Shown: piece by piece, positions 1 through 64,000 of the stretch
Layout of the letters: the number at the start of each line of letters is the position of its first letter
Position numbering within the stretch: position 1 is the first letter of the stretch
From: Aureimonas pseudogalii
Lineage (GTDB): Bacteria; Pseudomonadota; Alphaproteobacteria; Rhizobiales; Rhizobiaceae
Reading direction: 5' to 3'
DNA: 64,000 nt
NCBI RefSeq assembly: GCF_014196835.1
Contig: NZ_JACIEK010000010.1
Span: 62,001-126,000, forward strand
Notes under the pieces: generated by a model
Seen by the model: only the letters and a program-made list of their open reading frames with translations
The model's database searches: none
What the model was told of the DNA's origin: nothing
Translations under genes and position numbers: made by a program

Positions 1-621
1 CGGAATGTCGCCGGCCACGAGCTGTAGGAACTGCACCGCCGCCAGCCGGGGATCGGGCACCTGAAGCTCGCCGCGCTCGCAGGCCCGCTCCAGAAACTGC
101 GCGATGCGGGCCTGCAGGATCTTCGGGCCGGCCTCGTAGAACACCCGTCCGAGCTCGGGCCGGCGCGGCACCTGCGCCACGATGGTGCGGTAGAGGGAGA
201 TGGCCTCCGGCCCCGCGAGCATCGCCATGAAGTTGCGCGCGATCGTGCGAAGCACGGCCTCGACGTCGCCGCCGGGACCGCCGGCCGACCAGACGGCCTC
301 CTCGATGGCGCGGCACTGGTCGCAGACGAGCGTCGCGAACAGCATCTCCTTGCTCTCGAAATGGACGTAGAGCGTCGCCTTAGAGATGCCGGCGCGCCGG
401 GCGATCGCGTCGGTGCTGACGGCGTCGTAGGGCTGTTCGAGAAACAGCGCGCGCGCCGCGTCGAGCACCTGTCGCACCTTGGCGTTGGTCCGGTCGGGTC
501 CCGCCGGCCGTGATCCTTCGCCGACCTCGACCTCGTTCCCGACCGAGCTGGCGGCGACCCCGATCCCGGTCGCGTCCGACCCGTCCGAGGTCGGCGGGAG
601 CAGGGTCGATCGAGGCTGCAT
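1..621 (-). CDS. TetR/AcrR family repressor (partial, 3' end outside window)
   Basis: About 207 residues are visible before the left edge; no stop is reached. After a poorly conserved 45-residue leader rich in Gly, Ser and Pro comes a typical TetR DNA-binding domain, including DAARALFLEQPYDAVSTDAI followed by RRAGISKATLYVHFESKEML, where the recognition helix lies. The remainder is the alpha-helical ligand and dimer domain. The start chosen is the ATG at 621; a start nearer the helix-turn-helix is possible because the leader is unlike the family core. It diverges from the RND efflux operon, with a perfect inverted repeat between them, so it most likely represses that operon and itself and is released by a pump substrate. 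The inducer cannot be read from sequence. Confidence 0.9.
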   Translation of the reverse strand, partial: MQPRSTLLPPTSDGSDATGIGVAASSVGNEVEVGEGSRPAGPDRTNAKVRQVLDAARALFLEQPYDAVSTDAIARRAGISKATLYVHFESKEMLFATLVCDQCRAIEEAVWSAGGPGGDVEAVLRTIARNFMAMLAGPEAISLYRTIVAQVPRRPELGRVFYEAGPKILQARIAQFLERACERGELQVPDPRLAAVQFLQLVAGDIP

Positions 622-701
622 CGAGTTTCCGGTGTTCCGAGCCGACCGGATCGTCGGCGCCCGTTGACTTTGGTCCTGCGGACAGGCATCCGTCAAGACT
701 G

Positions 702-718
702 AACTGAACCGTTCAGTT
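702..718. promoter_or_regulatory. TetR-type operator between repressor and RND operon
   Basis: AACTGAACCGTTCAGTT is a perfect inverted repeat with 8-bp arms around one central base, 20 bp upstream of the ATG at 738. Size and symmetry fit a TetR dimer site. A TTGACT (664-669) lies just upstream and could be a -35 element, but no convincing -10 box was found at 16-18 bp from it. Confidence 0.65.
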
Positions 719-737
719 TTATCCTCTCGAGGCTTCC

Positions 738-1886
738 ATGCGCTCGCTGTTCTCCCGTCGTCCCCCCGCCGCCCGGTCGTTCCGACGCGCCGTCGCCCTC
801 GCACGCCATGCGACACAGGGCGCGGGGGCGCTCGCGCTTCTCGTGGTGCTCGTCGCCTGCAGTCCGGCCGAGCCACCGGCCGCGCAGGTTCCGGAGCGGG
901 TCGCGGTGCAGATCGCGGCCTACGCCCCGGTGTCGCGCACGATCTCCCTCACCGGCACGGTCGCCGCGCGCATCCAGAGCGATCTGTCGTTTCGCGTCGC
1001 CGGCCGGATCGACCGGCGCAACGTCGACGTCAGCGACCACGTGAAGGCCGGAGACGTGCTCGCCACGCTCGACACGCGCGAACAGGTCTCCGACGTCGAG
1101 GCGGCGGAGGCGACGCTCCGCTCGGCGGAGGCGACGCTGACGCAGGCGCAGACGAATTTCGGCCGCCAGCGCCGGCTCTTCGAGGGCGGCTACATCACCC
1201 GCGGCGTCTTCGACGACGCGCAGGAGCAGCTTCGCTCGGCGGAAGGCACGGCGGATTCGGCTCGCGCGGATCTCGCCACCGCGCGCGACCAGCTCTCCTT
1301 CACCGAACTCAAAGCCGACGTCGACGGCATCGTCACCGCCCGCGAAGCCGAGGCGGGCCAGGTGGTCTCGGCGGCGCAGACCGTCTTCACCGTGGCGCAG
1401 GACGGCGCGCGCGACGCGATCTTCGACATCGACGAGGCGCTGCTCGCCGGCGCCCCGCCGAGCGAGGGCGTGGTCGTGCGGCTCGGCTCGGACCCCGCCG
1501 TCGAGACGCGGGCGAGCGTGCGCGAGGTCTCGCCGACCTTCGATGCCGCCACGGGAACGGTGCGCGTGAAGATGACGCTGGCCGACCCGCCGCCCGCCAT
1601 GAGCCTCGGCGCGGCGGTCACCGGCACCGGCCTCGCGGCGCCGCAGAACCTCGTATCGCTGCCCTGGACGGCGCTCGGCGCGGGAGAGAGCGGGCCGGCC
1701 GTCTGGGTGGTGGACCCCGCCACGAAGGCGGTGACGCTGCGCCCTGTCGGCGTCGAGCGCTACCGCACCGGCGAGATCCTGGTGCGGGATGGGCTGAGCG
1801 AGGGCGATCTCGTGGTGACCGCAGGCGGCCAGCTGCTGCGCGAGGGCCAGGTCGTGACGCTCGACGACGCGGGAGCGGCCTCGTGA
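738..1886 (+). CDS. RND efflux periplasmic adaptor, lipoprotein (HlyD/AcrA family)
   Basis: 382 residues. A hydrophobic segment ends in the lipobox LVAC with the acylated Cys at about residue 41, so the protein is probably anchored in the inner membrane facing the periplasm. It carries the usual adaptor layout: a lipoyl half (SDLSFRVAGRIDRRNVDVSD), an alpha-helical hairpin rich in Ala, Glu and Gln (about residues 110-185), a second lipoyl half (ADVDGIVTAREAEAGQVVSA) and a beta-barrel/membrane-proximal C-terminus. It links the inner-membrane pump to an outer-membrane channel. First gene of a three-gene operon; its TGA overlaps the next start in GTGA. The long N-terminus before the signal core suggests that translation could begin at a later codon. 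Confidence 0.93.
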   Translation: MRSLFSRRPPAARSFRRAVALARHATQGAGALALLVVLVACSPAEPPAAQVPERVAVQIAAYAPVSRTISLTGTVAARIQSDLSFRVAGRIDRRNVDVSDHVKAGDVLATLDTREQVSDVEAAEATLRSAEATLTQAQTNFGRQRRLFEGGYITRGVFDDAQEQLRSAEGTADSARADLATARDQLSFTELKADVDGIVTAREAEAGQVVSAAQTVFTVAQDGARDAIFDIDEALLAGAPPSEGVVVRLGSDPAVETRASVREVSPTFDAATGTVRVKMTLADPPPAMSLGAAVTGTGLAAPQNLVSLPWTALGAGESGPAVWVVDPATKAVTLRPVGVERYRTGEILVRDGLSEGDLVVTAGGQLLREGQVVTLDDAGAAS

Positions 1887-2959
1887 CCCGCGCGCTCACC
1901 CCTCTCGCGCTCGTCATGCTGACGCTTCTCGGCGGCTGCTCGAAGGAGGAGCCGGCCCCGGCGCCGGTGATCCGTCCGGTGCTGTCGATGCGCGTTGAGC
2001 CCCGGCCGGTGACGGCCGAGAGCTTCATCGGCACCGTGCAGCCGCGCTACTCCCGCGATCTCGGCTTCCGCGTCCTCGGGCGCATCGTGGCGCGCAACGT
2101 CGAGGTGGGCCAGAGCGTCGAGGCCGGCCAGCTTCTCGCCTCGCTCGATCCGACAGCGCTGACTTTGAGCGTGCGCTCGCTCGAGGCCGATCTCGCGAAG
2201 GCCGAGGCGCAGCTTTCCAATGCCGGCGCCACGCGCGACCGCCAGGAGGCGCTCCTCGCCCAGCGCGTCGGCTCGCAGGCGACGCTCGACACCGCCGACG
2301 AGGCGGCGGCGACGGCGGCCGCGACGCTGACGCGGGCGCAGGCCAGCCTCGACAAGGCACGCGAGCAGCTTTCCTACACGCGCCTCCTTTCGGAGACCGA
2401 AGGCGTCGTCACCGCTGTCGACGCCGAGATCGGGCAGACCGTGACGGCCGGCCAGACCGTGTTCACGGTGGCGCAGGCGAGCGTGCGCGAAGCCGTCATC
2501 GACATGCCCGACGCGATCGCCCAGCGCCTCGCGCCGGGCGATCCGTTCGAGGCGATCCTGCAGGTCGATCCCGGCGTCGTCGCCGGGGGGGCGGTGCGCG
2601 AGGTCGCGCCGGAGGCGGACGCCGCCACGCGCACCCGGCGCGTGCGCATCACGCTGGTCGATCCGCTGGCGAGCTTCCGCATCGGCACCACGCTCGAGGT
2701 GCGGGCGAGAAACGGCGACGCGTCGCGGCTCGACCTGCCCGCCAGCGCGCTGCTCGATGCCGAGGGCCGGCATTTCGTCTGGGTGGTGGACGAGGCCGCC
2801 GGGACGGTGTCGCGGCGGGCCGTCGAGGTGGAGGGCGCGATCGGCGAGACCGCCCGCATCGCGAGCGGGCTGGAGGTCGGCCAGCGCGTCGTCACCGCCG
2901 GCGTCCATAGCCTGACCGAGGGTCAGGCGGTCAAGCTCGACGGGGGAATCGTTCCGTGA
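1883..2959 (+). CDS. second RND efflux periplasmic adaptor, lipoprotein
   Basis: 358 residues from a GTG start that overlaps the preceding stop (GTGA), indicating translational coupling. The short signal peptide ends in LLGGC with Cys 19 as the lipid site. It then follows the same barrel-sandwich plan as its neighbour: RDLGFRVLGRIVARNVEVGQ, a coiled helical hairpin rich in Ala and Thr, then SETEGVVTAVDAEIGQTVTA. The two adaptors are paralogues and probably assemble together on the pump encoded next, as in systems where two different adaptors alternate in one ring. No TolC-type outer-membrane gene follows, so a channel encoded elsewhere must be used. Confidence 0.93.
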   Translation: MTRALTPLALVMLTLLGGCSKEEPAPAPVIRPVLSMRVEPRPVTAESFIGTVQPRYSRDLGFRVLGRIVARNVEVGQSVEAGQLLASLDPTALTLSVRSLEADLAKAEAQLSNAGATRDRQEALLAQRVGSQATLDTADEAAATAAATLTRAQASLDKAREQLSYTRLLSETEGVVTAVDAEIGQTVTAGQTVFTVAQASVREAVIDMPDAIAQRLAPGDPFEAILQVDPGVVAGGAVREVAPEADAATRTRRVRITLVDPLASFRIGTTLEVRARNGDASRLDLPASALLDAEGRHFVWVVDEAAGTVSRRAVEVEGAIGETARIASGLEVGQRVVTAGVHSLTEGQAVKLDGGIVP

Positions 2960-5900
2960 AGCCGTTCAACCTCTCCGACTGGGCGCTGCATCACCGCTCG
3001 CTCGTCTGGTACTTCATGCTCGTCGCCTCGGTGGCGGGCGTGCTCGCCTACGTCAATCTGGGGCGCGAGGAAGACCCGAACTTCACGATCAAGACGATGC
3101 TGATCACCGCCACCTGGCCGGGCGCCTCGGTGGAGGACACGGTCGAGCAGGTCACGGACCGGATCGAGAAGAAGCTCGAGGAGATCACCACCCTCGACTA
3201 CACCAAGAGCCAGACCTCGCCCGGCCGCACCACGATCTTCCTCAACCTCCTCGACACGACGCAAGGACGCGCGGTCTCCGACACCTGGCTGCGGGTCCGC
3301 AACATCCTCACCGACATCAAGGGCGAGCTGCCGTCCGGCGTCCAGGGGCCGTTCTTCAACGACGATTTCGGCGACGTCTTCGGCAACATCTACGCCTTCA
3401 CTGCCGACGGGCTGACCCAGCGCCAGCTGCGCGACTATGTCGAGGCGGCGCGCGCGCGCATCCTTACCGTACCCAATGTCGGCAAGGTCAATCTCGTCGG
3501 CGCGCAGGACGAGGTCGTCTATCTCGAATTCTCCACCCGCCGCACCGCCGCGCTCGGCCTGACGCAGCAGACCGTGATCGACGCCCTGAGCGAGCAGAAC
3601 GCTATCGCTCCCTCCGGCACGATCGAGGCCGAGGGCGAGCGCGTCTCCGTGCGCGTCAACGGCCAGTTCGCGTCCGAGCGCGAGCTCGGCGACGTCAATC
3701 TCTGGATCAACAACCGCTTCTTCCGGCTCTCCGACGTCGCGACGATCACGCGCGGCTACGTCGATCCGCCGAGTTCGCTGTTTCGCTACAACGGCCAGCC
3801 GACGATCGGCCTCGCCATCGGCATGAAGCCTTCGGCCAACCTCCTGACCTTCGGCGAGGCGCTGGTGGAGGAGATGCGTGTCATCGAAAGCGAACTGCCG
3901 GTCGGCGTCGGCATCCACCTCGTATCGGACCAACCGCATGTGGTGGAGGAGGCCGTCGGCGGCTTCACCAAGGCGCTGGGCGAGGCCATCGCCATCGTGC
4001 TCGCCGTGTCCTTCATCAGCTTGGGGCTTCGCGCCGGCTTCATCGTGGCGCTGTCGATCCCGCTGGTGCTCGCCATCACCTTCGTGGCGATGCAGTATTT
4101 CGGCATCTCGCTGCAGCGCATCTCGCTCGGCGCGCTGATCATCGCGCTCGGTCTCCTCGTCGACGACGCGATGATCGCCGTGGAAATGATGGTGTCGCGG
4201 CTGGAGGTCGGCGACACGCTGGAGAAGGCGGCGACCTACGTCTACACCTCCACCGCCTTTCCGATGCTAACGGGCACGCTCGTCACGGTCGCGAGCTTCA
4301 TTCCGGTGGGGCTCAACAATTCGGGCGCCGGCGAGTTCACCTTCACGCTCTTCGTGGTGATCGCGGTGTCGCTCGTGGTGTCCTGGGTGGTCGCGGTGGT
4401 GTTCACGCCGCTGCTCGGCGTCACCTTCCTGCCCAAGACGATGAAGAAGCACCACGACCGGCCGGGCTGGTTCACCCGCGGCTTCCGGGCGCTGCTTCTC
4501 GTCTGCGTGCGCTTCAAGTGGCTGACGATCCTCGTGACGATCGGTCTCTTCGCCGGCGCGCTCTTCGGCATGGGCTTCGTGCAGCAGCAGTTCTTCCCGA
4601 CCTCGGACCGGCCCGAGGTGATCGTCGACTGGACCGCGCGCCAGAACGCCTCGATCCTCGAAACGCGGGCCGAGATGGATCGCTTCGAGACGCGGCTCGT
4701 CGGCGACGAGGACATCGACTACTGGTCGTCCTATGTCGGCACCGGCGCGCAGCGCTTCGTCCTCTCCTACGATGTCCAGCCGGCGAGCCCCAATTTCGGG
4801 CAGGTCGTCATCATGACCAAGAGCCTGGAGGCGCGCGACCGCGTCATCGCGCGGCTGCGCGAGATCGGCGAGCGCCAGTTCGTGGGCACCGACGTCTTCG
4901 TGCATCCCCTGGACATCGGACCGCCGGTCGGGCGCCCCATCCAGTATCGCGTCAGCGGCCCCGACCTGCAGAAGGTGCGAACCCTCGCGCAGGAGGTGGC
5001 GGCGATCGTGGGCACCAACCCGAACACCGCCCGCGTCACCTACGACTGGAACGAGCCGGGCCGCGTCGTGAAGGTCGATCTCCTCCAGGACAAGGCGCGC
5101 CAGCTCGGCATCACCTCGCAGGACGTGGCGAGCGTCCTCAACGGCGTGGTCGGCGGGTCCACGGCGACGCAGATCCGCGACTCGATCTATCTCGTCGACG
5201 TCGTCAGCCGCGCGCTGCCCGCCGAGCGAAGCTCGATCGACACGCTCGAGAACCTGCAGATTCCCGCCCAGAACGGCCGGTCCTTCCCGCTCGCGGCGAT
5301 CGCCACCTTCCGCTACGAGCTGGAGCAGCCGATCGTCTGGCGGCGCGACCGCACGCCGACGATCACCGTCAAGGCCGGGCTCCTCACGGCCGAGCAGCCA
5401 GCCACCGTGGTGGCTGCGCTGCAGCCGCAGCTCGACGCCTTCGCCGCCAAGCTGCCGCCGGGCTACAGCATCGCCACCGGCGGCGCGGTGGAGGAAAGCG
5501 GCAAAGGGCAGGGGCCGATCGTCGCCATCGCGCCGCTGATGCTCATCGCCATGACGACGCTGCTCATGGTGCAGCTGCAGAGCTTCCAGCGCCTGTTCCT
5601 CGTGGTGGCGGTGGCCCCGCTCGGGCTGATCGGCGTGGTCGCGGCGCTCCTGCCCTCCGGCGCCCCGCTCGGCTTCGTGGCGATCCTCGGCGTCCTTGCG
5701 CTCATCGGCATCCTGATCCGCAACTCGGTGATCCTCGTGGTGCAGATCGAGGACCACATCGCGGACGGGCAGACGAAATGGGATGCCGTGCTCGACGCCA
5801 CCGAGCACCGGATGCGGCCGATCCTCCTCACCGCCGCCGCCGCCTCGCTGGCGCTGATCCCGATCTCGCGCGAGGTCTTCTGGGGGCCGATGGCCTACGC

Positions 5901-6027
5901 GATGATGGGCGGCATCATCGTCGGCACGGTGCTGACGCTCCTGTTCCTGCCGGCGCTCTACGTCGCCTGGTTCCGCATCAAGCCGACGCCGCGCGGCGAA
6001 CGCGCGGAGCACGCGGCAAGCGCCTGA
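2956..6027 (+). CDS. RND multidrug efflux permease (AcrB-like)
   Basis: 1023 residues, the normal length of the HAE-type RND family, from a GTG start overlapping the preceding stop (GTGA). It shows a transmembrane helix near the N-terminus (LVWYFMLVASVAGVLAYVNL), the first large periplasmic loop, a membrane block with the proton-relay pair D403-D404 in LGLLVDDAMIAVEM, the second large loop and a final block of six helices ending at LLFLPALYVAW. It should use the proton gradient to export drugs, dyes, detergents or similar amphiphiles as a trimer. Both adaptors lie upstream in the same operon under the divergent TetR repressor. The actual substrates are unknown. Confidence 0.96.
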   Translation: MKPFNLSDWALHHRSLVWYFMLVASVAGVLAYVNLGREEDPNFTIKTMLITATWPGASVEDTVEQVTDRIEKKLEEITTLDYTKSQTSPGRTTIFLNLLDTTQGRAVSDTWLRVRNILTDIKGELPSGVQGPFFNDDFGDVFGNIYAFTADGLTQRQLRDYVEAARARILTVPNVGKVNLVGAQDEVVYLEFSTRRTAALGLTQQTVIDALSEQNAIAPSGTIEAEGERVSVRVNGQFASERELGDVNLWINNRFFRLSDVATITRGYVDPPSSLFRYNGQPTIGLAIGMKPSANLLTFGEALVEEMRVIESELPVGVGIHLVSDQPHVVEEAVGGFTKALGEAIAIVLAVSFISLGLRAGFIVALSIPLVLAITFVAMQYFGISLQRISLGALIIALGLLVDDAMIAVEMMVSRLEVGDTLEKAATYVYTSTAFPMLTGTLVTVASFIPVGLNNSGAGEFTFTLFVVIAVSLVVSWVVAVVFTPLLGVTFLPKTMKKHHDRPGWFTRGFRALLLVCVRFKWLTILVTIGLFAGALFGMGFVQQQFFPTSDRPEVIVDWTARQNASILETRAEMDRFETRLVGDEDIDYWSSYVGTGAQRFVLSYDVQPASPNFGQVVIMTKSLEARDRVIARLREIGERQFVGTDVFVHPLDIGPPVGRPIQYRVSGPDLQKVRTLAQEVAAIVGTNPNTARVTYDWNEPGRVVKVDLLQDKARQLGITSQDVASVLNGVVGGSTATQIRDSIYLVDVVSRALPAERSSIDTLENLQIPAQNGRSFPLAAIATFRYELEQPIVWRRDRTPTITVKAGLLTAEQPATVVAALQPQLDAFAAKLPPGYSIATGGAVEESGKGQGPIVAIAPLMLIAMTTLLMVQLQSFQRLFLVVAVAPLGLIGVVAALLPSGAPLGFVAILGVLALIGILIRNSVILVVQIEDHIADGQTKWDAVLDATEHRMRPILLTAAAASLALIPISREVFWGPMAYAMMGGIIVGTVLTLLFLPALYVAWFRIKPTPRGERAEHAASA

Positions 6028-6038
6028 CGGGCCGCCGG

Positions 6039-6085
6039 CGCCAAAGCCCGGCCGCGCTCATCGCGGCGACGGCCGGGCCATTGGC
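6039..6085. terminator. possible bidirectional terminator hairpin
   Basis: GCCCGGCCG at 6046-6054 pairs perfectly with CGGCCGGGC at 6070-6078 across a 15-nt loop, and flanking GCCAA/TTGGC lengthens the stem with mismatches. It lies between the convergent ends of the RND operon and the reductase gene. No clear T-run is present on either side, so factor-independent action is uncertain. Confidence 0.45.
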
Positions 6086-6967
6086 TCAACCGGCGTAGTA
6101 GCCGGGATCGGCGATGTCGGCGAGAAGCGCGGGGCCGGTCGGCTGCCAGCCGAGCGCCTCGCGCGTCAGCCGGTTCGAGGCCTGCATGTCGGCGGACGCG
6201 AAGTCGGCGAACCAGCCGAAATGCTCGCGGTCGCGCCGGGCGACGGGCAGGCCGAGCTTGCGCCCGATCGCCTCGGCGATGTCGCGGAAGGCGATCCCCT
6301 CCTCGTCGGTCGCATGATAGACCGTCTGCCGGACGTCGCTTTCGAGGGCCAGCCGGTAGAGCCGCCCGGCATCCGAGACGTGGACGGCCGCCCAATGGTT
6401 CTCGCCGTCGCCGAGATAGGCGGAGACGCCGCTGCGGCGCGCCAGGTCCATCAGCATCGGCACGAAGCCGTGGGTCTCGCCGACGCCGTGCACGGAGGGT
6501 GCGAGGCGCACGGTCGCGGCGCGGACGCCGCGCTCGGCAAGCGCCGCCGCCGTCACCTCCGAGCGGCGCGGAAACGACGCGTCCCGGGGCGGCCTGTCGG
6601 TTTCCACGGCCACGCGGCCGGGCGCTATGAGCGCCACGCCCGAGGTCACGAGGAACGGCTTGTCGGATCCTGCCAGCGCCTCGCCGAGGGCCTCGATGGC
6701 GCGCCGGTCCTGCGCGGCGTTCTCGGCGAAGCGCGAGAAGTCGTGGTTGAAGGCGAGATGGACCACCGCGTCGGCCGCCGCGGCGGCCCCGCGCAGCGCG
6801 GCGAGATCGTCGAGCGTCGCGAGCAGCACCTCGGCACCTCCTGCCGCAAGACGATCGCCTTTCTCCTTCGAGCGGGCGAGGCCGAGCACCTGATGACCGC
6901 CACCCAGAAGCTCCTCCACCACGGCCGCACCGACCCAGCCCGTGGCGCCTGTCACGAAAACACGCAT
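6086..6967 (-). CDS. NAD-dependent epimerase/dehydratase family reductase (extended SDR)
   Basis: 293 residues. The N-terminal Rossmann motif VTGATGWVGAAVVEEL (TGxxGxxG) binds NAD(P). Later features include the strand ending DAVVHLAFNHD, the GVGETHGF region and a C-terminal part resembling atypical extended SDRs. The expected YxxxK catalytic pair is not obvious, as in several atypical members, so this may be a nucleoside-diphosphate-sugar-epimerase-like reductase of unknown substrate. The start is preceded by AGGGAG. It is divergent from the XRE regulator at 7067, a pairing often seen when a regulator controls an oxidoreductase. Confidence 0.85.
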   Translation of the reverse strand: MRVFVTGATGWVGAAVVEELLGGGHQVLGLARSKEKGDRLAAGGAEVLLATLDDLAALRGAAAAADAVVHLAFNHDFSRFAENAAQDRRAIEALGEALAGSDKPFLVTSGVALIAPGRVAVETDRPPRDASFPRRSEVTAAALAERGVRAATVRLAPSVHGVGETHGFVPMLMDLARRSGVSAYLGDGENHWAAVHVSDAGRLYRLALESDVRQTVYHATDEEGIAFRDIAEAIGRKLGLPVARRDREHFGWFADFASADMQASNRLTREALGWQPTGPALLADIADPGYYAG

Positions 6968-7066
6968 GAGATCATCTCCCTTTCCTGATGACGATCCTTC
7001 TGCACCTCCAAACTATCGTGTTAAAGTCGGGATCTTATCCTAGTATGGTGACCAACAGGATCTCCC

Positions 7067-7912
7067 ATGTCCGACACCTCCCTCGGCGGCTACCTTCGAG
7101 AGCGGCGCGGCCGGCTCGATCCGGCGGCGCTCGGGTTTGCGCCCGCGCGTCGCCGAACGCCCGGCCTGCGGCGCGAGGAGGTGGCGGCGCGCGCCCATAT
7201 CAGCGCCACCTGGTACGCCTGGCTCGAGCAGGGGCGAGGCGGCGCACCGTCTGCCGACGTGCTCGACCGGCTCGCCCGCGCGCTGATGCTCACCGAGGTC
7301 GAGCGCGAGCACCTGTTTCTCCTGGGGCTCGGGCGGCTGCCCGACGTGCGCTATCGCCCGGCCGGCGGCGTCACGCCGCGCCTGCAGCGGGTGCTCGACG
7401 CGATGGACACCAGCCCGGCGCTGATCCGCAACGTGATCTGGGACGTCGTCGCCTGGAACCGGGCGGCGGCCGCCATGCTCACCGACTATTCTCGGCTGCC
7501 GCCGGAGGAGCGCAACGTGCTGCGCCTGATCTTTCTCGATCCGCGCTCGCGCGCCATGAACCGCGACTGGGAGGGCGTCGCCCGCTTCGTGGTCGGCGTG
7601 TTCCGCGCCGATGCCGCGCGGGCCGGGGCGGTCGCCAGCGCCGCGCCGCTCGTCGAGGAGCTGCGCCAGCGCAGTCCCGAGTTCGCGGCGTTCTGGGACG
7701 ACGGCGACGTGCAGGGCTTCGGCGAGGGCGTCAAACACCTTCGCCATCCCGTGCTCGGCGAGATCGCCATCGAATATTCCGCCTTCGCGGTGGACGGGCG
7801 CCCGGACCTGTCGATGCTCGTCTACAATCCCACGAGCCGCGAGGATGCCGAGCGCATCCGCTCGCTCCTCGGGGCGACGCCCGTTTCGGACGGCGCCGAG
7901 TCTCCCGCCTGA
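7067..7912 (+). CDS. XRE-type helix-turn-helix regulator with MmyB-like ligand domain
   Basis: 281 residues. The N-terminal domain has the hallmark RRRTPGLRREEVAARAHIS-x-x-W-Y-x-x-LEQGR of this family, followed by a C-terminal MmyB-type ligand-binding domain (starting about residue 100, TPRLQRVLDAMDTSPALIRN, then NRDWEGVARFVVGVFRADAAR). Members in actinobacteria and proteobacteria bind fatty-acid-like ligands and usually control an adjacent reductase. AGGA stands 7 nt before the ATG. The divergent reductase at 6967 is the likely target; the 99-bp space between them would hold both promoters. Confidence 0.92.
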   Translation: MSDTSLGGYLRERRGRLDPAALGFAPARRRTPGLRREEVAARAHISATWYAWLEQGRGGAPSADVLDRLARALMLTEVEREHLFLLGLGRLPDVRYRPAGGVTPRLQRVLDAMDTSPALIRNVIWDVVAWNRAAAAMLTDYSRLPPEERNVLRLIFLDPRSRAMNRDWEGVARFVVGVFRADAARAGAVASAAPLVEELRQRSPEFAAFWDDGDVQGFGEGVKHLRHPVLGEIAIEYSAFAVDGRPDLSMLVYNPTSREDAERIRSLLGATPVSDGAESPA

Positions 7913-7954
7913 GGCCGCCGGCTCGCCGGGTGGACGGAACGCGAAAGCGACGCC

Positions 7955-8749
7955 TCAGCGCAGCGTCAGGCCGCCGTCCACCGTGTGGATCTCGCCTGTC
8001 GTGAAGGAGGCCGCGTCGCTGGCGAGATAGACGACGGCGCCGGCGAGCTCGTCCACCGTGCCGATGCGGTTCTGCACGGCGCCCGCCGCCCAGTGGTTCT
8101 TCACCACCTCGGGGTTCTCGCGCAGCACCTCCTCCGTCAGCTCGGTGAGGATGTAGCCGGGCGCGATGGCGTTGACGCGCACCCCGTGCTCGGCCCATTC
8201 GGTGGCGAGGCACTTGGTGAGCATGTGCACGGCGGCCTTCGAGACGTTGTAGGCGGCGTGCCGGAAGGGCCAGTTGACGATGCGCCCCGACATCGACCCG
8301 ACATTGACGATCGAGCCCGCCTTCTGGCGGATCATCATCGCGCCGATGGCTTGGCTCATCAGGAGCACGCCCTCGACGTTCACCGCCATCGTGTCGCGCC
8401 AGAGATCGAGCGGGAAGTCCTCGGCCGGGCCGGGATGGATGATGCCGGCATTGTTGACGAGGATGTCGGCCCGGCCCCAGCGGCGCTCCACCTCGGCCGC
8501 GACGCGCGCGACGTCGTCGGGCTTGGAGACGTCGGCCTGCACGGCGAAGCTGTCGCCGCCGCCCGCGTTCAGCGTCGCGGCGAGCGCTTCGGCGAGCGCC
8601 AGCGACGAGCGCACGACGATCGCGACGTCGGCCCCTTGCGCGGCGAGCGCCTCGGCGAGCGCCCGGCCGATGCCGCGCGAGCCCCCGGTGACGATGGCCT
8701 TGCGGCCGGTGAGATCGAACAGGCGTGCGTAGTCGCGCTTCGGCGTCAT
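7955..8749 (-). CDS. short-chain dehydrogenase/reductase (gluconate 5-dehydrogenase-like)
   Basis: 264 residues from the ATG at 8749, chosen because GGAGGAA precedes it and the longer upstream reading overlaps the GMC gene. Classical SDR: coenzyme loop TGGSRGIG near residue 20, NNAG at about 102, catalytic Ser in GSMSGR and the YNVSK dyad, with a C-terminal VDGGLTLR. Such enzymes interconvert secondary alcohols and ketones on sugars or sugar acids with NAD(P). It follows the GMC oxidoreductase by 46 nt on the same strand and is probably cotranscribed with it, which suggests consecutive oxidation or reduction steps on one substrate. Confidence 0.92.
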   Translation of the reverse strand: MTPKRDYARLFDLTGRKAIVTGGSRGIGRALAEALAAQGADVAIVVRSSLALAEALAATLNAGGGDSFAVQADVSKPDDVARVAAEVERRWGRADILVNNAGIIHPGPAEDFPLDLWRDTMAVNVEGVLLMSQAIGAMMIRQKAGSIVNVGSMSGRIVNWPFRHAAYNVSKAAVHMLTKCLATEWAEHGVRVNAIAPGYILTELTEEVLRENPEVVKNHWAAGAVQNRIGTVDELAGAVVYLASDAASFTTGEIHTVDGGLTLR

Positions 8750-8795
8750 GGGGTCGAGGTTCCTCCCGGAGGGTCGTCGGTTCTCGGTCGCTCGT

Positions 8796-10367
8796 TCAGG
8801 CGGCAACCGTTTGGGGCAGGGTGATCGGCGGCATCGCCACGAGGCTGTCGCCGAGTTCGCGGCCGATGCGCTCGCTCGTGCGCAGCGCCTGCGCCACGAT
8901 GGTGAGCGAGGGATTGAAGCCGGTGGACGAGGGCAGGAACGAGGCGTCGACGACGTAGAGATTGTCGACGTCCCAGACCTTGCAGTCGGTGTCGAGGACG
9001 GAGGTCGCCGGGTCCGTGCCGAAGCGCGCGGTGCCGCACTGGTGCATGGAGACCTTCACGTCCATCTTCTGGGTGATGATGATGGGATAGCCGAGCGAGC
9101 GCATGGTGCGGCTCCAGACCTTCACCAGCTCGCCATGCGCCTTCAGGTTGTTGGCGGTGTAGGCGAGGCGGATCTTGCCGTCGGGATCGAGCGAGACGCG
9201 GTTCTCGGGGTCGGGCAGGTCTTCCGACATCAGCCACCAGTCCACCGAGCGCTCGGCGAAGAGCGACATCATGCTTTCCGGCGCCCACTTGGCGGAGGCC
9301 GTCAGCATGCCGCCCTGCAGCTTGCCGAGCCCCTGGATGTTGCCGAGCGGGTAGGGCCGCTCCTTGTTGGCGAGGTAGAAGTCGTTGATCGCCATCGACT
9401 TCTGGAACACGACGCGGTTCTTCTTGAAGGGCGAGACCGCCATCATCGCCGTGTTGTTGTGCGCCATGTAGTTGCGGCCGAGCTGGTCGGAGCCGTTGTT
9501 GCCGAGCCCGCGCGGATGGCGGTCGTTTTTCGAGCGCAGCAGCAGCGCCGAGGAGTTGATGGCGCCCGCCGCCGAGACGAAGATCTTCGCCGAGACCGTG
9601 TGCCGGACGCCGCCATGCTCGAGCTCCACCGCCGTGACGCGCCCGCCCGCCGCGTCGGTGACGAGGCGATGGACGAAGGCCTCGGTGAGGAGCGTCACCC
9701 CGCCCTTGGCAAGCGCGGGATCGACGAGCCGCACTTCGGCGTCCCCCTTGGCGCCGATCTTGCAGGCGAAGCCGTCGCAGGTCGCGCAGCGCGCGCAGGC
9801 GCCGCCGTCATGGTAGTCGATGGCGATCGGCAGCGGGAAGGGATGCAGGCCCTTCGCGCGCAGCCGGCGCTCGAACACCGCGATCTCCGGCTCGTGGCCG
9901 ATCGCGGGATAGGGCATGGGCCCCGAGCGCGGCGGCTCGATCGGGTCGATGCCGGCCTGCCCGTGCGTGCCCATCAGCCGCTCGGCGCGCGCATAATAGG
10001 GCTCGAACTCGGCATAGGAGACCGGCCAGGCCGGCGCCACGCCCCCCTCGTGCTGTAGCTCGGCGAAATCCTCCTGGCGGAAGCGCACCGTGGCGGCGCC
10101 GAAGAACTTCGAGTTGCCTCCGACATAGTAGTAGGTCGAGGGGCTGAACAGCTCGCCGTTCTTGTCGCGCCACTCTTCCTTCGTGGCATATTTGCGCTTG
10201 TGGAAGACGGCGTCGACGCTCCAGTTGTCGGGCTCGCGCGGCAGGCGCGGTCCGCGCTCGATCATCAGGATCTCGCGGCCGGGCTCGGCCAGCGCATTGG
10301 CCAGCGCCCCGCCGCCGACGCCCGCGCCGATGATGACGATGTCGTAGCTGTCTTTGAGTTCGCTCAT
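8796..10367 (-). CDS. GMC-family FAD oxidoreductase
   Basis: 523 residues, preceded by a strong GGGAGGAA. The N-terminal FAD motif is IVIIGAGVGGGALANALAE. A cluster of cysteines appears in ACARCATCDGFACK around residue 190, common in bacterial GMC enzymes related to 2-keto- and 3-keto-sugar dehydrogenases. The C-terminal GMC domain includes HQCGTARFG (catalytic His region) and DASFLPSSTGFNPSLTIVAQ. It should oxidise an alcohol group of a sugar, polyol or similar compound, passing electrons to an acceptor rather than oxygen if dehydrogenase-like. No signal peptide is visible, so it is predicted to be cytoplasmic or membrane-associated. Next gene downstream is an SDR; the upstream GntR gene may regulate it. 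Confidence 0.92.
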   Translation of the reverse strand: MSELKDSYDIVIIGAGVGGGALANALAEPGREILMIERGPRLPREPDNWSVDAVFHKRKYATKEEWRDKNGELFSPSTYYYVGGNSKFFGAATVRFRQEDFAELQHEGGVAPAWPVSYAEFEPYYARAERLMGTHGQAGIDPIEPPRSGPMPYPAIGHEPEIAVFERRLRAKGLHPFPLPIAIDYHDGGACARCATCDGFACKIGAKGDAEVRLVDPALAKGGVTLLTEAFVHRLVTDAAGGRVTAVELEHGGVRHTVSAKIFVSAAGAINSSALLLRSKNDRHPRGLGNNGSDQLGRNYMAHNNTAMMAVSPFKKNRVVFQKSMAINDFYLANKERPYPLGNIQGLGKLQGGMLTASAKWAPESMMSLFAERSVDWWLMSEDLPDPENRVSLDPDGKIRLAYTANNLKAHGELVKVWSRTMRSLGYPIIITQKMDVKVSMHQCGTARFGTDPATSVLDTDCKVWDVDNLYVVDASFLPSSTGFNPSLTIVAQALRTSERIGRELGDSLVAMPPITLPQTVAA

Positions 10368-10530
10368 GGGTTCCTCCCTCCCACGGACCCCGGGGCCGAT
10401 GGCCCGCCGCGTCCGCTTGTCCTCACATCACCCGCGCCGGGCCGCCGGGTGTACGGTCGTCGTCGTTCTCGGTGCCGACCGCGAAGCGCTCTCCGAGGCG
10501 CGCTCGCGGCCGGATGGCGTCAGTGCTTCG

Positions 10531-11295
10531 TCACCCGGCTTCCCGCGGCTTGAAGTAGCGGCCGTCTTCGTAGAGGGCCGACATGACGGCGAAGGACGCC
10601 TCGAGATGGATCTTCATCGCGAGTTCCGCCTGGTCGGCGTTGCGCCGCGCCAGCGCCCGCACGATGGCGGCGTGCTGCTCGGTCACCTCGGCGAGATGGC
10701 CGGGCACGGGGGCGGAAAGCTGGCGCATCCGGTCGAGATGGGCCTTCACCAGGTTGATGAACTTGCCGATGCGCGGATAGCGGCTGATCGTGGCGATCGC
10801 CGAGTGGAAGGCGTCGTCGACTTCGAGATAGTCACCGAGCGCCCCGCGATCGAGAATGGCGCGCATCTCGGCGATCAGCGCGTCGAGCCCGGCGATGTCG
10901 GCGTCCGTCACGTGCCGCACGGCGCGCCGGATGCTCTCGATCTCGAGCGCGCGACGGATCACGAAGCCCTCCTCGGCCACCTCGAACGAGATCTTCGAGA
11001 CGTAGGTGCCGGAATGGGGAAACACGTCCACGAGATCCTCGTCGACGAGCCGCTTCAGCGCCTCGCGCACCGGTGTGCGCGACACCCCGAACTTCAGGCA
11101 CAGCTCTTTTTCCGAGATCACCGCGCCCGGCACCATGGCGAGCCGCACGATATCCTGCCGCAGCGTCTCATATATCTGCTCGGCCTTCTGGGCCTTCTGG
11201 GTCGGGCGATCCGGCAAGAGGCGCGGCAGTCTCTGGGCGTTAGCGTTCGAATTCATGGGGCTTCCGCCGAAGAGACGATGGGGGACGTTCTCCAT
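10531..11295 (-). CDS. GntR-family regulator (FadR subfamily, FCD domain)
   Basis: 254 residues from the GTG/ATG codon at 11295, or 241 from the ATG at 11256, which has a better-spaced purine-rich stretch; the start is unresolved. An N-terminal winged helix (AEQIYETLRQDIV then CLKFGVSRTPVREALKRLVD) is followed by an all-helical FCD ligand domain with metal-binding type residues (DDAFHSAI, EVTEQHAAIVRAL). FCD regulators usually sense organic acids or sugar acids. It sits between the GMC-SDR pair on the same strand and the divergent iron alcohol dehydrogenase plus lactonase-like gene, so it could control both. Confidence 0.93.
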   Translation of the reverse strand: MENVPHRLFGGSPMNSNANAQRLPRLLPDRPTQKAQKAEQIYETLRQDIVRLAMVPGAVISEKELCLKFGVSRTPVREALKRLVDEDLVDVFPHSGTYVSKISFEVAEEGFVIRRALEIESIRRAVRHVTDADIAGLDALIAEMRAILDRGALGDYLEVDDAFHSAIATISRYPRIGKFINLVKAHLDRMRQLSAPVPGHLAEVTEQHAAIVRALARRNADQAELAMKIHLEASFAVMSALYEDGRYFKPREAG

Positions 11296-11428
11296 TCCCC
11301 TTCTAACTCATATATCGGTTGACGGTGCAAGGCGCAATTCGATACGACGGATCGAACCACGAACTCGCCGGCCGGGCGGGCTCGGCCTGCGCCTTCGGGT
11401 GCCGCATTCCCTCGAAAGCACGGCAGCC

Positions 11429-12541
11429 ATGGCCCTCATCACCTATCTCACCCGCATCGAGTTCGACGAAGGTGCGGTCGCCAAGTTGCCGTCGATCCTC
11501 GAAGGGCTCGGCGTGCGGCGCCCGCTCGTCGTCACCGATCGCGGGCTTGTGGCCTCCGGTCTGGTCGATCGCGTGGCGGTGCTTCTGGCGGAGCGCCCGA
11601 CGATCTTCTCCGACACGCCCGCCAACCCCACGGAAGCCGCGGTCGACGACGCGCTCGCGCTCTACCGGTCGGAAGGCTGCGACGGCATCGTGGGGCTCGG
11701 CGGCGGTTCCTCGATCGATCTCGCCAAGGCCGTGCGCCTCCTCGCCGGCCACGAAGGGCCGCTCGCGCAGTACACGGCCGTCGAGGGCGGGGCGGCGAAG
11801 ATCCACGGGCGCATCTGCCCGCTCGTTGCCGTGCCGACCACCTCGGGCACCGGCTCGGAGGTCGGGCGCGCCGCCGTCATCATCACCGCCGAGGGGCGCA
11901 AGCTCGGCATCGTCTCGCCGCACATGCTGCCCTCGGTGGCGCTTTGCGACCCCGAGCTGACCTACGGCCTGCCCGCCGGCCTCACGGCCGCCACCGGAAT
12001 GGACGCGATCTCGCATTGCCTGGAGACCTACATGGCGCCCGCGGTGAACCCGCCGGCCGACGCCATCGCGCTCGACGGGCTGAAGCGCGGCTTTCCCGCG
12101 ATCCGCCGTGCGGTGGCGGACGGGAGCGACCGGCCCGCGCGCTGGGAGATGATGATGTGCGCGCTCGAAGGGGCCATGGCCTTCCAGAAGGGCCTCGGCG
12201 CCGTGCACGCGCTCACCCATCCGCTCGGCGCCATCCGCGAGCTGAACCTGCATCACGGCACGCTCAACGCCGTGCTGACGCCTGCCGTGCTGCGCTTCAA
12301 CCGCGAGGTGGTGGAGGCCAAGTGGCAGGTCCTCGCCGACATCCTCGGCGGCGAGCCCGACCGTGTGATCGCCGATCTCACCCGCGACATCGGCCTGCCC
12401 GCGGGGCTCGACGCGATGGGCGTCACGCAGCCGATGATGGAGCGCGTGGCGGGCGAAGCGTTGAAGGACCATTGCCACGCCACCAATCCGCGGATCGCCA
12501 CGCGCGAGGAGTATCTCGAACTTCTGCACGGGTCGCGCTAA
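11429..12541 (+). CDS. iron-containing (group III) alcohol dehydrogenase
   Basis: 370 residues from the ATG at 11429; the longer upstream reading runs through the divergent regulator. Family features are the nucleotide motif GLGGGSSIDLAKAVRLL, PTTSGTGSEVGR, and the metal site spread over GMDAISHCLETY and HALTHPLGAIRELNLHHG (Asp plus three His). These enzymes reduce aldehydes or oxidise alcohols with NAD(P); maleylacetate reductases belong to the same superfamily, so the substrate is open. It is followed after 67 nt by the lactonase-like amidohydrolase. Its place near GMC and SDR genes suggests a part in sugar or polyol breakdown, possibly aldehyde reduction. Confidence 0.93.
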   Translation: MALITYLTRIEFDEGAVAKLPSILEGLGVRRPLVVTDRGLVASGLVDRVAVLLAERPTIFSDTPANPTEAAVDDALALYRSEGCDGIVGLGGGSSIDLAKAVRLLAGHEGPLAQYTAVEGGAAKIHGRICPLVAVPTTSGTGSEVGRAAVIITAEGRKLGIVSPHMLPSVALCDPELTYGLPAGLTAATGMDAISHCLETYMAPAVNPPADAIALDGLKRGFPAIRRAVADGSDRPARWEMMMCALEGAMAFQKGLGAVHALTHPLGAIRELNLHHGTLNAVLTPAVLRFNREVVEAKWQVLADILGGEPDRVIADLTRDIGLPAGLDAMGVTQPMMERVAGEALKDHCHATNPRIATREEYLELLHGSR

Positions 12542-12608
12542 GCCTTGGTGCACCGTCGCGCCGGCCGGTGCGATTCTCTTCCTCCTGCGCGAAGGCCGTG
12601 ATCCCGCC

Positions 12609-13463
12609 ATGACGAGAGCCCCGAGCCTCACGATCGACAGCCATCAGCATTTCTGGAAGGTGTCGCGCGGCGATTATGGCTGGCTCGACGAGAGCGTCGC
12701 GCCGATCCTGCGCGACTTCCTGCCCGAAGACCTGCGACCGCTGCTGGCGCGCGCCGGCATCGACCGCACCATTCTGGTGCAGGCGGCGGAGACGCAGGCC
12801 GAGACCGACTTCCTGCTGGAGATCGCCGCGCAGACCGACTTCGTCGCCGGGGTCGTCGGCTGGCTCGACATGGACGATGCCGGCTTTCCCGAGCGCCTCG
12901 CGCACTACCGCCGCAATCCGCATTTCGTCGGGCTCCGCCCGATGCTGCAGGGCCTGCCCGACGACGCGTTCATCCTGCGACCGCGTGTTCTCGACCATCT
13001 GAAGCTGGTGGCGGAAGCCGATCTCGCCTTCGACATCCTCACCTTCCCCCGGCACCTGCCGCATGTGGCGAAGGCGCTGGAGGCGGTGCCCGGCCTTCGC
13101 GCCGTGATCGACCACATTTCCAAGCCGGCCATCGCGGCGGGCACGCTCGACCCCTGGCGGAGGGATCTCGCCGCGATCGCCGACTTTCCGAACGTCGCCT
13201 GCAAGGTGTCGGGAATGGTGACGGAGGCCGGCGCCGACTGGCGGCTCGCGGATTTGCGCCCCTTCGTCGATCATGTCGCCGCCGTTTTCGGCGAGGACCG
13301 GCTGATGTTCGGATCGGACTGGCCGGTGGCGCTTCTCGCCGCGCCCTATGGCGAGGTGGCGCATGCCGCGCGGGCGCTTCTCGGCGCGCATTTCGGCCCG
13401 GCGGGCATGACGAAGATCTTCGGCGCCAACGCCGCACGCTTCTACAAAGTCGAGGTGGCGTAG
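12609..13463 (+). CDS. amidohydrolase 2 family, sugar-lactonase-like (COG3618)
   Basis: 284 residues. The N-terminal DSHQHFWKVSRGDYGWLDE motif with HxH metal ligands, the central VIDHISKPAI and the C-terminal FGSDWPVALL (metal-binding Asp) are typical of the L-fuconolactonase/L-rhamnonolactonase group. Members open sugar lactones or hydrolyse related dicarboxylate lactones in the cytoplasm. It lies just after the iron alcohol dehydrogenase. A lactonase is the expected partner of an oxidase that makes a lactone, such as the nearby GMC enzyme, though this link is inference. A paralogue occurs at 18057-19022. Confidence 0.9.
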   Translation: MTRAPSLTIDSHQHFWKVSRGDYGWLDESVAPILRDFLPEDLRPLLARAGIDRTILVQAAETQAETDFLLEIAAQTDFVAGVVGWLDMDDAGFPERLAHYRRNPHFVGLRPMLQGLPDDAFILRPRVLDHLKLVAEADLAFDILTFPRHLPHVAKALEAVPGLRAVIDHISKPAIAAGTLDPWRRDLAAIADFPNVACKVSGMVTEAGADWRLADLRPFVDHVAAVFGEDRLMFGSDWPVALLAAPYGEVAHAARALLGAHFGPAGMTKIFGANAARFYKVEVA

Positions 13464-13485
13464 CGCCGGCTCGGGGCACCGAGGT

Positions 13486-15072
13486 TCAGGGGCGCACCTT
13501 CAGCACCGTCTCGAGCCGCTCCGGCGCACCGGCCCCGAGCCCGACCTCGACGGCGACGCGCCAGATCCCGCCTTCGGGGAGCGTCACCTCGGCCCGCCAG
13601 AACCCGTCGCCGCCATTGACCGCCGCCACGCGCAGCGGCGGCGTGGTTCCCGACGGGGCGGCGAGGGTGAAGGCGACGTCGGCGGGCGCGACGGGCCCGT
13701 AGTCGATCGTCATCAGCATCGCCGACACGCTCGCCCGCCCGGCCCGACCGGGTTGGAGCGCGAGATCGGCCATGAGCGAGGCGCCGGTGGCATGGGCGGT
13801 GACGGGCTCGGCCGCGATCGCGGCGGCGACGCGGGGCGGGGGCGTGAAGCGCCAGAGAGCGGCCGTGCCGAGCACGAGCACGGCCAGCGCGATCTCGGCC
13901 CCGACGACGCGCCGGAGCGTCCGCGTGGCCCCCGTCTCGCCGGTCAGCACCCGAGGCGTCAGGCGGTGGCGGTTGCCGGCGGCGAGGGCGAAGAGCAGCG
14001 CGAGAAGCGCCAGCTTGGCGAGGAGCACCCGGCCATAGGCCGTGCTCCAGAGCGCCCCCGGCGAGCCCAGTTGCACGGCGGCGAGCGCCGCGCCGGACGC
14101 GACGAGCGCCGCGACGACGGCGGGGATGACGCGCGAGAAGCGGCGCAGCGCAGCGGCTCCCCCGCTCGCACCGCCGCGCAAGGAGGCGGCGAGCGGCGCG
14201 AGGGCGCCGATCCAGAGCATCATCGCGAGCGCATGGATGAAGACGGCGGGCCGCATGAGCGCCTGCGGCGCCGCGTTGGCGGCATGGCCGCTGGCGGCGA
14301 CGGCGAACCCGGCCACGAGAAGCGCGGCGAATGAGAGCGCCTTCGGAAGACGCGTCCCGTTCGCCGGGCGCTGCCGAAGGGTGGCGGCCAGCGCCAGCGC
14401 CATCGCCGCGCTTGCCAGCGCCAGCGCGGAGCCGAGACTGGTGGCCGCGCCCGCGTGCCAGACGGCCGGCTGCGCCACTGCTGCCAGCGGGGCGCCGAGC
14501 GCGTCGAGCCCCTGCGCCAGAAGCGCGAGCGGCACGGCGGCAAGGCCGAGCGCGAGGGCGAGGCGCACGGGGCCGCGCGCCGGCGCACTGCGCGGGCCAA
14601 GAAGCAGCCCCGCCACCGCGCCGCCGATGCCGAAGACGAGGCCAGCCAAGACGAGGAGGCGCGAGGCCCAGACGAGCACCAGCACGCTGGCCGGCTCGTC
14701 CGCAGGCGCGGCCGGCGGCACGGCGCTGGGGGCTCCGAGCGCGAAGCGGATCGTGCCGCCCACGGGATGCCCGTCGGCCGAGACGACGCGCCAGAGCAGG
14801 AGATGGCTGCCGGCGACAAGACCGGCGGGCGCGGGAACGGTGAGCGTCGCCGACGTCGCACTTGGGCCGGGAAGGTCGCGGCTCGCGCCGTCCGGCCCGA
14901 CCAGCGTCATGCGCAGCGGCGTGACGGGTTCGCTGAAGACGAGCTCGAAGTCGGCGGGCGCCGCTGAGAGCATCGACGCCTCAGCGGGATCGGCGGACAC
15001 GAGGCCGGCATGGGCGTGAGCGTTCGTTCCGGCATTCAGCAGGCCGAGAAGCGCGAAGATCAGCCCGAGCAT
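13486..15072 (-). CDS. CopC-CopD fusion copper-resistance protein with extra C-terminal domain
   Basis: 528 residues from the ATG at 15072. A signal peptide (LGLIFALLGLLNAGTNAHA) precedes a CopC domain beginning HAGLVSADPAEAS and containing the second copper-ligand region SADGHPVGGTIRF. About eight membrane helices of CopD type follow (residues about 140-410), then a periplasmic beta-sandwich tail resembling YtkA/FixH domains (QPGRAGRASVSAMLMTIDYG). It is expected to bind copper in the periplasm and help move it across the inner membrane. It is the last gene of a leftward copper-associated group. Convergent with the amidohydrolase at 12609, with only 22 nt between the stops. Confidence 0.9.
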   Translation of the reverse strand: MLGLIFALLGLLNAGTNAHAHAGLVSADPAEASMLSAAPADFELVFSEPVTPLRMTLVGPDGASRDLPGPSATSATLTVPAPAGLVAGSHLLLWRVVSADGHPVGGTIRFALGAPSAVPPAAPADEPASVLVLVWASRLLVLAGLVFGIGGAVAGLLLGPRSAPARGPVRLALALGLAAVPLALLAQGLDALGAPLAAVAQPAVWHAGAATSLGSALALASAAMALALAATLRQRPANGTRLPKALSFAALLVAGFAVAASGHAANAAPQALMRPAVFIHALAMMLWIGALAPLAASLRGGASGGAAALRRFSRVIPAVVAALVASGAALAAVQLGSPGALWSTAYGRVLLAKLALLALLFALAAGNRHRLTPRVLTGETGATRTLRRVVGAEIALAVLVLGTAALWRFTPPPRVAAAIAAEPVTAHATGASLMADLALQPGRAGRASVSAMLMTIDYGPVAPADVAFTLAAPSGTTPPLRVAAVNGGDGFWRAEVTLPEGGIWRVAVEVGLGAGAPERLETVLKVRP

Positions 15073-15203
15073 CGCAGCGCGGAGGCGCGGCGCCGCGAGA
15101 TCGCCGCGCGGATGCGATGCGCGACCGGCGCGGGCCGGCCGGTCGCCATCTGTTGAGGGCCCGGCGCCGCGCGCCGTCCTTCGAGGCGTCGCGGCAGCGC
15201 GGT

Positions 15204-15716
15204 TCAATGCGCGTGCGCCTCGCCGGCCGCCTCGCCGCCGTGCGCCGGGCCTTTGGTGCCCATCGCCTCGACCTGCAGCTCGACCTCGACCTCGCCGGCC
15301 TTCTCGAAGGTCAACGTCACCGGTACCATTTCGCCTTCGCGCAGCGGCGCCTTCAGCCCCATCAGCATCAGATGGAGCGATCCCGGCGCGAGCGCCGCCG
15401 TGCCGCCGGCGGGGATCTCCACCCCGTCCTCGACCCGGCGCATCGTCATCACGCCGTCCGTCACGGACATGCGGTGGACCTCCACGGTCTCGGCGCGCGC
15501 GGAGCGGGCGGAGACGAGGCGATCGGCCTGCGGCCCCGCGTTCGACATCGCCAGATAGCCGGCACCGGTGCGCGCGCCCGGCGGCGTCGCCCGGCTCCAG
15601 GGATGCTCGATCTCGATCGCGCCGACCTTGAAGCCGTGCGCCGCGGCCGGCCCGGCAAGAGCGGCGAGGAGCAGGCCGGCGGCGAAGAGACGGGAGAGGC
15701 GGGAAGAGGCGGTCAT
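15204..15716 (-). CDS. PCuAC-type periplasmic copper chaperone
   Basis: 170 residues from the ATG at 15716. It has a cleavable signal ending LAGPAAAHG, then HPWSRATPPGARTGAGYLAM and the copper-binding set H81, M83 and M92, H115 and M117, close to the classic H(M)x10Mx21HxM spacing. The C-terminal tail is rich in His (AHGGEAAGEAHAH), a likely extra metal-binding stretch. PCuAC proteins deliver copper(I) to cytochrome oxidase or to other periplasmic targets. It lies between the CopC-CopD fusion and the PepSY membrane protein on one strand, which supports joint work in copper handling. Confidence 0.93.
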   Translation of the reverse strand: MTASSRLSRLFAAGLLLAALAGPAAAHGFKVGAIEIEHPWSRATPPGARTGAGYLAMSNAGPQADRLVSARSARAETVEVHRMSVTDGVMTMRRVEDGVEIPAGGTAALAPGSLHLMLMGLKAPLREGEMVPVTLTFEKAGEVEVELQVEAMGTKGPAHGGEAAGEAHAH

Positions 15717-15820
15717 GGGCGAGATCCTGGAGGAAGGGGGAAAGCGCGGGTGCCGACCGCGCGTCGGCTGGGGCAATGAGCGGCGAGGCGGATGCGCGCC
15801 GTTCGGTAGCACATCGAGGC

Positions 15821-17266
15821 TCATGCGGGCTCGCGTCGGTCGGGACCGGCACCGCCAAAATGCGCCACCGCCCGGTCGATCGCCAGCATGGCGAGGAGCG
15901 AGGCGCCCATCAGCGGGAAGATCAGCCCGCCGACGGCGAGGAGCGCCACGAGGCCGCGCAGCACGCGGGGATCGCGCGGCATCGGCGGCACGCCCATCGC
16001 CCGCGCCGGCCGGCGCTTCCACCACATGATGGCCGCCGACACCGCGAGGAGGACGTTGGCAAGGCACGCGGCGAGGAGGACGAGCTGGTTGGCGAGCCCG
16101 TATTGCTGGCCGAGATGGACGTTGATGCCCCATTCGAGGGCCCGGCCCATCGGCCCGTAGTCGGCGTAGCTCATGTCGAGCAGCGGCTCGCCCGTATAGG
16201 CGTCGAGATGGACGACGCGCTGCGCGGCGAGATCGTCGGGATAGACCGATCCGGTGTAGACGCCGGTGGGGCCGGCCGGCAGGTTCACCGCATAGCCGCC
16301 GTGGAGACCGAGCGCGTCGAAGCGCGCCACCGCGCGGTCGATGCCGACGAAGGGTGTGGGCGCGGCGGGCGCGCTGTCCGGCATTGCCTCGCCATGCGAT
16401 CCGTGGGCGCCGTGCGAGCCGTGAGAGGTGCCGGAGGTCGGAACCTGCGCCTGCGCCAGCGACCACGAGGTCGATCCGTCCTCGGCGAGCTTGCGGCCGG
16501 ACATCGGCACGTCGACGCGCACGCCCGCGGGATAGCCGAAGTTCGAGCCGTTGGCCCATTGGTTCACCTGCCCGCCCCAGACCTGCGACCACGGCATGCC
16601 GGTGATCGCCAGGAAGACGAGGATGCCCCCGGCGCCGAGGCCCGTGACGGCATGCAGATCGCGCCAGAAGACGCGCGTTCGCGCCGTGCCGCGCACCGTG
16701 ACGACGCCGCCCGTGCGCCCGCGCGGCCACCAGAGGTAGATCCCGGTGAGAACGAGGAGGATCGCCCAGCCGGCGGCGATCTCGATGACCCCGCGCGCCA
16801 CCGGGCCGAAGAAGGACAGGCTGTGCAGCGAGCGCACCAGCCACATCACCGTGCCGCGATCGGGCAGCGAGCCGAGCACGCGGCCGTCCTGGGGATCGAC
16901 ATAGACGGCGAGCCGCTCGCCGTCGGCCGCCTTCACGGTGATCTCGGCCGACGCGCCGGGACCGGCGGGGGTGGTGAACTTGACCGCCGTTCCCGGCCGG
17001 GCGGCAAGCGCCGAGGCGATCATCGCGGAGGGCGCGACGCCGGGCGCGCCCTCGGTGATCGCGACGCGCTTGAGATCGGCATGGACCACCGCCTCGATCT
17101 CGTCCCGGAAGAGATAGAGCGCGCCCGTGAGCGACAGCGTGACGAGGAAGGGCAGCACGAAGAGGCCGGCATAGAAGTGCCAGCGCCAGACGGCGCGGTA
17201 GAGATCGGCGGCGGCGGCGGGCGGGCGCGCCGTGCGGGCCGCGGGCGGCAGGGTGAGATCGGACAT
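15821..17266 (-). CDS. PepSY-associated membrane protein (PiuB-type)
   Basis: 481 residues from the ATG at 17266. A first membrane helix (HFYAGLFVLPFLVTLSLTGAL) is followed by a periplasmic PepSY-like segment, a pair of helices around ILLVLTGIYLWWPRG, conserved DLHAVTGLGAGGILVFLAITG, a His-rich loop (GTSHGSHGAHGSHGEA, about residue 280) and C-terminal helices including WGINVHLGQQYGLANQL. Many relatives act with TonB-dependent metal uptake and may be inner-membrane reductases of chelated iron or copper. The His-rich loop and neighbours suggest copper here. Gap to the next gene is 104 nt with no other signal seen. Confidence 0.88.
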   Translation of the reverse strand: MSDLTLPPAARTARPPAAAADLYRAVWRWHFYAGLFVLPFLVTLSLTGALYLFRDEIEAVVHADLKRVAITEGAPGVAPSAMIASALAARPGTAVKFTTPAGPGASAEITVKAADGERLAVYVDPQDGRVLGSLPDRGTVMWLVRSLHSLSFFGPVARGVIEIAAGWAILLVLTGIYLWWPRGRTGGVVTVRGTARTRVFWRDLHAVTGLGAGGILVFLAITGMPWSQVWGGQVNQWANGSNFGYPAGVRVDVPMSGRKLAEDGSTSWSLAQAQVPTSGTSHGSHGAHGSHGEAMPDSAPAAPTPFVGIDRAVARFDALGLHGGYAVNLPAGPTGVYTGSVYPDDLAAQRVVHLDAYTGEPLLDMSYADYGPMGRALEWGINVHLGQQYGLANQLVLLAACLANVLLAVSAAIMWWKRRPARAMGVPPMPRDPRVLRGLVALLAVGGLIFPLMGASLLAMLAIDRAVAHFGGAGPDRREPA

Positions 17267-17538
17267 GCGGGCGGGCTTCCGGACGAAGAGGGGCGCGAGC
17301 CCGCCCCGGCCGCGACGGCGGCTGTGGGGAGCGGGCGATCGGATCTCCGCCGGCGCGGCGAAGACGGGAAACGGGGGAGAGGTCGCGATGCAAGGGTGGC
17401 CGGGATGCCGCAAGAGCGTTGCGAACATGGGCCTCGGCGACGGTCGGCGACAGGTCGACCCGGACGGACCGATGTCAGTGACTTCGAGGTCGAGAGGCTG
17501 GCGGACGCGAGGTAAGGACCGGCGCGACGACGGCGCCC

Positions 17539-17970
17539 TCAGGCGCGGGCGGGCGGTCCGCGGGTGTTGCGGGGCGTCTCGACGGCGCCCGACCCCACGC
17601 CCTCGAAGAGCACGAAGGGGGTCTCGAGAACCAGCGGCCGGCGCTCGAGGCGCGAGAGCGGCGTCGGCGGCGGCGCGAGCGGCCCGCCGAACATGGTGCA
17701 ACCCAGCGTGCAGCAGTCCGAAAGGGCCGAAGAATGGCCGCCGGGCTTCGAGGGCGCGTGGGTCGTGCCGTCGGCGCCGGGGCTGCAGAGGACGTTGCCG
17801 AACTGGTCGCGCGGCATGATCTCGGCATGGGCCCCGAGCGAAAGGCCGAGGAGCGACGCCTGAACGAGGAACAGGAGGGCGACGAGACGCCCCATCCATC
17901 CGGTCGCTCCGCTGCGCCATGCCGTCACGATCGGGTGTCTCCGGTTCGGGGGTCGCTGCCCACATACCAT
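17539..17970 (-). CDS. DUF2946-like small exported/membrane protein with Cys-His cluster
   Basis: 143 residues, start uncertain (ATG at 17970; a later start near VTAWRSG is possible). One hydrophobic segment (MGRLVALLFLVQASLLGLSLGAHA) acts as signal or anchor, followed by a region with FGNVLCSPGAD, several His and SDCCTLGC, then a Pro-rich tail. The layout fits DUF2946 proteins, which commonly sit beside TonB-dependent copper receptors and PepSY genes. The clustered Cys and His make metal binding plausible but untested. The 272 nt before the PepSY gene (17267-17538) hold no gene I could support. Confidence 0.72.
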   Translation of the reverse strand: MVCGQRPPNRRHPIVTAWRSGATGWMGRLVALLFLVQASLLGLSLGAHAEIMPRDQFGNVLCSPGADGTTHAPSKPGGHSSALSDCCTLGCTMFGGPLAPPPTPLSRLERRPLVLETPFVLFEGVGSGAVETPRNTRGPPARA

Positions 17971-18056
17971 GAGGCCCGCGCCTTGCCTACGCCGGACGTC
18001 GTCGCATCCGTCGCGCTACGCCGGGCGGGATGCGCTCGGCGGGCGGCGGGCCGATC

Positions 18057-19022
18057 TCACCGGGGATGCGCAGCGATCGCCGACGACGGCTCCGAAAGGC
18101 CGGGCGGAAGGCCGTAGGTCTCGCAGGCCGTGTCGTGGAATAGCTGCCGCTGCGCCCCCTCCGGCAGGTCCGCCACCATCGTCTTGAAGCCGCGATAGAG
18201 CGTGTCGAAATCGACGCAGAGGCTGTCGACCGGGAAGTTGCTGGCGAACATCGCCCGCTCCGGGCCGAAGATCGCGATCGCCTCGCGCACGATCCAGCGA
18301 TTGTCCTCCACCGTCCAGGGCACGCCCGGCCGGCCGAAGCCGGAGATCTTCACGCGGGTGTTCTCGGCCTCCGCGATGCGGGCGAGACCGCGGCGCCAAG
18401 CGGCGAGGCCCTCCTCGCTGCGGTCGGAGGGAAGGCAGAGATGGTTGAGGACGATCGTCGTGTCCGGGAAGTCGAGCGCCAGCCGGCGTGCCTCCTCGGC
18501 GTTCCACCAGGGCGTCTGCAGGTCGAAGCGCAGCCCGAGCGGGGCGAGGCGCGCGAAGCCCCGCCGCCAGCGCTCGTCCGACATCAGCGTGCGCAGGGTG
18601 CCGACCTCGCCGGGCGAGGGCGGGCCGCCGGGCTTGTGGCGCACCGAGCGCACCAGCGGCGCGGCGGCGTAGGTTCCGAGGAGATCGGCGGCGTCCTCGC
18701 GGTCGAGCCAGGCCTGCGCCACCACCGCGTTCGGCCAGCCGTGCTCGCGCGCGAGGCCCTCGGCGTAGCGTAGCTCGCCGACGGGGTCCGTGGGATCCCA
18801 CTCCGTCTCGACATAGACGGTGGCGACGACGTGGTGACCCCGCGTCAGCTCGCGGTATTCCGGCGGCAGGAAGGGGCGCCGGATGGCCGCATAGTCGCCG
18901 TAGCGGAAGGGGATGATCCCGGCCTCGGTGAGCCACGGGTGGTGGTTGCGCACGGGGTCCCAGAAGTGCTGGTGGGCATCGACCACCGGCCCCTCGTAGA
19001 GGCGTGGCGCCTCGCCGCTCAT
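18057..19022 (-). CDS. amidohydrolase 2 family, sugar-lactonase-like (COG3618)
   Basis: 321 residues; its ATG overlaps the stop of the MFS gene by 4 nt (ATGA). Motifs are VVDAHQHFWDPVRNHHPWL with the HxH ligands, VLNHLCLPSDRS in place of the DH motif and MFASNFPVDSLC where the family has GSDWP, so the last metal-binding Asp is replaced by Asn. That change occurs in a distinct subgroup of the family and could alter metal use. It probably opens or hydrolyses a compound imported by the coupled transporter. The ATGA coupling makes a shared substrate likely. Confidence 0.9.
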   Translation of the reverse strand: MSGEAPRLYEGPVVDAHQHFWDPVRNHHPWLTEAGIIPFRYGDYAAIRRPFLPPEYRELTRGHHVVATVYVETEWDPTDPVGELRYAEGLAREHGWPNAVVAQAWLDREDAADLLGTYAAAPLVRSVRHKPGGPPSPGEVGTLRTLMSDERWRRGFARLAPLGLRFDLQTPWWNAEEARRLALDFPDTTIVLNHLCLPSDRSEEGLAAWRRGLARIAEAENTRVKISGFGRPGVPWTVEDNRWIVREAIAIFGPERAMFASNFPVDSLCVDFDTLYRGFKTMVADLPEGAQRQLFHDTACETYGLPPGLSEPSSAIAAHPR

Positions 19023-20317
19023 CGTGCCGTTCCTGCGGCGGGGCCGCGCCCGCCGCCGAGGTCGATGAGGAGGGTCGCCGCGACGTAGAGCGCGGCGGAG
19101 GCGGCGAAGAAGGCGAGGACGCTGCCGTAGGACTGGCCGGACAGGTCGAGGATCGCACCGATGAGGATGGGGATGACGATGCCCGAGATCGATCCCGCGC
19201 AATTCATCGCGCCGCCGACGAAGCCGACCTTGTCGGCCGGCGCCAGCACCGGCGGGAAGCTCCAGTAGAGGCTGCCCCAGAGGAGGAAGAACGCGGTGAC
19301 CGACAGCAGCGCCACGGCGTGGACGGGATCGGCGATGCGCGGCAGCACGAGGAGCGACAGCGCCGCTACGAGACCCGAGAGCGACAGCATGGTCTTGGCG
19401 ACGCGGCCGCGATCGTAGCCGCGGTTGACGAGGGCGTCGGCGAGGAAGCCGCCGGCGAGCGAACCCGCGGCGCCGCAGAGGAAGATCGCGAAGGTGGCGT
19501 AGCCCATCGCCTTCAGGTCCATGCCACGCGCCGCCGAGAGGTAGCTCGGGCCCCAAGTGATCAGCCCGAAGAACACGGTGGCCCAGCCGAAGCGGCCGAT
19601 GCAGAGGGCCGCGAGCGAGCGGCGCGAGAGATGGGTGGGCGCCGCCGCCGCCGCAGAGCCGGCCGGGCCGGCATCGCGGATATGGGCGCGTTCGGCCTCG
19701 TTGACGCCGGTATGCAGCTCCGGCCGGTCGCGCAGGTACCACCAGGAGAGAAGGCCCATGGCGACCGTGACGAGGCCGGCGACGAGGAAGGCGATGCGCC
19801 AGGAGCCGAGCGTCAGGATGAGCCAGGAGATGAGGATGCCGCCGATGGCGGCGCCGAGCGGGCCGCCGCAATCCATGATCACCGCGCCTCGGCCGCGCTC
19901 GCCCGGCGCGAGCCAGGCGGCGTTCAGCTTGCCGCCGGCGGGAAACAGCGGCGCCTCGGCCGCGCCCAGGCCGACGCGGGTGAGGAGCAGCGAGATGCCG
20001 CCGGTGGCGAGCGCGGCGAGCGACTGGAACAGCCCCCAGAGAACGGTGCCGGCGGTGACCATGACGCGCGGCCCGAACCGGTCGATCATCCAGCCGGAGG
20101 GAAGCTGCAGCAGCGCGTAGCTCCAGAAGAAGGACGACAGCACGAGGCCCTGCATCGTCGCGGAGAGCTCGAACTCCTTCGCGATGGTGGGCATGGCGAT
20201 CGACAGGGCGACGCGGTCCACGAGATTGATCACGACGAGCGCGAAGATGACGACGAAGATGCGCCAGCGCACCCCGGTCGCCGGTCCCGCCGGACGCGCG
20301 AAAGCTGTCGATGTCAT
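19019..20317 (-). CDS. MFS transporter, anion:cation symporter (sugar-acid) family
   Basis: 432 residues from the ATG at 20317, preceded by GGGAGGAACAG; the longer upstream reading lacks a site. Twelve helices are visible. The ACS family signatures include NLVDRVALSIAMPTIAKEF in helix 1, WSYALLQLPSGWMIDRFGPR, GLGAAEAPLFPAGGKLNAAW and FWGLITWGPSYL-like text (GLITWGPSYLSAARGMDLKA). Relatives such as DgoT, ExuT and GudP import galactonate, hexuronates or glucarate with protons. It is coupled to the lactonase-like amidohydrolase and diverges from a LysR regulator. A sugar acid or its lactone is the best guess for the substrate. Confidence 0.92.
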   Translation of the reverse strand: MTSTAFARPAGPATGVRWRIFVVIFALVVINLVDRVALSIAMPTIAKEFELSATMQGLVLSSFFWSYALLQLPSGWMIDRFGPRVMVTAGTVLWGLFQSLAALATGGISLLLTRVGLGAAEAPLFPAGGKLNAAWLAPGERGRGAVIMDCGGPLGAAIGGILISWLILTLGSWRIAFLVAGLVTVAMGLLSWWYLRDRPELHTGVNEAERAHIRDAGPAGSAAAAAPTHLSRRSLAALCIGRFGWATVFFGLITWGPSYLSAARGMDLKAMGYATFAIFLCGAAGSLAGGFLADALVNRGYDRGRVAKTMLSLSGLVAALSLLVLPRIADPVHAVALLSVTAFFLLWGSLYWSFPPVLAPADKVGFVGGAMNCAGSISGIVIPILIGAILDLSGQSYGSVLAFFAASAALYVAATLLIDLGGGRGPAAGTAR

Positions 20318-20481
20318 GCCTGTTCCTCCCCAGGACGGGACCGGCGCTCCCCGCGCGGGCCCCGGCGGCGGACCGATGCTCTTCCCGCATCGCCCCTTCA
20401 CCGCGCGCCACGGATGTCCGTCGCGCGAAAACTAAGGTTAGCTTCGCTCGCCGCGGGCGACCAATCATGATTTGCTATGGG

Positions 20482-20502
20482 CCGATGCCGATCGGGCATC
20501 GG
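20482..20502. promoter_or_regulatory. inverted repeat in MFS/LysR divergent region
   Basis: CCGATGCC at 20482-20489 is matched by GGCATCGG at 20495-20502 around a 5-nt centre (GATCG). It lies 26 bp upstream of the LysR start at 20529 and in the only region that could hold both divergent promoters. A LysR site or a start-proximal hairpin are both possible. Confidence 0.4.
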
Positions 20503-20528
20503 TCGATTCGCAAGGGTGCCGACGACGA

Positions 20529-21524
20529 ATGGAGACGGGCGAGGCGCTGATGCGGCGCGTCAAGTCGAGCCAGCTGGTGCTGCTGCTGGCACTCGCCGAG
20601 CACGGCAGCCTGCGGCGCGCCGCCGAGGCCGCCGGCGCCACCCAGCCGGCGGCGACCCGGCTGCTGCACGACCTGGAGGCGGCGGTCGGCCACACGCTGT
20701 TCGAGCGCCACCCGCGCGGCCTTCGGGCGAACGCGATGGGCGAGGTGATGATCCGCCACGCGCGCTCGGTGCGCGCCGAGCTCGACCGTATGATGGGCGA
20801 GATCGCGGCGCTGTCGTCGGGCTATGCGGGCACGCTGCGCATCGGCGCCATTCCAAGCGCCGTGCCGTTTCTCGTCGCCCATACGGTGGCGCGGCTGAAG
20901 CGGCGCCACCCGCGCCTGCGGGTCTTCGTGGAGGTTGCCACGAGCAATCTCCTGATGGCCTCGCTGGCGCAGGGCAGCCTGGATCTGGCGCTCGGGCGCG
21001 TTCTCGACGCCGACAGCCTGCCCGGCTTCGCGGTGCACGGCACGGTGGACGAGGATCTCGTCGCCTGTTGCCGGCGCGGCCATCCGCTGCTCGCGCGCGG
21101 CACGCGGGCGAGCTGGGCGGAGCTGTCGCGCTGGCCCTGGGTGGCGCTGCCCGAGGGCTCGCCGATGCGCCAGATCCTCGCCGGCGCCTTTCGCGGCGGC
21201 GGCACGCAGGAGCCCGACGATCTCACCGAGACCGCCTCCTTCCTCCTCGTGATCTCGCTCCTCATCCAGGGCGACGCGTTGTCGCTGCTGCCGCGCGACG
21301 TGCTGCACAGCACGTTCGGCCAGCCCTTCATCGAGGCGCTGCCGGTGGAGCCCTATCCGCGCATGGGGCCCTACGCGATCCTCACGCGGCGCGACCGGGA
21401 CGGCGATCCCGCGGTGCGGCTCTTCCTCGAGACGCTCGGTCTCGTCCTGTCGGAGCGTGCGCTCGGGGCGTTCGAGCCGGGTGCGGACGGGCCGGGCTCG
21501 GACGAACCGGGCGCGGTGCCTTGA
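20529..21524 (+). CDS. LysR-family regulator (GbpR-like)
   Basis: 331 residues from the ATG at 20529; the ATG at 20550 (MRRVKSSQL) is an alternative with a better upstream GGGCGAGG. The winged helix (SSQLVLLLALAEHGSLRRAA, then ATQPAATRLLHDLEAAVGHT, LFERHPRGLRAN) is followed by a substrate-binding domain starting at about residue 95 (GYAGTLRIGAIPSAVPFLVA). The ATQPAATRLLHDLE text resembles the GbpR/GalR-type LysR group that controls sugar uptake. Divergent from the MFS-amidohydrolase pair, which it probably activates. The C-terminus has an added Gly/Asp/Pro-rich tail. Confidence 0.92.
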   Translation: METGEALMRRVKSSQLVLLLALAEHGSLRRAAEAAGATQPAATRLLHDLEAAVGHTLFERHPRGLRANAMGEVMIRHARSVRAELDRMMGEIAALSSGYAGTLRIGAIPSAVPFLVAHTVARLKRRHPRLRVFVEVATSNLLMASLAQGSLDLALGRVLDADSLPGFAVHGTVDEDLVACCRRGHPLLARGTRASWAELSRWPWVALPEGSPMRQILAGAFRGGGTQEPDDLTETASFLLVISLLIQGDALSLLPRDVLHSTFGQPFIEALPVEPYPRMGPYAILTRRDRDGDPAVRLFLETLGLVLSERALGAFEPGADGPGSDEPGAVP

Positions 21525-21558
21525 GCGCGCCCGGCCCGTCGGTCTTGCCGTCTCCCCG

Positions 21559-22875
21559 TCAGGCGGCTTGGGCGCGGCGCCGCACGGCGAGGCCTGCGGG
21601 CATCGCGTCGCCATGCGCCTCGAGCATCTCGTTCACCATCGCGCGGATGTCGCGGATCGAGAGGACGCTCGCGGTGTTGCGGTCGAGCACGGCCGCCCGG
21701 TGAACCTGCTCGCGGTCGCCCTCCAGCGCCGCCTTGACGGTGAGGTCCTGCACGAAGACGTGCGGCGCGCAGTAGCCGGCGAGCTCGGGCGGCAGGTCGC
21801 CGACATGGCAGGGGCGCAACCCGTTGCCGTCGACGAGGATCGGCACCTCGACGCAGGACCCGTCCGGCAGGTTGGTGATCAGCCCGGTGTTGCGCACGTT
21901 GCCGTAGATGACGCGCGCCTCGCCCGTCACCATGGCGTGGATGATCAGCGAGCCGTATTCGACGCTGCGCTCGATTGGGAAGGGCTCGCCGGCCAGAAGC
22001 TTGCGCCGCGTCTCGGCGTAGCGGCGCAGGTTGCGCTCGGAGCGGCGCACGTATTCGTCCACCGGCACGTCGTAGTGGGCGATCTCCTTCTCGGAGCGCA
22101 GGAAGTGCGGCGTGTACTCGGCGTTGTGCTCGGAGGATTCGGAGATGAAGCGCCCGAAGACGCGCATCAGCTCGAAGCGCACCTTGTCCTTGGCGACGAT
22201 GGCAGGATCCTCCATCGCCGCGCGCAGCCGCGGATAGGCGTCCTCGGCGCCGACGCGCAGCTTGAGGAACCACGTCATGTGGTTGACGCCCGCGCAGTCG
22301 TAGGAGAGCGCCTCCACCGGCACGCCGAGATAGGAGGCGAGATCCCGCGCCGTGTTCTGGACGTTGTGGCAGAGGCCGACGACCTTCTGGTCGGGATAGG
22401 CCTCGTAGACGGCCTGCGTCAGGATGCTCATCGGGTTGGTGTAGTTGAGGAGCAGCGCGTCCGGGCAGAGCTCGCGCATGTCGGCGACGAGCGCGGTCAT
22501 GAAGGGGATGGTGCGCAGACCCCGGAAGATGCCGCCGATGCCGAGCGTGTCGGCGATGGTCTGCTTCAGGCCGTACTTGCGGGGAATGTCGAAGTCGAGG
22601 AGCGTCGCCTCGTGCATCCCGATCTGCACCATGTTGATGACGAAGTCGGCGCCCTCCAGCGCCGCGCGCCGGTCGGCGTGCAGCTCGATGCCAGGGCTCG
22701 CCTTGAACTGCGCGGCGGTCCAGCGCGCCATCATGCCGGCGGTCTCGAGGCGCTCGGCGTCGATGTCGTGCAGCGCGATGGTGACGTCGCGAAGCGCGTC
22801 GAAGTCGAGAATGTCGGTGAGGAGGTTCTTCACGAACACGACGCTGCCGGCGCCGATCATGGTGACCTTGAACAT
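21559..22875 (-). CDS. glycoside hydrolase family 4, alpha-galactosidase-like
   Basis: 438 residues, AAGGA 8 nt before the ATG. GH4 enzymes use NAD+ and a divalent metal and cleave by oxidation-elimination. Here the NAD loop is GAGSVVFVKNLLTDI, the NYTNPM motif is at 144-149, the metal ligands are C169 in GLCHNVQ and H199 in GVNHMTW. The CHNVQ version points to the alpha-galactosidase/alpha-glucosidase branch acting on unphosphorylated sugars, which suits an ABC importer rather than a PTS. It lies 70 nt after the permease pair and should hydrolyse an alpha-galactoside (melibiose or raffinose type) in the cytoplasm. Confidence 0.93.
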   Translation of the reverse strand: MFKVTMIGAGSVVFVKNLLTDILDFDALRDVTIALHDIDAERLETAGMMARWTAAQFKASPGIELHADRRAALEGADFVINMVQIGMHEATLLDFDIPRKYGLKQTIADTLGIGGIFRGLRTIPFMTALVADMRELCPDALLLNYTNPMSILTQAVYEAYPDQKVVGLCHNVQNTARDLASYLGVPVEALSYDCAGVNHMTWFLKLRVGAEDAYPRLRAAMEDPAIVAKDKVRFELMRVFGRFISESSEHNAEYTPHFLRSEKEIAHYDVPVDEYVRRSERNLRRYAETRRKLLAGEPFPIERSVEYGSLIIHAMVTGEARVIYGNVRNTGLITNLPDGSCVEVPILVDGNGLRPCHVGDLPPELAGYCAPHVFVQDLTVKAALEGDREQVHRAAVLDRNTASVLSIRDIRAMVNEMLEAHGDAMPAGLAVRRRAQAA

Positions 22876-22945
22876 GGCGTTTTCCTTGTCGATGCAGGCC
22901 TTGGGGGCGGCCCTGAGATGCGAAGCATTGGGAAGGGGGAGGGCG

Positions 22946-23788
22946 CTATTTCAGGCCGGTGCCGGCGATGCCCTGAATGAGCTGGCGCTGGAAGAAGGCG
23001 AAGATCACCAGCATCGGCACGAGCGAGAGGAGCGCGATCGACATGATGCTGTTCCACTCGACATTGTACTGACCCTTGAGCAAGTTCAGGCCGAGCTGCA
23101 CCGTGTACAAGTCCTGGTCGGTGAGGACGATGAGCGGCAGCACGAAGTCGTTCCAGCGCCACATGAAGGTGAAGATGATCAGCACCGCGATGATCGGGCG
23201 CGACAGCGGCAGCACCACGCGGCGGAAGATCTGGAACTCCGAGGCCCCGTCGAGGCGCGCGGCTTCCAGAAGCTCGTCGGGAATGCCGAGCATGAACTGG
23301 CGCACCATGAAGATGCCGAAGGCCTCGGCCGCGCGCGGCAGGATCACGCCCCAGTAGCTGTTGAGGAGGTTGATGTCGGCGAGCAACAGGAAGAGCGGCA
23401 CGATGATGACCTGGATCGGGATCATCAGCGCGCTGATCACCGCGAGAAACAGGATGTCGCGCCCGGCGAAGCGGAACTTGGCGAAGGCGTAGCCGCAGAG
23501 GAGGTTGAGGCTGACGGTGATGACCACCGCCACCACCGCGATCACCGTGGAGTTCCAGGCCCAGGAGAGGAAGGGCATGGCGTCGAGCGCGGCGCGGAAG
23601 TTCCCCCAGACCCAGCCGGTGGGAGCGAGGCTCGTCTCGCCGCTGAAGATCTCGTTCGCGGGACGGATAGCGGTGGCGAACATCCAGTAGACGGGAAACA
23701 GCATCACCGCCGCGCCGGCCGCGAGCAGCAGCCAGAGGCCGACCCGTTCCATCTTGTGGCGGGTCGCGCCCGTGGTGGAAACGATCAT
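22946..23788 (-). CDS. CUT1 ABC sugar importer, MalG-type permease
   Basis: 280 residues from the ATG at 23788, with GGGAGG 7 nt upstream. About six helices, and the ATPase-docking EAA loop appears as ELLEAARLDGASEFQIFRRVVLP. The N-terminal WMFATAIRPANEIFSG and C-terminal QRQLIQGIAGTGLK are typical of MalG/UgpE. It pairs with the MalF-type gene 11 nt upstream to form the membrane channel of an oligosaccharide importer. No ATPase gene is in this operon. Confidence 0.95.
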   Translation of the reverse strand: MIVSTTGATRHKMERVGLWLLLAAGAAVMLFPVYWMFATAIRPANEIFSGETSLAPTGWVWGNFRAALDAMPFLSWAWNSTVIAVVAVVITVSLNLLCGYAFAKFRFAGRDILFLAVISALMIPIQVIIVPLFLLLADINLLNSYWGVILPRAAEAFGIFMVRQFMLGIPDELLEAARLDGASEFQIFRRVVLPLSRPIIAVLIIFTFMWRWNDFVLPLIVLTDQDLYTVQLGLNLLKGQYNVEWNSIMSIALLSLVPMLVIFAFFQRQLIQGIAGTGLK

Positions 23789-23799
23789 GGAAGCCTCCC

Positions 23800-24741
23800 T
23801 CAGATGAACTGTTCGGTGCGCCGGTTCACGCGCCACTGGATGAGCGTGAAGACGAGCACGAGAAGGAAGAGGACGACGCCCATGGCGCTGGCGTAGCCCA
23901 TTTCCGAGGTCACGAAGGCGGCCTGGTAGATGTACTGGACGAGCATCGTGGTGGAGAAGCCGGGACCGCCGCCCGTCATCACGAAGATGAGGTCGAAGAC
24001 CTGGAAGGAATGAATGACGTTGAGGATGAGCAGCAGGAAGGTGGTCGGGCGCAGCAGCGGCCAGGTGACGAAGCGGAACTGCTGCCAGCGCGAGGCGCCG
24101 TCGATGCGCGCCGCCTCGTAGTAGCTCGGCGAGATCGACTGCAGCGCCGCCAGATACACCACCATGCAGAAGCCGATGCGGGTCCACAGCGTGGTGACGA
24201 TGATCGAGGGCAGGGCCCATTGCGTGGTGGAGAGCCAGGCCACGGGCCTGATGCCGACGCGGCCGAGGATGGTGTTCACCACGCCGTAATTGTCGTTGAA
24301 CAACCAGGCTGCGATCACGGCCGTTGCGACGCTCGAAATCACCACCGGCAGGAAGAAGGCGCTGCGCAGCAGCGTGCGCGCGAAGAGCTCGCGGTTGAGG
24401 CCGATCGCGACGGCAAGGCCGATCGCGAGGCTGGTCGGCACCGTGGCCAGCGAATAGAGCACGGTGTTGCCGAGCGCCTGCCAGAATTGCCGGTCTTCCA
24501 GAAGCCGTGTGTAGTTGTCGACGCCAGTGTAGAGCGGCGTGTCGATCAGCGACCATTCGTGGAAGCTTATGAAGAAGGCGTAGAACAGCGGAAAGAAGAT
24601 GAAGACGCTGAACAGGACGAGGTTCGGCGCGATGAAGGCGTAAGCCGTGGCGCGCGCCTTGAAGCGCTGCCAGCGCGCGGCCCCGCGCCCTGCGGAGCGG
24701 ACCGCGGTCCGCTCCCGATCGATGGTGATGGCCTGCGTCAT
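23800..24741 (-). CDS. CUT1 ABC sugar importer, MalF-type permease
   Basis: 313 residues, GGGAGG 9 nt before the ATG. A charged, Arg-rich N-terminus precedes a first helix (AFIAPNLVLFSVFIFFPLFY); the EAA motif appears as SYYEAARIDGASRWQQFRFVTWP and the conserved FDLIFVMTGGGPGFSTTMLV loop follows. These are the standard features of MalF-like permeases. It sits between the binding protein (39 nt upstream) and the MalG-type permease. Confidence 0.95.
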   Translation of the reverse strand: MTQAITIDRERTAVRSAGRGAARWQRFKARATAYAFIAPNLVLFSVFIFFPLFYAFFISFHEWSLIDTPLYTGVDNYTRLLEDRQFWQALGNTVLYSLATVPTSLAIGLAVAIGLNRELFARTLLRSAFFLPVVISSVATAVIAAWLFNDNYGVVNTILGRVGIRPVAWLSTTQWALPSIIVTTLWTRIGFCMVVYLAALQSISPSYYEAARIDGASRWQQFRFVTWPLLRPTTFLLLILNVIHSFQVFDLIFVMTGGGPGFSTTMLVQYIYQAAFVTSEMGYASAMGVVLFLLVLVFTLIQWRVNRRTEQFI

Positions 24742-24780
24742 CGACGCGCCTCCCGATGGATAAGGGGTGGGATCCCGGCC

Positions 24781-26067
24781 TCAGCCGACGAGGACGCGAT
24801 CGACGTCGGCCGCGATCGTCTCGGCGGTCTCCTCGGGCGACTGGCCGGAGGTGAAGGCGAGATCGAGCTGGTCGGCGAAGCGCGGGTTGAAGCGGCCCCA
24901 GGTCGGGCGCGTCACCGTCTTCACGAGATGCTCGGGCACGGTCTTCGTCATCTCCACGAAGACGCGCATTTCCTCGGGGCGAAGCTTGTAGTCGATGCCC
25001 GCATCGACCAGCGAGCGGCGCACGGGGAGGAACTGTGCGCTGTCGACGAAGTCGCGCATGTTGGCCTCGTCGGTGAGGAAGCGCAGGAAGGCGGCGGCCG
25101 CCTCCGGGTTCTTGGCGTCGCGCGAGACGGCGACGCAGGTGCCGCCGAGATCGTCGGCCATCGCCTTGTCGCGCGGCAGGTAGGTGACGCCCCACTTGAA
25201 GCGGCTGGCCTGAGCCTCGACGAAGGGGATCTGCCAGTTGCCGTTCAGCATCATCGGGATGGTGCCGTTGACGAAGAGGTTCTGGATGCGCTCCGAGCTC
25301 TTCAGCGAGGTCGAGGGCGGCACGAGGCCCTCCTTGAACCAGCTCTGCGTCCAGCGAATGGTCTCGATGCCCTCGGGCGAGTTGATCGCCGAGGCCGTGA
25401 GGTCGTCGTTCAGGAGCCGGCCGCCGTGCTGGTAGAGATAGACGAGCCACCGGTGCACGGCGCCGTTCTGCCAGGCCATGGCGAAGGGATAGCTGCCGAG
25501 CTGGCGCTCCTTCAGGAGCCGGGCGTTGTCGATGAACTGGCCCCACGTCCAGGCGGCATCGAGGCTGCCGGGGATGGCGATGCCCGCCTGATCCAGCAGG
25601 TCGGCATTGTAGTAGAGCGCGAACGTGTCGGTGTGGTGGGGCAGCGCGTAAGCGGCCCCGTCCAGCGTCACCGCACTCCAGACGGCGGGCGTGAAGGCCT
25701 CGCCCGCACCCGCTTCGAGATAGGGCGAGAGGTCGATCGCCGCCTTGCCGGAGGCGTAGCGCCCGACCTGCTGGTAGGTGACGCGGAAGAGGTCGGGCGC
25801 CTGTCGGCCGGCGAGACGCGTGTCGATCTGCTGGTAGAACTGGCCGAAGGGCATGACGTCGAGGCGGATCGTGGTGCCGGGATTGGCCGCCTGATAACGC
25901 GCGATCGCGGCATTGTAGGCGGCGACCTCGGCGTCGCTGCCCCAGACCGCGAGCGTCAGCTCGGTGGCCTGCGCGAGTGCCGGCCGGGCGAGCGTACCGG
26001 CGGCAAGGCCGGCACCCAGCGCCAAGCCGGATTTCAGAATGCTGCGTCGATCGATGAGTTGGGTCAT
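24781..26067 (-). CDS. CUT1 ABC sugar-binding protein, probable Tat export
   Basis: 428 residues from the ATG at 26067, with GGGAGGA 7 nt upstream. The N-terminus (DRRSILKSGLALGAGLAAGT, cut after ALA) has the twin-Arg pattern RRxILK, so export in folded form by the Tat route is likely. The mature part is a class 1 carbohydrate-binding protein (family 1), with GQFYQQIDTRLAGRQAPDLF and a C-terminal PTWGRFNPRFADQLDLAF. First gene of the leftward importer operon that ends with the GH4 enzyme. A weak symmetrical CGAA-N5-TTCG (26080-26092) lies just before its ribosome-binding site and could be a low-affinity LacI site. Confidence 0.93.
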   Translation of the reverse strand: MTQLIDRRSILKSGLALGAGLAAGTLARPALAQATELTLAVWGSDAEVAAYNAAIARYQAANPGTTIRLDVMPFGQFYQQIDTRLAGRQAPDLFRVTYQQVGRYASGKAAIDLSPYLEAGAGEAFTPAVWSAVTLDGAAYALPHHTDTFALYYNADLLDQAGIAIPGSLDAAWTWGQFIDNARLLKERQLGSYPFAMAWQNGAVHRWLVYLYQHGGRLLNDDLTASAINSPEGIETIRWTQSWFKEGLVPPSTSLKSSERIQNLFVNGTIPMMLNGNWQIPFVEAQASRFKWGVTYLPRDKAMADDLGGTCVAVSRDAKNPEAAAAFLRFLTDEANMRDFVDSAQFLPVRRSLVDAGIDYKLRPEEMRVFVEMTKTVPEHLVKTVTRPTWGRFNPRFADQLDLAFTSGQSPEETAETIAADVDRVLVG

Positions 26068-26147
26068 GCGGCTTCCTCCCGAAGCGTTTTCGAAGATGTC
26101 GGACGTTCCCCGCGGCCCCTTCCCAAGGCGGCGGAGACCGGGTCGTC

Positions 26148-27215
26148 TCAAGGGGGCGGGTCGCCCGGCTCCTGCCCGCCGCACGACCCGCGCACGAGAA
26201 GGCGCACGGGCAGGCGATGGGTCTCGGCCATCGGGCTCCCGGCCTCGATGGCGCGGATGAGGACCTCCGCGGCCAGCCGCCCGAGGGTGCCGCGCGGGCT
26301 GTCGACGCTGGTCAGCGGCGGCGCGGTGAAGCCGCCGACCGCGAGGCCGTCGAACCCCACCACCGCGAAGTCGCGGGGCACGAGAAGGCCGCGCTCACGC
26401 AGCCGCGCGAGCGCGCCGACGGCGAGCTGGTCGTTGTAGACGAAGGCCGCGGTGGCCGGCTCGCCCTCAGTCGCCAGCAGCCGCTCGGCGCCCGTCGCGC
26501 CGCCCGCCATGGAATTCTCGGTGACGACCACGAGCGCGGGGTCGAAGGCGAGCCCGGCTTCGGCGAGCGCGCGCCGGTAGCCGTCGATGCGGCTCATGCC
26601 GTTCGCGGCCGGGCGCAGCCGCTCGGTGACGTGGCCGATGCGCCGGTGCCCGAGCGCGACGAGGTGGCGCGTCGCCAGATGCCCGCCCGCTTCGAGATCG
26701 ACGCTGATGCTGGAGATCGCGGGGTCTGGGCTCTGCTCCTGCAGCACCGCCACGGCGAGGCCGCGCGCCTGTAGGAGCCGCAGTTCGGGCGAGGCGCAGT
26801 TCTCGTGTCCGGCGACGATGATGCCGTCGCAGGCCGCCCCCTGCAGGAGGGACGAAGCGCGGAACCCGTCGCCCTCTCGGATCGGCATCACGGTGACGGC
26901 GTAGCCGCGCTCGCGCGCCGCTTCCTGAGCGGCGTTCACGACGTCGGAGAAATATGGGTTGTCGAGCGTCGGAAGCACGAGCGCGATCAGCTTGGTGCGG
27001 CGCTGGCGCAGCGATCGGGCGGCGTGGTTCGGCGTGTAGCCGAGCCGGGCGGCGGCGGCGATCACCTTCTCCCGTGTTTCCGCCGAGATCCGGGTGATGC
27101 CGGCCTTGCCGTTGAGAACCTGCGAGACGGTGGTCTGCGAGACGTCGGCCAGACGCGCGACGTCGGCGCTCGTGGGAGCACGGGATCCGTCAGCCTGGGT
27201 TCGAGATCTCGTCAT
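26148..27215 (-). CDS. LacI-family repressor
   Basis: 355 residues from the ATG at 27215 (a GTG at 27230 in frame is the alternative). The N-terminal helix-turn-helix reads SADVARLADVSQTTVSQVLN with hinge-helix region PNHAARSLRQRRTKLIALVL, followed by a periplasmic-binding-protein-like effector domain (LDNPYFSDVVNAAQEAARER, FVYNDQLAVGALARLRERGL, VVGFDGLAVGGF). It probably represses the adjacent sugar importer and GH4 gene and responds to a sugar. A perfect 18-bp operator lies 16 bp ahead of its own start. Confidence 0.95.
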   Translation of the reverse strand: MTRSRTQADGSRAPTSADVARLADVSQTTVSQVLNGKAGITRISAETREKVIAAAARLGYTPNHAARSLRQRRTKLIALVLPTLDNPYFSDVVNAAQEAARERGYAVTVMPIREGDGFRASSLLQGAACDGIIVAGHENCASPELRLLQARGLAVAVLQEQSPDPAISSISVDLEAGGHLATRHLVALGHRRIGHVTERLRPAANGMSRIDGYRRALAEAGLAFDPALVVVTENSMAGGATGAERLLATEGEPATAAFVYNDQLAVGALARLRERGLLVPRDFAVVGFDGLAVGGFTAPPLTSVDSPRGTLGRLAAEVLIRAIEAGSPMAETHRLPVRLLVRGSCGGQEPGDPPP

Positions 27216-27230
27216 GTCGCGCTGCAACAC

Positions 27231-27248
27231 TGCTAATACGTATTAGCA
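27231..27248. promoter_or_regulatory. LacI-type operator, perfect palindrome
   Basis: TGCTAATACGTATTAGCA is a perfect 18-bp palindrome with the central CG typical of LacI-family operators. It is 16 bp before the repressor's ATG, so autorepression is likely. It stands out as AT-rich in a 70% GC setting. Confidence 0.8.
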
Positions 27249-27503
27249 AAGGTAAGTCGAGATGATCGTTCCTGTCAACCGGAGTTCGACGCACGGTTTG
27301 CGGGGTCGCCAGAGCGAGTGCCGTGGTGGGGCGTGCAACGGAAGTCACCGCTCCCGGCACGGAGCACATCCGCGGTCGGGACCTTGGCCGCCACACCGGG
27401 AACCTCCGGGAGCCGACGAGGCTTCAACCCATCGCGAGGATGACGCGTCCGATCCCGATCTCGCCGTCGCCGTCCGTGAACCCCGAAGTCGGATCTGCCG
27501 CCC

Positions 27504-27902
27504 ATGCTCTACATCGTGGACAATGCCATCCCCATCCTGGCCGCAACGCTGGCCGGCCTCCTGTTCGGGCTGGGCTGGTGGACGGTGTTTCGCGGCTCGC
27601 ATCCGTCGCCGGTGCCCAGTGCGGCGTTCGCGCTCCTGGCCGTCGTCGCCGAGTTCTGGCTTGCCTCGATCCTTGCGGGGGCGCTGATCCTCGCCCCGCC
27701 CGAGGCGCCCGCCTCCGTGATGGCCATCGCCACGCCGATCGTCATCTGGATCGGCTTCATCCTACCGGCCTTCGCGGTGTCGCTCGGCCGGCGACGGGCC
27801 GGCGCGGGCGCGATTCTCGTCGAGGCCGGGCATTGGCTGGGCGTGATGCTGCTGCAGGCCGTGGTGCTGAAGAGCGTCGGGCTGGTGCCGCCCGCGGCGT
27901 GA
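27504..27902 (+). CDS. DUF1761-like small membrane protein
   Basis: 132 residues, about four membrane helices (IPILAATLAGLLFGLGWWTV, FALLAVVAEFWLASILAGAL, SVMAIATPIVIWIGFILPAF, and the last around AGHWLGVMLLQAVVLKSVGL). Length, the GLGWWTVF start and the late GHWLG motif fit DUF1761, a family of unknown function. It is not clearly tied to a neighbour. The preceding 27249-27503 holds no gene that I can support. Confidence 0.75.
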   Translation: MLYIVDNAIPILAATLAGLLFGLGWWTVFRGSHPSPVPSAAFALLAVVAEFWLASILAGALILAPPEAPASVMAIATPIVIWIGFILPAFAVSLGRRRAGAGAILVEAGHWLGVMLLQAVVLKSVGLVPPAA

Positions 27903-27989
27903 GGGAGCCCGGTTCGCTCGCGGCAGGGGGGAACCGGCGCTCGTGACTCCCGCAGGGGAGATCCTGTATGAACGCGGGCAGGACCGAAG

Positions 27990-29066
27990 ATGTGCGAGAT
28001 CGCGTCCGGGCTTCGGGCGTCCGGCTCCGGCGCCTTCGATCGCCGGCGTTGCAGTGGAGTCGTGGTGGTCGAGACAACTGGAAACCCCGACGTCGAAGTG
28101 TCGCTGGTCGTGCCGATGTACAATGAGGGCGAGGGCTGCCTCGAGTTTCTGGCGACGGTCGATGCGCTGCTGGCGTCCTGTGCCGCCTCGCACGAGATCA
28201 TCTGCATCAACGACGGAAGCTCGGACGACACGCTCGCGAAGCTCAAGATCGCGCGGGTCTCCCGGCCGAACGTGAAGATCGTCAACCTGTCCCGCAACTT
28301 CGGCAAGGAGGCCGCCCTGACGGCGGGTCTCGACCTCGCGAGGGGCCGCGCGGTGATCCCGATCGACGCCGACTTCCAGGATCCGCCCGAACTCATCGAC
28401 ACGATGCTGCGGCGCTGGCGGGAGGGCGCGCAGGTGGTGCTCGCCCGGCGCACCGACCGCTCGGCCGACACGATGCTGAAGCGGACGACTTCGGCGGGGT
28501 TCTACAAGGCGTTCGGCCGGTTGACCCGCCTCGACATGACGCCCGATGTCGGTGACTTCCGGCTGATGGATCGCGTCGTCGTGGAGGCGCTGAAGCAGCT
28601 GCCGGAGCGCTCGCGCTTCATGAAGGGCCTGTTCGCCTGGGTCGGCTTCCGGCAGGTGACGATCGACTACGTGCGCGCCACCCGGCGCGCGGGAACGACG
28701 AGCTTCAACTATTTCAAGCTGTGGCAGTTCGCGCTCGACGGCTTCTTCTCGTTCAGCTCGCTGCCGCTGAAGATCTGGTCCTATTTCGGCTTCGGGATCA
28801 GCGCGCTAGCCGCGGTCTACATGCTGTTCCTGATCGTGCGCACGATCGTCGAGGGCGGCGACACGCCGGGTTACGCCTCGCTGATGTGTGTCATCCTGTT
28901 TTCCAACGGCATCATCCTCATCAGTCTCGGCGTCATCGGCGAGTATCTGGCGCGGGTATTCACGGAGGTGAAGCGCCGTCCCCTCTATCTCGTGAACGAG
29001 ATGGAGGGGTTCGAGACGCCGGAGATCGCTCGTTCCGATCGGCGCGAACGAGTGGAAACCGCATGA
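27990..29066 (+). CDS. gtrB: GtrB-like bactoprenol glycosyltransferase (GT2)
   Basis: 358 residues as drawn from the ATG at 27990; a GTG at 28062 or 28065 would give a start nearer the family norm. GT-A fold: SLVVPMYNEGEGCLEFLATV, INDGSSDDT, DADFQDPPELIDTM (the DxD-like and DFQDPPE signatures of GtrB/DPM-type enzymes) and PDVGDFRLMDR. Two C-terminal helices (IWSYFGFGISALAAVYMLFL, YASLMCVILFSNGIILISLG) anchor it. It should transfer a sugar from a nucleotide donor to undecaprenyl phosphate on the cytoplasmic side. Its stop overlaps gtrA by ATGA. Confidence 0.92.
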   Translation: MCEIASGLRASGSGAFDRRRCSGVVVVETTGNPDVEVSLVVPMYNEGEGCLEFLATVDALLASCAASHEIICINDGSSDDTLAKLKIARVSRPNVKIVNLSRNFGKEAALTAGLDLARGRAVIPIDADFQDPPELIDTMLRRWREGAQVVLARRTDRSADTMLKRTTSAGFYKAFGRLTRLDMTPDVGDFRLMDRVVVEALKQLPERSRFMKGLFAWVGFRQVTIDYVRATRRAGTTSFNYFKLWQFALDGFFSFSSLPLKIWSYFGFGISALAAVYMLFLIVRTIVEGGDTPGYASLMCVILFSNGIILISLGVIGEYLARVFTEVKRRPLYLVNEMEGFETPEIARSDRRERVETA

Positions 29067-29554
29067 CGACCCTCGCCGGAAACCCGGCGCCCCGCCCCGG
29101 AACTGAGCGGCTTCGCGAGATCGGCGTCTTCCTGGTGGTCGGCGGGGCGGCCTCGCTCGTGCATCTGGCGATCGCCGTGCTGCTGGTCGAGATCGCGGCT
29201 CTGAGACCCTGGCAGGCCAATATCGGCGCCTTCCTCTGCGCCCTGCCGGTCAGCTATCTCGGCCATTCCTACCTGACCTTCACGGCGCGCCGAAACGGCC
29301 GGGCGTCGGCGGTCTCGCGCGCCACCCTCTCGCGCTTCACCCTTCTGGCGCTGGTCGGCTTCAGCCTCAACCAGGCCAGCGTCGTCGTCTTCGCCGAGAT
29401 TCTCGGGCTGCCGTTTCGCGCCGTAATGCTCGCCACGATCGTGGCGATCGCGGCGCTGCAGTTCGTCCTCGGCAAGCTCTGGGCCTTCAACGGCGCGCGG
29501 AGCGCCACCTCGCCGAACGGCGACGCCGCCGCGCTTCGCCCGGACGCGCCCTAG
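29063..29554 (+). CDS. gtrA: GtrA-family membrane protein (probable lipid-linked sugar flippase)
   Basis: 163 residues, ATG inside the gtrB stop (ATGA). Four membrane helices: IGVFLVVGGAASLVHLAIAV, WQANIGAFLCALPVSYLGHS, FTLLALVGFSLNQASVVVFA, MLATIVAIAALQFVLGKLWA; the KLWAF-N end is family-typical. GtrA proteins are thought to flip undecaprenyl-phosphate-linked sugars made by GtrB to the periplasm for attachment to O-antigen or other polymers. Its TAG shares CTAG with the stop of the convergent gene. Confidence 0.9.
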   Translation: MTTLAGNPAPRPGTERLREIGVFLVVGGAASLVHLAIAVLLVEIAALRPWQANIGAFLCALPVSYLGHSYLTFTARRNGRASAVSRATLSRFTLLALVGFSLNQASVVVFAEILGLPFRAVMLATIVAIAALQFVLGKLWAFNGARSATSPNGDAAALRPDAP

Positions 29555-31095
29555 CCGGCGCCGGCGGGGCGCATGTCGACCACGTCCTTGCGGAAGAAAT
29601 CCATGATGATGCGGACGATCCAGTTCGTGTTCTCGCCGCGCTCGTGGAGGCCGGGGGGCCATTCCTGTCCGCCGACGATTTGCAGCTTCGGCGGCTGCGT
29701 GAAGACCATGGTGCGCCCGGTGTCCGATCCCGAGGCCCAGGTGGCGGCGCGGGCGGCGAGCGCCCGGTCGTAGTCGGCATAGTCGGCGCGAAGCCGAGCG
29801 GCGTTCGGGGTCGTCGCGAGCATCGTGGCGGCGAGAAGCGCGACGAGCGTGACGGAGCCGCGGCCCGCGCCATCGCCCATTCGCGCCGGGAGCAGCAGCG
29901 AGGCCACCCGCGCGAGGGCGAGGATGCCGAGCACGAACAGGCATTCGCGCATGGTGGAATGGCGCTGGCAGCAGGGAGCGCCGAACTGGTAATAGCTGGC
30001 AAGCAGCGAGGCGAAGGCCCCGCCGAACAGACCGGCGACGAGAGCAAGCGCTTCCAACAGCCGGATGCGCGAGCGCGTCGCGAGTGTGCGGAACAGCGCG
30101 AGCGCACCGACGAAGAGCGCGATCCGCGCCATGAACATGCCGGTGATCCAGACAGCGTCGCGCCCTTCGCCCGTCCACCCTGTTACTTCCTGCGGAAAAC
30201 GGAGAAGCGCCTGCACGAGACTGCCGGCTAGATCGTGGGTGTCCGCTCCTGCGACGTTCTCGTTCGTGATCCTCAAGCGTCCTCGAACGATGAAACCGAA
30301 GACCGAGAGGCTGGCGACGATCGGGGCGGCCAGAAGTCCACAGATCCGAAGAAAGCTTCGTTCATCTCGGTTCCGCCGATTCGTCGCGACGACGAATACG
30401 AGGAAAGAAACGGAGAAGGCGAAGACAACCATCGCGCCCATCTCGTTCGAGAAGGCTGCTACGACGAGCGCGACGGGAACGGCGATTCCGATCGCGGGGC
30501 CGTCGCCATCATGACCGACGATCCAAAGCGTCGCGAAGGCGAGGGCCGCAATGGCTGGCATGTAGGCAAAAGAGCCCTGAGGCCAGTAGAAAGCCTCGCC
30601 GACCTCTTGGCTGTTGAGGAAGAGGACGAGCGTCGTAAGGGCTAGAAACAGGAGCGGCAAGCCGACCGGAACGCGCCGGCGCCACAGCTGCCAAACGGCA
30701 GGAAGCACCATCGCGCCGATGAGGACGAGCCAAGCGAAGCCCAGGAAGCGCGTCATTCCTTGTTGCCCCGTCGCTTCCACCCAACGGGCATAGACGTATA
30801 GAAGTGCCTCGGAGACCGGCCTGAAACTCAAGTTCAGCAGTCGATCGATGAAGGCCTGCGCTCCGCCCACTCGTAGGTCGAAGATCGTGTCGTATTCGTC
30901 CAGCTGCCATTTTCCGAGGGGCACAAGCCCTGCGAACAATGCGATGACCACGAGTGGCACGCCCATCGCCGCGACCACAAAGAGGGACGACGGGCTGGAT
31001 GGCGCTCCGGATAGAAGCGCTACCTGCGAGGTTGCAACGGCCGTTCCCGCAGAAGCGACATGCTCGCGGCCAAGTGAAGGGGGCGTCTGCTCCAT
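29551..31095 (-). CDS. large polytopic membrane protein, possible GtrC-like glycosyltransferase
   Basis: 514 residues from the ATG at 31095 (a GTG at 31158 would add 21). About ten to eleven helices, with an early periplasmic loop WQLDEYDTIFDLRVGGAQAF that has acidic residues after helix 1, as in GT-C membrane glycosyltransferases, and a soluble C-terminal part (PPKLQIVGGQEWPPG). Next to gtrA and gtrB it could be the third, polymer-specific enzyme of a Gtr set, although it lies on the opposite strand. Its first half (about 30240-31095) is clearly poorer in GC, near 55-60%, than the second half and the neighbours, suggesting mosaic origin. No enzyme family was recognised with certainty. Confidence 0.7.
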   Translation of the reverse strand: MEQTPPSLGREHVASAGTAVATSQVALLSGAPSSPSSLFVVAAMGVPLVVIALFAGLVPLGKWQLDEYDTIFDLRVGGAQAFIDRLLNLSFRPVSEALLYVYARWVEATGQQGMTRFLGFAWLVLIGAMVLPAVWQLWRRRVPVGLPLLFLALTTLVLFLNSQEVGEAFYWPQGSFAYMPAIAALAFATLWIVGHDGDGPAIGIAVPVALVVAAFSNEMGAMVVFAFSVSFLVFVVATNRRNRDERSFLRICGLLAAPIVASLSVFGFIVRGRLRITNENVAGADTHDLAGSLVQALLRFPQEVTGWTGEGRDAVWITGMFMARIALFVGALALFRTLATRSRIRLLEALALVAGLFGGAFASLLASYYQFGAPCCQRHSTMRECLFVLGILALARVASLLLPARMGDGAGRGSVTLVALLAATMLATTPNAARLRADYADYDRALAARAATWASGSDTGRTMVFTQPPKLQIVGGQEWPPGLHERGENTNWIVRIIMDFFRKDVVDMRPAGAG

Positions 31096-31307
31096 GAGGA
31101 TCCAGTCGTCGTTGGCGGGAAAGGGCTGCTGATGACCGTCGAGTCTCGGCAAGTACACGTTTCGACGGGGTCGAGGCCGGTCCTATCAAAGGAAGCGGGC
31201 ATCGTCCATTGCAGCGCGCGCGCAGCTAGGGCGAGTGCCGTCAGCCGGAATTCGTGGCACGACACGGCCGCGAGAACCGAAAAGCCTGCCGTCCGGCCAC
31301 GACATCC

Positions 31308-32141
31308 TCACGACAGGCCGATCGAGATCGCGCCGGCGGCGACGGCGATGCAGGCGAGGAGGCGGCGCCAGCTGAGCGCTTCGCTCAGAAACGCCGAGCC
31401 GAGCAGCGCGGCGAAGACGACGCTGGTCTCGCGAAGGGCGGTCACCGGGCCGGCCGGCCCGAGGGCGAAGGCGGCGATCACCAGCCCGTAGGCGGCGAGC
31501 GAGACGAAGCCGCCGACGGCCGCCTTCCAGGTCTCGCGCGAGCGCAGATCGATTGCGAGCCGCCCGCGCGCGACCCAGACGGCCAGTGGCAGAAGCGTGC
31601 CGAACAGAAGGCAGATCCACGCCGTGTAGGCGAGCGGGTCGCCTGCCGTGCGCACCCCGAGGGCATCCACGGTGGCGTAGACCGCGACGATCGCGCCGGT
31701 CCCCGTCGCCCAGAGCAGCGAGACGGCGGAGATCCGGCCGCGGCCTCCCGTCAGCCCGAGAATGCCGAAGACGATCAGCGCGATGCCCGCGACGGAGGCG
31801 GAGGACAAGGTCTGCCCGACGACGAGGAAGCCGCCGAGCGACACGAGAACGGGCACCGTGCCGCGCACCACCGGATAGACCTGGCCGAGGTCGCCGTGCC
31901 GGTAGGCTGCGACGAGAAACAGGCTGTAGGCCACCTGCAGCGCGCTGGAGAGGCCGATGAACGGCCAGGCGCCCATCGGCGGCAGCGGCAGCACGAGCGC
32001 GAAGGGCAGCGCCACCGGAACCATCGCCAGGCTCATCACCATGACGACCTGAAGGCGATCGGCGCTGGAGCGCAGGAACGCGTTCCAGGTCGCATGCGCG
32101 AGCGCGGCCGACAGGGCGAGCGCGACGACGAGCGGGCTCAT
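31308..32141 (-). CDS. EamA/DMT-family transporter
   Basis: 277 residues, ten predicted helices in two EamA repeats (first starting SPLVVALALSAALAHATWNA, second around SAVSLLWATGTGAIVAVYAT). DMT proteins move small metabolites, often exporting amino acids or drugs. Its ATG overlaps the stop of the TetR gene (TCAT on the plus strand), so the two form a regulator-exporter operon read leftward. Substrate unknown. The stretch 31096-31307 ahead of the neighbouring membrane gene contains nothing I can assign. Confidence 0.9.
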   Translation of the reverse strand: MSPLVVALALSAALAHATWNAFLRSSADRLQVVMVMSLAMVPVALPFALVLPLPPMGAWPFIGLSSALQVAYSLFLVAAYRHGDLGQVYPVVRGTVPVLVSLGGFLVVGQTLSSASVAGIALIVFGILGLTGGRGRISAVSLLWATGTGAIVAVYATVDALGVRTAGDPLAYTAWICLLFGTLLPLAVWVARGRLAIDLRSRETWKAAVGGFVSLAAYGLVIAAFALGPAGPVTALRETSVVFAALLGSAFLSEALSWRRLLACIAVAAGAISIGLS

Positions 32142-32719
32142 GGTCGCGTGGCATTGGCGAAGATCGACGCGACGCCGCCGCGAAGTCCGGCCAGCGCGTC
32201 GGCGGTCGCGCCGATCTCGGCCAGAAGCGTCGCGCCCTCGAACAGGATGAAGAGGCTCGCGGCCACGCAGCGCGCCCTTTCCCGGCCGAAATCGTCCGCG
32301 ACGATCGCCTCGAGCCGCCGGCGGAAGGCGCTCTTCTGCTCGATGACGGCTCCCAGCACGGGATGGCCGGGCGTGCCGAACTCGGCGAGCGCATGGGCGA
32401 AGGCGCAGCCGCGGAAATCCTCTCGCGCGAACCAGCGCCCGTACCAGCCGACGATCGCCTCGATCCGGCCGGACGCCGAATCGGCCGCTGCGGTCAGGCG
32501 GTCGAGCCGATCGTCGAAGCGGGCGGCGCGGTGGCGCAACACCTCGACGATCAGCCCGTCCTTGCCGGGGAAGTGGCGATACATCGTCATCTTCGCGACC
32601 CCGGCTTCGACGATGATCCGATCGATGCCCGTCGCGTGGTAGCCGTCCCGGCGAAACAGCCGGTCGGCGGTCTCGACGATCTGCTGCCGCTTGTCCGGTG
32701 CGGGCGTGATAGACGGCAT
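32138..32719 (-). CDS. TetR-family repressor of the DMT transporter
   Basis: 193 residues from the ATG at 32719. The DNA-binding domain reads RQQIVETADRLFRRDGYHAT, then EAGVAKMTMYRHFPGKDGLI; the rest resembles TetR members with a FRGCAFAHALAEFG segment, common in quinone- or thiol-responsive repressors of exporters and reductases. The Cys in RGCAF may be a sensor residue. A perfect 9-bp-arm operator lies 15 bp ahead of its start. Translationally coupled to the DMT gene. Confidence 0.93.
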   Translation of the reverse strand: MPSITPAPDKRQQIVETADRLFRRDGYHATGIDRIIVEAGVAKMTMYRHFPGKDGLIVEVLRHRAARFDDRLDRLTAAADSASGRIEAIVGWYGRWFAREDFRGCAFAHALAEFGTPGHPVLGAVIEQKSAFRRRLEAIVADDFGRERARCVAASLFILFEGATLLAEIGATADALAGLRGGVASIFANATRP

Positions 32720-32734
32720 GGCAAGCTCCAAGGG

Positions 32735-32754
32735 ATGAGACAGGTCTGTCTCAT
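32735..32754. promoter_or_regulatory. TetR operator
   Basis: ATGAGACAGGTCTGTCTCAT has perfect 9-bp arms around a 2-nt centre. The AGACAG-N2-CTGTCT core is frequent in operators of small TetR repressors of this type. It sits 15 bp before the TetR ATG, ideal for autorepression of the TetR-DMT operon. Confidence 0.75.
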
Positions 32755-32938
32755 TTGATGCGGGCCTGTGCTGATACGCAAGTCGATATCGCTTCGTTTG
32801 GCCGGCATGTCCGTATCGCCTGCCCCATCGGACGTTGACGGCGGGGCGCATGCGCCTAGGCTGCCGCATCGGCAGGCGTGGGAACGTCCGTTTCGCAGCC
32901 ATGCGGCACGGGCGGGAGCCGGTCTCGGGGAGAATCCA

Positions 32939-34636
32939 TTGAAGAAGCTGATCAACGATCCGCTGGCCGTCGTCGACGAGATGCTGGCGGGATTGACATA
33001 CGCCCATCCGGAACTCGCACGACTCGAAGGCGAGCGCGTGGTCGTGCGCGCCGACATCGACGCGTTTCGCATGAGCGGGCGCGTCGCGCTGGTCTCGGGC
33101 GGCGGCTCGGGGCACGAGCCCGCCCATGCCGGCTATGTCGGCGAGGGCCTGCTGACGGCCGCGGTCTGCGGCGACGTGTTCACCTCGCCCTCCACCGATG
33201 CCGTGCTCGCCGCGATCCGCGCCGTGACGGGGGAGGCGGGCACGCTGCTGATCGTCAAGAACTACACCGGCGACCGGCTGAACTTCGGTCTGGCGGCCGA
33301 GATCGCCCGCTCCGAGGGCCTCGCGGTCGAGATGGTGGTCGTGGCCGACGACGTGGCGCTCGAAGCCGGCCCCGAAACCGCCGGGCGCCGCGGCATCGCG
33401 GGCACCGTTCTCGTGCACAAGGTGGCCGGCGCGGCGGCGGCCGGCGGCGCCTCGCTCGAAGAGGTCAAGGCCATGGCCACCCAGGCGATCGCCGCCGTCG
33501 CCAGCATGGGCGTGGCGCTCTCGGCCTGCACGGTGCCGGCCGCGGGCAAGCCGGGCTTCACGCTCGGTGACGACGAGATCGAGCTCGGCCTCGGCATCCA
33601 CGGCGAGCCCGGCGTGCGCCGCATGCCGATGCGGCCGGTGCGCGAACTCGTCGAGACCATCCTCCAGCGCATCGCCGGGGAACTGCCGCTGGCGCGCGGC
33701 GATCGGATCGCGGTGCTCGTCAACAATCTCGGCGCGACGCCCGCCATGGAAATCTCGATCGCCGCGGCCGGCGTGGTCGAAGCCGCGCGGGCGCGGGGCT
33801 TCGCGGTGGAGCGGGTCTGGGCGGGCACGTTCCTCACCGCGCTCGACATGGCCGGCTGCTCGGTCTCGGTGATGCGGCTCGGCGACGCGCTTCTGGCGCA
33901 TCTCGATGCGCCAGCCTCCGCGCCCGCCTGGCCGGGACGCGGCGCCGGGCCGCTCGGTGGCGCACCCGCGATGATCGCGCAGGCGCAACAACCCGCCGCG
34001 GTGCCGGTGCCTGGCGACGGCGCGGCGATCGTCGCCGCCGTGCGGGCGGCGGCGCAGGCCCTCGTCGCCGAGGAAGCGCGGCTGACCGATCTCGACGGGC
34101 GGGTCGGCGACGGCGATCTCGGGCTCAATCTCGCGCGCGGCGCCTGCGACGTGCTCGCCGGCATCGACGCCTACGGTAGCGCAAATGCCGCCTCGATCCT
34201 GCGGTTCCTCTCGGCGACGCTGCGCAAGAGCGTCGGCGGCACGTCCGGCGCGCTCTATGCGGCGGGCCTCCTGCGCGCCGCACGCGAGCTCGACGGGATC
34301 GAAACGCCAGCGGCGCGGGACTGGTCCGCCGCCCTCGCGAGCGGCACGAAGGCGATCGCCACGCTCGGCGATGCCCGGCTCGGCGACCGCACGATGCTGG
34401 ATGCGCTGCTGCCGGCCGCCGAGACCCTCGCGGCGCATGTCGGCGAATCGGGAGCGCTCGACGCCGCGCTGGAGGCCGCACGCCGCGGCACTGCGGCGAC
34501 CGCCGCGATCGCCTCGCGGCGCGGACGCTCGAGCTATCTCGGCGAGCGCGCGATCGGCACGCCCGATCCCGGCGCCGAGGCGGTTCTCGTCTGGCTCGGC
34601 GCCCTTCGCGACGCGCTCGCCGGGGCGGATCGGTAG
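32939..34636 (+). CDS. dhaKL: dihydroxyacetone kinase, fused DhaK-DhaL (ATP-dependent)
   Basis: 565 residues from a TTG start chosen because the product then begins with the usual KKLINDPLAVVDEMLAG and GGGGAG stands 7 nt upstream; the longer frame has no family match. The DhaK half has SGGGSGHEPAHAGYVGEG and the substrate-binding His at about residue 221 in GIHGEPG. A Pro/Ala linker (residues about 330-360) leads to the DhaL half with the ATP/metal motif LDGRVGDGDLGLNLARG and GGTSGALYAAGLL. Fused ATP-using enzymes of this size make DHAP from dihydroxyacetone; some act on other trioses or ketoses. Convergent with the ribitol-dehydrogenase-like gene of the adjacent polyol cluster. Confidence 0.93.
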   Translation: MKKLINDPLAVVDEMLAGLTYAHPELARLEGERVVVRADIDAFRMSGRVALVSGGGSGHEPAHAGYVGEGLLTAAVCGDVFTSPSTDAVLAAIRAVTGEAGTLLIVKNYTGDRLNFGLAAEIARSEGLAVEMVVVADDVALEAGPETAGRRGIAGTVLVHKVAGAAAAGGASLEEVKAMATQAIAAVASMGVALSACTVPAAGKPGFTLGDDEIELGLGIHGEPGVRRMPMRPVRELVETILQRIAGELPLARGDRIAVLVNNLGATPAMEISIAAAGVVEAARARGFAVERVWAGTFLTALDMAGCSVSVMRLGDALLAHLDAPASAPAWPGRGAGPLGGAPAMIAQAQQPAAVPVPGDGAAIVAAVRAAAQALVAEEARLTDLDGRVGDGDLGLNLARGACDVLAGIDAYGSANAASILRFLSATLRKSVGGTSGALYAAGLLRAARELDGIETPAARDWSAALASGTKAIATLGDARLGDRTMLDALLPAAETLAAHVGESGALDAALEAARRGTAATAAIASRRGRSSYLGERAIGTPDPGAEAVLVWLGALRDALAGADR

Positions 34637-34663
34637 AGGCCGCCTCCGGCGGGCCCGCAAGCG

Positions 34664-35392
34664 TCAGATGTCGAAGTTGCGCGGCAGGATCACGAGGTCG
34701 CGGATCGCCACGTTGCGCGGCCGTGTCAGCATGAAGAGTACGGCCTCGGCCACCTCCACCGGCTCGATCAGGGCGCCGTTGGCGATGGCGCGCTTCAGGT
34801 TCTCGGGCGGCCAGTCCTTGACCAGCGGCGTCACCACCGGGCCCGGCGCGACCGCGCCGACGCGCACGTCGTGCTTGGCCACCTGCCGGCGCGTGGCATG
34901 GACGAAGGCCTGCACCGCGTGCTTGGAGGCCGAGTAGATCGGCTCCCACGGAATGGCCTGATGGCCGGCCACCGAACTCGTGACGATCACGTCGCCGGTG
35001 CCGCGGGAGATCATGTGCGGCAGCACCGCATGGACACCCCGAAACACGGCGTTGACGTTGAGGTTCAGCATCCGGTCGAAGGCGGCGGGATCGCCGTCCA
35101 CGAGGTCGCCGCCGACATAGGAGCCGGCATTGGCGTGGAAGATGTCGAGCTGGCCGGCCTCCTTGAGGATTTGCGGCAGCATGCCGGCGACTTCGGTCGG
35201 ATCGGTGATGTCGATCCGCAGCGCCCGCGCGCCGGTGCCGAGATCGGCCACCGCCTTGGCGAGTCCGTCTTCGTCCCTGTCGACGACGAAGACCGTCGCG
35301 CCGGCCCCCAGCATCGTCCGCGCGCATTCGAGCCCGATGCCCGATGCGCCCCCTGTGATCGCCGCGACCTTGCCGGTCAGTTCGTTGGCCAT
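34664..35392 (-). CDS. rbtD: ribitol 2-dehydrogenase-like SDR
   Basis: 242 residues, GGGAGGA 7 nt before the ATG. SDR core: ITGGASGIGLECARTML, the variant HANAGSYVGGD in place of NNAG, catalytic Ser in VTSSVAG and YSASKHAV, ending RNVAIRDLVILPRNFDI. The variant HANAG motif and the terminal VRDLVILP-type tail match rhizobial ribitol 2-dehydrogenases, which oxidise ribitol to D-ribulose with NAD+. Last gene of the leftward set epimerase-ROK-SDR-SDR. The exact polyol may differ from ribitol. Confidence 0.9.
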   Translation of the reverse strand: MANELTGKVAAITGGASGIGLECARTMLGAGATVFVVDRDEDGLAKAVADLGTGARALRIDITDPTEVAGMLPQILKEAGQLDIFHANAGSYVGGDLVDGDPAAFDRMLNLNVNAVFRGVHAVLPHMISRGTGDVIVTSSVAGHQAIPWEPIYSASKHAVQAFVHATRRQVAKHDVRVGAVAPGPVVTPLVKDWPPENLKRAIANGALIEPVEVAEAVLFMLTRPRNVAIRDLVILPRNFDI

Positions 35393-35423
35393 GGTTGGTC
35401 CTCCCTCGTTGCTTCCTGGATGC

Positions 35424-36188
35424 TCAGCGCGTGAGATAGCCGCCGTCGATCGCCAGCACCGCGCCGGTGACGTAGCTCGCGGCCGGCGAGCATAGGAAGA
35501 GCGCGGCGTTCGCCACCTCCTCCACCGTGCCGTAGCGGCCCATCGGCGTCATCTGCCGCCAGATCGGATCCCAGTCGGGATTGGCGAAACCGCCGCGCGA
35601 CATGTCGGTGTCGATATAGCCGGGCGCCACCGCGTTGACGCGCACGCCCCGCGCCGCGAACTCGCTGGCAAGGCTCTTCGTCATCATGTGCACCGCCGCC
35701 TTCGAGGCGTTGTAGGCGGCCTGGTTCTGCGGAACGTTGGAGGCGAGCCCGGAGATCGAGCCGACGTTGAGGATCACGCCCGATCCTTGCGCCGTGAACG
35801 CCGGCAAGGCGGCGCGCGAGAAGCGGAAGACCTGCGCGACGTTGGTGGCGAGGATCGCCTCCAGCCGCTCGTCGTCGAAATCCTCGGTGTCGCCGTGCCG
35901 GGCGATGCCGGCATTGTTGACGAGGATGTCGATCCGTCCGTAGCGCTCGATCGTGTGGCGCACCAGTCGCTCGGGGGTGGCCGGGTCGGTGGCGTCGGCC
36001 GAGACGAAATCGAACTCGGCCCCGGCGGCGCGCAGCTGCGCCTCGCCCTCGGGATGATCGCGGCGCGCGGTGATCACGCATTTCGCGCCCGCTTCGCCGA
36101 AGATCTCCGCGATGCCGAGGCCGATGCCCCGGTTGCCGCCGGTGATCAGCGCCACCTGTCCGTCCAGTCTGAATTGGCCGAGCGTCAT
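35424..36188 (-). CDS. short-chain dehydrogenase/reductase, polyol/sugar type
   Basis: 254 residues, AAGGAG 6 nt before the ATG. Classical motifs: ITGGNRGIGLGIAEIF, NNAGIARHGD, GSISGLAS, YNASKAAVH, and the closing IDGGYLTR. It resembles the gluconate 5-dehydrogenase/galactitol dehydrogenase group that acts on open-chain sugars and polyols. The 31-nt gap to the ribitol-dehydrogenase-like gene suggests one transcript. With two SDRs here and two in the rightward operon, several polyol or ketose redox steps are encoded at this locus. Confidence 0.92.
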   Translation of the reverse strand: MTLGQFRLDGQVALITGGNRGIGLGIAEIFGEAGAKCVITARRDHPEGEAQLRAAGAEFDFVSADATDPATPERLVRHTIERYGRIDILVNNAGIARHGDTEDFDDERLEAILATNVAQVFRFSRAALPAFTAQGSGVILNVGSISGLASNVPQNQAAYNASKAAVHMMTKSLASEFAARGVRVNAVAPGYIDTDMSRGGFANPDWDPIWRQMTPMGRYGTVEEVANAALFLCSPAASYVTGAVLAIDGGYLTR

Positions 36189-36250
36189 GGTTTCTCCTTC
36201 CGCCGGGCCCCGATCGGGCCGGCTTGCCTGTCTCGAACACCGCCGTGCCG

Positions 36251-37501
36251 TCAGGGCATGGCCGGATCATCCCCTGCCGCCGGCAGATCGGCCGGCACGA
36301 CATCCTCGTTGAAGCGCTGGCTCTCCAGCGAGAGATAGCGCTGGTGCATCATGCAGGCCGCGCCGAAGGCCGAGCCGAAGGCGGCGTTCTCGTTCACCAC
36401 GATCAAGGGCAGCGGGAAGCTCGGCTCCTGAATCTCGGCGAGATGAAGGGCCACGCGCGCCGCCACCAGCGGATAGAGCAGCGCGACGGAGCCGCCGAGC
36501 ACGATGCGGTCGGGATCGACGATGCGGCAGGCCTGCACGAGGCCGAAGGCCAACGCCTTCGCCCAGGTCTCGCCGATCGCGACGGCGGCCGGGGCGCGGT
36601 GCTCGACGTCGGCGAGAAACTGCTCGAAGCTCGGATCGGAGCGCGGCGAGAGGGCACGGTAGGCCGAGAGGATCGCCTCCCGCCCGATCACCTGCTCCAG
36701 GCTGCGCTCGCCGCCCGCCTCATAGGGAATGCGCAGGTGGCCGATCTCGCCCGCCAGCCCGTTGCCGCCGCGAAACAGCGTGCCGTCGACGACGATGCCG
36801 CCGCCGATGCCGCTCTCCATCACCAGAAACAGCGTCACGCCCCCCCGCGGCGCGCCGCGCATGTAGGTGTCGCCGATCGCGAAGGCGTTGGCGTCGTTCT
36901 GCGCCAGCACGGGAACGCCGGACGGGAGGGCGCCGCGCAGACGCTCGGCGGGATGCACGTCCCGCCAGCCGAGCAGCGGGGCGATGCGGATGAAGCCGGT
37001 CTTGTCCATCTGCGCGGGAACCGACACGCCCACCCCCTCGCAGCGCGCCCAGCGCTCCGGTGCGAGGCGCCCGGTGGCCCAACGGCCGGCCAGCGCGAAG
37101 GCCTCGTCGAGCGGGATCGAGGGCCCGTCATAGGGCTCGATGCCCCGGTCGACGACGTTGCCGGCCAAATCCAGCTCGACGAAGCCGAGATGCTCGACGC
37201 CGATCTCAATGCCCACAAAAACCGCGGCGTCGGGCACGAGTTCGAGGAGGATGCCGGGTCGGCCCGCGCGCTGGGCCGCGCCGCCGGCCCGCGCCACCGC
37301 CACCTCGCGCACGAGGCCGCCGGCGGTGAGGCCGGCGACGATGTGGCCGGAGGAGGACCGGTTGAGGCGAAGCTCGCGCGCCAGATCGGCGCGGCTGAGG
37401 CGGCCGGACCGGTAGAGCGCACTGAGCGCGGCCACCTCGTTGCCGAGGCGGATGCGGCGCGGCGTGCTGGCGATGGAGCCCGGATCGAGCAAGAGGGACA
37501 C
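36251..37501 (-). CDS. ROK-family transcriptional regulator
   Basis: 416 residues from a GTG at 37501; a TTG at 37492, better spaced behind CCGGAG, is a good alternative. A winged helix (NEVAALSALYRSGRLSRADL, ARELRLNRSSSGHIVAGLTA) precedes the ROK domain with VFVGIEIGVEHLGFVELDLA, QNDANAFAIGD, ESGIGGGIVVDGTLFRGGNG and GEIGHLRIPY. The usual ROK zinc site CxCGxxGCxE is missing; the segment after GEIGHLRI reads PYEAGGERSLEQVIG, with no Cys. NagC/XylR-like members bind sugars and repress catabolic operons. It lies between the epimerase and the SDR genes and probably also controls the divergent transporter operon. Confidence 0.9.
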   Translation of the reverse strand: MSLLLDPGSIASTPRRIRLGNEVAALSALYRSGRLSRADLARELRLNRSSSGHIVAGLTAGGLVREVAVARAGGAAQRAGRPGILLELVPDAAVFVGIEIGVEHLGFVELDLAGNVVDRGIEPYDGPSIPLDEAFALAGRWATGRLAPERWARCEGVGVSVPAQMDKTGFIRIAPLLGWRDVHPAERLRGALPSGVPVLAQNDANAFAIGDTYMRGAPRGGVTLFLVMESGIGGGIVVDGTLFRGGNGLAGEIGHLRIPYEAGGERSLEQVIGREAILSAYRALSPRSDPSFEQFLADVEHRAPAAVAIGETWAKALAFGLVQACRIVDPDRIVLGGSVALLYPLVAARVALHLAEIQEPSFPLPLIVVNENAAFGSAFGAACMMHQRYLSLESQRFNEDVVPADLPAAGDDPAMP

Positions 37502-37617
37502 TCCGGAACGGATGGCAGGGCGAGGCGTCCCCCGCCGCTTCGGCAGCCGGGGGCACGGCAGGCGTACCGCGCGGCTCGCAGCATTGGGCCGTACCCTGGA
37601 CGGCAGAGCGTCCGCCT

Positions 37618-38502
37618 TCAAGGCCGGGCGTTGGTCTCGCGCCGGCGCGCCGCCTCCTCGCGCTTCAGATCGATGAAGGCCTTGGCATGCCGGGCGAGCG
37701 GCACGTTGTCGGTCCAGGTGTCGCGCCAGATCGCGCAGGCGAGCGACAGCGCCTCGTCCACCACCGCGCTGGAGAAGGATTCGAACGTGATGTTGCGGGC
37801 ATAGTCGATGTCGAGCAGGGCGTCGAAGATGCGGTCGAAGTCGATCACGCCGTCGCCGAGATATCCCCGGTTGCTCTCGCCGATGTGGAAATAGCCGATC
37901 CTGTCGCCGGCGAGGCGGATGGCGGCGGCGGGATTGGCCTCCTCGATGTTCATGTGGAACGTGTCGAGATGGAGCGTCACGGCGGCCGAGCCGGTCGCCT
38001 CGATGAAGGCGAGCCCCTGCGCGGCCGTGTTGAGGAGGTTGGTCTCGAAGCGGTTGACCACCTCCAGCACGAGGTCCACCCCGGCGGCCTCGGCGATCTC
38101 GGCGGTGCGCGCGATGGCGGCGACCGAGTTCTGCCGGCCGCGCTCTGTCGGCATCGTCGAATATTTGGTGTGGGCGGAATAGAGGATGCCGCCGAGCGTC
38201 TTGCCGCCGACGTCGCGCACCGCCTTCACGGCGTCGGCGAGCAGCGCCTCGCCGGCCCGCACCGTTGCCGCGTCCTCGCTCGACACATCGGCCGAGACCG
38301 GCAGGCCCATCGTCACGGCGATCTCGACGTCGAGCGACTGCGCCTTGCGGGCGAGACGATCGAGATCGAAGCGCTCGGGGCGCAGATAGGCGAACTCGAT
38401 CAGCCGGTAGCCGCAGTCGGCCGACTGTTCGAGCGCCGTCTCCAGCGCGTCCTGCGTTCCGCCGCCGGTCCAGACGAACGAATGAATGCCCAAGCGCCTC
38501 AT
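37618..38502 (-). CDS. ketose 3-epimerase (D-psicose/D-tagatose 3-epimerase family)
   Basis: 294 residues from the ATG at 38502, GGGAGAG 9 nt upstream. TIM-barrel sugar epimerase of the xylose-isomerase-like group. The metal and catalytic set is visible: Glu in DLVLEVVNRFETNLLNT, Asp/His in VTLHLDTFHMNIEEANPA, His in IGYFHIGESNRGYLGDG and Glu in ITFESFSS. The LEVVNRFE and LDTFHMNIEE strings are hallmarks of psicose/tagatose 3-epimerases. It inverts C3 of a ketose, shifting one ketose into the form accepted by downstream enzymes. First gene of the leftward set, divergent from the ABC operon. Confidence 0.92.
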   Translation of the reverse strand: MRRLGIHSFVWTGGGTQDALETALEQSADCGYRLIEFAYLRPERFDLDRLARKAQSLDVEIAVTMGLPVSADVSSEDAATVRAGEALLADAVKAVRDVGGKTLGGILYSAHTKYSTMPTERGRQNSVAAIARTAEIAEAAGVDLVLEVVNRFETNLLNTAAQGLAFIEATGSAAVTLHLDTFHMNIEEANPAAAIRLAGDRIGYFHIGESNRGYLGDGVIDFDRIFDALLDIDYARNITFESFSSAVVDEALSLACAIWRDTWTDNVPLARHAKAFIDLKREEAARRRETNARP

Positions 38503-38528
38503 GACCGAATCTCTCCCGCAGTCCCATA

Positions 38529-38547
38529 TTGTTGTTATGGGCAACAA
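38529..38547. promoter_or_regulatory. candidate ROK operator 1
   Basis: TTGTTG-N7-CAACAA in an AT-rich patch 27 bp before the epimerase ATG. Its right half shares GCAACAAA with the second site at 38731, 190 bp away. Part of the 385-bp divergent region 38503-38887, which holds no gene and must carry both promoters. Confidence 0.5.
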
Positions 38548-38729
38548 AATAGTGAGCGTGATCTTCTGTCAAGTCGTCGTAGATCATCGGACGATGCGAT
38601 GCAGCAAACCCTCGGACTGCACCGCAATAGAAACGGGCGATTTCGCCCTGCCGTCACGTTGATGCCAAGCGCGACGGACCCTCCGATCCCGCAAGTCTGC
38701 GGCTGACGCGAGATAATTTGAAGCTCGTC

Positions 38730-38745
38730 GCAACAAATGTTGTGC
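38730..38745. promoter_or_regulatory. candidate ROK operator 2
   Basis: GCAACAAATGTTGTGC holds CAACA-N2-TGTTG and repeats the GCAACAAA half-site of the first candidate. It lies 143 bp upstream of the binding-protein ATG. Two spaced sites would suit looping or joint repression of both divergent operons by the ROK regulator. Confidence 0.5.
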
Positions 38746-38887
38746 AGGTCTTGAAACTGCGTTAGCGTTCGGTCGGAGCAGGGTTCGGCGGAGACGAAGC
38801 GGGTCCGCTCCCAAGAAGACCGCGTGCCGTTGCTGCAGAGCGGAAGACATCGCCGGCCTGACATCATTCATTCTGGGAGGACTGAAC

Positions 38888-40321
38888 ATGAAGCATGGAT
38901 TGGGAACGGGTCTGCTCGCGCTGACGATCGCGCTGATGGGCGGCGTCGGGTCGGCGAGGGCCGACTTCTGGTCGGAGGCCGGCGCCAAGTTCAAGGGCGT
39001 TACCCTGCATGGCGTCACCGAGAGCACGCCCCCCTCGAACTACGTCAAGGACGTGCTGGCCAAGCAGTTCGAGGAGAAAACCGGCATCAAGGTCGAGCTG
39101 GAGACCACCTCCTGGGACCAGATGTACGACAAGGCGATCAAGGACATGGAGGCCAAGACCGGCATCTATGACATGGTCTATATCGAGCAGGACATCGTCT
39201 ACGCCTATCTGCAGCGCAACTTCCTCACCGACATCACCAAGACGCTGGCGGACGACCCTTCGCTGAAGGCGCCGACCTTCGACGAGAAGAACTTCACGAC
39301 CTTCGCCAACGACTTCCGCGGCACCGGCGATCACTTGTTCGGCGTGCCGATGGAAGCCTTCATCAAGATCTACCTCTACCGAACCGACCTCTTCAACGAT
39401 CCCGCGATCAAGGAGGCCTTCAAGAAGGAGACCGGCAAGGATCTGGCGCCGGCCAAGACCCACGAGGACTACACTGAGATCGCGGAGTTCTTCACCAAGT
39501 ACGGCAAGGACAAGGGCCAGGAGCTCTGGGGCACGACCTCGCAGGCCCATACCGGCCATCCCGCCTCTTGGTACGAATATGTCGAGTCGGTGGCGCCGAC
39601 CTTCGGCGTCTACAATTGGGGCATCGACGCCGACAAGAACTACGCCGCCAGCGTCGCCAACGGCGGCACGATGAACAGCGACAAGGCCAAGGCGGCGCTG
39701 AAGTACTTCCTGCATCTGCGCGACATCGCGCCGCCGGAATCGGCCTCCAGCACCTGGTCGGAGGTGGCGACGACGTTCGCCGCCGGCCGCGCCGCGCAGG
39801 GCCTCGTCTACGGCGAGAACGCCGCCTGGATCGCCTCCGACGCCTCGAAGTCGAAGGTCGTCGGGAATGTCGGCGTCGCGCTGCCGCCGCTCTCGGACGG
39901 CGTCATGGCGGATGCGGAATCGGGCAAGGGCTATATCGGCTACTACGACGGCGGCGCCTTCGGCGTGCCCGTCTCCGCCAAGAACCAGGAGGCCGCGCTC
40001 CTGTTCCTCCAGTATATCGGGCAGGACTCGGTGCAGTCCGACTGGGCCGTCGCCGCGCCGCGCATCACCAACACCGCCACCTACGACGACCCGAAGGTGA
40101 CGGAGATGGATGCCAAGCTCGGCGGCTACTACACGATGCTGAAGAACGACGGCAAGCTCTTCGCCGGCGCACCGAAATATCCGTTCCATGCGCAGGTCCG
40201 CGAGACCGTGGCGCCGATCTTCTACCGGATCCTCACCGGCGAGGTCGACCCGGACGAGGGGCTGGACGAGATGGCGACGGCCGCCGAGGGCGAGCTGACC
40301 AACCTCGGCTACCGCAAGTAG
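38888..40321 (+). CDS. CUT1 ABC importer, polyol/sugar-binding protein
   Basis: 477 residues, GGGAGGA 7 nt before the ATG. A signal peptide ([20 protein letters not shown], cut after ARA) leads to a large family 1 binding protein with many aromatic residues likely to stack on sugar ([32 protein letters not shown]). It resembles polyol-type CUT1 binding proteins more than maltodextrin ones, but this is a weak judgement. First gene of the rightward operon; a strong stem-loop follows it. Confidence 0.93.
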
Positions 40322-40327
40322 GAGCCG

Positions 40328-40363
40328 GCGCGGGCCGCCGCCTTCGCGCCCAGCGGCCCGCGC
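40328..40363 (+). other. stem-loop between binding protein and permease genes
   Basis: GCGCGGGCCGC (40328-40338) pairs perfectly with GCGGCCCGCGC (40353-40363) over a 14-nt loop, just after the binding-protein stop and with no T-run. Such structures often stabilise the upstream mRNA or partly end transcription so that binding protein is made in excess over the membrane parts. Confidence 0.65.
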
Positions 40364-40429
40364 GCTTCCACCCCCGAGCCGGGCATCACGCCCATCCGTG
40401 TACCGTAGCCTTCTGGGAGGGTGGCTTCC

Positions 40430-41311
40430 ATGCGCTCGAACAAGGTCGGCTGGCTGTTGCTGGCGCCGACGCTCGTCATTCTCGCGACCTTCGGCATCGT
40501 GCCCTTCTTCTACGTGCTCTACGTCGCGTTCCACCAATGGAACCCGTTCGGCGCCAGCCCCTTCATGGCGTTCAACGGCGCCAGCAACTTCCGGCGCCTC
40601 GTCTTCGACGCCGAGTTCCTGCGCTCCATCTGGTACACGCTGAAATTCGCCTTCTTCGCCGTCTTCAGCGAGATCGTGATCGGCTACCTGCTGGCGCAGC
40701 TCTTCATGCGCGAGTTTCCCGGCCGCGGCTTCTTCCGGACCATCCACACGCTGCCGCTCATCGTGGCGCCGATCGTGGTGGGCTCGGTCTGGCGGCTGAT
40801 GACGACGCCCTCGATCGGCATCATCCCGTATTATCTCAACGCCTGGTTCGGCTACGAGATGAACATCGGGCGCGACGCCAACGCCGCCTTCATCCTCACC
40901 GTCATCATGGACATCTGGCACTGGACGCCGCTGGTGACGCTGACGCTGCTCGCCGCGCTCGCCTCGCTGCCCAAGGAGCCCTTCGAGCAGGCGCAGATCG
41001 ACGGCGCCAGCCGCCTGCAGATCTTCTGGCACATCACGCTGCCGATGATCCGGCCGGCGATCCTCGCCACCGTCTTCATCCGCCTGATGGACGCGCTGCG
41101 CACCGTCGACGAGGTGTGGATGCTGACCGGCGGCGGCCCGGGCGCGGCCACCCGCTACATCGGCCTGCACATCTGGAAGGTCGTCTTCCCGAAGACCGAC
41201 TACGGCTACGGCTCGGCCATCTCGGTGGTCGTCCTCTACCTCACGCTGGTCATGTGCTGGCTGCTCTACGTCGCGCTCGTCGCGCCCCGCGCCCGCAAGA
41301 GGAGCCTGTGA
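40430..41311 (+). CDS. CUT1 ABC importer, MalF-type permease
   Basis: 293 residues from the ATG at 40430, chosen over the in-frame GTG at 40421 because GGGAGG is 9 nt upstream. Six helices beginning [20 protein letters not shown]; the EAA loop reads [20 protein letters not shown] and is followed by [20 protein letters not shown], as in MalF relatives. Its stop overlaps the next start (TGATG). Confidence 0.95.
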
Positions 41312-42147
41312 TGCAAAAGGAACGCCCGCTCTTCAACGTCGTGCTCTGGGTGCTGCTCAGCGTGCTCACGCTGTTCCCGATCTACTGGCTCTTCGTGATC
41401 TCGGTGAAGCCGGCGGTGGATCTCTTCACCACGCCCAGCCTCTTCCTCGATACCGCCTACTGGACCAACTATTCCAACGTTCTCGGCAACGAGACGCTAC
41501 GCCGCTACATGCTGAACTCGGTGATCATCTCCAGCGGCAACGCGCTGCTCTGCACGACGCTCGCCTTCATGGCCTGCTACGCGCTGTCGCGCTACGATCT
41601 CGGCGGCAAGGAGAACATCTTCTTCTGGACCATCACCAACCGCATGGCGCCGGCCGCGGTGTTCCTGCTGCCGTTCTTCCTCCTGTTCACGCAGGTCTTC
41701 GCGATCGGCGACTTCAAGCTCTACGACACGCGTATCGGGATGATCCTTCTCTACTGCACGTTCAACCTGCCCTTCGCGATCTGGACGCTGCGCCCGACCA
41801 TCGACGGCATTCCCAAGGAGCTCGACGAGGCCGCGACGGTGGACGGCGCCTCGACCTGGACGCTGATCCGCGAGGTGGTGTTCCCGCTCGCCCGGCCGGG
41901 CCTCGCGGTGACGCTGATCCTCACCTGGGTCTTCGCCTGGAACGAGTTCCTGCTCGCGGCGACGCTGACCAGCTTCAACGCGCGCACCATCACCACCGGC
42001 CTTTCGGAATACGTCACCACCACCGGCACCGAATGGGGCACGATGGCCTCGATCGCCATCATCACGCTGATCCCCGCGCTCGTCGTCTTCGCGGTGGTGC
42101 AGCGCCATATCGTGGCCGGCCTGACCTTCGGCGCGGTGAAGGAGTAG
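41311..42147 (+). CDS. CUT1 ABC importer, MalG-type permease
   Basis: 278 residues, AGAGGAG upstream. Six helices; EAA motif [20 protein letters not shown]; the conserved [12 protein letters not shown] segment and the end [15 protein letters not shown] are typical of MalG permeases. It forms the channel with the MalF-type partner. The ribosome-binding site for the following small gene lies inside its last codons (AAGGAG). Confidence 0.95.
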
Positions 42148-42151
42148 AGCG

Positions 42152-42391
42152 ATGGATCATCCCGTGGATCTCGACGCCGCCGACGAGGAACTCGCCCTCG
42201 CGGCCCGCCGCCCGGCCCCCGAGGGCTTCCTGCCGATCGTCACCAACTGGTTCGACCGGCTGTTCATGGGCATCTACCTCTTCGTGGCGCTGGAGCTTCT
42301 CTGGATGCGCTTCCTCGAAGCCACGATCCCGCTCACCGTCTGCCACGTCCTGGCGCTGGCGCTCGGCGTCCTCATCGTCTGGAAGGGCTGA
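42152..42391 (+). CDS. small two-helix membrane protein of the ABC operon
   Basis: 79 residues, AAGGAG 8 nt before the ATG, 4 nt after the permease stop. An acidic N-terminus (DHPVDLDAADEELALAARR) leads to two membrane helices, FDRLFMGIYLFVALELLWMR and ATIPLTVCHVLALALGVLIV, ending WKG. No family was recognised. Position between permease and ATPase genes, good ribosome-binding site and conserved-looking hydrophobic pattern argue that it is real, probably an accessory subunit of the importer. Small membrane proteins are found in some glycerol- and polyol-type ABC operons. Confidence 0.8.
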   Translation: MDHPVDLDAADEELALAARRPAPEGFLPIVTNWFDRLFMGIYLFVALELLWMRFLEATIPLTVCHVLALALGVLIVWKG

Positions 42392-42515
42392 TCGCCCCCG
42401 CCGCCTTCCCCGCCATCGGGAAGCGACGCCGCCGCCACGCCAGAATCCCCCGCATCCGGGCGCCTCTCCGCGCGAGCGCCCGGTCTCTCCAAGCCGCATC
42501 GGAAGAGTTCCCCTC

Positions 42516-43577
42516 ATGGCACAGGTCATCGTCAAGGGCATCGTCAAGCGCTACGGCAGCGCGCAGGTCATCCACGGCGTCGACGTCGACATCGCCGACG
42601 GCGAGTTCGTGGTGCTCGTCGGCCCGTCCGGCTGCGGCAAGTCCACGCTTCTGCGGATGATCGCCGGGCTGGAGGCGATCTCGGCCGGCACGATCTCGAT
42701 CGGCGGGCGGGTGGTCAACGACGTCCTGCCCAAGGACCGCGACATCGCCATGGTGTTCCAGTCCTACGCGCTCTATCCGCACAAGACGGTCGCCGAGAAC
42801 ATGGGCTTCTCGCTGAAGATCAAGGGCGCGCCGAAATCCGAGATCGCCGCCAAGGTGAACAAGGCCGCCGGGATCCTCGATCTCGGCAAGCTCCTCGACC
42901 GCTACCCGAAGCAACTCTCCGGCGGCCAGCGCCAGCGCGTCGCCATGGGCCGCGCCATCGTGCGCGACCCCGCCGTGTTCCTCTTCGACGAGCCGCTGTC
43001 CAATCTCGACGCCAAGCTGCGCGTCGCCATGCGGGTGGAGATCAAGGAACTGCACCAGCGCCTTCGCACCACCATCGTCTACGTCACGCACGACCAGATC
43101 GAGGCGATGACCATGGCCGACAAGATCGTGGTGATGCGCGACGGGCGCGTCGAGCAGATCGGCCCTCCGCTGGAGCTCTACGACCGGCCCAACACGGTCT
43201 TCGTCGCCGGCTTCATCGGTTCGCCCGCGATGAACTTCGTCAAGGGCCGCATCGAGGCGCGCGACGGGCGGAGCGTCTTCGTCTCCGACGGCGGCGCCGT
43301 GCTGCCGGTGGACGAGGTGCGCGCCGAGCCGGGTCGCCCGGTGATCTACGGCATCCGGCCCGAGCATATCGACATCGGCCCCGGCGGCGTGCCGGCGCGC
43401 GTCTCGGTGCTGGAGCCGACGGGCTCTGAGACGCAGGTCTTCGCCCGCATCGGCGACGATTCGATCGACGCCGTGGTGAAGGATCGCATCTCGGTGCGCC
43501 CGGGCGAGGAGGTGTCGTTCCGCATCGACCCGCGCCGCGCCCATCTCTTCGACCGCGAGACCACGAAGCGGCTCTGA
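42516..43577 (+). CDS. CUT1 ABC importer ATPase (UgpC/MalK/SmoK type)
   Basis: 353 residues from the ATG at 42516, GGAAGAG 9 nt upstream. Walker A GPSGCGKST at 36-44, Q-loop in MVFQSYALYPHKTV, signature LSGGQRQRVAMGRAI, Walker B VFLFDEPLSNLDA, switch His in VTHDQ, and a C-terminal OB/TOBE domain (YGIRPEHIDIG). It powers the importer of this operon and, as such ATPases are often shared, might also serve the ATPase-less importer at 22.9-26.1 kb. The 124 nt before it are empty. Confidence 0.96.
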   Translation: MAQVIVKGIVKRYGSAQVIHGVDVDIADGEFVVLVGPSGCGKSTLLRMIAGLEAISAGTISIGGRVVNDVLPKDRDIAMVFQSYALYPHKTVAENMGFSLKIKGAPKSEIAAKVNKAAGILDLGKLLDRYPKQLSGGQRQRVAMGRAIVRDPAVFLFDEPLSNLDAKLRVAMRVEIKELHQRLRTTIVYVTHDQIEAMTMADKIVVMRDGRVEQIGPPLELYDRPNTVFVAGFIGSPAMNFVKGRIEARDGRSVFVSDGGAVLPVDEVRAEPGRPVIYGIRPEHIDIGPGGVPARVSVLEPTGSETQVFARIGDDSIDAVVKDRISVRPGEEVSFRIDPRRAHLFDRETTKRL

Positions 43578-43591
43578 AGGAGGGCGGTGCG

Positions 43592-44317
43592 ATGGACTTC
43601 CAGGGACAGCGCGTCGTCGTCACCGGCGCGGGCAAGGGCATAGGCCGCGCCACGGCGATCATGCTGGCGCGCCGCGGCGCGAGCGTCGTCGCGCTCACCC
43701 GCTCCGCAAGCGATCTCGCGACGCTGGAGGCCGAGACCGGCTGCCGGGGCATCGCCGTGGATCTCGCCGACGCCGAGGCGACGCGCGCGGCGGCTCTCGA
43801 AGCCCTGCCGGCCGACCTCCTCGTCAACTGCGCCGGCACCACGGAGCTGGAATCCTTCCTCGACGTGACCGTCGAGAATTTCGATCTCCTCCATGCCGTC
43901 AACACGCGCGCGCCGATGATCGTGGCGCAGGAATTTTCTCGCGAACTCGTGGCGTCGGGCCGAAAGGGCGCGATCGTCAACGTGTCGAGCTGCGCCGCCT
44001 TCGTCGGCATTCCCGACCATGCCGCCTATTGCGCCTCGAAGGCCGGGCTCGACGGGCTGACGCGCGTCATGGCGAAAGAACTCGGCCCCAAAGGCATCCG
44101 CGTCAACGGCGTGCACCCGACGGTGACGCTGACGCCGATGGCGTTGAAGGCGTGGAGCGACCCGGCCAAGGCTGCCGGCATGATGGCGCGCATTCCGCTC
44201 GGGCGCTTCGCCGAGCCCGACGACATCGCCGAGGTCATCCTCTTCCTCCTTTCGGACGCCGCCCGCATGGTGCATGGCCTGTCGATGCCCGTCGACGGCG
44301 GCTACATGATCGCCTGA
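43592..44317 (+). CDS. L-xylulose reductase (DCXR)-like SDR
   Basis: 241 residues, GGAGGG upstream. It follows the carbonyl/L-xylulose reductase pattern closely: GQRVVVTGAGKGIGRATAIM, DLLVNCAGTTELESFLDVT, catalytic NVSSCAA and YCASKAGLD, NGVHPTVTLTPM, then AWSDPAKAAGMMARIPLGRF. The SDR NNAG motif is NCAG here. Such enzymes interconvert a ketose and a polyol with NADP(H) or NAD(H). In this operon it probably oxidises the imported polyol or reduces a ketose, feeding the kinase whose start overlaps its stop (TGATG). Confidence 0.92.
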   Translation: MDFQGQRVVVTGAGKGIGRATAIMLARRGASVVALTRSASDLATLEAETGCRGIAVDLADAEATRAAALEALPADLLVNCAGTTELESFLDVTVENFDLLHAVNTRAPMIVAQEFSRELVASGRKGAIVNVSSCAAFVGIPDHAAYCASKAGLDGLTRVMAKELGPKGIRVNGVHPTVTLTPMALKAWSDPAKAAGMMARIPLGRFAEPDDIAEVILFLLSDAARMVHGLSMPVDGGYMIA

Positions 44318-45753
44318 TGCGCGGCGCCGGAGGGGCCAATCGGGCGCTCGTCCTCGATCTCGGCGGCGGGTCGGCGCGGGCCATGCTGGCCGAGTGCGGC
44401 GAGGGCGGGGCGATCGCGCTCACCGAACTCCACCGCTTCTCGGGCTACGAGACGCGCGTGGTGGACGGCCCGGCCTGGGATCTCGATGCGCTCTTTGGGG
44501 GCGTCGAGGCGGGGCTCGCGGCCGCGGCCGCGGCCGGCAGAATCGGCTCGATCGGCGTCGACGGCTGGGGCGTCGACTTCGCGCTGCTGGGGGCGGACGG
44601 GCGTCCGCTCGAAACCCCGCGCACCCATCGCCATCCGCGCGGCCTCGACGGCTTCGAGGCGCTGCGGGCCCATCACGAATTGATCGCCGCGCGCACCGGC
44701 GCGCAGCCGCTGCCGATCGTCAGCGTCTTTCACCTCGTGGACTGGGCCCGTTGCAACCGCGACGCAGCGGCGGGCGTGCGCCAGTTCCTGATGATCGCCG
44801 ATCTGGTCGCCCACCATCTCACCGGGGTCGCCGCCTGCGAGCGCACGCTGGCGCGCACCGCCGGGCTCGTCGATCTCGCGACCGGCGATTGGGATCGCGA
44901 GATCCTGGCGCTCACGGGCCTGCCCGCTGCAGCCTTCGGCCGTCTCGTGCCGGCCGGGACCATACTCGGACCCCTCGCACCGGAGCTCGCCGCGCGCACC
45001 GGTCTCGGCCCCGTGCCGGTGATCGCGGTCGCGGCGCACGACACGGCGAGCGCGGCCTTGGCGCTGGCTCCCGGCGATGACGAGGCCTTCCTCGTCGCGG
45101 GCTCGTGGAACCTCGTCGGTGCCGAGGTGCCGGACGGGGCGATTTCGACGCAAGCGCGCGCGGCCGGCTTCGGGCTGGAGGGCGGCGTCGAGGGGCGGGG
45201 GCTTCTCCTGCGCTCGCTGCCCGGCATGCATCTCCTGCGCCGGCTGCGCGCGGCATGGGCGCGGCGCCACGGCGCCGACATCGACTTCCCGCGCTGGTCC
45301 GCGCTGGCGCTCGCCGCGCCCCCGGCCGCCCTCGTGCCCGACCTTTCGCGCACCGCCTTTCTCGATCCGCCCGACCTTCTCGCCGCGCTACACGCCGAAT
45401 GCCCCGGCCTGTCGCAGGATGAGCCCGGCCCCCTGGCGCGCGCGCTCTACGAGGGGCTCGGCCGCGAGGTCGCCGGCGCTCTCGATACGCTGGAAACCTG
45501 TCTCGGCCGACGGTTTTGCGCCGTCCGGCTCGGCGGCGGCGGCGCGCAGGATGCCGCCTTCTGCACGCTGGTCGCGAGCGCCGCGCGGCGCCCCGTGCTC
45601 GCCGGCCCGGTGGAGGCGAGCGCGCTCGGCAACGCGCTCGTGCAGTTCGCCGCGCTCGGCCGCTTTCCCTCGATCGAGGCCGGCCGCCGCGCGCTCGCCG
45701 CACGCCTTCCCATTCGCCGCTTCGAGCCGGCCCCCGAGGAGCATCTGGCATGA
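44317..45753 (+). CDS. FGGY sugar kinase, rhamnulokinase-like
   Basis: 478 residues, ATG overlapping the SDR stop (TGATG). FGGY fold: phosphate loop region [37 protein letters not shown] (the string typical of L-rhamnulokinases and related ketose 1-kinases), RTAGLVDLATGDWD, AAHDTASAALAL, and the C-terminal RLGGGGAQDAAF-C ATP site with GPVEASALGNALVQ. It should phosphorylate a ketose at C1, since a class II aldolase gene follows with ATGA coupling. It is not a pure match to any one characterised kinase by eye. Confidence 0.92.
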   Translation: MRGAGGANRALVLDLGGGSARAMLAECGEGGAIALTELHRFSGYETRVVDGPAWDLDALFGGVEAGLAAAAAAGRIGSIGVDGWGVDFALLGADGRPLETPRTHRHPRGLDGFEALRAHHELIAARTGAQPLPIVSVFHLVDWARCNRDAAAGVRQFLMIADLVAHHLTGVAACERTLARTAGLVDLATGDWDREILALTGLPAAAFGRLVPAGTILGPLAPELAARTGLGPVPVIAVAAHDTASAALALAPGDDEAFLVAGSWNLVGAEVPDGAISTQARAAGFGLEGGVEGRGLLLRSLPGMHLLRRLRAAWARRHGADIDFPRWSALALAAPPAALVPDLSRTAFLDPPDLLAALHAECPGLSQDEPGPLARALYEGLGREVAGALDTLETCLGRRFCAVRLGGGGAQDAAFCTLVASAARRPVLAGPVEASALGNALVQFAALGRFPSIEAGRRALAARLPIRRFEPAPEEHLA

Positions 45754-46427
45754 CCGACGACATTCCCGCGCTGAAACAGGCGATCTGCGACATCGGCCGC
45801 CGCGCCTGGGACAAGGGCATGGGCGCGGCCAACGACGGCAACGTCACGGTGCTGCTCGGCGACGGCACGCTGCTCTGCACGCCCACGAACACCTCCAAGG
45901 GCTTCATGACGCCCGACATGATCTGCCGCATCGACCGCACGGGCGCGCCGGTGGAGGAGAGCCGCTGGAAGCCCTCGTCGGAAACGCGCATGCATCTCTG
46001 CGTCTACGAGGCGCGCGACGACGTGCGCGCCGTCGTGCATGCCCATCCCGTCTACGCCACGGTGCACGCGATCTGCGGCAAGCCGCTGACCCAGCAGATC
46101 ATGCCGGAATCCACGATGTTTCTCGGCGAGGTGCCGCTGACGCCCTACGGCCTGCCCTCGACGGACGAACTCTCGGACGCGATCCGCCCCTATCTCGCGC
46201 GCCACGACGCGCTGCTTCTCCAGAACCACGGCGCGCTCACCTGCGGCCACGACCTGCAGTCGGCCTGGTTCAAGATGGAGGCGCTCGACTACTACGCCAA
46301 GGTCGTCTTCCTCGCCTCGCAATATGGCGGCGCGCACGAGTTCGACCCGTACGAGGTCGACCGCCTCGTCGCCCTCAAGAACCAGCGGTTCCCCGCGCCG
46401 GGCCGCCATCCCTTCATCGACCGCTGA
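45750..46427 (+). CDS. class II aldolase/epimerase (FucA/AraD family)
   Basis: 225 residues, ATG inside the kinase stop (ATGA). Zinc ligands are seen in VVHAHPVYATVHA (HxH) and LLLQNHGALTCG, with the catalytic acid expected in KPSSETRMHL. Family members such as fuculose-1-phosphate aldolase cleave a ketose 1-phosphate to DHAP and an aldehyde. The upstream C1 ketose kinase strongly supports an aldolase rather than an AraD epimerase role. Longer in-frame text upstream is the kinase gene region and is not used. Confidence 0.92.
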   Translation: MTDDIPALKQAICDIGRRAWDKGMGAANDGNVTVLLGDGTLLCTPTNTSKGFMTPDMICRIDRTGAPVEESRWKPSSETRMHLCVYEARDDVRAVVHAHPVYATVHAICGKPLTQQIMPESTMFLGEVPLTPYGLPSTDELSDAIRPYLARHDALLLQNHGALTCGHDLQSAWFKMEALDYYAKVVFLASQYGGAHEFDPYEVDRLVALKNQRFPAPGRHPFIDR

Positions 46428-46444
46428 CAGATCAGGAGTTCGCC

Positions 46445-47218
46445 ATGTTTTCCCAGAAGCTCAGATTGGACGGACGCGTCGCCGTGGTCACCGGCGGCGG
46501 GCGCGGCATCGGCCTCGCCATCGGCGAGGCGCTGGCCGAGTTCGGCGCCCGCATCGTCATCGCCGACATCGACGCCGAGATCGCCGAGGCCGGCCGCGAG
46601 GCGCTGCGCGCCAAGGGCTTTGAAGCCAGCGCGCACGTCCTCGACGTGACGAAGCCGCAGGAGGTGGAGGCCTTCGCGCGGCGCGTGGTGGAGGCGGAGG
46701 GCCGCGTCCACATCCTCGTCGCCAATGCCGGCATCGCCCTCTCGGGCGTCGCCGCCGAGGACACCGAGGACGAGCGCTGGCTGCAGGTCAACGACGTCAA
46801 CTACAACGGCGTCTTCTGGTGCAACCGCGCCTTCGGCCGCCACATGCTGGGGGCCGGCGGCGGAGCCATCGTCAACATCGGCTCGATGTCGGGCTACATC
46901 TCCAACCGGCCGCAGAAGCAGACCTACTACAACGCCTCGAAGGCCGCCGTGCACCAGATGACCTCCTCGCTCGCCGCCGAATGGGCCGACCGGGGCGTGC
47001 GGGTCAACGCCGTCGCGCCAACCTACATCGAGACCGAGATGACGCGCTACCGCGACGGCAACGACGGCATGCTCGACGTCTGGCTGCGCGACACGCCGAT
47101 GCATCGCATGGGCCAGCCCCACGAGATCGCCTCGGTGGTGCACTTCCTCGCCTCCGACGCCTCCAGCCTGATGACCGGCACCACCGTCCTCGCCGACGCC
47201 GGCTTCACCTGCTGGTAG
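46445..47218 (+). CDS. galactitol/D-arabinitol dehydrogenase-like SDR
   Basis: 257 residues, AGGAG 6 nt before the ATG. It starts FSQKLRLDGRVAVVTGGGRG and continues NAGIALSGVAAEDTEDERW, FWCNRAFGRHMLGAGGGAIV, GSMSGYISNRPQKQTYYNAS, AEWADRGVRVNAVAPTYIET and ends GFTCW. The FWxxRAFGRxM and MSGxIxNRPQ strings and C-terminal aromatic Trp match galactitol 2-dehydrogenase-type enzymes. It would oxidise a polyol to a ketose. Last gene of the rightward operon, 17 nt after the aldolase. Confidence 0.92.
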   Translation: MFSQKLRLDGRVAVVTGGGRGIGLAIGEALAEFGARIVIADIDAEIAEAGREALRAKGFEASAHVLDVTKPQEVEAFARRVVEAEGRVHILVANAGIALSGVAAEDTEDERWLQVNDVNYNGVFWCNRAFGRHMLGAGGGAIVNIGSMSGYISNRPQKQTYYNASKAAVHQMTSSLAAEWADRGVRVNAVAPTYIETEMTRYRDGNDGMLDVWLRDTPMHRMGQPHEIASVVHFLASDASSLMTGTTVLADAGFTCW

Positions 47219-47355
47219 GCGACGCGGCTCGCGGTTCGCGAGGCGGGGCGGAGCGGGGAAGCGCGAGGCCACTCTCGCGCCGCCCGGCCCCGCGCGCTAT
47301 CGAGGGCAGGCCGCGCACACGCACCCGCGCGGCGCCAGAGCCAGGACGAGATGCC

Positions 47356-47520
47356 ATGACCGATCCCGCCAGCCGCACCGCGCCCGAGACCGCGAGAGAG
47401 AAGACCGAGCGGCTGAAGGCGGCGCGACAGGAGGCCGAGAGCGCCAAGACGGCGCGGATCGAGCGCGACACGCGAAAGGCGCTCGCGCGCCGCAAGATCC
47501 TCGGCGACGCCAAGACCTGA
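47356..47520 (+). CDS. small charged hypothetical protein
   Basis: 54 residues, MTDPASRTAPETAREKTERL then Lys/Arg/Glu-rich sequence predicted to form one long helix, ending GDAKT. AGGACGAG lies upstream of the ATG. No family recognised. Very short helical Lys/Glu ORFs are common in Rhizobiales genomes, but high-GC DNA also yields them by chance, so support is moderate. It stands alone between the polyol operon and the MFS gene. Confidence 0.45.
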   Translation: MTDPASRTAPETAREKTERLKAARQEAESAKTARIERDTRKALARRKILGDAKT

Positions 47521-47720
47521 CGCGTCGCGCCGCGCTTTTCGCGCTCCCCATCGACCTGCACCCTCGGCCCGCGGGTGTCCTGCGACGCAGTTCGACGGCC
47601 ATGCGCCGCCGGTGATGATGCGGGCATGTCCTCCAACGAGGTGGAGGCAAGTTGGGTCATTTTGTCGCGCGTAAAAATAGGCTATCGGGAACGCGCCGCA
47701 ACGCTCGAGGAGACGCGTCG

Positions 47721-49037
47721 ATGCCATCATCGGTCATATCCGTGGAACAGGGGCTCGAGGCGGCCGGCGTCGGGCGGTTCCAGCGGCGACTCTTCGTGAT
47801 CTTCGGGCTCGTCTGGGCCGCCGACGCGATGCAGGTGCTGGCCATCGGCTTCTCCGCGCCCTCGATCGCCGCGAGCTTCGGCATCACCGTGCGCCAGGCG
47901 CTGGAGACGGGGACGCTGTTCTTCGTGGGCATGCTGATCGGCGCCTTCGTCTTCGGCCGTCTCGCCGACCACATCGGCCGGCGCCCCGTGCTGCTGATCG
48001 CCATCCTCATCGACGCCGTGTTCGGCATCGCCTCGGCCTTCGCGCCGGATTTCGGCTGGCTGCTGGCGCTGCGCCTCCTCACCGGCATCGGCGTCGGCGC
48101 GACGCTGCCGGTGGACTACACGATGATGGCCGAGTTCCTGCCCGCCGGCCGGCGCGGCCGCTGGCTGGTGCTGCTCGAATCCTTCTGGGCCGTCGGCACC
48201 ATCTGTCTCGCGCTCCTCGCCCTCGCCGCGGGCTCGCAAGGCGGCGAGGCGTGGCGCACGATCTTCTTCTTCACCGGCCTGCCCGCGCTCGTCGGCATCG
48301 TGCTGCGCCTCTCCATTCCCGAATCGCCCTTCTACCTTGCCAAGCAGGGCCGGGCGGAGGAGGCGCGCGCCGTGCTGCAGCGGGTGGCGACGGCCAACGG
48401 CTCGGCGGCCGTCATCGGCACGCTGCGGCCGGAGCCGAAGGTCAGGACGTCGATGACGGCGCTGTTCTCGCCGCTGCTGCGCCGCCGCTCCACCTTCATT
48501 CTCATCGCCTGGCTGTTGATCTCGATCTCCTACTACGGCGTCTTCGTCTACCTGCCGGTGCGGCTCGCCTCCGAGGGGTTCGGCTTCCTGCGCGGCCAGA
48601 CCTTCCTCGTGCTGGTGGCCCTCGTGCAGCTTCCCGGCTTCGCGCTCGCCGCCTATGGGGTTGAGGCCTGGGGCCGCAAGCCGACGCTGATCGGCTTCCT
48701 GCTTCTCAGCGCCGCCGGCTGCCTTCTCTTCAGCCTCGGTTCGAGCGCCGCGGTCGTCGTCGGCGCGACGCTCCTGATGAGCTTCGCGCTGCTCGGCACC
48801 TGGGGCGCGATCTATGCCTTCACGCCGGAGCTCTACCCGACGAACCTTCGCGCCAGCGGCATGGGCGCGGCCGGTGCGATGGCGCGCGTCGGCGGGCTGC
48901 TCGCGCCCTCGATCATCGCGCCCGTCATGGCCACGAACTTCGTGCTGGCCCTCGCGGTGATCTCCGGCGTCCTCGCGGCTGCCGCCCTCTGCGTGTGGCG
49001 CGTGGACGTCGAATCCCGCCAACTCGCGCTGGACTAG
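47721..49037 (+). CDS. MFS transporter, sugar porter-like
   Basis: 438 residues from the ATG at 47721, with GAGGAG 9 nt upstream; the longer reading lacks a site. Twelve helices with the loop 2-3 motif GRLADHIGRRPVLL, the mid-loop PESPFYLAKQGRAEEARAVL and TPELYPTNLRASGMG late on, as in sugar-porter/niacin-type MFS proteins. It is probably a proton symporter for a sugar, polyol or aromatic acid. It is not in an obvious operon; the polyol genes end 0.5 kb upstream, so a shared substrate is only a possibility. Confidence 0.92.
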   Translation: MPSSVISVEQGLEAAGVGRFQRRLFVIFGLVWAADAMQVLAIGFSAPSIAASFGITVRQALETGTLFFVGMLIGAFVFGRLADHIGRRPVLLIAILIDAVFGIASAFAPDFGWLLALRLLTGIGVGATLPVDYTMMAEFLPAGRRGRWLVLLESFWAVGTICLALLALAAGSQGGEAWRTIFFFTGLPALVGIVLRLSIPESPFYLAKQGRAEEARAVLQRVATANGSAAVIGTLRPEPKVRTSMTALFSPLLRRRSTFILIAWLLISISYYGVFVYLPVRLASEGFGFLRGQTFLVLVALVQLPGFALAAYGVEAWGRKPTLIGFLLLSAAGCLLFSLGSSAAVVVGATLLMSFALLGTWGAIYAFTPELYPTNLRASGMGAAGAMARVGGLLAPSIIAPVMATNFVLALAVISGVLAAAALCVWRVDVESRQLALD

Positions 49038-49082
49038 CGGACGCACCAACGCACCAGCACCGCACGCGGACGGGCACCCGTG

Positions 49083-49120
49083 CCGACGACCTCGCAAGGT
49101 CGTCGGGCGGGATCGCCCGC
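49083..49120 (+). terminator. tandem hairpins after the MFS gene
   Basis: CCGACGACCT (49083-49092) and AGGTCGTCGG (49097-49106) form a perfect 10-bp stem with a CGCA loop, directly followed by GCGGG-ATCG-CCCGC (49107-49120). They lie 46 nt after the MFS stop in the otherwise geneless 49038-49338. No T-run follows. Confidence 0.6.
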
Positions 49121-49305
49121 GCGTGCGGTTTCGCGCGATCGCCATCGACTCGTCCCCGAAGGCTCGCCTCACTGGCGAAGCGCTGAGGCGGCGCGCGATT
49201 GCGCGCGACTTGTCATCGAGAAGGCAGACTGACGATCCTTCAACGGAAGGGGCCTCGGCGCATTGACCCCGCGTCCGAGATCCGCTTAGATCCTTATTGG
49301 AGAAT

Positions 49306-49327
49306 GTATTATTTAATTATGTAATAC
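49306..49327. promoter_or_regulatory. AT-rich inverted repeat before the peptide-type ABC operon
   Basis: GTATTA (49306-49311) and TAATAC (49322-49327) face each other over a 10-nt AT-rich centre, ending 11 bp before the ATG at 49339. It is the most AT-rich spot of the region and overlaps where a ribosome-binding site and promoter should be. A candidate site for the IclR regulator at 56.6-57.4 kb. Confidence 0.45.
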
Positions 49328-49338
49328 GGGGTCGCCGC

Positions 49339-50868
49339 ATGACGCACTGGATGACTGCAAGCCTGATGGCGGCCACCTCCGCCCTCTCCCTTCCGGCCCT
49401 CGCGGCCGAGCCCGTGCGCGGCGGGATCATCGACGTCGCCACGATCGGCGAGCCGCCGACGCTGGATCCGATGGCCTCCACCGCCGATCTCGTCGGCATC
49501 GTCTCGCAGCACATCTTCGAGACGCTCTACACGTTCGGCGCGGACTGGAGCGTCGTGCCGCTTCTGGCCGAAAGCCTGCCCGAGGTCGGCGAGGACGGGC
49601 GCGTCTACACGATCAAGCTGCGCCAGGGCATCACCTTCCACGACGGATCCACGATGGATTCGGCCGACGTGCTGGCCTCGCTGAAGCGCTGGCAGAGCGT
49701 CGCCTCGCGCGGTCAGCAGGCTGCCAAGATCATCGCCTCGATCGAGGCGCCGGACGCCTCGACGATCCGCATCGCCCTGACCGAGCCCTATGCGCCGCTC
49801 CTGTCGCTGCTGGCCTTCAACAACGCCGCCGCGGTGGTGCTGCCCGAAGAGAACATGGCGGCGCCCATGGAAAAGGTCGTCGGCACCGGGCCCTACAGGC
49901 TGAAGGAGCGCAAGCCCGACCAGTACATCCAGCTGGCGCGCTTCGAGAATTATCGCCCGCGCGAGGACGCCTCCAACGGCTATGGCGGCGCGCGGCACCA
50001 GTATCTCGACGAGATCCGCTTCGTGCCGGTGCCCGATCCCAACACGCGTGTCGAGGGCGCCGTCGCCGGGCAGTTCGCCTATGTCGATTCCATTCCCGTC
50101 GAGTCGGTGGGGCGCCTCTCCTCCGGCAAGTCCGAGGCGGTGACGCTGAAGCCCTTCGGCTGGCCCGTGTTCATCATGAACACCAAGGAGGGCCTGATGT
50201 CGGACGTCGCCAAGCGGCGCGCCGTCCTCACCGCCCTCAACCCCGAGGACATGCTGATCGCCGGCTTCGGCACCGCCGACTTCTACGCGGTGGACGGCGC
50301 GCTCTATCCGGAAGGCTACGGCTGGCACACGCAGGAGGGCACCTCCGCCTACGGGATCGGCGATCCCGAGAAGGCCGCCGAGGCCTTGAAGGCGGCGGGC
50401 TACGACGGCACCACGTCGCTGCGCATCCTCACCAGCCGCCAGTACGAGTTCCACTACAAGATGGCCGAGGTCGCCGCCGAGTATCTGAAGCTCGCCGGCT
50501 TCCCAGTGCAGCTCGACGTCGTCGACTGGGCGACGCTGACGCAGCGCCGCCAGGATCCCAAGCTCTGGGACATCTACATCACCCACTCGCCCTTCCTGCC
50601 CGAGCCCTCGCTCATCGGCGTCATGCAGGATACCTCGCCCGGCTGGTGGACGAGCCCGGCCAAGACCGAGGCGCTCAAGGCGTTCAACTCGGAGGCCGAC
50701 CCGGCTCGGCGCGCCGCGCTCTTCGCGGGCGTGCAGAAGGTCTTCTACGACGAGGTGCCGGCCTTCAAGGTCGGCGACTTCAACGCCGTCGCCGCCAAGC
50801 TGCCGGCGCTCGAAGGCGTGACGCCGGCGCCCTGGCCCTATTTCTGGAACGCCTCGCTGGCGAAGTAA
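49339..50868 (+). CDS. ABC importer substrate-binding protein, family 5 (dipeptide/nickel type)
   Basis: 509 residues from the ATG at 49339. Signal peptide MTASLMAATSALSLPALAAE cut after ALA, then GGIIDVATIGEPPTLDPMAS, LAESLPEVGEDGRVYTIKLR and FHDGSTMDSADVLASLKRWQ, the standard pattern of family 5 (DppA/OppA) proteins. These bind di- and oligopeptides, but also opines, glutathione and other acylated compounds. The following amidohydrolase suggests a modified amino acid as ligand. A strong stem-loop separates it from the permease genes. Confidence 0.94.
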   Translation: MTHWMTASLMAATSALSLPALAAEPVRGGIIDVATIGEPPTLDPMASTADLVGIVSQHIFETLYTFGADWSVVPLLAESLPEVGEDGRVYTIKLRQGITFHDGSTMDSADVLASLKRWQSVASRGQQAAKIIASIEAPDASTIRIALTEPYAPLLSLLAFNNAAAVVLPEENMAAPMEKVVGTGPYRLKERKPDQYIQLARFENYRPREDASNGYGGARHQYLDEIRFVPVPDPNTRVEGAVAGQFAYVDSIPVESVGRLSSGKSEAVTLKPFGWPVFIMNTKEGLMSDVAKRRAVLTALNPEDMLIAGFGTADFYAVDGALYPEGYGWHTQEGTSAYGIGDPEKAAEALKAAGYDGTTSLRILTSRQYEFHYKMAEVAAEYLKLAGFPVQLDVVDWATLTQRRQDPKLWDIYITHSPFLPEPSLIGVMQDTSPGWWTSPAKTEALKAFNSEADPARRAALFAGVQKVFYDEVPAFKVGDFNAVAAKLPALEGVTPAPWPYFWNASLAK

Positions 50869-50882
50869 GGCCGACGCCGCCC

Positions 50883-50916
50883 GGCCGGACGCGGAAAACG
50901 ATTCCCGCGTCCGGCC
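50883..50916 (+). other. stem-loop between binding protein and permease genes
   Basis: GGCCGGACGCGG (50883-50894) pairs perfectly with CCGCGTCCGGCC (50905-50916) over a 10-nt loop, 14 nt after the binding-protein stop. It occupies the same place as the hairpin at 40328 in the other ABC operon and lacks a T-run. Confidence 0.7.
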
Positions 50917-50946
50917 CCCGCCGCCCGCCTCCGGACGTCTGAACCC

Positions 50947-51888
50947 ATGATCCGCACCATCGCCCATCGCCTCGTCGGCATGATCGTCGTCATGCTCATC
51001 GTCGTCACCATCGTCTTCGTGATCGTTCGCGTCACGCCGGGCGATCCGGCCGCCGTGATGCTCGGGCCCGACGCCAACGCCGCCGACATCGCGGCCCTGC
51101 GCACCCAGCTCGGCCTCGACCGGCCGATGCTCGTGCAATACGGCCAATACGTCTTCGACGTGCTGCGCGGCGATTTCGGTCAGTCGATCTTCCTCGGCCA
51201 GCCCGTGCTCTCGGCGCTGGCGGACCGGGCCGAGCCGACCTTCTTCCTCACGCTCTTCGCGCTCGCCATCGCGGTCGCCATCGCCCTGCCGATCGGCATC
51301 CTCTCGGCCTATCGCCGCGGCTCGTTCTTCGATCAGGCTGCGACGACGATCGCCATGCTCGCCGCCAGCATCCCGAGCTTCTGGCTGGGGCTCCTGATGA
51401 TCCAGGTCTTCGCGGTGAGGTTCGGCTGGTTCCCGACCTCGGGCTATGGCGGGCCGGGCACGACGCTCGCCGAGCGCCTGCACCATCTCGTGCTGCCCGC
51501 CTTCGCGCTCGGCATCGTCTCCTCGGCGCTGATCATCCGCTTCACCCGCGCCTCGATGCTCGACGTGCTCGGCGACGACTACGTGCGCACCGCGCGCTCC
51601 AAGGGCATGAGCGAGCGCCGCGTCGTGTTGCGCCACGCGCTGAAGAACGCGCTGATCCCGATCCTGACGATCGTCGGGCTGACGGCGGCCCTCCTCATCT
51701 CCGGCGCGGTGGTGACGGAAACCGTGTTCTCGCTGCCGGGCGTCGGCAATCTCGTCGTCAACGCCGTGCTGCGGCGCGACTATCCGGTGATCCAGGGCGC
51801 GCTGCTCGTGGTGGCCGGGCTCTACGTCCTCATCAATTTCGGGATCGACATGCTCTACATCCTCGTCGATCCCCGGGTGCGCACCTGA
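50947..51888 (+). CDS. ABC importer permease, DppB type
   Basis: 313 residues. An N-terminal helix ([20 protein letters not shown]), the periplasmic segment [15 protein letters not shown], five more helices and the DppB hallmark [20 protein letters not shown] near the ATPase-contact loop. The end [12 protein letters not shown] is family-typical. Its stop overlaps the next start (TGATG). Confidence 0.95.
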
Positions 51889-52757
51889 TGGCCGCCGCCG
51901 CGATGGCCGCGCCGGGCAGCGCCGGCGGGCAGTTCTTCGGCGCGCTGCTGCGGAGCAAGGCCGTGGTCGCCGGGCTCGTGGTGCTCGCGGCGATCCTGAT
52001 CCTCGCGATCTTCGCGCCGATGCTCTCGCCCTATTCGCCCTCGAAGCTCTCGCTCGCCAACCGGCTGAAGCCGCCCTCCGGGGTCAATCTTCTCGGCACC
52101 GACGATTTCGGGCGCGACGTCTTCACGCGTGCGGCGATCGCGGGGCGGCTGTCGCTCGTCGTCGGGCTGTCGGTGGTGGCGGTGTCCTGCGTTCTCGGCG
52201 TCACGCTCGGGCTTCTCGCCGGCTTCTTCCGCCGGCTCGACGCGCCGCTTGCCCGGCTGATCGACGCGATGATGGCCTTTCCCGACATTCTCCTCGCCAT
52301 CTCGCTCGTCGCCGCGCTCGGCCCCTCGGTGGTCAACGTCGTGATCGCGCTCGGCATCGTCTACGCGCCGCGCCTCGCCCGCGTGGTGCGGGCCTCGACG
52401 CTGGTGATCCGCGAGCTGCCCTATGTCGAGGCGGCGCGGGCTCTCGGCGTCTCGACCCCGCGCATCCTCGTGCGCCACGTCCTGCGCAACCTTCTCTCGC
52501 CAATCCTCGTGCAGGGCACCTTCATCTTCGCCAGCGCCATGCTGGCCGAGGCCGGGCTGTCGTTCCTCGGCGTCGGCGTCTCGCCGAGCGTGCCCACCTG
52601 GGGCACGATGATCGCGCAGGGGCGCCAGTATCTCGATCAGGCCCCCTGGATCCTCTTCTTCCCCGGCCTTGCCATCGTTCTCGCCGTCCTCTCGCTGCAG
52701 CTCGTCGGCGACGGGCTGCGCGATCTCCTCGACCCACGCCTTGCCAAGGATATCTGA
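51888..52757 (+). CDS. ABC importer permease, DppC type
   Basis: 289 residues. After a short Ala/Gly leader comes the first helix ([20 protein letters not shown]), the DppC signature [16 protein letters not shown], further helices and [19 protein letters not shown] as ATPase-contact loop. Ends with [18 protein letters not shown], as usual for DppC. Forms a heterodimer with the DppB-type partner. Confidence 0.95.
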
Positions 52758-52760
52758 TCC

Positions 52761-53953
52761 GTGGAAACCGAAGCCATCCTCATCCGCAACGTGCGCCCCG
52801 TCGGCTTCACGCCGGGCGCCGCGCCCGCAGCCGCCACCGACATCCTGGTCGGCGCCGACGGCCGCATCCGCTCCGTCGGGCCCGCGCTCCCGCCCACGCC
52901 GGGCGCGCGCATCGTCGAGGGCGGCGGCGCCTACGTCTCGCCCGGCTGGACCGACCTCCACGCCCATGTCTGGCACGGCGGCACCGACATCTCGATCCGC
53001 CCGAAGCTCGCGGGGATGCAGCGCGGCGTCACCACGATCGTCGATGCCGGCTCGGCCGGCGAAGCGACCTTCCACGGGTTTCGCGAATATATCATCGAGC
53101 CCGCCGACGAGCGCATCCTCGCCTTTCTCAACATCGGTTCGATCGGGCTCGTCGCCTGCAACCGCGTCAGCGAACTCATCGACATCCGCTCGATCGACAT
53201 CGACCGCACGATCGCGGTGGTGGAGGCCAACCGCGATCTCATCGTCGGCATCAAGTGCCGGGCGAGCCACGTCATCCTCGGCTCGTGGGGCATCACACCG
53301 GTGAAGGTGGCCAAGAAGGTCGCCAAGATCCTGAAGCTGCCGATGATGATCCATGTCGGGGAGCCGCCGCCGACCTACGACGAGGTGCTGGAACTCTTGC
53401 GCCCCGGCGACATCATCACTCATTGTTTCAACGGCAAGGCCGGCGGCTCGATCGTCGAGGACGAGGATCTCTGGGACCTCGTGACGAAATGCGCCGATCA
53501 GGGCATCCGCCTCGACGTCGGCCACGGCGGGGCGTCCTTCTCGTTCAAGGTGGCGGAGATCGCCATCCAGCGCGGCCTCCTGCCGTTCTCGATCTCCACC
53601 GACCTCCACGACCACTCGCTGAACGGCCCGGTCTGGGACATGGCCACCACCATGTCGAAGCTGCTGTCGGTCGGCATGCCCTTCGAGGCGGTGGTGACGG
53701 CCTCGACCACGGCGCCGATGTCGGCGGTGAAACTGGCGACCGACGATCTCCTCGGGATCGGGAAGGTGGCCGAGCTCACCGTCTTCGATCTCGTCGACAG
53801 CGATCTCTCGGTGCGCGACAGCCAGGGCGCCACGGCCAAGCTCCACAAGATGTTCGAGCCGCGCTGGGCGGTGCGGGGTGCCCAGCTCGTGCGCGCTTCC
53901 CGGCACATGCCCAAGGAGGGCACGGCGAGCGTCTGCACCTGCGGGGCGCACGG

Positions 53954-53957
<4 letters not shown>
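52761..53957 (+). CDS. cog3964 amidohydrolase/deacetylase
   Basis: 398 residues from a GTG, with AAGGA upstream, 3 nt after the permease stop. Metal sites of the dihydroorotase-like amidohydrolases are visible: [10 protein letters not shown] (HxH), the bridging Lys region [33 protein letters not shown] and the Asp in [12 protein letters not shown]. The HGGASFSF and LDVGHGG strings fit cog3964, whose studied members were wrongly called dihydroorotases and hydrolyse acetylated hydroxy acids in tests; the natural substrate is unknown. Placed inside a peptide-type ABC operon, it probably deacylates or opens the imported compound. Confidence 0.9.
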
Positions 53958-55014
<1,057 letters not shown>

Positions 55015-55018
<4 letters not shown>

Positions 55019-56016
55019 GCGCCGCCGAGACCCTGCCGGCCGCCGCCGCCGACATCCTCCTGTCCGTCGAGAACCTCACGACGCATTTCCCCCTCGCGCA
55101 CGGCACGGTGCGCGCGGTGGACGGCGTGTCCTTCACCGTCCGGCGCGGCAGCATCGTCGGCCTCGTCGGCGAATCGGGATCGGGCAAGACCACGGTCGGC
55201 CGCTCCATCCTGCGGCTGATCGAGCCGACCGGCGGGCGCGCGATGTTCGAGGGGCGCAACCTCATGGAGCTTTCGCCCAAGGAGATGCGCGCCTATCGCC
55301 GCCGCCTGCAGATCATCTTCCAGGATCCCTATTCCTCGCTGAACCCGCGCATGCGGGTGGGCGCGATCCTCGCCGAAGCGCTGGACACGCACGGGCTCGC
55401 CCAGGGCGCGCGCCGCGCGCCGCGCATCGCCGAACTGCTGACCCGCGTCGGCCTCGCGCCCGACCATGCCAAGCGCTTTCCCCACGAGTTCTCCGGCGGC
55501 CAGCGCCAGCGCATCGGCATCGCGCGGGCGCTCGCCGTCGAGCCCGACCTCGTCGTCGCCGACGAGCCGGTCTCCGCGCTTGACGTCTCCGTGCAGGCGC
55601 AGATTCTCAACCTGATGCAGGATCTCCAGCGCGAGTTCGGCCTCACCATGCTGTTCATCGCCCACGACCTCTCGGTGGTGGAATATCTCTGCGACGAGGT
55701 GGTGGTGATGTATCTCGGCAAGGTCATGGAGCGCGGCCCGAGCCGCGCGGTCTATGCCCGGCCGCGCCATCCCTACACCAAGGCGCTCATCGCTACGGCG
55801 CCGGTGCCGGACCCGACGCTGACGCGCGAGCGCATCGTGCTCAAGGGCGACATTCCCAGCCCGATGAACCCGCCGTCCGGCTGCGTCTTCCGCACGCGCT
55901 GCCCGGAGGCGGCCGAGATCTGCGCCGCCACCGTGCCGCCGGAGGAGGCGGTCGGGCCCGGCCATTTCACCGCCTGCCTGCGCCAGGGCGAACTGACCGC
56001 CGCCGGCCGTCTCTGA
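55015..56016 (+). CDS. ABC importer ATPase, DppF type
   Basis: 333 residues; ATG inside the preceding stop (ATGA). Walker [26 protein letters not shown], signature [19 protein letters not shown], Walker [17 protein letters not shown], and a Cys-bearing tail [16 protein letters not shown]. Second ATPase of the heterodimer with the DppD-type partner. It completes a full SBP-B-C-amidohydrolase-D-F operon. Confidence 0.95.
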
Positions 56017-56069
56017 GCCGCTTCGGCGCCCGCCTATTCCCGATTTCATATCTTCCGGAACTGCCGCCC

Positions 56070-56561
56070 ATGTCCACGACCCTTCCGGCCCGCGCCGGTC
56101 TCGCCGCCCCCTACGAGCGGCTCGCCGCGCTCGGCATCGTCCTGCCGCCGGCGCCGCCGCCGATCGCCAATTTCGTCACGCATGTCGTGGAGGGCCGGGT
56201 TCTCTATCTGTCGGGGCAGGGGCCGCGCGAGGCCGACGGAACCCTTCATACGGGCAAGGTCGGGTCGCAGGTCTCGGTGGCCGAGGCCTACGGCCATGCC
56301 CGCCTCACCGGGATCAACCTCCTTTCGGTGATGCAGGAGGCGCTTGGCGATCTCGGCCGCGTCCGGCGCATCGTCAAGCTCCTCGGCATGGTCAATGCCG
56401 ACGCCGATTTCGACGATCACCCCTCGATCATCAACGGCTGCTCGGACCTGATGATCGCCGTGTTCGGCGAGGCCGGTCGCCACGCCCGCTCGGCGGTCGG
56501 CTTCGGCTCGCTGCCGGGGCGCATCACCGTCGAGATCGAGGCGATCGTGGCGATCGACTGA
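56070..56561 (+). CDS. RidA/YjgF-family protein
   Basis: 163 residues. Longer than classic RidA (about 130) because of an N-terminal extension (residues 1-35, GIVLPPAPPPIANF), which marks the YjgF/chorismate-mutase-like RidA subgroup. Core features: LYLSGQGPREADGTLHTGKV, VSVAEAYGHARLTGINLLSV, GMVNADADFDDHPSIINGCS and the closing PGRITVEIEAIVAI. RidA enzymes deaminate reactive enamines or imines made by PLP enzymes. The nearby SelA-like PLP enzyme makes such a role fitting. The 53-nt gap suggests it belongs to the ABC operon. Confidence 0.9.
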   Translation: MSTTLPARAGLAAPYERLAALGIVLPPAPPPIANFVTHVVEGRVLYLSGQGPREADGTLHTGKVGSQVSVAEAYGHARLTGINLLSVMQEALGDLGRVRRIVKLLGMVNADADFDDHPSIINGCSDLMIAVFGEAGRHARSAVGFGSLPGRITVEIEAIVAID

Positions 56562-56593
56562 GCGGCGCCGTGCGACTTTCCCCTCCGGCCCCG

Positions 56594-57448
56594 TCAGCCC
56601 TGCCCGCCCCAGCCGAGGCGCGCCTCGATGCGCCGCGCCGACAGGCGGACCGCTTCGGCGTAGCGCTCTCGCGCCTCCGCCACCTTGAAGTCGGGCAGCA
56701 CCACCGAGACGGTGGCCGCGCAGGCGCCCTTCCGGTCGAGAATGGGCGCGGCGACGCAGGCCACCGAATAGGCGGACTCGCCCGCCTGGATCGACAGCCG
56801 CTCGCTCAGCGCCTCGGCCGAACGGATCGCCAGCGTCTCGGGGTTGAGCTCGGCGCGGCCCGTGGGCGAGGCCTTGGAGCAGCGGCGGAAGATCTCGACG
56901 CGTTCGGCCTGCGGCAGGTGGCCGACGAGCAGCCGCCCCGAGGCCACCCAGTTGAGCGGCACGCGCGAGCCGACGCGCGAGGTGACCTGAAAATGGTCGC
57001 GCCCCTCCGCCATCGCGAGCACCACCATCATGTCCTCGTCGCGCCCGCAGATCTGGATGGTCTCGCCGAGCTCGCGGTTGAGATCGAGCATCTCCTCCTT
57101 GGCGATCGCCATCAGGTCGATGGAGCGCTCGTAGGCCAGCCCGTAATGGTAGAGCCGGGGGCCCAGCCACACCGTGCCGTCCTCGCCGCGCTGCAGCAGG
57201 CCCTTGTCCACGAGATCGTCGACGATCGTGTAGACGGTGGAGAGCGGCGCCTTCACCGAATGGGCGAGGTCGTAGGCCGTCGCCGGGCGACCGGTGTCGC
57301 GCAACTGGTCGAAGATCTGCAAAGCCCGGTCGATGCCGCTGACGCGCGAACGCCGTGCCACCTCCGGCGCGCCCCCCGCCTCGTCCTCCCGCACCGGGGC
57401 GATCGCCGCTCCTGCCATGGTCATTCCATCCGATCGAAGCCCGCTCAT
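56594..57448 (-). CDS. IclR-family regulator
   Basis: 284 residues from the ATG at 57448; the ATG at 57424 or 57418 is also possible. The winged helix reads [18 protein letters not shown] and [20 protein letters not shown], followed by the effector domain ([52 protein letters not shown]). IclR proteins respond to small acids or aromatic compounds. It sits between the ABC/RidA genes and the divergent PLP enzyme, the logical controller of both. Confidence 0.93.
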
Positions 57449-57516
57449 CCGGCCCGATCATACCGTTCCGACGCCGCGGGCGAAACCGTCCGGGCCTCAC
57501 GCAAGGATCTTGCCCC

Positions 57517-58713
57517 ATGAGCGACGACATCCGCCTCCAGATGGGCCTTCGCCCGATCATCAACGTGTCCGGCACGATGACCTCGCTCGGCGCCTCCATC
57601 GTGGTGCCGCAGGCCGTGGAGGCCATCGCCGCGGCGCTGCCGCAGTTCATCGAGATCGGCGACCTGCAGCGGCTCGCGAGCCGCACGATCGCCCGGTTGA
57701 CCGGGGGGGAAGCCGGCTTCGTCACGGCCTCCTGCGCCGGCGCCATCACGCTGGCGGTGGCCGGCACGATGACGGGCGACGACCTCGCCGCGATCGAGCG
57801 CCTGCCGGAGACGGGGCGCCTCGCGCGCGACGAGGTGCTGATCCAGGCCGGACACATGGTCGGCTATGGCGCGCCGGTGGAGCAGGGCATCCGCCTCTGC
57901 GGCGCCAAGGCGGTGCGCGTCGGCCAGGCGACGAGCGCGGAAGCCTACCAGATGGCCGGCGCCATCACCGCGCGCACCGCCGCGGCGATGTTCGTCGTCT
58001 CGCACCACACCGTGCAGTACGGGCAGATGGGCCTCGCCGAATTCATAGAGGTCGCCCATGCCCACGGCGTGCCGGTAATTGTCGACGCGGCGTCGGAATA
58101 CGACCTGCGCGGCTTCCTCGCCGCCGGCGCCGACCTCGCGCTCTACTCCTCGCACAAGTTCCTGGGCGGCCCGACCGGGGGCATCGTCGCCGGACGGCGC
58201 GATCTCGTGCGCGCCGCCTATCTCCAGAACGGCGGCGTCGGCCGCGGCATGAAGGTCGGCAAGGAGGGGATCGTCGGCACGATCGCGGCGCTCGAAGCCT
58301 GGGAGACGCGCGATCACGCCGGCATTCGCGCCCGCGAGAGCGCGGCGCTCGATCTCTGGCAGACGACGCTCACCGGCTTTGCCGGCGTCGACCCGGTGAT
58401 CGACCCCGACCCGACGCACAATCCGCTCGACCGCCTCAAGGTCCACGTCAAGCCGGCGGAGGCCCACATCACCGCCTGGGATCTCGCCGACGCGCTGGCG
58501 CGCCACGAGCGTCAGCCGATCATCGTGCGGGATCACGAGGTCGAGCACGGCTACTTCTATCTCGACCCCTGCAACCTCCATCCGGGCCAGGCCGAGATCG
58601 TGGCGGAGCGCCTGCGCGAGGAGCTCGAGACCGCCCGGCGCTCCAACGACGTGATCGCCAGCGACTTCGCGGAGCGCCGCAAGCGCCGCGCCGTCAACCG
58701 CTGGCCCGACTGA
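57517..58713 (+). CDS. SelA-like PLP-dependent enzyme (DgaE/SelA superfamily)
   Basis: 398 residues from the ATG at 57517, AAGGA 9 nt upstream. A fold-type I PLP enzyme: [20 protein letters not shown] near the N-terminus, [20 protein letters not shown] as the PLP-binding Asp region, and the Schiff-base Lys at residue 214 in [14 protein letters not shown]. The family includes SelA and glucosaminate-6-phosphate ammonia-lyase; members found beside cog3964 amidohydrolases are mostly uncharacterised. It could eliminate ammonia from, racemise or cleave the amino acid released by the amidohydrolase. Divergent from the IclR gene. Confidence 0.9.
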
Positions 58714-60118
58714 GCCTCGCCGGCCCGAGGAGCGCACCGAGGGCCTCGATCACGCCGTCGCCCATCTGCGCCACGTTGAAGCGCATCATGGCGTCGGCGC
58801 TCTCGCTCGCGCTGAAGACGTTGCCGGGGGCGAGCACGATGCCGCGCTCCAGTGCCGCGCGGGCAAGCTCGACGGAACTGCACCCCTCCGGCAGGTGGCA
58901 CCAGAGCGAGAAGCCGCCGCGCGGGATCGTCCAGGGCTCGATGCCGAGGGGCGCGAGCGCGGCGATGGCCGCCTTGCGTTGCCGGGCAAGCCGCTGGCGG
59001 AGCTGCGCCATGTGCCGGCGGTACCCGCCTTCGCCGAGCACGGTCTCGACGACCCCCGCCGCGAGCGGACCGACGCTGCCGAAGCTCGTGGCGACCTGCA
59101 GATCGACCAGCCCCTCGATCCAGTCGCGGCGCCCCGCGACGTAGCCGCAGCGCACGGAGGCCGAGAGCGTCTTCGAGAAGCTGCCGATCCGCACGACGCG
59201 GTCCAGCCCGTCGAGGACCGCGAGCCGGGGCGAGGGCTCGGGCTCGAAATCGGCAAGAATGTCGTCCTCGACGACGATCATCTCGCCGGCGCCTGCGATC
59301 GTCAGCACGCGGTGCGCGGCCTGCGCCGAGAGCGTGCCGCCGGTCGGATTGTGGATCGCCGAGTTCGTGACGTAGAGACGGGGGCGATGGGCCGCGACCG
59401 CCTCTGCGAAGGCCGCGAGGTCCGGCCCCTGCGGCGTCCGGGGCACGCCGACGACGAGCACGCGGTGCGCGCGCAGCAGCGCCTGGAAGTTGAAGTAGCA
59501 GGGATCGTCCACGAGCACGGTGTCGCCGGCGCGCAGGAAGAGGCGGCAGAGGAGGTCGAGGGCCTGCGTGCCCGACGAGGTGAGAAGGATCTGGCCGGCC
59601 GCCACATCCATCCCCTCGGCCGCGAACTGGCGCGCCAGGAGCCGCCGCAGCGCCGGCGAGCCCTGGGTCGATCCGTAGTCCGCCAGCAGGCCGTCGTCGG
59701 CCCGCGCCATGGTGCGAAGGGCACGCCGAACGGCCTCGTGCGGCATCCAGTCGGCCGGCAGCCAGCCGCAGCCGGGGCGCTGGACGCCGGCCTCCGCATC
59801 CAGCGACTGCCGGGACACCCAGAGCGGATCGATCGCCCGTTCGCGCCGCGGCTCGATCTCGGCGAGCGTCAGCGGCGGCAACGGGCCCGCGACGGTGAAG
59901 CCCGAGCCGGGGCGTGAGCGGATCAGCCCCTCGGCCACGAGCCGCGCATAGGCCTCCACCACCGTCGAGGGCGAGACGACCATCTCGCGGGCGAAGGCGC
60001 GAACGGAGGGCAGCCTGTCGCCGACGCCGAGCGCGCGCCGGGCCATGCGCCGTCGGATCTCCTCCATCAACGCCTCGGTGCGCGTCGCCGGCGGGTTCGC
60101 CTTGTCCGAAGATGCCAT
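58694..60118 (-). CDS. MocR-type regulator (GntR winged helix fused to aminotransferase domain)
   Basis: 474 residues from the ATG at 60118. An N-terminal GntR helix ([40 protein letters not shown]) is joined by a linker to an aminotransferase class I domain with PLP Lys in [26 protein letters not shown] and [10 protein letters not shown]. MocR proteins use PLP or aminated ligands to control transporters or PLP and amino-acid genes. It diverges from the DMT exporter at 60233 and converges on the PLP enzyme with a 20-nt overlap of the 3' ends. Confidence 0.94.
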
Positions 60119-60232
60119 CAACCGTTCGGATCCTCCGGCCCATACAGATCGGCGCAACCGTAACGAACCGTGCCTGTCCTCGCCAGCCGCCGGCCGCTAC
60201 GAAGCCGGGCAGAAACCGGAAAGGCTCGGGAT

Positions 60233-61102
60233 ATGGATCGAACCCGCGCGGGATGGGGCAGCGGCCTCCTCGGCGTCGTCATCTTCAGCGGCTCGCTGCC
60301 GGCCACCCGCGTCGCCGTGGGCGGCTTCACGCCGCTCTTCCTCACCTCGGCGCGCGCGGTGATCGCGGCGCTTCTCGGCGCGGCGCTGCTGGCCGTGCTG
60401 CGACAGGCGCGGCCCGCGCGCGCCGATCTCCTGCCGCTCGCGGTGGTGGCGCTCGGCGTGGTGGTCGGCTTTCCGCTGCTCACCGCGCTCGCGCTGCGCC
60501 ACGTCACCTCGGCCCATTCGATCGTCTTCATCGGCCTGCTGCCGCTGGCGACCGCGCTGTTCGGGGTTCTGCGCGGCGGCGAGCGCCCAAAACCCGCCTT
60601 CTGGCTGTTCTCGATCCTCGGCGCCGGGGCGGTCGCCGGCTTCGCCCTCGGCCAAGGCGGCGGCTCTTCGCGGACGGGCGACGCCCTGATGGTGGCCGCG
60701 ATTCTCCTCTGCGGCCTCGGCTACGCGGAAGGCGGCACGCTCGCCCGGCGTCTCGGCGGCTGGCAGGTGATCTCCTGGGCGCTGCTCCTGGCGCTCCCCG
60801 CGATGGCGGCGGTCGCGCTCGCGACGCTGCCCGCCACGTGGAGCGCCGTCACCGCCTCGCAATGGCTGGGGCTCGCCTACGTCTCGGTCTTCTCGATGCT
60901 CGTCGGCTTCGTGTTCTGGTATCGCGGGCTCGCGCTCGGCGGCATCGCGGGCGTCGGCCAGTTGCAACTGCTCCAGCCCTTCTTCGGGCTTGCCCTCGCG
61001 GCCCTCCTCTTGGGCGAGCCGGTGGCGGGATCGATGCTCGGCGTCACCGCGCTCGTGGTGCTCTGCGTCTTCGGCGCCAGGCGCTTCGCTGGACGGCCTT
61101 GA
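60233..61102 (+). CDS. EamA/DMT-family transporter
   Basis: 289 residues from the ATG at 60233. Ten helices in two EamA repeats (WGSGLLGVVIFSGSLPATRV; SRTGDALMVAAILLCGLGYA) and the ending FWYRGLALGGIAGVGQLQLL, LLGEPVAGSMLGVTALVVL. The N-terminal SGSLPATRVAVGGF is typical of the group paired with MocR regulators. It probably exports an amino acid or related metabolite under control of the divergent MocR gene. Confidence 0.92.
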   Translation: MDRTRAGWGSGLLGVVIFSGSLPATRVAVGGFTPLFLTSARAVIAALLGAALLAVLRQARPARADLLPLAVVALGVVVGFPLLTALALRHVTSAHSIVFIGLLPLATALFGVLRGGERPKPAFWLFSILGAGAVAGFALGQGGGSSRTGDALMVAAILLCGLGYAEGGTLARRLGGWQVISWALLLALPAMAAVALATLPATWSAVTASQWLGLAYVSVFSMLVGFVFWYRGLALGGIAGVGQLQLLQPFFGLALAALLLGEPVAGSMLGVTALVVLCVFGARRFAGRP

Positions 61103-61175
61103 GCCCGTCCGGCGAAGCGGGGGGAGCGCCTCCGGCCCTGCGCTGCCGCGGGCCGAAGGCAGGTGTTCGGCGGCT

Positions 61176-62267
61176 TCAGGCCGCGCGATAGCGCTCCAGC
61201 CAGTGCGCGTAGGGCGCGGGCAGCGTCCAGGCGGCCTTGTCGAGCCCAAGTTCGGTCGCCGCGCGGTAGGGCCAGTGCGGGTCGGCGAGGAGCGGGCGGC
61301 CGAGCGACACGAGATCGACCTTGTCCTCGGCGATCAGCGCCTCGGCCTGCTTGGGCTGGCTGACGAACCAGCTCGTGGTGGCCGGCAGGCCGGTCTCGCG
61401 GCGCACGCGCTCAGTGGTCTCTGCCATGAAAGCCGGGCCCCACGGGATCTCCGCGGTCGGCGTGGAGAAGCCGATGCTCACGTCGATGAGGTCGAGCCCG
61501 CCCTGCTGGAAGCGGCGGACCATCTCGATGCCCTCGTCCAGATCGTTCGACCCGTCGAACTCGGTCACGCCGAAGCGCGCGGTTAGCGGCAGGTTCTCCG
61601 GCCAGACCTCGCGCACGGCGGCCAGCGTCTCGAGAAGGAAACGACCGCGCCCGTCGAGATCGCCGCCATAGGCGTCTTCACGCTTGTTGGACCAGGTCGA
61701 GAAGAAGCTCTGCGCGAGATAGCCGTGGGCGAAGTGCAGCTCCAGCCATTCGAAGCCGGCCGCGCGGGCGCGGCGGGCGGCCGCCACGAAGTCGGCCTTC
61801 ACGCGATCGATGTCGGCGAGCTCCATGGCGCGCGGAACCTTCGGCAGGTTGGCGCCGAAGGCGACGGCCGAGGGAGCGATCGTGTCCCAGCCGCGCGGGT
61901 CGCCCGCGGCGATGTGGTCGTCGCCCTCCCAGGGGCGGTTGGCGCTTGCCTTGCGGCCGGCATGGCCGATCTGGATGCCCGGCACGGCGCCCGCCGCCTT
62001 GATCGCCGCGACGGCCCTCTTCCAGGCCTCGGCCTGCGCATCGTTCCAGAGGCCGGCGCAGCCCGGCGTGATGCGGCCCTCCGGCGACACGGCGGTCGCC
62101 TCGGCGATCACGAGGCTCGCGCCGCCGCGCGCCAGACCGGCGAGATGGACGAGGTGCCAGTCGTTGATCACCCCGTCCTCGGCCGAATACTGGCACATGG
62201 GCGAGACGACGATGCGGTTTCGCAACTCCGCATCCTTCAACCGGAAGGGCGTGAACAGGGATGACAT
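61176..62267 (-). CDS. NADH:flavin oxidoreductase, YqjM-type old yellow enzyme
   Basis: 363 residues from the ATG at 62267, with AGGAG 6 nt upstream; longer readings lack a site. FMN TIM-barrel: SPMCQYS with the YqjM-type redox-tuning C25, the ligand pair in LHFAHGYLAQSFF (H-x-x-H), GIQIGHAGRKAS, and SLGRPLLADPHWPYRAA for FMN phosphate. These enzymes reduce activated C=C bonds of enones, nitro compounds or maleimides with NAD(P)H, often as electrophile defence. The divergent ArsR gene is the likely regulator. Confidence 0.95.
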   Translation of the reverse strand: MSSLFTPFRLKDAELRNRIVVSPMCQYSAEDGVINDWHLVHLAGLARGGASLVIAEATAVSPEGRITPGCAGLWNDAQAEAWKRAVAAIKAAGAVPGIQIGHAGRKASANRPWEGDDHIAAGDPRGWDTIAPSAVAFGANLPKVPRAMELADIDRVKADFVAAARRARAAGFEWLELHFAHGYLAQSFFSTWSNKREDAYGGDLDGRGRFLLETLAAVREVWPENLPLTARFGVTEFDGSNDLDEGIEMVRRFQQGGLDLIDVSIGFSTPTAEIPWGPAFMAETTERVRRETGLPATTSWFVSQPKQAEALIAEDKVDLVSLGRPLLADPHWPYRAATELGLDKAAWTLPAPYAHWLERYRAA

Positions 62268-62316
62268 GTCAGACTCCTGACGAGAAGCGGCCCGAGCGGC
62301 TGCCTCGTATTCGATC

Positions 62317-62334
62317 GTTCGAAAATAGTCGAAC
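62317..62334. promoter_or_regulatory. candidate ArsR operator
   Basis: GTTCGA (62317-62322) and TCGAAC (62329-62334) face each other over 6 nt, and a further TTCGA precedes at 62310, giving three TTCGA/TCGAA units in a 30-bp AT-rich stretch between the flavin enzyme and the ArsR gene. Confidence 0.6.
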
Positions 62335-62370
62335 ATTGAGCCTCCGGCAAGGGCATGCTAGTTGTGGCGC

Positions 62371-62739
62371 ATGCGGGCCATTCGACACCCCCCGATCGAC
62401 GAGATCGCGCTGACGCAGGTGCTCTACGCACTGAGCGATCCCGTGCGCCTCGGCGTCGTGCGCCAGCTGGCGCGCGAGGGTGAGGCGACGTGCGGGGCGC
62501 TCGACCATGGCCGTCCGAAATCGAGCATGTCGCACCATTTCCGGGTGTTGCGCGAGGCCGGCCTCGTGCGCACGCGCACCGACGGCGCCGCCCACATGAA
62601 CGAGCTGCGGCGCGGCGAGATCGACGCGCGGTTTCCCGGCCTGCTGCAGGCGGTGCTCGCCGCCGGCGCCATCACCGACGATGCGGCGCGCGACGACCCG
62701 GCGCCTCAGCGCCCGGTCCAGAGCTCCAGCGCGCGATAG
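62371..62739 (+). CDS. ArsR-family repressor
   Basis: 122 residues from the ATG at 62371 (TTG at 62362 in frame). Winged helix: LTQVLYALSDPVRLGVVRQL, then CGALDHGRPKSSMSHHFRVL REAGLV. The family usually senses metals, but only one Cys (ATCGAL) and no metal-binding cluster are seen, so it probably senses an electrophile or redox signal, as do relatives next to old yellow enzymes. Its last 34 nt overlap the 3' end of the convergent ROK kinase. Confidence 0.9.
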   Translation: MRAIRHPPIDEIALTQVLYALSDPVRLGVVRQLAREGEATCGALDHGRPKSSMSHHFRVLREAGLVRTRTDGAAHMNELRRGEIDARFPGLLQAVLAAGAITDDAARDDPAPQRPVQSSSAR

Positions 62740-63653
62740 GCCGCGCCCACCAGTCCTGCATCGTCGCCGAGCTGGGCCGCGACGATCTCGGGAACGGCGT
62801 GGCCGGGCAGCAGGCGCTCGCGCATGCCGCGCCGGATATCGGCCAGCATCAGGTCGAGCGCCTTCGACACGCCGCCGCCCATCACGATCCGCTCGGGCGC
62901 ATAGAGGTGCTGGACGTTGACGAAGCCCGCGGCGAGCCACGCCGCCTCTTCGCGCAGGACTTGGCCGGCGACGGGGCAGCGGTCCCGCGCGGCCTGCGTC
63001 ACGTCCTCGCCGGTGGCGGGGCGGGCGCCCGCGAGGGTGGCGAGGCGCGAGGCGGGCTCCAGCGTAACGGCCGCTTGCGCCGCGCGCGCCAGCGCGGTGC
63101 CCGAGGCGACCGCCTCCCAGCAGCCCTGGTGGCCGCAGGAGCAGGGGGCCGAGCGGTCGGTGATGCGGGTGTGACCGACCTCGCCCGCCAGCCCGCGATG
63201 GCCGCGGATCAGCCGATTCTCCAGGACGATGCCGCCGCCGATGCCGGTGCTGACGGTGACGTAGGCGAAGTTGGCGAGGCCCCGGCCGCCGCCCGAGCGC
63301 CACTCGCCGAGCGCCGCGATCTTGGCGTCGTTCTCGAGGACTGTCGGCAGGCCCGTCCTAGCCTCGACGATGTCGCTCAAGGGGATGTCGGTCCAGCCGG
63401 GCAGGGCGGGAATGTCCAGCACCGTGCCGCGGGCGGCGTCGAAGGCGCCGGGAATGCCGATGCCCACCGCGCGGGTGCGGGGCGAGCGCACGCCCGCGAT
63501 CAGCGCCTCCATCTGCGCGACGACGCCGGCGACCCCGCCGGCCCGGTCGGTCGGCGCGGTGCGCCGCTCTAGGATGGTGCCGTCGCGCTCGATCGCGGCG
63601 GCCCGCACCTGCGTTCCCCCGAGGTCGATGCCGATGAAGGAGGCGTCGGGCAT
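62706..63653 (-). CDS. ROK-family sugar kinase (glucokinase/N-acetylhexosamine kinase-like)
   Basis: 315 residues, AGGAAGG 8 nt before the ATG, no helix-turn-helix. ATP loop GIDLGGTQVRAAAIERDG, catalytic Asp in VLENDAKIAALGEW, STGIGGGIVLENRLIRGHRG, the substrate motif LAGEVGHTR and the zinc site CSCGHQGCWE. It phosphorylates a free hexose at C6. Followed 37 nt upstream of it by the SIS-domain gene on the same strand, so a sugar-phosphate route beginning further right of the window is likely. Confidence 0.94.
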   Translation of the reverse strand: MPDASFIGIDLGGTQVRAAAIERDGTILERRTAPTDRAGGVAGVVAQMEALIAGVRSPRTRAVGIGIPGAFDAARGTVLDIPALPGWTDIPLSDIVEARTGLPTVLENDAKIAALGEWRSGGGRGLANFAYVTVSTGIGGGIVLENRLIRGHRGLAGEVGHTRITDRSAPCSCGHQGCWEAVASGTALARAAQAAVTLEPASRLATLAGARPATGEDVTQAARDRCPVAGQVLREEAAWLAAGFVNVQHLYAPERIVMGGGVSKALDLMLADIRRGMRERLLPGHAVPEIVAAQLGDDAGLVGAAYRALELWTGR

Positions 63654-63690
63654 GACTGTGCCTTCCTGTCCGAAACGGACGGTGCCGATG

Positions 63691-64000
63691 TCAGGCGGTG
63701 ACCTTGGTGGTGCGCTGCGGCGTTCCGATCCCCTCGGGAACCGTTCGGCGCGCGACGGCGATGTTGAGGTGCTGCAGGGCGAGGATCATGGCGGCCGCGG
63801 CGCCGAGGCCGCGGGCCTGACGCAGTGCCACCGTGACGACGCCGGGGATCGCCTCCGCGCCCGAGGCGTCGAAGACGACGACGCGGCAGCCGGCTTCCGC
63901 CGGTGCGCGAGCCAACGCCGCGACGCTCAAGGCATCCGGGCCGGCGCTGCGGAACAGGAGGATGCCGAGGCCCGGCCGCAGCATCTCGAACGGGCCGTGG
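63691..64000 (-). CDS. SIS-domain sugar isomerase-like protein (partial, 5' end outside window)
   Basis: About 103 residues at the right edge, reading HGPFEMLRPGLGILLFRSAG and on to a stop at 63691. The HGPFE string and the layout of a strand-helix repeat with AAAMILALQHLNIAVARR and a closing RTTKVTA match the C-terminal SIS domain of sugar-phosphate isomerases and deaminases of the GlmS/AgaS type. Together with the adjacent ROK kinase it suggests hexose or hexosamine phosphate metabolism. The N-terminal part is missing from the window. Confidence 0.8.
   Translation of the reverse strand, partial: HGPFEMLRPGLGILLFRSAGPDALSVAALARAPAEAGCRVVVFDASGAEAIPGVVTVALRQARGLGAAAAMILALQHLNIAVARRTVPEGIGTPQRTTKVTA

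Follow-up and report, generated by a model that had tools for sequence, protein, structure and literature searches.

Possible polyol catabolism in Aureimonas pseudogalii: a gene island with a predicted ketose 1-phosphate aldolase ending

The genes at 34664-47218 of the window (the whole stretch of 64,000 nucleotides of Aureimonas pseudogalii DNA that was analysed) raise the question of whether an importer, four dehydrogenases, an epimerase, a kinase and an aldolase form one catabolic route and, if so, for which substrate. An earlier note had read them as an undescribed polyol/ketose island of 13 genes in two divergent operons. Gene calls and Pfam matches bear out the number and the arrangement, the gene coordinates agree with the overlaps that it had described, TGATG between SDR3 and the kinase and ATGA between the kinase and the aldolase, and, as it had also claimed, no aldehyde dehydrogenase was found among the 13 genes by Pfam. 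The features are listed below.

32939..34636 (start could be 32807), +, fused DhaK-DhaL (Dak1-Dak2) dihydroxyacetone kinase (DAK), possible triokinase, membership uncertain (NF011049, 628 bits, cut-off 492)
34664..35392, -, SDR1, ribitol-2-dehydrogenase type (best phmmer hits two entries named ribitol 2-dehydrogenase, 9x6o, 312 bits, and 5jo9, 307 bits)
35424..36188, -, SDR2, galactitol-dehydrogenase-like polyol dehydrogenase (top phmmer hit 2wdz, 195 bits)
36251..37501, -, ROK-family repressor, start uncertain (PF00480, 96.5 bits; N-terminal MarR_2, 26.7 bits, just under cut-off)
37618..38502, -, ketose 3-epimerase, M. loti L-ribulose 3-epimerase type (phmmer 3vyl)
38529..38547, +, putative ROK operator TTGTTG-N7-CAACAA before the epimerase (exact pattern match)
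38718..38742, +, second putative ROK operator TTGAAG-N7-CAACAAATGTTG before the SBP gene (pattern scan)
38888..40321, +, CUT1 solute-binding protein, SBP (PF01547; best solved relative 5iai, 51 bits)
40421..41311 (alternative start 40430), +, permease 1 (PF00528)
41311..42147, +, permease 2 (PF00528)
42152..42391, +, DUF2160 small membrane protein of the transporter (PF09928, 28.9 bits, cut-off 28)
42516..43577, +, MalK-type ATPase (PF00005, PF17912)
43592..44317, +, SDR3, L-xylulose-reductase-like (phmmer 1pr9, 218 bits)
44317..45753, +, FGGY kinase, RhaB/FucK branch, predicted ketose 1-kinase (TIGR02627, 239 bits, under cut-off; tree)
45750..46427, +, class II (zinc) aldolase, predicted ketose-1-phosphate aldolase (PF00596, 158 bits; Glu and three His kept)
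46445..47218, +, SDR4, polyol dehydrogenase (phmmer 3awd, 288 bits; 2wdz, 217 bits)

Layout and regulation

Other Aureimonas and Mesorhizobium liriopis share this gene order, with identities that vary by gene (59-95%), and this recurrence indicates that the arrangement is more than chance; identities across these loci were lowest for the ROK and kinase genes, and the M. liriopis DAK was 57% identical. By profile, the SBP showed a weak match to 4rya, annotated '(Sorbitol)' (E 4e-4); an AlphaFold model of it, built from nine close homologues, had a mean pLDDT of 38 and was set aside. A sigma-70 promoter scan returned 0 sites, terminator-like sites numbered 7 against 4.1 expected, and none of the 19 window proteins scanned matched BMC shell genes.

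With up to two mismatches allowed, TTGTTG-N7-CAACAA matched the window twice against 0.23 expected, and CAACAA sites were present in all 23 ROK-bearing loci of the framework described below. These conserved operator-like sites are plain features of the DNA, and binding of the ROK protein to them is putative.

The earlier note had placed a dihydroxyacetone kinase against the island. This holds in the window, where the ends of DAK and SDR1 are 27 bp apart, and in M. liriopis, where DAK lies inside the operon between SDR3 and the kinase, but not in four other Aureimonas, whose best DAK homologue (67-72%) is located away from the island. Since it is convergent with SDR1, the window gene belongs to neither operon. 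DAK was in or beside the module in four of 17 loci (the window, L045, L046 and L052), these 17 being the window and 16 Pseudomonadota aldolase loci, and a further homologue (38%) lies at a distance of 5.8 kb in L042. The idea of DAK as a core gene is weakened by its position elsewhere in the four relatives and by the pattern scan, which gave no operator-like site before it in the window.

A widespread framework with two endings

The importer, several SDRs, the ROK regulator and the ketose 3-epimerase constitute a framework that is orthologous across Rhizobiales and Rhodobacterales; the DUF2160 gene occupies the same place in most of its loci. Because this widespread framework, with a tagatose kinase and a GatZ-like protein as its other ending, accounts for most of the island, 'undescribed' is too strong a term. 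In the available excerpts of the open-licence PMC literature we found no description of the present gene combination.

We compared 48 framework loci: 14 carried a tagatose kinase-like PfkB gene together with a GatZ-like gene, 10 the aldolase, one both and 23 neither. SDR4 accompanied the aldolase ending in all 10 cases, and a rhamnulokinase-like kinase did so in eight. The epimerase was present in 25/25 loci with an ending, against 0/23 without. Loci L036-L052 and L100 had been picked via the aldolase, and L101-L105 and L133-L137 are 10 of 35 plasmid records matching the SBP; L098 was merged with L052 as a single locus, and L041, where the framework is absent, stands outside the 48. The sole subset free of ending-based selection, 28 loci drawn by SBP from 397 genomes of the order, contained the epimerase in eight of eight loci with an ending and in none of 20 without.

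The 14 GatZ loci are close to the window in both SBP (69-80% identity) and epimerase (71-79%), and the PfkB protein of L101, the single one scanned, passes the NCBIfam 'tagatose kinase' model (553.8 bits, cut-off 420). Neither the tagatose kinase nor the GatZ-like protein is among the 13 window genes. Since the kinase and aldolase replace these two proteins of the orthologous islands, one upstream part has two alternative endings; the whole looks like one pathway whose endings are interchangeable. Gene content, orthology, the alternation of endings and the co-occurrence of epimerase and ending can be read directly from the genomes. In M. liriopis a tagatose kinase (441.6 bits) lies directly downstream of the kinase, aldolase and SDR4 genes, and L100 has both endings on one plasmid, with several genes in pieces. 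Within the host genome PF08013 matches once, on contig C1 rather than on the island contig C10, and a PfkB gene adjoins the match; as this GatZ-like/tagatose-kinase locus sits elsewhere in the genome, D-tagatose already has an outlet in the host.

SDR4 adjoins the aldolase in 16/16 Pseudomonadota loci. Its homologues (at least 55% identity) also occur, however, in five of the 14 GatZ loci and nine of the 23 loci without an ending, so that SDR4 is nothing special to the aldolase ending.

Kinase, aldolase and the substrates suggested by relatives

The kinase carries FGGY_N and FGGY_C domains and is nearer to RhaB/FucK than to XylB/AraB: its best NCBIfam match is rhamnulokinase (239 bits against a cut-off of 528), with 105 of 471 bits for fuculokinase, neither curated cut-off being passed, and just 52 bits for xylulokinase. 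In the tree it clusters with Firmicutes kinases, two of them FucI neighbours (support 99/99), although the deep order is unsure because long reference branches meet. Kinases of the RhaB/FucK type act at C1, and this one is predicted to phosphorylate its ketose there. Escherichia coli RhaB also accepts L-fuculose and L-xylulose (PMC3245297; this and the other PMC papers are cited from excerpts). Two Aureimonas loci that retain the aldolase and SDR4 (L037 and L040) gave no kinase match genome-wide at E<=1e-8, and a third (L041) gave none within its 20 kb.

Alignment with FucA, RhaD, AraD, SgbE and YgbL showed that the aldolase has the glutamate of FucA (SSE) at the position taken by aspartate (SSD) in AraD and SgbE, which rejects an AraD-type epimerase. 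The glutamate and the zinc ligands His-x-His and His are all present, a set that we take to be the aldolase motif, and the enzyme would split a ketose 1-phosphate between C3 and C4. As YgbL also has the glutamate, the motif leaves room for decarboxylases. The kinase and the aldolase are both similar to deoxysugar enzymes of Firmicutes whose genes lie beside FucI, RhaA or microcompartment genes. In the island, polyol dehydrogenases adjoin them in place of an aldose isomerase: Pfam detected no such isomerase among the 13 genes, and RhaA, FucI, XylA and AraA gave no match at E<=1e-8 in any of the 16 Pseudomonadota aldolase loci.

All substrate assignments in the island are drawn from relatives. 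The epimerase matches the characterised 3vyl over residues 1-289 of 294 (312 bits; L-ribulose 3-epimerase subgroup), and its own tree is poorly resolved (6/23 inner branches starred). The Bradyrhizobium enzyme that forms D-sorbose and L-tagatose is presumably 5jo9, and hence a relative of SDR1. Both products are 3R ketoses and were formed at no more than about 1% (PMC12193009). According to the same excerpts, galactitol dehydrogenase, to which SDR4 and SDR2 are related, yields mostly 3R ketoses. The solved relative of the epimerase acts best on L-ribulose (set at 100%), with relative values of 42% for L-xylulose, 24% for D-tagatose, 20% for D-ribulose and 6% for D-sorbose (PMC8167858).

Proposed pathway and its rivals

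The catabolic reading of the earlier note stands as regards polyol import, the SDRs, the 3-epimerase, the RhaB/FucK-type kinase and the zinc aldolase, all supported by homology, but not as regards 'undescribed' or, in four other Aureimonas, the adjacency of DAK. We give nearly even chances to a ROK-controlled pathway in which polyols are oxidized to ketoses, epimerized at C3, phosphorylated at C1 and split to DHAP and an aldehyde. The ABC importer would take up one or several hexitols, perhaps pentitols as well, for oxidation by SDR1-SDR4; the epimerase would link 3S and 3R ketoses, with D-tagatose and D-sorbose as the likeliest pair; and the kinase and aldolase would act on the 3R form, with D-glyceraldehyde as the aldehyde if the ketose is D-sorbose. 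We infer that DAK, as a triokinase, may convert glyceraldehyde to glyceraldehyde 3-phosphate. In its favour stand the swap of endings, the link between epimerase and ending, the M. liriopis gene order, the activities of the relatives, the kinase tree and the lack of an isomerase match in the Pseudomonadota loci. Counted against the pathway were the missing kinase of L037, L040 and, within its 20 kb, L041, the two endings of L100, the separate D-tagatose outlet of the host, SDR4 in other loci, DAK elsewhere in relatives, and the preference of the M. loti epimerase for pentuloses.

A pentitol substrate is a rather unlikely alternative, in which xylitol, L-arabitol or ribitol would yield L-xylulose, L-ribulose or D-ribulose, then a 3R pentulose through the epimerase, and lastly DHAP and glycolaldehyde through kinase and aldolase. 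It would suit the preference of the epimerase relative for L-ribulose and L-xylulose (PMC8167858), the nearest relatives of SDR3 (L-xylulose reductase) and SDR1 (ribitol dehydrogenase entries), and the XylB homologue (46-47%) that L112 and L132 carry close to the framework; however, the other ending is a tagatose kinase, and glycolaldehyde would not require the triose kinase DAK found with the module in four of the 17 loci. The chance is smaller again that the kinase, aldolase and SDR4 merely lie beside the framework as an independent pathway for a polyol of their own, e.g. galactitol to L-tagatose to L-glyceraldehyde. L-Tagatose, the hydroxy analogue of L-fuculose, is a galactitol dehydrogenase product (PMC12193009), and Labrys, L045, Salipiger, Salinisphaera and Rhodobacter sp. 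CZR27 have the cassette but not this importer, yet the Labrys cassettes, with their different importer, also have an epimerase (46%). Moreover, epimerase presence tracks the endings, the window kinase overlaps the framework gene SDR3, and the M. liriopis kinase stands in line after SDR3 and DAK.

Lactaldehyde-forming 6-deoxyhexitol chemistry is probably ancestral to this aldolase branch. That the island itself degrades L-fucitol or L-rhamnitol to lactaldehyde would suit the Firmicutes relatives, which have FucI, RhaA, diol dehydratase or BMC genes as neighbours, but is highly improbable, given an alternative ending of the tagatose type, an island without a lactaldehyde-handling gene and Pseudomonadota loci without an isomerase match. 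Scarcely any weight falls on an OtnC-kind decarboxylase acting on an acid sugar phosphate: the best NCBIfam match of the aldolase is OxoTetrPhDc (134 bits, under the cut-off of 250) and the aldolase shares its glutamate with YgbL, but it is paired with an FGGY kinase and with dehydrogenases that are polyol-type SDRs, and several Firmicutes relatives neighbour fucose or rhamnose genes.

Returning to the polyol pathway, we tentatively suggest, as a reading that could well prove wrong, a modular rare-ketose hub in Rhizobiales and their kin, in which one import, oxidation and epimerization framework, mostly under one ROK operator, is completed either by a tagatose 6-phosphate ending or by a deoxysugar-derived ketose 1-phosphate split, the latter an aldolase route for D-sorbose 1-phosphate (or a similar 3R-hexulose 1-phosphate) with triokinase. 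If true, this would parallel in bacteria the fructose 1-phosphate route of the liver and would be a case of a catabolic pathway that exchanges its final reactions and retains its enzymes of entry, its transport and its regulation. A kinase, an aldolase and several SDRs, now named in databases by superfamily alone, would gain functions, and the rare-ketose kinase and aldolase could serve rare-sugar synthesis. The substrate question is directly testable, because two orthologous islands with alternative endings can be compared.

The Agrobacterium pathway for D-altritol and galactitol (Wichelecki 2015) reportedly runs via D-tagatose 6-phosphate. It shares ABC import, polyol oxidation and a ketose intermediate with the island, and the orthologous framework islands share with it a tagatose kinase and GatZ-like protein, whereas the present island has a 3-epimerase and ends in the predicted C1 kinase and aldolase. 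L-Fucose and L-rhamnose catabolism (FucK/RhaB with FucA/RhaD) uses the same kinase and aldolase families, with DHAP and an aldehyde expected, but here an aldose isomerase is lacking and the ketose would arise from polyol dehydrogenases. The island also lacks the microcompartment of the Clostridium phytofermentans route (PMC3557285). The Sinorhizobium meliloti smo and mpt loci, likewise from Rhizobiales, combine ABC polyol import with polyol dehydrogenases, although the excerpted description, on which rather than on sequence the comparison is based, names no kinase-aldolase ending (PMC10433430). Evolved E. coli uses D-tagatose once a class II aldolase is expressed, on our reading via D-tagatose 1-phosphate (PMC10101011); there too an aldolase opens the route, which is PTS-based, in contrast to the ABC import, ATP-type kinase and fucose-type aldolase of the island.

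Island layout and putative ROK operators

Gene calling and Pfam bear out the thirteen genes in two divergent operons that the earlier note had described in the window (G+C 70%), and the tight couplings that it had read are likewise present, TGATG being common to SDR3 and the kinase and ATGA to the kinase and the aldolase.

34664-47218: island of thirteen genes in two divergent operons
Left operon, in order: epimerase, ROK regulator, SDR2, SDR1
Right operon, in order: solute-binding protein (SBP), two permeases, DUF2160 protein, ATPase, SDR3, FGGY kinase, class II aldolase, SDR4
38529-38547 and 38718-38742: TTGTTG/CAACAA sites before both operons, putative ROK operators
Adjoining gene, opposite strand to SDR1: fused DhaK-DhaL (DHA) kinase, ending 27 bp from the SDR1 end

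The island is a variant on known polyol and deoxysugar catabolism, and its interchangeable ending is its most interesting feature. The epimerase is nearest to the M. loti L-ribulose 3-epimerase (312 bits), SDR3 to L-xylulose reductase, and SDR2 and SDR4 to galactitol dehydrogenase 2wdz and to 3awd, named a putative polyol dehydrogenase. SDR1 is nearest to entries named ribitol 2-dehydrogenase, among them 5jo9, which we take to be the Bradyrhizobium enzyme discussed in PMC12193009. The best models for the kinase are those of rhamnulokinase, with scores below their cut-offs. In the aldolase, the FucA-type glutamate is conserved, as are the zinc histidines; in the alignment, AraD and SgbE have aspartate where FucA-type aldolases have the glutamate. 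Its nearest named relatives, in a scan of named genomes, are from six Aureimonas (82–95% identity), and it occurs in 6 of the 21 genomes of the host genus, counting the host itself (5.0 Mb).

With up to two mismatches, the pattern of the 38529-38547 site has two matches in the window against 0.23 expected. Where the epimerase–SBP interval is short, it contains TTTGTTG/CAACAAA in all 18 loci, and in the five other ROK-bearing loci, where the interval is about 1.6 kb, CAACAAATA lies close to the epimerase start; in both loci that lack a ROK gene (L103 and L112), there is no CAACAA at that position. Putative sites that lie before both operons and track the ROK gene support predicted ROK control of both, whatever the ending.

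Two endings on a shared framework

With the binding protein as query, the importer turned up in 35 plasmid records; among 397 genomes of the order, 28 had it. In the islands of Sinorhizobium sp. B11 and Rhodobacter sp. CZR27 the importer, epimerase and SDRs are as in the window, but the place of the kinase and aldolase is taken by a kinase of the PfkB family and a GatZ-like protein. At 553.8 bits, the PfkB of B11 scores above the cut-off (420) of the curated tagatose kinase model, and the other 13 PfkB proteins of GatZ loci were assigned solely by their tblastn match to it. Among 48 loci of the framework (the importer with, in varying measure, SDRs, ROK regulator and epimerase), ten have the aldolase ending, with the kinase present in eight, 14 have the tagatose kinase-like PfkB and GatZ-like ending, one (L100) has both and 23 have neither. 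The epimerase is found in all 25 loci with an ending vs none of the 23 without; in the subset of 28 picked regardless of ending, the counts are 8 of 8 and 0 of 20.

In the midpoint-rooted binding-protein tree, all 25 loci with an ending fall to one side of a branch supported at 100/100, together with three ending-less loci in two lineages (L102; L115 with L117), which have neither ending nor epimerase within the stretch examined. The ending label requires six changes on this tree, below every one of 200 shuffles, a result to which we attach no probability because near-copies alone would cluster the label. Homologues of SDR4 (at least 55%) occur in 5 of the 14 GatZ loci and 9 of the 23 without an ending, so that SDR4 is part of the wider framework as much as of the kinase–aldolase–SDR4 cassette; as it is not special to the aldolase ending, the odds are slightly reduced both for the best explanation, in which a hexitol would pass through a ketose, its 3-epimer and the 1-phosphate to DHAP and an aldehyde, and for the modular-hub reading.

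L100, on a plasmid of Rhizobium sp. RCAM05350, has kinase, aldolase, epimerase, alcohol dehydrogenase and ATPase matches in pieces, through either decay or sequence error. In L113, L114, L116, L122, L123 and L125–L127, the framework importer stands without any recognised ending, epimerase or dehydrogenase of the set close by, and the binding protein may serve other pathways there.

Distribution and descent of the cassette

The aldolase scan gave 53 loci, 16 in Pseudomonadota (L036-L049, L052, L086) and 37 in Firmicutes or unplaced bins. SDR4 adjoins the aldolase in all 16, the kinase was found in 13, and an aldose isomerase was matched in none of the 16. In at least seven of them (L042-L047, L086) kinase and aldolase are separated by a DeoR regulator gene, so the cassette unit is often kinase–DeoR–aldolase–SDR4; Rhodobacter sp. 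CZR27 has such a unit, and the directly adjacent annotation shows no importer.

In the Firmicutes or unplaced loci, the aldolase lies near RhaA (L054, L080), FucI (L059, L083), a diol dehydratase large-subunit cluster (11 loci) or a microcompartment shell-protein cluster (11 loci), one member of each of the latter two clusters being checked by Pfam. In the kinase tree, the Pseudomonadota kinases form one group of 13 rows (100/100), which sits inside a larger group of 19 rows (99/99) that also takes in Firmicutes kinases, among them two neighbours of FucI. From this tree, the Firmicutes neighbours and the lack of an isomerase match in the 16 Pseudomonadota loci, the kinase–aldolase pair seems to have its origin in deoxysugar catabolism and to have become tied to polyol dehydrogenases in place of an isomerase.

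The three loci lacking the kinase are a weak point of the island reading: these Aureimonas keep aldolase and SDR4, and a RhaB-like kinase has no match genome-wide at E ≤ 1e-8 in L037 and L040 and was not found at the locus in L041. In L078 (around 9980-14500) and similar Clostridia microcompartment loci, the aldolase C-terminus is about 65 residues longer; in L078 an HbpS-like protein (PF03928), aldehyde dehydrogenase, zinc alcohol dehydrogenase and shell protein follow.

Candidate ketoses, the DHA kinase and other host loci

In the M. liriopis aldolase island, the gene directly downstream of SDR4 encodes a tagatose kinase (441.6 bits against a cut-off of 420); given this and the tagatose kinase of the alternative ending, D-tagatose is likely to be one of the island's ketose pair. 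D-Sorbose is its 3-epimer, and 3R ketose 1-phosphates are cleaved by FucA- and RhaD-type aldolases. The epimerase would convert 3S ketoses to the 3R form required by the predicted kinase and aldolase, and that of the GatZ islands would work in the opposite sense, towards D-tagatose. Relative to L-ribulose, PMC8167858 gives the M. loti epimerase rates of 24% on D-tagatose and 6% on D-sorbose. PMC12193009 gives mainly 3R products for galactitol dehydrogenase (L-tagatose, L-fructose, D-sorbose and D-psicose, as well as L-xylulose from xylitol), with 3S products at 1.6–3.2%; for the Bradyrhizobium enzyme, it gives D-sorbose and L-tagatose, at about 1% or less. The proposed scheme is consistent with these dehydrogenase, epimerase and aldolase data of relatives. 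A pentulose version of the pathway, in place of D-tagatose and D-sorbose, is kept as the main rival because the epimerase's preference and SDR3 are equally compatible with it.

The DHA kinase does abut the island, as the earlier note had it, but on the strand opposite to SDR1, and its membership is uncertain because four relatives in Aureimonas have their closest homologue (67–72%) away from the island. Its upstream region has no TTGTTG/CAACAA-type site. A DHA kinase (57%) lies within the M. liriopis operon, another adjoins the cassette in L045 and L046, and such positions are as expected for a triokinase clearing glyceraldehyde; in one of the four relatives (L095), the closest homologue lies about 2.6 kb from a GatZ/PfkB locus.

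A weak point for the D-tagatose/D-sorbose reading of the island is that, by sequence, the host also owns a tagatose 6-phosphate ending elsewhere: L138 (host C1:531000-550900) holds, at 5847-13950, a separate CUT1-like importer and an SDR, together with a GatZ-like protein and a tagatose kinase that scores 427.6 bits (cut-off 420). L035 (host C3:140000-159900), at 8998-14807, may encode a further route through a ketose 1-phosphate: it holds another aldolase of the FucA kind (50% to FucA of E. coli) together with, judged from protein starts, what seem to be a TRAP importer, a DeoR regulator and a zinc alcohol dehydrogenase.
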